Source: a virus. From it: DNA of 23,275 nt. The translations under genes and the position numbers were made by a program. The notes below the pieces were generated by a model that saw only the letters and a program-made list of their open reading frames with translations, was not told the origin of the DNA and searched no databases. The stretch is from positions 1 through 23,275 of the IMG/VR virus record IMGVR_UViG_3300034102_001550. One strand, 5' to 3'. Of this stretch, positions 1 to 23,275 are shown piece by piece (position 1 is the first letter of the stretch; each line of letters begins with the position of its first letter).

Positions 1-74
1 GATCGGTCATCAATTTGACCGTCTGCAACTGTAGCAACTATAGTTCCGTCTGTTTTGTTAATCTGATATGCCAT
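1..74 (-). CDS. Probable tail fibre or adhesin, N-terminal 24 codons only (runs off window)
   Basis: An ATG at 74 is followed by 24 open codons up to the window edge. The protein begins MAYQINKTDGTIVATVADGQ. A Shine-Dalgarno AGGT lies nine bases upstream of the ATG, and the start is 13 bases after the stop of the collar-domain fibre. From memory, this kind of opening (polar, then a short beta segment) is common in fibre proteins of T4-like aquatic phages, where it precedes an ENF..LLENFA helix and GQLWYD repeats like those of the fibre just upstream. Only the first 24 residues are visible, so the fibre call rests mainly on position and this weak resemblance. The start itself is well supported by the ribosome binding site, the tight spacing and the continuous frame. 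Confidence 0.6.
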   Translation of the reverse strand, partial: MAYQINKTDGTIVATVADGQIDDR

Positions 75-82
75 GTTATTTT

Positions 83-86
83 ACCT
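83..86 (-). promoter_or_regulatory. Ribosome binding site of the truncated downstream gene
   Basis: The minus strand reads AGGT, then nine bases, then ATG. It lies in the 13-base gap after the fibre stop codon and fixes the start of the gene that runs off the window. There is no room for a terminator hairpin here, so the two fibre genes are probably on one transcript. Confidence 0.6.
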
Positions 87-87
87 A

Positions 88-2205
88 TTAGAATGCCGGT
101 GGGCCGGATCTGATTATATAATTCATTGCCAAAAACGGATTCATCAAGCCCACAGCAGTTCCAAGAGTAACTCCTGCTGGTTTTTTAACGTTGCCGCTGT
201 CTTTGAGATACTGAGCCTGACCAGGTGCTGTTGGTCCAAGTCCGGAAGTAGCCAGCGGATCAAGTGTTGTTGTTAGTGCGACTGCAGAATAGTCTTGTGT
301 AGGAGTTGACAACGAATGACTATGTTCAGGTAAATTGGCCAAGGTCAATGGAACTGAACTTAGTCCTGCTGACCCTCCAAGAATTGTAGCCTGCACGTCT
401 GGCACACGGCCTGCAAAGCCGCCGCCTGCATCAACATACGGACCTGCACTTGATGGTACAGTGCCTGCATTGTCCATGTTGTCTCTGCCCAGAGCAAATC
501 TACCTCGTAAATCCGGTAATCTATATGTACCTACTCCTGCCAGAGGAGCAGTGCCGTTAAAGGTAACACCAATGATGTCAAATAAATCTCCATACTTTGA
601 TCTTTCAACTTCACTGCCGTCACACAAAAGATATCCGTCGGGTGTGGTTCCGCCAGCATAAGGCAATATCGCACCAATTGGCACAGCCAAATCAGCCATG
701 AATCGTTCTCTAGTCTGTTTCAAAAGTCCTGAACTGGCCAATGTACTTTCGCTGGGTCTGTAGGTCAATAAGAAATCGCCTTTCTTACCTCGATTAGGCG
801 ATGGTTCTGCCTTGGCTGCGATAATATTAGCAGTCAACGTAGCGTTGAAAACTTTGGTTGCAGAACCCAACTGTCCATCAAATAGTATTGCAGGTGATAC
901 AACATCACCTGCTAATTGGAAACTGGTAACTGTGCTTAATGATGTGGCAGTATTAGCATTACCGCTGATGTTACCTTCTAGCACGCCTTGTATAGTGTCT
1001 GCGGTGATTGTTTTAGCACGGATATTATTAAATCGTTTAAGAGGTGTGCCTAGATCATAAGTGTTGGTTGTTTTTGGTTGTATGGTATTAGTTTGCAAAA
1101 ATCCAGTAACATCTATGCCGTCTCCGACTATTAAATTTTTAGTAATCGCCACCCCACCTAAAGTTTGTATGCTGCCGTTATTTAAATTGGTGCTGGCGGT
1201 GGTGTTTGTAGTTGTTAGTATTCCTGTGAGTTTGATATTACCCAATACATCTAATGCTTCTTGCGGGTTATCTTGATTGATGCCTACTCGGTTATCAATC
1301 ACTCTAATTATAGTTGCAGGTATTCCATTTCTGTTAGTTTGCAAATCGATTGAACTACCAGCAGCAGAATTGTAAATGCTGCTCGATGATTCTGTAGACA
1401 ATAACTTAAACGTTTCGTCAATACCGATAGAAATACCATTGTTGTTTTTTACTTTTATTTCAAAATCAGTGACATTAACAGTGTCCTTTCTGAGGAAGTT
1501 TCCCGCAGCTACTTCTACGCCACCAACTGATAATGCTTGAGCATTTTTAGCTGTACCATTGAGTATAGGTAAAAATCCTCCTACGAAATTTGCTATTTCT
1601 CCAGAAGTAGCAGGTGCACTGATGTTTATTCCCGATCTAATTGTGTCAAAACCCGTGATAATAGTCTTAGGAGTAAAACTGTCCTTACTGAAGATAATCA
1701 CAGGGATATCAGCAATAAAAAATACTAATATGAATCTATCTACGTTGTCCGAGTCTGCAATTTTTTCTATGACTGGGCCGTAGCGCAATCCGCCTACCGA
1801 GCTTTCAACTGGTCCAACTAAAATCCATCGTGTACCTGTGAATATACGCAGTTGTTGATTAGTGGTATCTACCCATAGTTCTCCTACTTTGCTGTCCTCG
1901 ACTGCAGGTTGACTGACACCTTTTTGTATACCAGATGCTGCTTTCCATGCAGTGTTATCCCAGATTTTTAAAGTCTGTTGTCCGCTGGTGCTGTCATACC
2001 ATAACTGTCCTTCTATCGGATTTACGGGCTGATCAGTGGAAGCAAAATTTTCCAGCAGTGATAAAAAGTTTTCTGCAATTATCTGACCGTACCCAGTGAC
2101 ATTACGACCAGGAAATTTAAGACTGGTATCTGTACTCGAAGTATTGTCAAATACCGTAATTGGGCTTTTGTTTTCGTTGTCTGTAAAATTAACTATGTAT
2201 GGCAT
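88..2205 (-). CDS. Tail fibre protein with C-terminal collar domain (T4 gp12-like tip)
   Basis: This 705-residue protein is probably a trimeric receptor-binding fibre on the baseplate. The N-terminal 60 residues, including GRNVTGYGQIIAENF and LLENFA, look like an attachment domain. Two short tandem repeats follow, GQLWYDS...LKIW...W near 60-90 and GELWVDT...LRIF...W near 106-132. The middle is beta-rich and ends in a shaft-type element TYDLGTPLKRFNNI near 382-395, then GNISGNANTA. A phage collar domain starts near 507 (PIGAILPYAG...GYLLCDGSEV) and continues through YRLPDLRGRFALGRD. Near the end, LPEHSHS places an HxH pair at 628 and 630, as in the zinc-binding tip of T4 gp12 (527 aa). The protein ends with MNYIIRSG. 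A strong GAGGT site lies six bases before the ATG. The collar call is firm; which T4 fibre it replaces is inference. Confidence 0.88.
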   Translation of the reverse strand: MPYIVNFTDNENKSPITVFDNTSSTDTSLKFPGRNVTGYGQIIAENFLSLLENFASTDQPVNPIEGQLWYDSTSGQQTLKIWDNTAWKAASGIQKGVSQPAVEDSKVGELWVDTTNQQLRIFTGTRWILVGPVESSVGGLRYGPVIEKIADSDNVDRFILVFFIADIPVIIFSKDSFTPKTIITGFDTIRSGINISAPATSGEIANFVGGFLPILNGTAKNAQALSVGGVEVAAGNFLRKDTVNVTDFEIKVKNNNGISIGIDETFKLLSTESSSSIYNSAAGSSIDLQTNRNGIPATIIRVIDNRVGINQDNPQEALDVLGNIKLTGILTTTNTTASTNLNNGSIQTLGGVAITKNLIVGDGIDVTGFLQTNTIQPKTTNTYDLGTPLKRFNNIRAKTITADTIQGVLEGNISGNANTATSLSTVTSFQLAGDVVSPAILFDGQLGSATKVFNATLTANIIAAKAEPSPNRGKKGDFLLTYRPSESTLASSGLLKQTRERFMADLAVPIGAILPYAGGTTPDGYLLCDGSEVERSKYGDLFDIIGVTFNGTAPLAGVGTYRLPDLRGRFALGRDNMDNAGTVPSSAGPYVDAGGGFAGRVPDVQATILGGSAGLSSVPLTLANLPEHSHSLSTPTQDYSAVALTTTLDPLATSGLGPTAPGQAQYLKDSGNVKKPAGVTLGTAVGLMNPFLAMNYIIRSGPPAF

Positions 2206-2207
2206 GA

Positions 2208-2858
2208 TTAGACCTCAGCAAAGCCAGTTAAACTCTGCACACGTATAGTATAATCTATCTGCAGTAATCTATTCAAACTTTTTTGCACAGGGTGAAATAT
2301 CACATGTGTCAACAGCTTTCCGTCCGCTGTGTTTGGTCCTAGGCTTTTTAATCCCAGTTCATCAAACACAAACGAGCCGTTCATATCTACACTGTTATCA
2401 AAGGCTTCTTGATCCAACGGCTCGCCGTAGTCTAATAAACAGCTGATCAAAATATCACTGTAGGTAGCTCCGCTGATATGTCGTATCTGCATTTTATTTC
2501 GAATAGGATCTTGATTTTCAATAGCATTTTGATCCACTACTTTTTGATAGGTTTGATTGTATAATCCAGAATTCACGCCAACTGTGTTAGGTGTAAGGTA
2601 TGTGATAAGTCCTGTAGGATCTACTGTTGTTCCGCCTGTGCCGAAAATCATTTGATATACTGTACCGTACCCTTGATTACTAAGACTGTTAACCATGGCC
2701 ACGCTCATATTTTCATAGTGAATGGCATTGCGTTTGTCCACAAAAACTTCTTTGGTTTCGGGATCATGAATTTTAATATGCCCTTCGAAGTGAAATCCAC
2801 CGGTTTCGTTAGGGCGGGATTGAGAAGTAGTTGCTTGCTGATCTTGATTATTTGGCAT
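2208..2858 (-). CDS. Structural protein of unknown function between giant protein and fibre
   Basis: I do not recognise a named family. The 216-residue protein starts MPNNQDQQAT with a polar, probably disordered stretch. A compact domain follows: GHIKIHDPETKEVFVDKRNAIHYENMS near 27-55, then VYQMIFGTGGTTVDPTG, LYNQTY and a beta-rich C-terminal half ending in LLQIDYTIRVQSLTGFAEV. The element 'D..T.EV.VDK.NAIH.ENM' resembles virion structural proteins of other large phages as I recall them. The gene follows the giant wedge-like gene and precedes a fibre, so an adaptor or fibre-linking role is plausible, but this is only context. It shows no likeness to T4 gp8 as I know that sequence. The frame is open 20 codons further upstream into the giant gene. 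The start at 2858 was preferred because AAAGAGAT lies just before it, whereas the upstream ATGs at 2882 and 2879 have no ribosome binding site. Confidence 0.8.
   Translation of the reverse strand: MPNNQDQQATTSQSRPNETGGFHFEGHIKIHDPETKEVFVDKRNAIHYENMSVAMVNSLSNQGYGTVYQMIFGTGGTTVDPTGLITYLTPNTVGVNSGLYNQTYQKVVDQNAIENQDPIRNKMQIRHISGATYSDILISCLLDYGEPLDQEAFDNSVDMNGSFVFDELGLKSLGPNTADGKLLTHVIFHPVQKSLNRLLQIDYTIRVQSLTGFAEV
2212..2216 (-). promoter_or_regulatory. Strong ribosome binding site of the collar-domain fibre gene
   Basis: The minus strand reads GAGGT, six bases, then ATG. It sits inside the last codons of the 216-residue gene, whose TAA stop is two bases before the fibre ATG. It is the best Shine-Dalgarno match in the window, which fits a fibre needed in many copies. 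Confidence 0.7.
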
Positions 2859-2862
2859 TTTG

Positions 2863-2870
2863 ATCTCTTT
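2863..2870 (-). promoter_or_regulatory. Ribosome binding site that decides the start of the 216-residue gene
   Basis: The minus strand reads AAAGAGAT, with GAG six bases before the ATG at 2858. Two in-frame ATGs at 2882 and 2879 lack any comparable site, and a longer reading would overlap the giant gene. Confidence 0.55.
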
Positions 2871-2883
2871 TTGTTCCATCATG

Positions 2884-2891
2884 TATTTATT
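2884..2891 (-). promoter_or_regulatory. Candidate T4-late-like promoter element (weak)
   Basis: The minus strand reads AATAAATA, one mismatch from the T4 late promoter -10 element TATAAATA. It spans the stop codon of the giant gene. A transcript starting some six bases downstream would still contain the AAAGAGAT ribosome binding site of the 216-residue gene. Such 8-mers occur by chance in AT-rich DNA, so support is weak. Confidence 0.2.
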
Positions 2892-5800
2892 CAGGTATAG
2901 CTGTGGTCTTTTCCACAATGAATCTAGCTATAGCGGTGTCTGCATCTATTAGGCTAACACCGTCTGTAGCTGTGGTCTCGCCTCTGCTATGCCATGTTTT
3001 ACCCTGTCTTCTTAGCACAGTCACTCGTGTACCTGCTGGCAATGCAGCTGTTAGTCTTATTTGAGCAGTAGCACCGTCTACACTAAATTCTGCTTCTTGT
3101 GTCTCGTCTGCTGCCGGACTGGCAGCACCGTTGGCTTCTATGTACACAGCCTGCGGATCTTTTTTCAATCTTCGACCACCGGCAAACACTTCTATTTGAT
3201 CGCAAGGTCCGTAAGTAGACGGTACAGTATTTCTATACCATACACCACTTCTCGATGCTTTTTGAGGCACAAAATCCAACGGGCCTATTAGCAGTGTGCT
3301 ACCGTCGCTGGTAAAGTCAGTTCTCTGCTGGGTTTCATTATATGGTATAACTTCGCTGTATCCTACATCAACCACCGCTGTACCCTGAGCGTGTATTTGT
3401 GCTATAGATGTTCCCTGAGCTCCTCTACGCAGTTGACCTAATGTATTACCCAATTTGGTCATGTACTCAATACGTTCTCCATCTATAAACACAACACCTG
3501 GTATATTTCTGCTGGCAATAGGTTGAGACAATTCAGCAGCATTCGTAACTAATATGCTGGTATCGAAGTAGTTTAGTGCCTGAGCTAATTTGCATTCAGC
3601 TTTTGAGAATCTGTTGTAATGAAACACATTCAACATGTCTTTATGTATTTCATATGCCGATGGCAATTTGAAAATATTATTACTGAAATTAACAATTTTA
3701 ATTTTATCAGTTGGTAAAGAATTTGCTGTGAGGTAAACTACTGCTCTTGGCAAGCTCACGTAATAATCTTTGTCTTGACGTAGACGATGTCCGTTTTTGT
3801 ATACCCATACATAACTCATCGCAATCGGTGGGCGTGATAGTTGATATTGAAGACGTCCGCCACTGTTTTCATCTTGAATAATATTCATAGACGGATATTC
3901 ACCAAACCAAGTTACTATTATTGGCACATTGTCTGTTTCGTTGACACTGGTCATTGGATAGCTTGCAGAAATTGCAATAGTATTTCCGTCAATAGAATAT
4001 TCTGCTCTCAAATCATTAACAATCTTGATGTGATCTCCTATTGACAATTTCAAAGGATTCAACGTTAATATTTTATTAGGGCCGTCTAGAGTATAATCTA
4101 CAATAAATGTTCTAAGTTGGTCATTTACCAGAACTTTTAGGTTAGCAGGCAATATACTACCGCCAGGTTCAACTGGATCGGTACCAAGTTGAAAGACATT
4201 ATTAGAACCGTCATAAACAGCATATAAAGTGTCGGGCCCTTTTAATAAGTACCCATCAACTTCTACCAATGCAGCAGTCAGTGTCGATCCTCGACTCAAT
4301 TCACTAAATCCATCGATGTCAAAACTTCTAGTGCTACCTTCATAATAGAAAGTCTGCGTATTAACTTGCACTAACGATAATCCTGAACTATCTACATCGG
4401 CACTGGCTTCTAAACATACTATTTTTACTACATCTCCTGCTTGTGGAATTATTCCAAAATCTACCAAAGTTTTTCCTACAGCATCAATTACATTTGTACT
4501 GTTACGGTATCCTACATCTACTTGAGTTCCGTTCACACTTACAAATATATTGCTGGTATTGTCATAGTTGGCATTGGTTAAAAATAAACCAGTAACTCCA
4601 TCTGCAATATAGCTTTGATAATCTAAAATACCAACGCCGCCGATTCCTACACTGAGTATTTCCACTAACTTATCCACTAATGGTGCTGTGATAAAATTCA
4701 CAGTATTGGTTTGTAGATCAATCGTATAATCAGTGTCTAAGATTCTTGATGTGTTGTCGACGTATACAAAAACTGATTTGTTTTCTAATACAGTTTGTCC
4801 TATAGAAAACTGTGTGGTTGTTCCGTTAGCAATTTTCACATTAGAATGCAGTGATGCTGCCCCCGATACTGTGTTGTTATATACTTTAATTGACACACTT
4901 TCGATAACCTGGCCTGGAACATTTTCTTCAGGTGCTGGCACCACTGTAGGATCTATAAACTTGCCACCAGTAATAGCAATTTCTTCTGCAGTGAATCCAG
5001 TAGCGGTAACATAGGCTCCACTTATACTTGACAACGATCCGCCGGTGAGTCTAGTATCTAAAATATTATTATCATTGATAGAAACACTGCCATCGCTTTC
5101 TATAGGTCGGAAAATTAATGTATCTTCATTATTCACTAATAGATACTGACCAATTTGAATTCCATCAGTGATGCCATTGCCTACAAATGTTGGCATTTCT
5201 GCAGAAGGATTCACTCCTGTACTTGAATCTAAAATGCTACTGCCGTCTACCCCATACTGAATATAATTTTCATCATCTACCCGTACAGTGATGTTGGTGT
5301 CTTTGCGTTTGATATAAATGTTAATTTTCTGTCCGGCAGCTGGCACATACGGTAATCTCACTGTGAATATTTCCCAGAATAATTGCCATTCTTGTGAAAT
5401 AATCGGAATAATAACATTGCCTGCGGTGTCAACACTGTTTTTTAGTGCTTTGTATAATACGCCGTTAACTTCCACAATTTCATCTTTCAGATATATCGCT
5501 GTAGAGTCAACAAAAGATCGTATGCCGTCAACTATAAAATAATAATCTGCACTGGTCTCAACTGAGTCCCAGTTGTCAGTAAACCAAGGTAGAGCATCCC
5601 ATCCGCCAGTGACGTCAAATGTAGTACCCTGTATCTGTACTCCGCCAAAATCAATGCCAGTCATTAACTGATTGAGTTCTTTTCCAATCATACCTTCTTT
5701 AGGTGCGTATGATTGATTGATCCTGTTCACTGCATCAAACAGCGTGATGTTTTTACCATAGCTTACTGTGATTGTGTCATTTTTTGTAGGAGCCAAGTTG

Positions 5801-8800
5801 AATATCAACTTGCCACGCAATAAAGAATAACCATCAGTAGGTTGATAATACAAACTAATAGTGTATTCACTGGCCAACACCACTTGTGTTTTGTTGGTCG
5901 CAGCTGATGTACGTGATATAGTAATTTTACTCTTGTCGTTGGTCGGAGCATAATTTAACAAGAACACCGCAGAGCTTCCTGTGGCTGTAAATGACTGTGT
6001 TTGTGAAAATGTATTGTAAATTCCAGTTTTGGAAATTCTATCAAATTTTACCGAGACATCAAATGTTCTAACCTGTGCATCACCTATTATTGCCACAGCT
6101 TTAGCCTGCACAGCATTAGTAGGATTCCCTCCCACCAGTGTAACCGTCGGTGCTGCGGTATACCCAGAACCAGTAGTCAATACTTGTATACTGGAGACTT
6201 TACCATTAGAAATAAATGCTTTGGCTGTAGCGCCGGATCCGGTACCGTCAATTAGCACTTTAGGAGGAGTACTATATCCCGAACCCTGTTGATATACTTC
6301 TATAGCAGTCACTGAATATGAATTATTATCTGCCCACCATTTCCAAGGATACTGAGATATTTCTGCAGACGAAGAGTTTACAGGATTTGCACGACCGTCA
6401 AATACCGAATACACCGGCGGTAAATCAAAATCTGTTGCGGCAGACGAATATGTTTCTGGAGTATCGTAACGACTGATATATTCTCTAACTGTGGTTCTAA
6501 AAGGTTTAACTTCATTAATGTATTCTTGATAACTTTGTAAATTATCATTTTTGTAATTAACTTTCTGTTCAAACGCCCCAATATTATGTGTGGCATTTAA
6601 GAAACTGGTTTTGAATATCCAGTCAACATATTGCTGTTCGCTCAGTAGGTGTCGTATAGAAGCAAAAAATAATTTATTCCATTCTACAGCATAGTCACCA
6701 ATAAAAATATCTTGCTTGATTGCTGTGAAGATATTTCTCAACTCTTGATCATTCTCAATATCATACGTAGTAGTATCAAAGGCCTGTGTGTTATCAAACC
6801 CTACTCCAATAGTACCGGTGTCGTATAAGGAAGAACTAAGTTGTATTGTACCGTTTTGTCTACTAATTAACGAATATCTATCTAAGAATAGATCAGCAGT
6901 GTCTGATACTTTTTCAAACACTGCCCAGCCGCCGGCAGCATACTCTTTGACTTTTATGATTTCACCAATTAAAACTTGACTGTCAACAATTTCGTAAATG
7001 CTGACAAATTCTTTGATAATTTTAAGATCGGTGTCATATCCGTCTTTATTCCAATCTGTTTTATTCCAATATTTCGTAGTGTCGAACGCCTGTGATTTAC
7101 TGCGGAAATAAACTTTTCGTGTGTCGTCCCAAGAATACACACTCCAGAAATCGTTCAACGTTGCATCGGCATTTACTAATACAGAAAAATATCTAACCTG
7201 AATGTTTATACTGCTGTATTTTTTACCGCGATTAGTTACCACTGCTTGAATAACTCGGCCTTGTCCATCTATATGGCACACTGCTGTAGCATTCACACCG
7301 TCGCCTGATATAGTTACTGGAGGACCGAGATAGACACCTGGTAGCTCTTGACTGAACAGTTCTCTAGGCTTGTATCCGTATCCAGGATCCACAATATCTA
7401 TAGTGTCTAATTCTCCGTTGATCAAATTAGCTCTTAGAATTGCACGTTTGATGTTTGTTGTACCCACTGCTTGCAAATCAATGTCATTGTCTACTGCCAC
7501 ATCATAAAGATTTAACTTGCTGCTAGGCACAGCATCTACACTATTAAGATTAGTAAAATCTATAGTTTCTGCAAATGTTTCTTTTCGTAAAATATTGTTA
7601 ATATATTCTATAACAATTTTCAGTGCTAATATTCTGTCAACAAACATAGTCTGGCGAGGACGGTACTGTATACCATATTTTTGTTTTGCCGGCAATGCTG
7701 CATCTGGAATACGATTACCTGCAATGTCTGTTCCGAGAAGACTGTCAATCCATTTGTTTTCTAATGGTGCAGAAGGTAAACTGTCTGCTATTCCTTCTGT
7801 TAACAATTGGTATTCGTTGTGTACAGGAATTTGTGATTCTAAATTTTTTCTAATCTGCAGATTTATCAGTGCAGTGTCAGACTGCATTATTGATTTAAAA
7901 TTATAAGTTAAGAATTTATCTGCCTGCAAAAATGCCACAAACGCAAGACCAGTTCCGGCAGGGTTAGCAATTAGGTCGGCTACTTCGGCCGCTGATCTTG
8001 TGCGATCAGGCATATTTGCCGGGGTCACCGCTTTGCTACGCACCCAATAGTAATACAGTGTTTCTGAAACTTGCCCGGTAGTAGGGCTGAAGAAAAATTT
8101 CACACTGTAAACATCGTTGTTAGGATACAAGGGCTGGCCGCTGATCCCCTGCGCTAATCCTGCATTAGTGTCTGCCAGCGCAGCCCATTCATTAGGCAAC
8201 AATACTGTTTCTACCCACTCATACACATCGACGCTGGCGCCTAATACTGTTTGATTCCAATTTCCCGTTCTGTAAGCAGAGTCTTTTTGTTCTGCGTATT
8301 GAAACTTAGCTGTACCGATGTTCCACCATAGTTTTCCTACATTTTTTTCCAACCAGTTTATAGTAGTATCTACCACAACTTCTGCTGTGCCTATGGTATA
8401 GACTGCTGGATCGTATGGAGTTTTATATTTTATTTCTTGTTCGGCTATGTTTAATATTTTTCCTCTAGCGGCATCGATGTAATCTACATCTTGTATTTTT
8501 ACATTCTTAGCATTGTCATAGAGTTCGATTTTCTTTATTTTTCTAAGATCAACTAATGGTTGTTGACTTGCCAGCACTGTCCAGCTTGCTCCACTGGTAC
8601 TTGCTGTGAACAATCTCACTATCCCCTGATAGGTATTTGTTATATTGTTTTTATGGTAAGGAGATCCTACCAATAATTTTGTACCTACGCAGTCGATACT
8701 GTGACCGAATGATTCGTCTACTTGAAGATCGCTGTCAAGTTTTTCTGTTAAGAAATAGGTCTGATCTTTTTTATCAAATACGTACACACCGCCTGTGAAT

Positions 8801-11800
8801 CCTTGTTCTACATAGAACCGTGTTCTGCTGTTGTCAAATGTTGTGCCTTCTAATAGATCAAAATTTACAGGGAATGGAGTTCTGGCATTTCTTGCCCCTA
8901 TGGCTATCTTCGAACCGTCTGGGCTTACTGATACAGCAAATCCAAAATATTCGTTGGTGTAGATTTCATAACTCTGTAAACGCTGTTTAACACGGAATTC
9001 AGTCACTGGCTGATCTAATTCTAAAACATATACCGCACCTTGATCCTGATAGTTTACATCTGCCCTAGGACTGGCGACTGCCAGCATTGTGCCATTTGCA
9101 TCTATGTCCATGCTGAATCCAAATTGATCACCTGTACTGATTACTAATCCGGAATCGATGTCAGTGAACGATGCCAGTGTTGCTGCGTTGATCATTTGAG
9201 TAAATTCATAAGAATCATACGCAGTCTTCTTATAAACAAATATCTTACCGCTGGAAGTTGTGGTACTGTCGCCCACTTGTTGCCAATTTGCACTGTCAGA
9301 CGGATCTTCGTTATAGCTGCGATAAGTGCTGTCTGGTCCTAAAAGTCCGTCGCCTAATTGATAATATTGATATGCATCTCCCGGAGACCCTCGATGGCGT
9401 ACTACTTCACCTTCGACGTATTCTACATCGCCGCGCCACACTCCTCGATAATTTGCAAAATACTGACCATCACTGTCAGGCGCACCAATAACTAATATGC
9501 TACCGTCTTTGTTCATGGCCATCGAGAATCCGAACAGATCGCCTTGCTTAACTAATTCTGCTTTTTGTGCATTAGTTAAAAGACCTGTAGTTGTAAACTC
9601 CATTGTAGAACCGTCGTCTTCCACAGAAATATTAGTCGGCAAAGAGCAGTGCGTAGATATATTATTGACCTTTAACCAGTTCTGTGACTCTAGGGTTATT
9701 GTGCTGCCGTCCGAGGTCGACCCGTCAAGGCTCTGCCATAGATTGCCGCGCACTGTTTCTAAAATAGGATCTTGTGCCGCTTGCCATACTATATCGCCTT
9801 GTTTGTACGAATCAAATAAGTTGTATATTCCTTTGTACAAAGGATTTTCCATGTGTATCCACTCTGTACCTGTATATTTGATAAGGTACACTCGACCTGT
9901 GTTATTATACGATCCTATAGCAGATACTGCTAGATAATATTCGTTACCGTTAACGCCTATTGTAATTTCTGATCCAAACTTTTCGTTGTCTGTGGGTCTT
10001 GGCGAAACAAATGCAGTGACACTGACATATCTTCCACTGATAAATTCATAAACCGCTACCATACCTTGCTGATAATATCCAGTGTTACGTCCTGATGTTT
10101 CAGCAGGTATAACTGTGGTGTGTGCAATCCAGTCGTCAGAGTTAATAGCTATCTGAGTGCTGCCATCTCCTAACCCTGCAAAATTTCCGTTGGCATTCAA
10201 CGCTCTGTAAAGTCTGCCGCCATACAGTACAATATCACCTTGTTCATAGGCTAATTCAGTCTGCCATTCGCCCATGTATCTATTAATAACACCACTGGCG
10301 ATCGGTGCTCCCACTACAAGGAATTTACCGTCTGGGCTGACAGCCATCTTTTCGCCGAACGAGCCTATTGCGATGTCAAAGAATCCGATAGGAGGTGCAA
10401 TGATCTGTTTTAAGATTAACCCTGTAGGAGTTTCTACATAAACATTCACAAATCCCGAGCCCGGTATACTGCTGATTATGTGTTTATTAATATTGTCATA
10501 AATGACTTTAGACCCTGCAAGCAGCGGAGACGAGGTACCAAAATCTTCTATGGTTTTTGCAGTGTACAATTTATTTTTCTGCACTACTTCCCACAAATCA
10601 TCGCCATTGTTATCTACGAATACCGTTGACTTATTTTTCAATAATGCTGCTGGATGCTGATCAACCGCTGCGTAATCTGCAAATCTTGCTAGGGTTAACA
10701 ACTGAATATTAACCGTGGTGCTGGAATCTAACTCAGGATCATCAACGTCTGCGCTGACCACAACTGTTATTGTAGTGTTGGTTACTGCACTGACTTTAAA
10801 AAATCCGCTAAGGTTAACAATCTCACGGAATCCGATATACTCATCGACTGTCACTGAATGTGGTCTGTTCAATGTCAAGGTGACCGTAGTGTCATCTATA
10901 CGTACTGCTTCACTAACAAATAGCAGTGGCGACTCATTGACTCGCAGTACTTGCCAGCTGTCCTGATTGAAAGTTACCCAAATATGATCGTTTTCATCGA
11001 CTGTGGTTATATCAAGAGATGTTAACTGATCCAATGAACCGACCACATGTTGATATTGTCCTGAGCTAACATAACCGGCAGTGAATTCTGGTTCCAGATC
11101 CAACGTGGTTGGTAAAATATCTACAGTGTACGGGATCGGTGAAATTGTAAAATCATTAGCAGTAAATCTATAATACTGATCTAAGACGTTGGCTGTGTCA
11201 TTGGCTGTTACCAGATGGAGTTGTGGGTTTAGTTTAAATTTATTCTTTTCAAGTTGTATTTCAATTTCCGAGAATTGATCAGTGCCGCCAAGTTGACCAA
11301 GACGAAATGCCCATTCTTCATTAAGTACGACACTGTCGGACCCCGATCTACTTAGTTTATTAAAAATTTTAGTTACACTGTTTGCGGTACCTTTTTCTCT
11401 AATAAATCCCTGATATAGCTGAAACTGGCTTACCGGATCTTCCGCAAGATTTTGTAGATAGTCTCGTTGTTGATAACCTATGGCATGTCTAGCCAATTCT
11501 CGTTGACTTTGATCTAGTCCCTGAGACGAAGTTTCAAAATAGTCACTGAATTGTTTTATCTTATAATCAAAATTTGACACCAGCTGTTTGACTGGTTTTG
11601 AATCTAGTTTTGACCAGTTGGCATCGTTAAATATTTCTGCACCTAATTGATTTACAAGGCTGGTCCAGTTGTAAGATTTGTAAGAAACAATATCTCCCAG
11701 TTTGTAATCTCGGAACGGTTGCCAAATCTGTATATCAACATTATCGAATAAAAATCCTGGGCTGGTATAGTCCCCGTCCCAATCCACTGTGCGGAAGGCC

Positions 11801-14800
11801 TGCATTTTAATACGGCCTTGACGATATCCAGTAGGCTTGTCATAGATTATGTCATTGAACACTGTGCGATCATCAAATACAGTAACGTGTTCTTTTATTA
11901 CATAATGCAGTCTTGCATAATAAATGCCGTCAGTGGTATTTGTGGTTTCTATATCTAGGGATTGAAAACTTCTATTAATGTTAAGGAATCTTGGAGCCAG
12001 CGGAGTTCCGTCTCCCTTGAGAATCTGATAGTCATAAAAACCGTCAAGCAGATTGTCTGGTGTTCCTACAGGTATAGAAATTTTTAATTTTTGTGCAGAT
12101 GGGCTTAGGGCAATAATAGCACCTAGGTCCCAATTGTGCTTAGACCAAAACATGAATTCTTTAGCAGCACTGAGCCAATCCTGGCTGGTAGCATTTTGAG
12201 GATCGTAACTATCAAATACAATACCCTGTGTTTTAAGATAGCTTTCATATCCTAACAATAGATCTACCACTTCCTGTATACTGGTCAGGAGTGTTCCATA
12301 ACTGATTTGTTTTACAGTAATGGTGTTGAATATTCGTCTACGTTGCGCTTCGATTGCACCTATCTTAGGCACATTTCCTAATTTTTGCCATAGACTACGA
12401 TCAAAGTCTCCGCTGCTGCGGTGAGTTTTTAATGCTCGATAAAAATTACTCTGATATCTTATCAAAGTACCGTTGTTATAATTCTTATCTTCTATCCAAT
12501 CGGTAAATGCTTCACTGACTCCACCCACGGAGATTACGGGATCTTTACTGCTGGCCTGAGCCGGATGATAGTTAAAGTAAGGATGAATATCGTCATACCC
12601 TGCTACAATCCAGCCGCCTGATGTTTTTTCTAATCTCACACCACTGTAACTAACTGTAGATACTGGACTACTAATGTTAAACACAATATCGTAATTTTCT
12701 GGAGGGATAAAGATACTGGAAGTAGTTGCCGAAGGATTTTTCGAATCTAACAAATATTTTTGCTGTTGTTGATCCACAAACCCGCTCATTCTAAAACTCA
12801 AGGCCACATCTAATTTTTCTATTTTAACCTGCAGGCTATCCTTAGATAATCCTTGAGATGTAGTATAACTGGTTAGATATTTTACCAATCCAACTGCTGT
12901 AGAATCTGTCACGAAGGGTGCAATGTCTGCAATAGTCACAAACAACCCTGTGGTAGAATTTATGTACTGGTCTAATTTGTTTTTTATGATTCTTGATCTA
13001 TCAAAATTGTCAGGGATATATTCGAATGGTTTCATCAAACACATAGCGGTAACAATTGCATATGGCCATTCAGAACTAGATCTCCATGCGTACTCTGCTG
13101 GACTTACATCCCCTAATACAAACGGGCCGCGATTGTTGATTAATGAAAAATCCTGTGCAAGATTAGAATCCAGCGGACTCAGTAACTTTCCGTCACCGTC
13201 TACAGGGATGTGTGAAACAAGGCCGGGCCGCTTGTATCTGTCATATCTACCAGCTCGAACGCCTTGTCGAATTATTCCAGCTTCAAGGTCTTCCCATAAA
13301 ACTAAATTGTTACTGGTATACGGTGCTGACCCGTATTCTGCCTGCCACCAAGAAGGTCGCTGACTAAACCCTAACATCTCCCAAGGGCAGCGATGCGGTC
13401 TATCAGTGTCATAGAAATGCTGATACACTCCTCTCCACCAGCCAGGGATATTTTTAGTTTTAGTGGGGTCTGACATGTTGGAATACGTATAGGTAAATGA
13501 GTTTTCGCTGTCGAAATACTCATTTGTTGTATAATTGATATTGGTATTCTGAATCCATTTTAAAAAATCTTGTACCACAATCATATCTAACTGATTCTTA
13601 GAATATTCGCCTACTCCGTAATAACCAGCTAATATTTGATCTATATCAAATACTGCAGAATTATATTCTTGTTTGATATTATTGTAGATACGTAATTCTA
13701 GTTCCAACAATAGATCATCTCTAAAATCACCAAAAGATGCAGTGATACTGCCGTCGTGTCCTTGTATAACATACCTCGGTTCTTGGTATGTGTCATCAAG
13801 AAATTTCATAGGGGTATATTTTTTATACAGCCCCATAGACGTAGGTGTAGGTGGAATAAAATTAGTAGAAGTGCTGAGATATTCTCTAATTTCAATTGCA
13901 TCGCCTTCTGCTAACGGCGCTGTAATTGTTATGAAACTGAATGCAGAGTTAAACACGTAATCTTGAGTGTTTATAAGTTGTAACCCGTTTTTGTAAACAT
14001 ACACAGCTCGGCTGCTGAGAGTTGTCAAATCAAATCTTTCTGACAATGTAAATGTAGTAATACCAGTATCTTCTACTACTGTTGTCAAGGCAGTGTAGGC
14101 TCCTGCACCGATCATGTCTGAATCTGCAAAAGCGTCTTGCGGTGTTTTTACTGAGGTTAAGCTGTTGATTATGTCATCAACAAAATCAATTGTTTGATCA
14201 TTATAATCAATTTCTGTAGCTCTTTGCAGGAAATTGTTTTTGAAATCTGTATATTCTTTTTTTGCATGCTGGATTGCTTTGACGATATTGTGAGTTTTAT
14301 CACACAATGACATCACAGCCAGCGGTGTATTACCGCTGTGTTTTAAAAATCGTTTGGCAAACAGTCTATAATCTTCAAGATCTCGTAGGTTACTTACTCC
14401 GGGTAATTTTCCTGTAAATTCTTTGTCCCATTCTATTGCGCTGGCTATGTGATCAACCGCCTCACCTAAAGTAAACGATTTTATAGGTGCGTTAAACGGA
14501 TTTTTTTCTAAGCCAACAGGTATTTCATAGTAACCTTGATCTGGGTCAACATCTGTGATGAGTTTGATTACTACAACATCGTTAACTGCAAATGTTGTAC
14601 CAAATACAAACGTTCCTAATTTTCTTGTCCACGAACCTGTATATTTTGTGCCATTCAAGTAGAAATTTATTTCAGGATCGGTGGTCAAACTTTCCCATCG
14701 TATCGTAGTAAATGTTAGAGTATCAGTAGCTGTGCTTACCAGTTGGTTATCTATTATAGGTTGTAGATATTTAGAATTCAATTGCTGCCAACCATTGGCA

Positions 14801-16869
14801 TAGTTAGATCCTAATTTATAAAACCCGGTGGATATCTTTTTGTCTACTGGTAGATTATTAATCGTGTAACGAAATGTGTCAACATCCCAATCATAATCAA
14901 ACTCAATATCGCCTATGTTATCTATGTTGAGATAACTGATCTGAATTCCTAATTCTGTATCAATTCTTGCATTTCCTGGCTTATAACTTAATATGCTCGA
15001 ACCTATAAATTCCGAGTCTGGATAAGTTGTATGATCGCCAAAACTAATTTCGTTTCCGTCAAAGACATCAAACCGTGGTGCTTGGTTCACCTCAGTTTTA
15101 GGTTGGCTAGATACCCAATCAGTTCCGTTAAAATGGAACATCAGTCCTTTGTTTACGTTGCCTCGTCTTACTGTGACACACTGGCCAAGAATTGATTCTG
15201 TGTCATCACTTTCTCTAAGATGTATTTGTTTAGAATTATTATGGGTGATAAACTCTACTGTGTATATTTTATTATTGACTAGATTATCTTGGTCGGCTAC
15301 AACTAATATCCTTGCACCGTCGAATAGAAATTCACCGTCTATGTTATATCCTCTAGATCCCTCAACGATAGAAAAAATATCAGTGGTCGCTGTATCTATG
15401 TAATCCACACTTTGTTTAGCAATTACTCCATGATTAAACAGTTGCAGGCCGGCACGAAATTCTATGATCGGTCGTTTAGCTCTTGCTGTTTCGTTAGCTG
15501 GAAAATCTTGACCTCTTAACTGATATGCCTTTTCTAAAATAGATCTGTGGAACCAACGATTGTATCTGCTCCACGGATTATTATCTGCACTATCTCTTGC
15601 GATGGTTATATAATCTTTTGACGCGGCATATTCTGTGGCATCATCAAACGGCTGTGTATCAAATCCGTCATTGTCAAATAATACTTCAGGGACTGCTGAA
15701 CTAAGTATCGGTGCTGCTAGATCGCTGAATCTAGTCAATGTAATAGCTGTGCCTACTCCTTCTACTAACCATGTATCAGTCGCATACGCTTCAGGAGTAA
15801 CATTGCCTGTAAATTCTACAATCATTCCGTTACTGAATTCAACTCCGTTACCGCTGGTGTATGTAGTTTTTCCAATGATATCAATGCCTACATTGACAAA
15901 AGTGTTTTCTTCTATGTCTGCAATAATAAATCTGCCGAACGCATCTGGTGTAATTTTACCTTGGTAATACAAAGTGTCTGGTGCATCGTACGGTACATCA
16001 AAAGTCAATATGCCGTTTTCAATTCCGTTATTGATTACTCCTTTGTTGTAATCTAACGAATTACCTGCACTGGCTGGTTCGATGTATTGCCAATCTTCAC
16101 TGTCTATAGTGATTGAACTTGCATCTAGACTGGTAACATCTCGTATAGCCCGCCATAATTTTGAATCATATACTACCACACTGCCTTGTGGGTAACTTCT
16201 AGTGGGCTGAAATAATAAACTGCCTGTATCAAAATTAGTGCGAAGCACTAACCCTTCTCCCGGAGCATTTACACGAAATTTGTAAGTTTGTCCTCGATAT
16301 AGGGTCAGCGTGGGATTATTAGTATATGCATCAGGAGTGAATACAAACGAATTTTTAGTAGTTCCTAACACAACTTTATATGTGCTGTTGACTGTTGCAC
16401 TTTGACCCGCGATGCTAATACTGCGTGGGCCTAGCGGTTCCCAGTAGTATTCTCTATAGTTAATAAACTTGTCCCAGTCTATTGGGGGGTCCCAAGTGTA
16501 GTGGGTTTGTCCAGTAACTTTGTCATCACGTTCGATAGTGTTACCGAAAAATTTCAATTGATTTTTAACATCAACATAGTCATAGAAATTTTCTATCTTA
16601 TCATGATTTTTAAATATTACACCGGGCTCCAGTTGATAACTGCTGCGCAATGTAGCGTCAGTGTCAACATAAACATCTTTGCCGTTGAAAGTTTTATCGT
16701 ATCTGCGACCGATATATCCGACAACTTTGTCTAATACTCCGGGCTGAATTAACGGATCAACTACTGCAGATAAAAATTTATCATTAGCGGGAGTTTGAAA
16801 GATTACCGGAAGCAGTTCTACTGATCTACGGATAGGTAATTGACTGTTAGGAAAAAATTTATTGGCCAT
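2887..16869 (-). CDS. Giant (4660 aa) baseplate structural protein in the T4 gene 7 position
   Basis: This single uninterrupted frame encodes a protein of roughly 510 kDa. It probably belongs to the baseplate periphery, because it follows the gp6-like gene as gene 7 follows gene 6 in T4; T4 gp7 has 1032 residues. The N-terminus (FFPNSQLPIRRSVELLP, then QPGVLDKVVGYIGRRY) leads into a scaffold of about 1850 residues. This scaffold contains a segment LYRGQTYKFRVNAPGEG near 187 and a tryptophan-rich block near 1142-1180 (PGWWRGVYQHF...RPSWWQAEYG). A six-repeat FG-GAP-like propeller spans about 2160-2755. A more helical region (KYGIQYRPRQTMFVDRILAL) lies near 3040. Glycine-rich GSGYT-type repeats lie near 3160-3220 and 3527-3590, and fibre-like beta modules fill the last 640 residues. 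Seven CBM5/12-like modules lie near residues 223, 1460, 1718, 2205, 2350, 2480 and 3788. The ATG is one base after the gp6-like stop, with no ribosome binding site; the next in-frame Met is hundreds of codons away. The gp7 assignment rests on gene order only. Confidence 0.85.
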   Translation of the reverse strand: MANKFFPNSQLPIRRSVELLPVIFQTPANDKFLSAVVDPLIQPGVLDKVVGYIGRRYDKTFNGKDVYVDTDATLRSSYQLEPGVIFKNHDKIENFYDYVDVKNQLKFFGNTIERDDKVTGQTHYTWDPPIDWDKFINYREYYWEPLGPRSISIAGQSATVNSTYKVVLGTTKNSFVFTPDAYTNNPTLTLYRGQTYKFRVNAPGEGLVLRTNFDTGSLLFQPTRSYPQGSVVVYDSKLWRAIRDVTSLDASSITIDSEDWQYIEPASAGNSLDYNKGVINNGIENGILTFDVPYDAPDTLYYQGKITPDAFGRFIIADIEENTFVNVGIDIIGKTTYTSGNGVEFSNGMIVEFTGNVTPEAYATDTWLVEGVGTAITLTRFSDLAAPILSSAVPEVLFDNDGFDTQPFDDATEYAASKDYITIARDSADNNPWSRYNRWFHRSILEKAYQLRGQDFPANETARAKRPIIEFRAGLQLFNHGVIAKQSVDYIDTATTDIFSIVEGSRGYNIDGEFLFDGARILVVADQDNLVNNKIYTVEFITHNNSKQIHLRESDDTESILGQCVTVRRGNVNKGLMFHFNGTDWVSSQPKTEVNQAPRFDVFDGNEISFGDHTTYPDSEFIGSSILSYKPGNARIDTELGIQISYLNIDNIGDIEFDYDWDVDTFRYTINNLPVDKKISTGFYKLGSNYANGWQQLNSKYLQPIIDNQLVSTATDTLTFTTIRWESLTTDPEINFYLNGTKYTGSWTRKLGTFVFGTTFAVNDVVVIKLITDVDPDQGYYEIPVGLEKNPFNAPIKSFTLGEAVDHIASAIEWDKEFTGKLPGVSNLRDLEDYRLFAKRFLKHSGNTPLAVMSLCDKTHNIVKAIQHAKKEYTDFKNNFLQRATEIDYNDQTIDFVDDIINSLTSVKTPQDAFADSDMIGAGAYTALTTVVEDTGITTFTLSERFDLTTLSSRAVYVYKNGLQLINTQDYVFNSAFSFITITAPLAEGDAIEIREYLSTSTNFIPPTPTSMGLYKKYTPMKFLDDTYQEPRYVIQGHDGSITASFGDFRDDLLLELELRIYNNIKQEYNSAVFDIDQILAGYYGVGEYSKNQLDMIVVQDFLKWIQNTNINYTTNEYFDSENSFTYTYSNMSDPTKTKNIPGWWRGVYQHFYDTDRPHRCPWEMLGFSQRPSWWQAEYGSAPYTSNNLVLWEDLEAGIIRQGVRAGRYDRYKRPGLVSHIPVDGDGKLLSPLDSNLAQDFSLINNRGPFVLGDVSPAEYAWRSSSEWPYAIVTAMCLMKPFEYIPDNFDRSRIIKNKLDQYINSTTGLFVTIADIAPFVTDSTAVGLVKYLTSYTTSQGLSKDSLQVKIEKLDVALSFRMSGFVDQQQQKYLLDSKNPSATTSSIFIPPENYDIVFNISSPVSTVSYSGVRLEKTSGGWIVAGYDDIHPYFNYHPAQASSKDPVISVGGVSEAFTDWIEDKNYNNGTLIRYQSNFYRALKTHRSSGDFDRSLWQKLGNVPKIGAIEAQRRRIFNTITVKQISYGTLLTSIQEVVDLLLGYESYLKTQGIVFDSYDPQNATSQDWLSAAKEFMFWSKHNWDLGAIIALSPSAQKLKISIPVGTPDNLLDGFYDYQILKGDGTPLAPRFLNINRSFQSLDIETTNTTDGIYYARLHYVIKEHVTVFDDRTVFNDIIYDKPTGYRQGRIKMQAFRTVDWDGDYTSPGFLFDNVDIQIWQPFRDYKLGDIVSYKSYNWTSLVNQLGAEIFNDANWSKLDSKPVKQLVSNFDYKIKQFSDYFETSSQGLDQSQRELARHAIGYQQRDYLQNLAEDPVSQFQLYQGFIREKGTANSVTKIFNKLSRSGSDSVVLNEEWAFRLGQLGGTDQFSEIEIQLEKNKFKLNPQLHLVTANDTANVLDQYYRFTANDFTISPIPYTVDILPTTLDLEPEFTAGYVSSGQYQHVVGSLDQLTSLDITTVDENDHIWVTFNQDSWQVLRVNESPLLFVSEAVRIDDTTVTLTLNRPHSVTVDEYIGFREIVNLSGFFKVSAVTNTTITVVVSADVDDPELDSSTTVNIQLLTLARFADYAAVDQHPAALLKNKSTVFVDNNGDDLWEVVQKNKLYTAKTIEDFGTSSPLLAGSKVIYDNINKHIISSIPGSGFVNVYVETPTGLILKQIIAPPIGFFDIAIGSFGEKMAVSPDGKFLVVGAPIASGVINRYMGEWQTELAYEQGDIVLYGGRLYRALNANGNFAGLGDGSTQIAINSDDWIAHTTVIPAETSGRNTGYYQQGMVAVYEFISGRYVSVTAFVSPRPTDNEKFGSEITIGVNGNEYYLAVSAIGSYNNTGRVYLIKYTGTEWIHMENPLYKGIYNLFDSYKQGDIVWQAAQDPILETVRGNLWQSLDGSTSDGSTITLESQNWLKVNNISTHCSLPTNISVEDDGSTMEFTTTGLLTNAQKAELVKQGDLFGFSMAMNKDGSILVIGAPDSDGQYFANYRGVWRGDVEYVEGEVVRHRGSPGDAYQYYQLGDGLLGPDSTYRSYNEDPSDSANWQQVGDSTTTSSGKIFVYKKTAYDSYEFTQMINAATLASFTDIDSGLVISTGDQFGFSMDIDANGTMLAVASPRADVNYQDQGAVYVLELDQPVTEFRVKQRLQSYEIYTNEYFGFAVSVSPDGSKIAIGARNARTPFPVNFDLLEGTTFDNSRTRFYVEQGFTGGVYVFDKKDQTYFLTEKLDSDLQVDESFGHSIDCVGTKLLVGSPYHKNNITNTYQGIVRLFTASTSGASWTVLASQQPLVDLRKIKKIELYDNAKNVKIQDVDYIDAARGKILNIAEQEIKYKTPYDPAVYTIGTAEVVVDTTINWLEKNVGKLWWNIGTAKFQYAEQKDSAYRTGNWNQTVLGASVDVYEWVETVLLPNEWAALADTNAGLAQGISGQPLYPNNDVYSVKFFFSPTTGQVSETLYYYWVRSKAVTPANMPDRTRSAAEVADLIANPAGTGLAFVAFLQADKFLTYNFKSIMQSDTALINLQIRKNLESQIPVHNEYQLLTEGIADSLPSAPLENKWIDSLLGTDIAGNRIPDAALPAKQKYGIQYRPRQTMFVDRILALKIVIEYINNILRKETFAETIDFTNLNSVDAVPSSKLNLYDVAVDNDIDLQAVGTTNIKRAILRANLINGELDTIDIVDPGYGYKPRELFSQELPGVYLGPPVTISGDGVNATAVCHIDGQGRVIQAVVTNRGKKYSSINIQVRYFSVLVNADATLNDFWSVYSWDDTRKVYFRSKSQAFDTTKYWNKTDWNKDGYDTDLKIIKEFVSIYEIVDSQVLIGEIIKVKEYAAGGWAVFEKVSDTADLFLDRYSLISRQNGTIQLSSSLYDTGTIGVGFDNTQAFDTTTYDIENDQELRNIFTAIKQDIFIGDYAVEWNKLFFASIRHLLSEQQYVDWIFKTSFLNATHNIGAFEQKVNYKNDNLQSYQEYINEVKPFRTTVREYISRYDTPETYSSAATDFDLPPVYSVFDGRANPVNSSSAEISQYPWKWWADNNSYSVTAIEVYQQGSGYSTPPKVLIDGTGSGATAKAFISNGKVSSIQVLTTGSGYTAAPTVTLVGGNPTNAVQAKAVAIIGDAQVRTFDVSVKFDRISKTGIYNTFSQTQSFTATGSSAVFLLNYAPTNDKSKITISRTSAATNKTQVVLASEYTISLYYQPTDGYSLLRGKLIFNLAPTKNDTITVSYGKNITLFDAVNRINQSYAPKEGMIGKELNQLMTGIDFGGVQIQGTTFDVTGGWDALPWFTDNWDSVETSADYYFIVDGIRSFVDSTAIYLKDEIVEVNGVLYKALKNSVDTAGNVIIPIISQEWQLFWEIFTVRLPYVPAAGQKINIYIKRKDTNITVRVDDENYIQYGVDGSSILDSSTGVNPSAEMPTFVGNGITDGIQIGQYLLVNNEDTLIFRPIESDGSVSINDNNILDTRLTGGSLSSISGAYVTATGFTAEEIAITGGKFIDPTVVPAPEENVPGQVIESVSIKVYNNTVSGAASLHSNVKIANGTTTQFSIGQTVLENKSVFVYVDNTSRILDTDYTIDLQTNTVNFITAPLVDKLVEILSVGIGGVGILDYQSYIADGVTGLFLTNANYDNTSNIFVSVNGTQVDVGYRNSTNVIDAVGKTLVDFGIIPQAGDVVKIVCLEASADVDSSGLSLVQVNTQTFYYEGSTRSFDIDGFSELSRGSTLTAALVEVDGYLLKGPDTLYAVYDGSNNVFQLGTDPVEPGGSILPANLKVLVNDQLRTFIVDYTLDGPNKILTLNPLKLSIGDHIKIVNDLRAEYSIDGNTIAISASYPMTSVNETDNVPIIVTWFGEYPSMNIIQDENSGGRLQYQLSRPPIAMSYVWVYKNGHRLRQDKDYYVSLPRAVVYLTANSLPTDKIKIVNFSNNIFKLPSAYEIHKDMLNVFHYNRFSKAECKLAQALNYFDTSILVTNAAELSQPIASRNIPGVVFIDGERIEYMTKLGNTLGQLRRGAQGTSIAQIHAQGTAVVDVGYSEVIPYNETQQRTDFTSDGSTLLIGPLDFVPQKASRSGVWYRNTVPSTYGPCDQIEVFAGGRRLKKDPQAVYIEANGAASPAADETQEAEFSVDGATAQIRLTAALPAGTRVTVLRRQGKTWHSRGETTATDGVSLIDADTAIARFIVEKTTAIPE
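2995..4800 (-). repeat. Five diverged fibre-like beta modules at the C-terminus of the giant protein
   Basis: At protein level a pattern of about 45-60 residues recurs: hydrophobic strand, 'V..NG..L', 'DY', a short strand, 'L..GD.I.I'. Examples are VFVYVDNTSRILDTDYTI..., IFVSVNGTQVDVGYRN..., LKVLVNDQLRTFIVDYTL...SIGDHIKIV, VWVYKNGHRLRQDKDYYV...TDKIKIV, and IEVFAGGRRLKKDPQAVY...PAGTRVTVL. Between the fourth and fifth lies a different segment, GVVFIDGERIEYMTKLGNTL then GQLRRGAQGT. A related module occurs near residue 960 (VYVYKNGLQLINTQDYVF...EGDAIEIREY). Such modules are common in phage fibres and may form a stalk or attachment arm; that role is inferred. Confidence 0.55.
6095..7395 (-). repeat. 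Glycine-rich GSGY-type beta repeats in the giant protein (two sites)
   Basis: Two separate stretches share the pattern 'GsGY..pP.V...G.G..A.A.....G.V..I.V...GsgY'. One reads VDPGYGYKPRE...PPVTISGDGVNATAVC...GRVIQAVVTNRGKKYSS (bases about 7200-7395). The other reads QQGSGYSTPPKVLIDGTGSG...KVSSIQVLTTGSGYTAAPTV (bases about 6095-6290). This pattern is known from secreted and phage structural proteins. The repeats are diverged at DNA level. The coordinates span both copies and the ordinary coding sequence between them. Confidence 0.5.
8605..10390 (-). repeat. FG-GAP-like beta-propeller region inside the giant protein
   Basis: Six protein-level repeats start with FG and end in a 'G.V.V(F/Y)' strand: FGEKMAVSPDGKFLVVGAP...GMVAVYEF, FGSEITIGVNGNEYYLAVSA...GRVYLIKY, FGFSMAMNKDGSILVIGAP...GKIFVYKK, FGFSMDIDANGTMLAVASP...GAVYVLEL, FGFAVSVSPDGSKIAIGA...GGVYVFDK, FGHSIDCVGTKLLVGSP...GIVRLFTA. 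An earlier strand, GFVNVYVETPTG, could close the ring. FG-GAP repeats form seven-bladed propellers in integrin alpha chains and in bacterial surface and phage proteins. Three CBM5/12-like modules are embedded: in the loop of repeat 1 (about 10115-10256), between repeats 2 and 3 (about 9665-9823), and in repeat 3 (about 9271-9432). Blade number is uncertain (six or seven). Confidence 0.7.
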
Positions 16870-16870
16870 A

Positions 16871-19800
16871 TTAGTAAGTGGTTGATACCATAGAATTGAT
16901 GCTTGCGCCTACTTCAGATGCTGTGATAGCAGTAACTATTTCTATATCATCTACTGTAGCTGCGCTGATTAATATTTCATCGGATCGGCTTTGTATTTCA
17001 AAAAGACTGCCAAATGATTGAGCAGGTTGTCTTGGCACAATAACTATGTTGGCAAGATCCGGTGCTACAGTGTTTAAGATATATGTGGTCAATTCGCCCA
17101 TATAGAACCTATCACCGAAGTCCCAATTGTTAATATCAAAGAAATTGTTAATAGCAGTAATTACTCGAACTTTGAGATCGTTGTCGTTGATCGACCGACT
17201 TTGATTTTTTACAACTTTAAATACTGCCTGTAACTGCGGCTCTGCTTTAGCGCCAAATAAAATTTTGTATTTTACAGGATGATATATGATATCATCACTG
17301 ATACTTTTAATTGATGCTAACGCTGTGCCAAAGGTAGTCCTTAGTGCTTCGCTGGTGGGTGCTACAGGTTCTATATCTGTTCCACCTGTGAGATATGTTC
17401 TATAACTTTCGTCGTAACTTCTAATCAACAAATAGATGTCAATGATATTACTGGTCGACGGATCTATTCTTCTGTCTACGCTGGCGTTGTGAATATATTG
17501 GAATTTTAAATTTCTTCGACCAATCGTAGCTGTGTACTCGTTAGAGATAATCAATGTGTTAGTAGTGCGGTCGACTCGTTTTACTATATCTTCGGCAGAG
17601 TCATAAAAATATATCAACTGCTGATCGGGGTAGGTCACAGTGTCATTAAAATCAATTCCTGCTTCTTTTGGTCTAATTAGAATTAGATCTGTTGAGTTGT
17701 CTATCAAAGTACGAATTTTTGTTCCGTATATGTCGTTTGATGATAGGAAGAATAAAAAATTTAAATCCTGATTTAGACCAACAATGTTTTCAAATGCTTC
17801 TGGATTATCTATAACCCCGTCGTCGTCCGAATCTCTAAAACTTAATTTAATTTCAGTAGTGCTTTCGTAACCATCATCAAATTTTATTGTATCGCTGACT
17901 TCAAACGGCACATCTTGTTTTAATTGAGTGATGAAATCTTTTGAAGTGTTGATTCCTAACACTTTAATTTGATCCTTAACCACTGCACCTACTTGATCGT
18001 TGTAGCGTTTTTCGTTGCTATCGAAATAGAATCGATTTTGGTTCACACTTCCAAAAATATAAGACTGTTTTCTAATTCTAACTGTGTAACTGTCGGGCTG
18101 TTTTACAAACGCCACTATCCACGAACTATCAATATTAGTGTTAGTAGTGTCTCCGGCTTTGCCTAATGTAAAATCATTTGTGAGATTTAAATTGCTAGAC
18201 GTTATCAATTTCCATTGAGATTCTGTAATTTCATATCGAAGTGCAAAAGTTTGATTATCGAATACTTGGTTGACAATTTCAGTCTCTAGGGCTACGGGCA
18301 AATCGCTGACAAATCTCGGTACTATACGCTGAGCAATAGCGCCAGTCGGAACAGGTTCGTTGAGAGTTATTGGACCTAGACCTTTAACATAACTACCGTC
18401 GCCTGTAACTTTGACGATCTTTGTCCAGATATATTCTGTTTGTTCAGCATCGGCAGCATTGGCTATTACTAATTTGCCTTTTTTAAATCTGTAACCTGTT
18501 GGTGGAACAAACTTCACGGCCGCATTAACTAACGCATATTTCAAGTTACTTGTAGAATAACTGCCCACTCTAAGTTGAGAATTATCTATGATATTTTTAA
18601 AATAGCCTGTACTGGTGGCTGTGGTAACTGATTGCCATGTTGTGTTAACATCTGTAAACAGTATCTTATCAAAGTTTGTAAAATAAAAATTATAAACTTC
18701 AGCTTCGGTGAATACTGGCTCTATTCTGCGCCTTATGAAATTAATAATGTCTATTCTGCTGGTAAATTTAAATGACAGTATAGATTCATCTTGTTGTTTA
18801 TAAATGTATCCGTCATCTCCGAACACATTTATACTGCTGTATTTTCCAGTAGCATCAAGAATATCGAAATTTCTGCTGATGCCGCTGGATGTTCTGTTCA
18901 CTGCTTTAATTTTTACAATGTTCTGTGATCCCAGTAATGGTGCAAGATTATAATCTTCCGCTGTGATCATTCTATTCTGAGTGTAATAAACCGCAGGAGC
19001 ATTGGCACGAATATTATCAATGTCTTCTGATGCAGCTGAATTTGCCACAGTGCTCTGTAAAGCTAAACCTATAGTCAGCGTGTGCTCAACATTATTTTTG
19101 TTTCTGTACAACACAGAAATATTAATACCTCTTAATTCATTAGGGTATATTGTGTATGACAACCCATTGCTGGTTCTATAAAATACTCTGAAAGCCCCTT
19201 GAGGTAGATTGCCATAGACGCCATCTGCAAACACAAGATCGATATTATCATTTTCTTTAGTATTAATAGCATAGATATTACGTATGTCTTGAGTGACACT
19301 GTTGTAGGCAATATTGTTACCTACCAGTGATGACACTTTGGTCCATTCTTCTATTTGGGCACCTAATGAATTTAAAGAAAATAACCATACATCGTCATTG
19401 TTGATGTTGCCTGCATCGACAGCAATTTTTTCATTAGTGGTTGGCACATCAATTGTGAAGTCTGCTAATTCTAATGTACCTTGTTTAAACTGCACAAAGA
19501 ATCCTGTGTTAACACTGCCTGGACCGGATCCATCGTTTCTATAGATAAATCCCATTTGATTGCCGGGCACAGGTGGCTCTTCGTAGATGTTTTCGCTGTT
19601 TTTAAAAGCGGTGCTAACTATCTCAAAGCTCACGCCTCTGCTGGCCACAGTCTTGGTAAAGGAGAACAACGGAACATCAGTGGTCACTGTACGAAATCTA
19701 TACTGTTCTGTAGGGATGCCCTGAATAGTAGCAGAGCCTTGGCTACGACCAAATTCTGTGTTGTCTGCCATGGCAGAATTTAATACAGTGAGAAACTGTT

Positions 19801-20260
19801 CTAACCAGTTGGCATTGGTAGGGTCGTTCCAAGTTATTAACTGTTGTGCAAGATTTTTTCCGTTGCTGTCTATAATAGTATCAGTGGTCGATACTGTTGT
19901 AAACTTCAATAAACCGCTGGCTGCAACTGTACGTTTAGCATTGTAACTAAGCATGCGAGCGATACGTAATACGCTTTCTTTAGTCTCGGCTAATTCAATA
20001 AAATTTTCGCGGCTGGCAAGATCTATACGGAATGCCAGACTTTGACCTAGAAATGCCACAGCATCTATCAGTGCCATATACTCTGACGATTCTATATAGT
20101 CATTAAAGTCTTCTGGATAGTTTTCACGAAGATATGTGATAATAACTCTTCGCAGGTTTTCAAAGTCGTAGCTGCGGAAATCAGCGTTTCTAAACGTCTG
20201 ATAGATCCGAGTCCAATCTTGATTTAGTATGAGATTGTTTTGTCTGCTGGTTGTGGTCAT
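16871..20260 (-). CDS. Baseplate wedge protein, T4 gp6-like (Baseplate_J family), enlarged
   Basis: gp6 forms the continuous inner ring of wedge dimers around the hub. This 1129-residue protein is well above the 660 of T4 gp6. Its helical N-terminus (ADFRSYDFENLRRVIITYL, then YMALIDAVAFLGQSLAFRID, SRENFIELAETKESVLRIA) matches the usual gp6 opening. The family core is visible: FADGVYGNLPQG near 341, a YRTSNG strand, and ASEDIDNIRANAP...NRMITAEDYN near 409-437, the T4 counterpart being 'GDPEDIERIRELGT...RCVTATDYD'. The C-terminal part near 993-1120 (LKVRVITAINNFFDINNWDFGDRFYMGEL) matches the wedge end. The extra length lies between, about 450-990, and includes a full EF-hand-type loop at 810-821. 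AAGGGT lies about ten bases before the ATG, in the 29-base gap after the gp25-like gene. The stop is one base before the giant gene's ATG. Confidence 0.9.
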   Translation of the reverse strand: MTTTSRQNNLILNQDWTRIYQTFRNADFRSYDFENLRRVIITYLRENYPEDFNDYIESSEYMALIDAVAFLGQSLAFRIDLASRENFIELAETKESVLRIARMLSYNAKRTVAASGLLKFTTVSTTDTIIDSNGKNLAQQLITWNDPTNANWLEQFLTVLNSAMADNTEFGRSQGSATIQGIPTEQYRFRTVTTDVPLFSFTKTVASRGVSFEIVSTAFKNSENIYEEPPVPGNQMGFIYRNDGSGPGSVNTGFFVQFKQGTLELADFTIDVPTTNEKIAVDAGNINNDDVWLFSLNSLGAQIEEWTKVSSLVGNNIAYNSVTQDIRNIYAINTKENDNIDLVFADGVYGNLPQGAFRVFYRTSNGLSYTIYPNELRGINISVLYRNKNNVEHTLTIGLALQSTVANSAASEDIDNIRANAPAVYYTQNRMITAEDYNLAPLLGSQNIVKIKAVNRTSSGISRNFDILDATGKYSSINVFGDDGYIYKQQDESILSFKFTSRIDIINFIRRRIEPVFTEAEVYNFYFTNFDKILFTDVNTTWQSVTTATSTGYFKNIIDNSQLRVGSYSTSNLKYALVNAAVKFVPPTGYRFKKGKLVIANAADAEQTEYIWTKIVKVTGDGSYVKGLGPITLNEPVPTGAIAQRIVPRFVSDLPVALETEIVNQVFDNQTFALRYEITESQWKLITSSNLNLTNDFTLGKAGDTTNTNIDSSWIVAFVKQPDSYTVRIRKQSYIFGSVNQNRFYFDSNEKRYNDQVGAVVKDQIKVLGINTSKDFITQLKQDVPFEVSDTIKFDDGYESTTEIKLSFRDSDDDGVIDNPEAFENIVGLNQDLNFLFFLSSNDIYGTKIRTLIDNSTDLILIRPKEAGIDFNDTVTYPDQQLIYFYDSAEDIVKRVDRTTNTLIISNEYTATIGRRNLKFQYIHNASVDRRIDPSTSNIIDIYLLIRSYDESYRTYLTGGTDIEPVAPTSEALRTTFGTALASIKSISDDIIYHPVKYKILFGAKAEPQLQAVFKVVKNQSRSINDNDLKVRVITAINNFFDINNWDFGDRFYMGELTTYILNTVAPDLANIVIVPRQPAQSFGSLFEIQSRSDEILISAATVDDIEIVTAITASEVGASINSMVSTTY
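17798..17833 (-). other. EF-hand-type calcium loop within the gp6-like protein
   Basis: The twelve codons encode DSDDDGVIDNPE, with Asp at loop positions 1, 3, 5 and 9, Gly at 6 and Glu at 12, the canonical calcium-binding spacing. The flanks are beta-like, not clearly helical, so this may be a single dockerin- or thrombospondin-type loop and not a paired EF-hand. Confidence 0.6.
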
Positions 20261-20289
20261 ACCAATATTTACCCTTAAAAATAAACTGC

Positions 20290-20727
20290 TTAGTTAATTA
20301 CACTATTGTTTTTGTCAAAGTTCATGGTCATACGTTCTGTAATATTAAACGGAATATACACTAAGTCTGCCTGTATACGCATGCCCTGGTCTGTGCTGTC
20401 TATGTTAATTTCAGTGACTGCAAATCTAGGATCGTAGTTTATGATAGCTTCTACATCCTTGGCTATAATTTCTTTTACATCGGGTGTAAATGGCTCAAAC
20501 AACATGTCCCAGATCACTGTGCCAAATTCTGGGTTTTCCAACTTTTCACCTTTGCGGATATAAAAATGATTGATCAAATCCTGCTTGACAAGGTTAATGT
20601 CGTAGAGTTTAAAATTCTTATTAGCTTCTTTAGAGCTAAATCCTTTGTAGGTGAATTGCCCTTGATTCTGAGTCACTGTAGCAGAACGCTGTGCTGCTGT
20701 TTGTTGATTGTATAGTCTTGTGGCCAT
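20290..20727 (-). CDS. Baseplate wedge protein / sheath initiator, T4 gp25-like (TssE family)
   Basis: gp25 joins the inner wedge to the first ring of the tail sheath. This 145-residue protein is close to T4 gp25 (132). After a polar N-terminal extension of about 35 residues, the family pattern appears: FKLYDINLVKQDLINHFYIR, then RKGEKLENPEFGTVIWDMLF at 58-77, then a helix, then DPR at 99-101, where gp25 and TssE proteins usually have EPR. A beta segment (VTEINIDSTDQGMRIQADLV) and YIPFNITERMTMNF end the protein. The gene starts two bases after the spike stop codon. Its AGGA site, ten bases upstream, lies within the last codons of the spike gene, which suggests coupled translation. Together with gp6 and the spike it forms the standard inner-baseplate cluster. 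Confidence 0.92.
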   Translation of the reverse strand: MATRLYNQQTAAQRSATVTQNQGQFTYKGFSSKEANKNFKLYDINLVKQDLINHFYIRKGEKLENPEFGTVIWDMLFEPFTPDVKEIIAKDVEAIINYDPRFAVTEINIDSTDQGMRIQADLVYIPFNITERMTMNFDKNNSVIN

Positions 20728-20729
20728 AA

Positions 20730-22325
20730 TTAAGTATTCCTATCCGTTTTATCCGGTGTCAATAAGTCCGGTGCTCTATGCTCATGCAATGCCCAAGGTT
20801 CATGCATAGGTATGCGCTTCATGAAGCTTTTCACAATGCCGGCTTGGTACCGCTTGTCCCAACCGGCTGCTGTGCTGGTAGCTGGATTGTCTCTGAGATC
20901 ATACGGCTTCACAAAATCAGCGGCCGCAGCAGTTTCTGCATTATTCGGACCATTGAAATTGATCTTAGTACCGTTGAGTTTAACTTCAGCACCACTGCCA
21001 AGATTTATGTCTGAAGTAGAGCTGATCTTAGTTTCTGCTCCGGACGCAATGTCTAAATCGTTGTTAGTAGATATCTTGGTCTTGGCTCCTACTAATATGT
21101 CAAGATTAGCACCCACTGTGAGTTTGGCATCTGCATTAACTAGAAACTCCATGTCAGTGGCTATTTCCACATGCCACTTACCCGATTCGGTTCTCATGTT
21201 GATATTTCTGCCTGCTTCTAAATTTATATCTCGAGCAGCACGTATGTTAAGATCCTGTTGAGTATGCACACTGATGCTGTCTTCAGCAAATATATCTATT
21301 TTGCCGTTACTGGTTAATTCAATCCATGCTGTGCCTCGAGCATTCGCTATGTAGATCAAGTCTTCTGAATTGTGCATCAGGATCTGGTGACCAGTTCTAG
21401 TACGAACTCTAAAATATTCACTGGCTGGAATCGTCGGAGATCCTGTGTCGCCTTTTCGTTGATTAGCAGGATCTAATAAATCGATATATTTTACCGGTCC
21501 TTCAGCAGCAGATTTTTCTCTGTGGAATCTATCATTGCCGTCATCCATAACCAACTGTGTGCCACCTAGTCTACTCACTGGCACAGTGGCTACACTGTCT
21601 GCCTTGCCTATCTGTTGTTTTTTTGCACTGGCTCTGCGATCAAGAGGACCGGGTGTACTGATACCAAATACCATGCTAGGAGCTTCTCGCCTTGGCGATG
21701 AAGTTGTGAATCCTCTAACATCATCCTCTAACAATCCTTGTTCAAGGAATCGATCTGCTATGGGGTGTACTACTCTAGGATATTTTTCTGGATCAATTTC
21801 TTGTGTTTCACCATTAATACGTTTGTTGACTTCTGCTACTGGCAGCGGCAAGGTGGTGTTTCCGTATCGTTTTTTATCTTCGGCATCTAGGCTGTTTACT
21901 GTACTGCCAGCTATAGCTGGTACCATGTGATTAATGTTAATACCCGGTACACAAGCAAACCAATAGCCTGCTGCAGGATCGCCGTTTACAAACAGCACCA
22001 ATACGTTGACGCCCACGTCTGGTGGTACAAACCACATACCGTATGATTTTTGTGTGTCGCTGAATCCGTCAATGGTCGATTTTGTTCCATCGTTATTTCC
22101 CATAAACTCAAATGGAGTGTAACCGAAAAACGGAGATGCGTATTTTACAATGAAAGTCTGACTGTCATCTCCCGCAGCGTTGGCTTGATCTTTTAGCAGA
22201 GTAACTTCAATTGATCCCATAAAAGATGGGTCAAGATGGCTGATAACTCTAGCGATATAAATGCCAGTGGTAAGCCCACCACTTCTGTCTGCGCCGTCGA
22301 CTGACGATCTGGATAATTCTGCCAT
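20730..22325 (-). CDS. Baseplate central spike, T4 gp5-like, without lysozyme domain
   Basis: This 531-residue protein would form the trimeric membrane-piercing needle under the tail tube. Residues about 20-140 are the gp5 OB-fold: IYIARVISHLDPSFMGSIEV, KYASPFFGYTPFEF, SYGMWFVPPDVGVNVLVLF, GDPAAGYWFACVP. A linker follows, then the entry to the beta-helix: GGTQLVMDDGNDRF near 255, RVRTRTGHQILMHNSEDLIY and ARGTAWIELTSNGKIDIFA near 310-345. The needle region to about 465 has short repeats such as DLNIRAARDINLEAGRNINM, DLDIASGAETKISSTSDINL and GSGAEVKLNGTKINF. T4 gp5 (575 aa) carries a lysozyme between OB-fold and helix; none is visible here. The C-terminus ends with IPMHEPWALHEHRAPDL, His-rich with HEH at 514-516. 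AGGA lies eight bases before the ATG, which overlaps the upstream TAA by one base (TAATG). Confidence 0.92.
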   Translation of the reverse strand: MAELSRSSVDGADRSGGLTTGIYIARVISHLDPSFMGSIEVTLLKDQANAAGDDSQTFIVKYASPFFGYTPFEFMGNNDGTKSTIDGFSDTQKSYGMWFVPPDVGVNVLVLFVNGDPAAGYWFACVPGININHMVPAIAGSTVNSLDAEDKKRYGNTTLPLPVAEVNKRINGETQEIDPEKYPRVVHPIADRFLEQGLLEDDVRGFTTSSPRREAPSMVFGISTPGPLDRRASAKKQQIGKADSVATVPVSRLGGTQLVMDDGNDRFHREKSAAEGPVKYIDLLDPANQRKGDTGSPTIPASEYFRVRTRTGHQILMHNSEDLIYIANARGTAWIELTSNGKIDIFAEDSISVHTQQDLNIRAARDINLEAGRNINMRTESGKWHVEIATDMEFLVNADAKLTVGANLDILVGAKTKISTNNDLDIASGAETKISSTSDINLGSGAEVKLNGTKINFNGPNNAETAAAADFVKPYDLRDNPATSTAAGWDKRYQAGIVKSFMKRIPMHEPWALHEHRAPDLLTPDKTDRNT

Positions 22326-23275
22326 TAATTTTGTCCTAAGTCTCTGTAATATCTAAATCCCACCACCCGAGTGGGTTGGTTAGATGTAGTTGTTGTGGCT
22401 CGTTGGCCGTTGGTAGCTGTGCTGGTATTTGTATTTGCGTTGGTGCCGGTTACATTTGTAGCGGTGCTGTTATCAATCGGAGATGTTTTAGGTGGTTCTT
22501 TGTCACCTATTTCAACAGCAGGAGTGGATGCTTTGTCTACCACAGATGCTTTGTCTCCGGTTACAGTTTCATTAACTTCTGGTCCTTGCGGGCCTGGCAT
22601 TCTTATACATTTTAGTTTCTGTTTCCAGTTGCCGTCATTGAATTGATTCTCGCAGCTGACGATCCTATATATACCGCCAAATGGGCTTTCTTTACCTGCA
22701 ACTGAAAAGTCATATAATCCTGTTAAAGTGTTGACATCTGCAGGAGTTCGCAATGATATGTAGATATAGACGTTGCCACTTTCATAGTTCATAGTCCCGT
22801 CGTCGGTAATCTGAGCAGTTGGGCTTGGTGCGCCTGTGAAATAGTTAGACATACCCGAATCTACTAACCAATAAGGATCGCCTAAAACTTCAAGATTAAT
22901 AGTTACCATGTCTGCACTACTGCCGCTGATAAATGCATCTTGAAAATTTTCAGCTACGTTCTGTTCTACACTTTTATTTTCCGTTCCGCCTTTATATCCC
23001 TTCAGCAGTCTAGGATCACGTTTAGGTCTAGCCCGTCCTGTTTGTGCTGACTGCACTTCTGTGGCCTGACCTTTACCTGCTTTAGTAGAAGAAGGTCGTA
23101 CTTCTGCTGCTTTTTGATCTTGGTTGCCGGTGTTTGCAGCTTCTGCTTCTGGTTTAGGATTAGCCCCTGCATAGAATAAATTATTAATTTCGATATTAAA
23201 ACTGAGAATATCAACATTTTGTCCCGTATAGATGTACTGGTATTCTTTAACTACATCTTTCATTAGTTCAGCATA
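22325..23275 (-). CDS. Probable baseplate hub-associated structural protein, C-terminal part
   Basis: The frame is open to the window edge; four further codons (Y-A-E-L) precede the first Met at 23263, which has no ribosome binding site. The true start is therefore probably outside. The visible 316 codons begin with a folded segment (VVKEYQYIYTGQNVDILSFN, INNLFY), then a charged, Ala/Gln/Lys-rich linker near 35-90. A second folded part follows: ADMVTINLEVLGDPYWLVDS, NVYIYISLRTPADVNT, and FGGIYRIVSCENQFNDGNWK leading to KQKLKCIRMPG. The tail is a Thr/Asn/Ala low-complexity stretch (GTNANTNTSTATNGQRATTT) ending RVVGFRYYRDLGQN. The 'GGIY.IV...N.F..G...Q.L..IR' element resembles the end of hub or tail proteins that thread with spike proteins. 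A gp27-type partner of the spike is possible because the gene is immediately upstream and overlaps it, but sequence alone does not prove it. Confidence 0.7.
   Translation of the reverse strand, partial: YAELMKDVVKEYQYIYTGQNVDILSFNIEINNLFYAGANPKPEAEAANTGNQDQKAAEVRPSSTKAGKGQATEVQSAQTGRARPKRDPRLLKGYKGGTENKSVEQNVAENFQDAFISGSSADMVTINLEVLGDPYWLVDSGMSNYFTGAPSPTAQITDDGTMNYESGNVYIYISLRTPADVNTLTGLYDFSVAGKESPFGGIYRIVSCENQFNDGNWKQKLKCIRMPGPQGPEVNETVTGDKASVVDKASTPAVEIGDKEPPKTSPIDNSTATNVTGTNANTNTSTATNGQRATTTTSNQPTRVVGFRYYRDLGQN

Follow-up and report, generated by a model that had tools for sequence, protein, structure and literature searches.

The locus described here raises the question of what a single 14-kb gene does directly 3′ of a gp6-like baseplate wedge gene, the position at which bacteriophage T4 carries the much shorter gene 7. 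The window, i.e. the whole stretch of DNA that was analyzed, is the entire IMG/VR record IMGVR_UViG_3300034102_001550 (23,275 bases), and all genes recognized in it are carried by the minus strand. In the order of transcription, they encode a 312-aa virion protein, a 531-aa gp5/VgrG-like protein, gp25, a 1129-aa gp6-like protein, the giant protein, a 221-aa protein, and a 705-aa collar fiber (Table 1). The giant open reading frame (ORF) starts with ATG, contains no internal stop codons, and accounts for 13,983 of the 23,275 bases (60%). An intact frame of this extent, 3′ of the gp6-like gene, had been reported in a preliminary description of the same DNA, and its coordinates were confirmed, with the strand being minus. 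The protein was also correctly described as far larger than T4 gp7 (4660 versus 1032 aa, i.e. ~4.5 times the size of its likely T4 counterpart); the calculated masses are 519.5 kDa (an earlier guess was 510 kDa) and 119.2 kDa, respectively. The gp6-like gene matches phrog_219, the T4 gp6 family, with an E-value of 3.4e-21 (T4 gp6 itself, used as a control, gives 9.7e-217).

Table 1. Genes of the window and segments of the giant protein (residue numbers refer to the giant protein)
Feature	Coordinates	Strand	Basis or remark
312-aa virion protein	22325..23263	-	phrog_11190
gp5/VgrG-like spike protein, 531 aa	20730..22325	-	Domain and profile matches
gp25-like wedge protein	20290..20727	-	Domain and profile matches
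gp6-like baseplate wedge protein, 1129 aa	16871..20260	-	phrog_10646, phrog_219
Giant protein, 4660 aa, 519.5 kDa, phrog_10938 family	2887..16869	-	ORF, mass calculation, profile match
N-terminal segment common to isolate giants, residues 1–170	16360..16869	-	Aligned 0.96–0.99 to residue 120, about half beyond
CBM5/12-like module, residues 220–270	16060..16212	-	Local model
Conserved core common to isolate giants, residues 1000–1960	10990..13872	-	Alignments; structure model
CBM5/12-like module, residues 1458–1504	12358..12498	-	Local model; chitin-binding fold match
CBM5/12-like module (weak), residues 1716–1759	11593..11724	-	Pfam/local model
Proposed gp7/gpI-like block, residues 1800–1850, with the invariant Lys-Gly (1826–1827) of KG[TS]	11320..11472	-	Alignments, motif scan
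Beta-propeller region with six FG-GAP blades, residues 2130–2755	8605..10482	-	Pfam; blade model
CBM5/12-like module inside propeller, residues 2202–2255	10105..10266	-	Pfam, local model
CBM5/12-like module (weak) inside propeller, residues 2353–2407	9649..9813	-	Local model
Second block common to isolate giants, residues 2755–3490	6400..8607	-	Without solved-structure match
Mobile GSGY-type module that accounts for the phrog_438 match, residues 3144–3230	7180..7440	-	Profile, hhalign
C-terminal region with second GSGY module, residues 3491–4660	2890..6399	-	Conservation, local model
221-aa protein, no clear family	2208..2873	-	Directly 3′ of the giant in 48/48 testable relatives
Fiber protein with tail collar domain, 705 aa	88..2205	-	Domain and profile matches

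Relatives of the giant protein

A search of IMG/VR with residues 780–1700 as the query matched 229 stretches, and the best 80 loci were kept. We collected 71 ORFs with lengths of ≥4000 aa, a number that includes the ORF of the window and counts some contigs twice. Among isolated phages, searches with the first 1500 residues and with residues 2755–3490 as queries each found relatives in 57 records. Nine isolated jumbo phages encode giants: Atu_ph07 (4449 aa), Phosso (4555 aa), Cassandra (3857 aa), SCTP-2 (3807 aa), Vibrio 2.275.O (3771 aa), Munch (3342 aa), PBECO4 (3333 aa), RaK2 (3326 aa), and CBB (CBB_236). All nine match phrog_10938, the profile of which also matches the window protein in four stretches across the core (E-value of 0, 1027.9 bits). 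This PHROGs entry is designated ‘virion structural protein’ in the category head and packaging, and its members include RaK2 ORF070, CBB_236, PBECO4 gp538, Munch 262, Atu_ph07 AUZ94962, and the giants of the PA5oct group; going by the table in the AP-J-162 paper, ORF58 of that phage is a giant of the same type (PMC11242549). The window giant is a propeller-bearing lineage variant of this existing, functionally unnamed family. Proteins of its lineage are mostly longer than the isolate giants (4216–5051 versus 3326–4555 aa), and all 22 of them contain an FG-GAP propeller, which none of eight isolate phrog_10938 giants has. In the records and papers examined, family members are elsewhere named structural, hypothetical, or chitin-binding-domain proteins, with no place in the baseplate assigned. 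A search of viral contigs with the Cassandra and SCTP-2 cores as queries found no relative, and neither did a search of genome contigs for the giant.

Gene order at the gene-7 position

The gp6 gene is located directly upstream of the giant gene in all 68 IMG/VR relatives that could be tested, gp25 is upstream in 68/68, and a gp5-like gene is upstream in each of the 58 relatives with enough sequence. In eight of the nine isolates, phrog_10646 and phrog_219 (the gp6 families) are matched by the gene preceding the giant, and in all eight a gp25 match lies before or near this gp6-like gene. The order gp5–gp25–gp6–giant is a feature of the lineage and of most isolates. The exception is SCTP-2, in which a 3096-aa protein of beta-propeller repeats (phrog_8401) is encoded just before the giant and gp6 is located ~92 kb away.

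The gp25–gp6–giant order of the window corresponds to gp25–gp6–gp7 in T4. The reference orders are 6-7-8 in T4, W-J-I in P2, and 46-47-48 in Mu, and gp6/gp7, gpJ/gpI, Mup47/48, and TssF/TssG are described as counterparts, each wedge of T4 and T6SS containing two chains of the gp6 type and one of the gp7 type (PMC6300606). T4 gp7 is present in six copies (PMC3004832). No gp7 homologue was detected with the T4 gp7 profile (phrog_964), either in the nine isolate jumbo records (eight complete, the Vibrio record partial; the T4 control was positive) or in seven contigs. A match to gp53 was present in 14 of 14 records, although in the 12 jumbo ones it was weak (E-values of 8.8e-6 to 2.8e-3 over ~25–70 residues). 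The gp8 family (phrog_977) was found in T4 and S-CAM22; elsewhere there was one weak hit, to a 128-aa ORF of Atu_ph07, and none in the seven contigs. A T4-gp10-type C-terminal domain (E-value of 2.2e-17) is encoded by the third gene annotated after the giant in Cassandra; the match comprises the final 170 profile positions of T4 gp10, a domain common to tail-fiber families. Leaving SCTP-2 aside, the assignment of the giant to the gene-7 slot is well supported.

The slot could nevertheless be occupied by an unrelated protein. In this reading, the giant would be a peripheral baseplate arm that is encoded next to gp6, and the gp7 function would reside in an unrecognized small protein (e.g. the 221-aa product) or in the enlarged 1129-aa gp6-like protein. 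We consider this unlikely, while granting it a real chance. The gp7 equivalents of simple contractile phages are shorter than 200 aa (176 aa for P2 I and 180 aa for Mu 48), the 221-aa gene is located directly behind the giant in all 48 testable relatives, and the SCTP-2 giant is not beside gp6. However, P2, Mu, T4, Yut3, and S-CAM22 all have the gp7/gpI-type gene directly after gp6, exactly where the giant stands.

Comparison with gp7 and gpI

The sequence of the giant bears on the same alternative from both sides. Its core contains a block with the consensus G[YF]..[RK].YL......Q..FY.G.I..KG[TS], which is common to the giants, with not every position present in each; the lysine and glycine are invariant in alignments of both nine and 50 giants, and the translation of the 221-aa gene contains no KG. 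The candidate counterparts of this block are FYSTKGIEASYKFLF in T4 gp7, FYLSRGTETSFKFLF in Yut3, FYSTKGTSFSIAYLF in S-CAM22, and IHCHKGTIGAIRRVV in P2 gpI. Among 2084 family-averaged positions scanned, the KG site ranked first with Yut3, S-CAM22, and P2 gpI used singly and sixth with T4-like gp7 proteins, bearing in mind that the site had been spotted by eye beforehand and that the seeds, which have the motif in common, are non-independent. Compared with 60 column-shuffled matrices, Yut3 alone exceeded all of them (z of 6.7 versus a maximum of 6.20). The values for S-CAM22 (5.8) and for the pooled sets (5.7–5.8) are set against shuffled maxima of 5.84 and 6.49–6.73, respectively, whereas P2 equaled the shuffled mean (4.5) and the T4-like set was below it (3.3 versus 4.35). 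By themselves, the KG motif scores are not significant.

Profile comparisons gave no significant match between the 4660-aa giant and T4 gp7 (1032 aa), P2 gpI (176 aa), or Mu gp48 (180 aa), a result in line with an unrelated arm. In the reverse search with the KG block of the giants, P2 gpI ranked third of 634 (E-value of 5.5) and Yut3 ranked 200th, and S-CAM22 and T4 gp7 were not matched at their own motifs. Comparison of the motif region with gp7/gpI by hhalign was non-significant (P of 0.055–0.7), phrog_964 (the T4 gp7 family) did not match the window protein at E ≤ 1, and Tail_P2_I (PF09684) was absent from seven contigs and from nine core segments at E ≤ 10. The helix that precedes the motif in gp7 was not found in the giants by the same shuffled-matrix test, and a gp8 N-terminal motif noticed by eye failed it as well. 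The family phrog_26741 is matched by T4 gp7 and by one of the nine giants (E-value of 6.9e-4); as a bridge to gp7 it was rejected, the match to the Atu_ph07 and Phosso core (E-value of 0.026) being located in a GSGY stretch and not in the KG block. The AlphaFold model of residues 1000–1960 (m9366f7584c95) has a mean pLDDT of 52.9, with values of 25–43 over the KG motif, and no gp7 chain was recognized among the listed fold matches, a result that at such low model confidence does not speak against a gp7 fold.

The proposal of the preliminary description that the giant is equivalent to gene 7 stood as regards the slot, in IMG/VR relatives and in eight of nine isolates, and is unproven as regards homology, given the phrog_964 and hhalign results and the low-confidence model. 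Because the sequence bridge is thin and the motif region is poorly modeled, we do not file the giant as a member of the gp7 family. It contains a KG[TS] block that may correspond to that of T4 gp7 and P2 gpI and is the sole candidate for the gp7 role that was found in the records searched, and it most likely works in the place of gp7. Common descent with gp7 would be a stronger claim, in which our confidence is lower than in a shared function. A literature search covering titles, abstract openings, and some passages yielded no publication that names the giant as a gp7 equivalent.

Domain organization and structure models

The suggestion that the protein contains a propeller and glycan-module-like repeats was borne out by Pfam matches above the cut-offs for FG-GAP_2 (PF14312; 49.1 bits, cut-off 23) and CBM_5_12 (PF02839; 59.5 bits, cut-off 26.2). 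The six blades begin at residues 2169, 2296, 2444, 2581, 2640, and 2719. A blade model detected four to six blades in all 22 lineage members, in none of eight isolate giants, and in none of 150 shuffled sequences; since it was built from the six blades of the window protein, the hits to that protein are circular, and the Pfam match provides the independent evidence. FG-GAP_2 itself was found by Pfam in all 10 other lineage members that were scanned and in none of nine isolates at E ≤ 0.1. CBM-like modules are more widely distributed, being detected by a local model in 22/22 lineage members, 3/8 isolates, and 1/150 shuffled sequences, and by Pfam at E ≤ 0.1 in five of nine isolates. In the window protein, the local model recognizes five such modules (two of them weak), and two more were seen by eye near residues 2484 and 3793. 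Those near 2202 and 2484 each follow the ‘GAP’ end of a blade and precede its next strand; judged from this placement in the sequence, they may project from a single face of the propeller. Domains of CBM family 5/12 and of the FG-GAP_2 type are here embedded in a baseplate protein, where they may bind ligands.

In the model of residues 1000–1960, the chitin-binding module was the sole fold match that stood out. This module (residues 1458–1504) is well modeled and superimposes on 3wx7 with a Z of 7.4 (rmsd of 1.2 over 45 residues) and on the chitinase A1 domain with a Z of 5.2 (rmsd of 1.5 over 40). Its best fold match is 8fqc_P1, from the phage Milano baseplate with receptor-binding complex (Z of 7.5, rmsd of 1.4 over 45); all of these Z values are for a segment of ~45 residues. 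T4 capsid proteins also match the fold (Z of 5.0–5.5), so the fold alone does not imply sugar binding. The second block common to isolate giants, residues 2755–3490, was modeled with a mean pLDDT of 73.1 and had no PDB match at E ≤ 0.001 (best Z of 3.5). In BFVD it had 24 matches at this threshold, and those at the top were the Atu_ph07 giant and uncultured-phage proteins labeled YHYH. At the C-terminus, for which the fiber-like beta modules of the preliminary description are only tentative, the N-terminal domain of the T7 tail fiber was matched in five of 10 relatives at E ≤ 0.1 (best E-value of 1.9e-4).

A fused gp8 was first suggested by a match to phrog_438, because T4 gp8 also matches this family. 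The idea was rejected, as the match is partial (profile positions 188–262 in the window protein and 182–316 in the giants of 7/7 contigs). phrog_438 also matches other long ORFs in several of the seven contigs, and hhalign traced the match to a short GSGY repeat that is common to cyanophage gp8, ‘gp7’, and giant proteins. GSGY modules are located at 7180–7440 and 6070–6303 of the window and also occur in other long ORFs of contigs G001–G005 and in many virion proteins; they draw misleading family names, such as ‘wedge’ for phrog_438 and ‘head closure’ for phrog_460.

Sequence divergence, host contact, and downstream fibers

In four close relatives, identity is 0.82–0.91 in the propeller, 0.84–0.92 in the core, 0.73–0.88 in residues 421–999, and 0.71–0.89 in the C-terminus. 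Across 21 relatives from IMG/VR, mean identity is 0.757 in residues 1–170, 0.725 in the core, 0.662 in the C module, 0.641 in the propeller (lowest value of 0.414), 0.634 in the C-terminus, and 0.593 in residues 1961–2130. The propeller has diverged more than the core, yet change is not concentrated there. The C-terminal ~1200 residues are 68–76% identical in their best aligned segment, compared with 82–91% for the collar fiber of the same loci, and this faster divergence fits an exposed part of the protein.

All 35 testable loci, several of which are near-identical, have a relative of the collar fiber downstream. Stretches within the first 342 residues of the collar fiber recur at 29–45% identity downstream, pointing to a set of putative fibers with a common attachment end. 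The recurring stretches belong to the gene at 88–2205 of the window and, downstream of it, to further proteins in loci L086–L128. Like the 221-aa gene of the window, genes encoding ~200 aa are found close to the giant in several isolates.

The preliminary description had proposed that contact with the host surface is built into the wedge, in which case the propeller and carbohydrate modules would bind the bacterial surface directly. The six FG-GAP blades, the several modules with a chitin-binding fold, and the Milano baseplate/receptor-binding chain as the best match of one of them are in line with this idea, as are the lower identity of the propeller than of the core over 21 relatives and the greater divergence of the C-terminal region than of the adjacent fiber gene. 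However, the blades are confined to the lineage (22/22, versus 0/8 isolate giants), the propeller is more conserved than the C-terminus and residues 421–999 in the four close relatives and close to the C-terminus over the 21, the module fold is shared with T4 capsid proteins, and collar fibers with repeated N-termini are encoded just downstream. Because the propeller is lineage-limited and diverges about as fast as its neighbors, built-in host contact is unproven, and we regard it as improbable. The simplest picture is that the giant is an arm that would hold the fibers, possibly with contacts of its own.

Integrity of the gene and presence of related giants in virions

Both ends of the gene are spanned in 45 of the best 80 IMG/VR loci, and in 44 of these the frame contains no internal stop; L026 is the single spanning locus with a broken frame. 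The idea that related giants are virion proteins was corroborated by mass spectrometry. CBB_236, which adjoins the wedge gene CBB_237 and the gp25 gene CBB_238 in the CBB gene table, is listed among the structural proteins (21 peptides, 7.72% coverage), and the T4-like wedge proteins in a passage of the CBB table are gp6, gp25, and gp53 (PMC5259590). In phAPEC6, 17 unique peptides were assigned to gp245 (381.88 kDa), which is tabled after wedge protein gp244 (PMC7247149); judging from its size and place, gp245 is probably a relative of the giant. A table for AP-J-162 has a 4455-aa ‘Structural protein’ after a 1198-aa ‘Baseplate wedge protein’ (PMC11242549). The structural-protein section of the RaK2 paper (PMC3622015) does not name ORF070, and passages of the Atu_ph07 paper, which reports 131 virion proteins, do not name the giant (PMC6102473).

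The gene is neither a chance frame nor a misassembly, because 44 of 45 spanning loci are intact and nine isolated jumbo phages have relatives; with relatives of 3326–5051 aa in independent isolates and contigs, and with the CBB_236 and phAPEC6 gp245 peptides each assigned to one product, a wrong joining of several genes by assembly or annotation has a negligible chance and is refuted for the gene, while a product cleaved in virions is possible.

A probable wedge or arm protein in the place of gp7

Taking these results together, we favor, with moderate confidence, the interpretation that the giant is a baseplate wedge or arm protein of jumbo phages that occupies the slot of T4 gene 7 (P2 I, Mu 48) and does the job of gp7. 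By analogy with T4, about six copies would be present per particle, each gripping a pair of gp6-like chains and extending outward to the periphery of the baseplate. A gp7-like core around KG[TS] would most likely have been enlarged by insertions and additions, namely a large N-terminal part, carbohydrate-module-like domains, the lineage-specific six-bladed propeller, and a long C-terminal tail. Such a protein would connect the fibers encoded downstream with the inner ring of gp6, and a contact signal could be passed inward along it. A more far-reaching version, which we advance only tentatively, is that one chain replaced most of the peripheral wedge proteins of T4 (gp7, gp8, and perhaps also the connectors), so that each arm would be a single 0.5-MDa chain and the carbohydrate-fold modules in the propeller loops would form a contact sensor wired to the contraction trigger. 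The separate propeller protein beside the SCTP-2 giant would fit with fusion of a propeller partner in the window lineage; in this Salicola phage, it is encoded at L131:4612-13902, beside the giant, where the window lineage has an internal propeller.

The interpretation of the giant as a protein in the place of gp7 provides a candidate role for the oversized protein of the jumbo-phage groups represented by RaK2, Atu_ph07, and PA5oct. It also suggests that contractile tails can accommodate proteins of extreme length at the gp7 position, a cyanophage giant being another example. Provided that the arm consists of one chain, the path from fiber contact to the sheath could be traced along a single molecule.

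Proteins in the gp7 position of other phages

In cyanophage S-CAM22, a 6273-aa giant (AOV61339) is encoded directly after gp25 and gp6. It shares the KGT block and GSGY modules with the window giant. It differs in that it is matched by the T4 gp7 profile and not by phrog_10938 and that a separate gp8 is kept. The T4 gp7 match is at the KG motif (profile positions 731–758, E-value of 1.2e-6), and phrog_26741 connects T4 gp7 with the S-CAM22 giant at the KG block of the latter. The best family of this giant is phrog_701, which is filed under head and packaging. The annotation ‘baseplate wedge initiator gp7’ is carried by a 1375-aa gene (L143:1543-5670), and the giant is at L136:15976-34797; the gp7 label may sit on the wrong gene. 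A ‘gp7’ described in PMC10966104 was set aside as a comparison, being a neck protein. In Rhizobium phage LG08, an 881-aa protein in the gp7 slot (L137:11398-14043) contains a stretch that by eye looks like a propeller, and propellers may have entered the gp7 position more than once.
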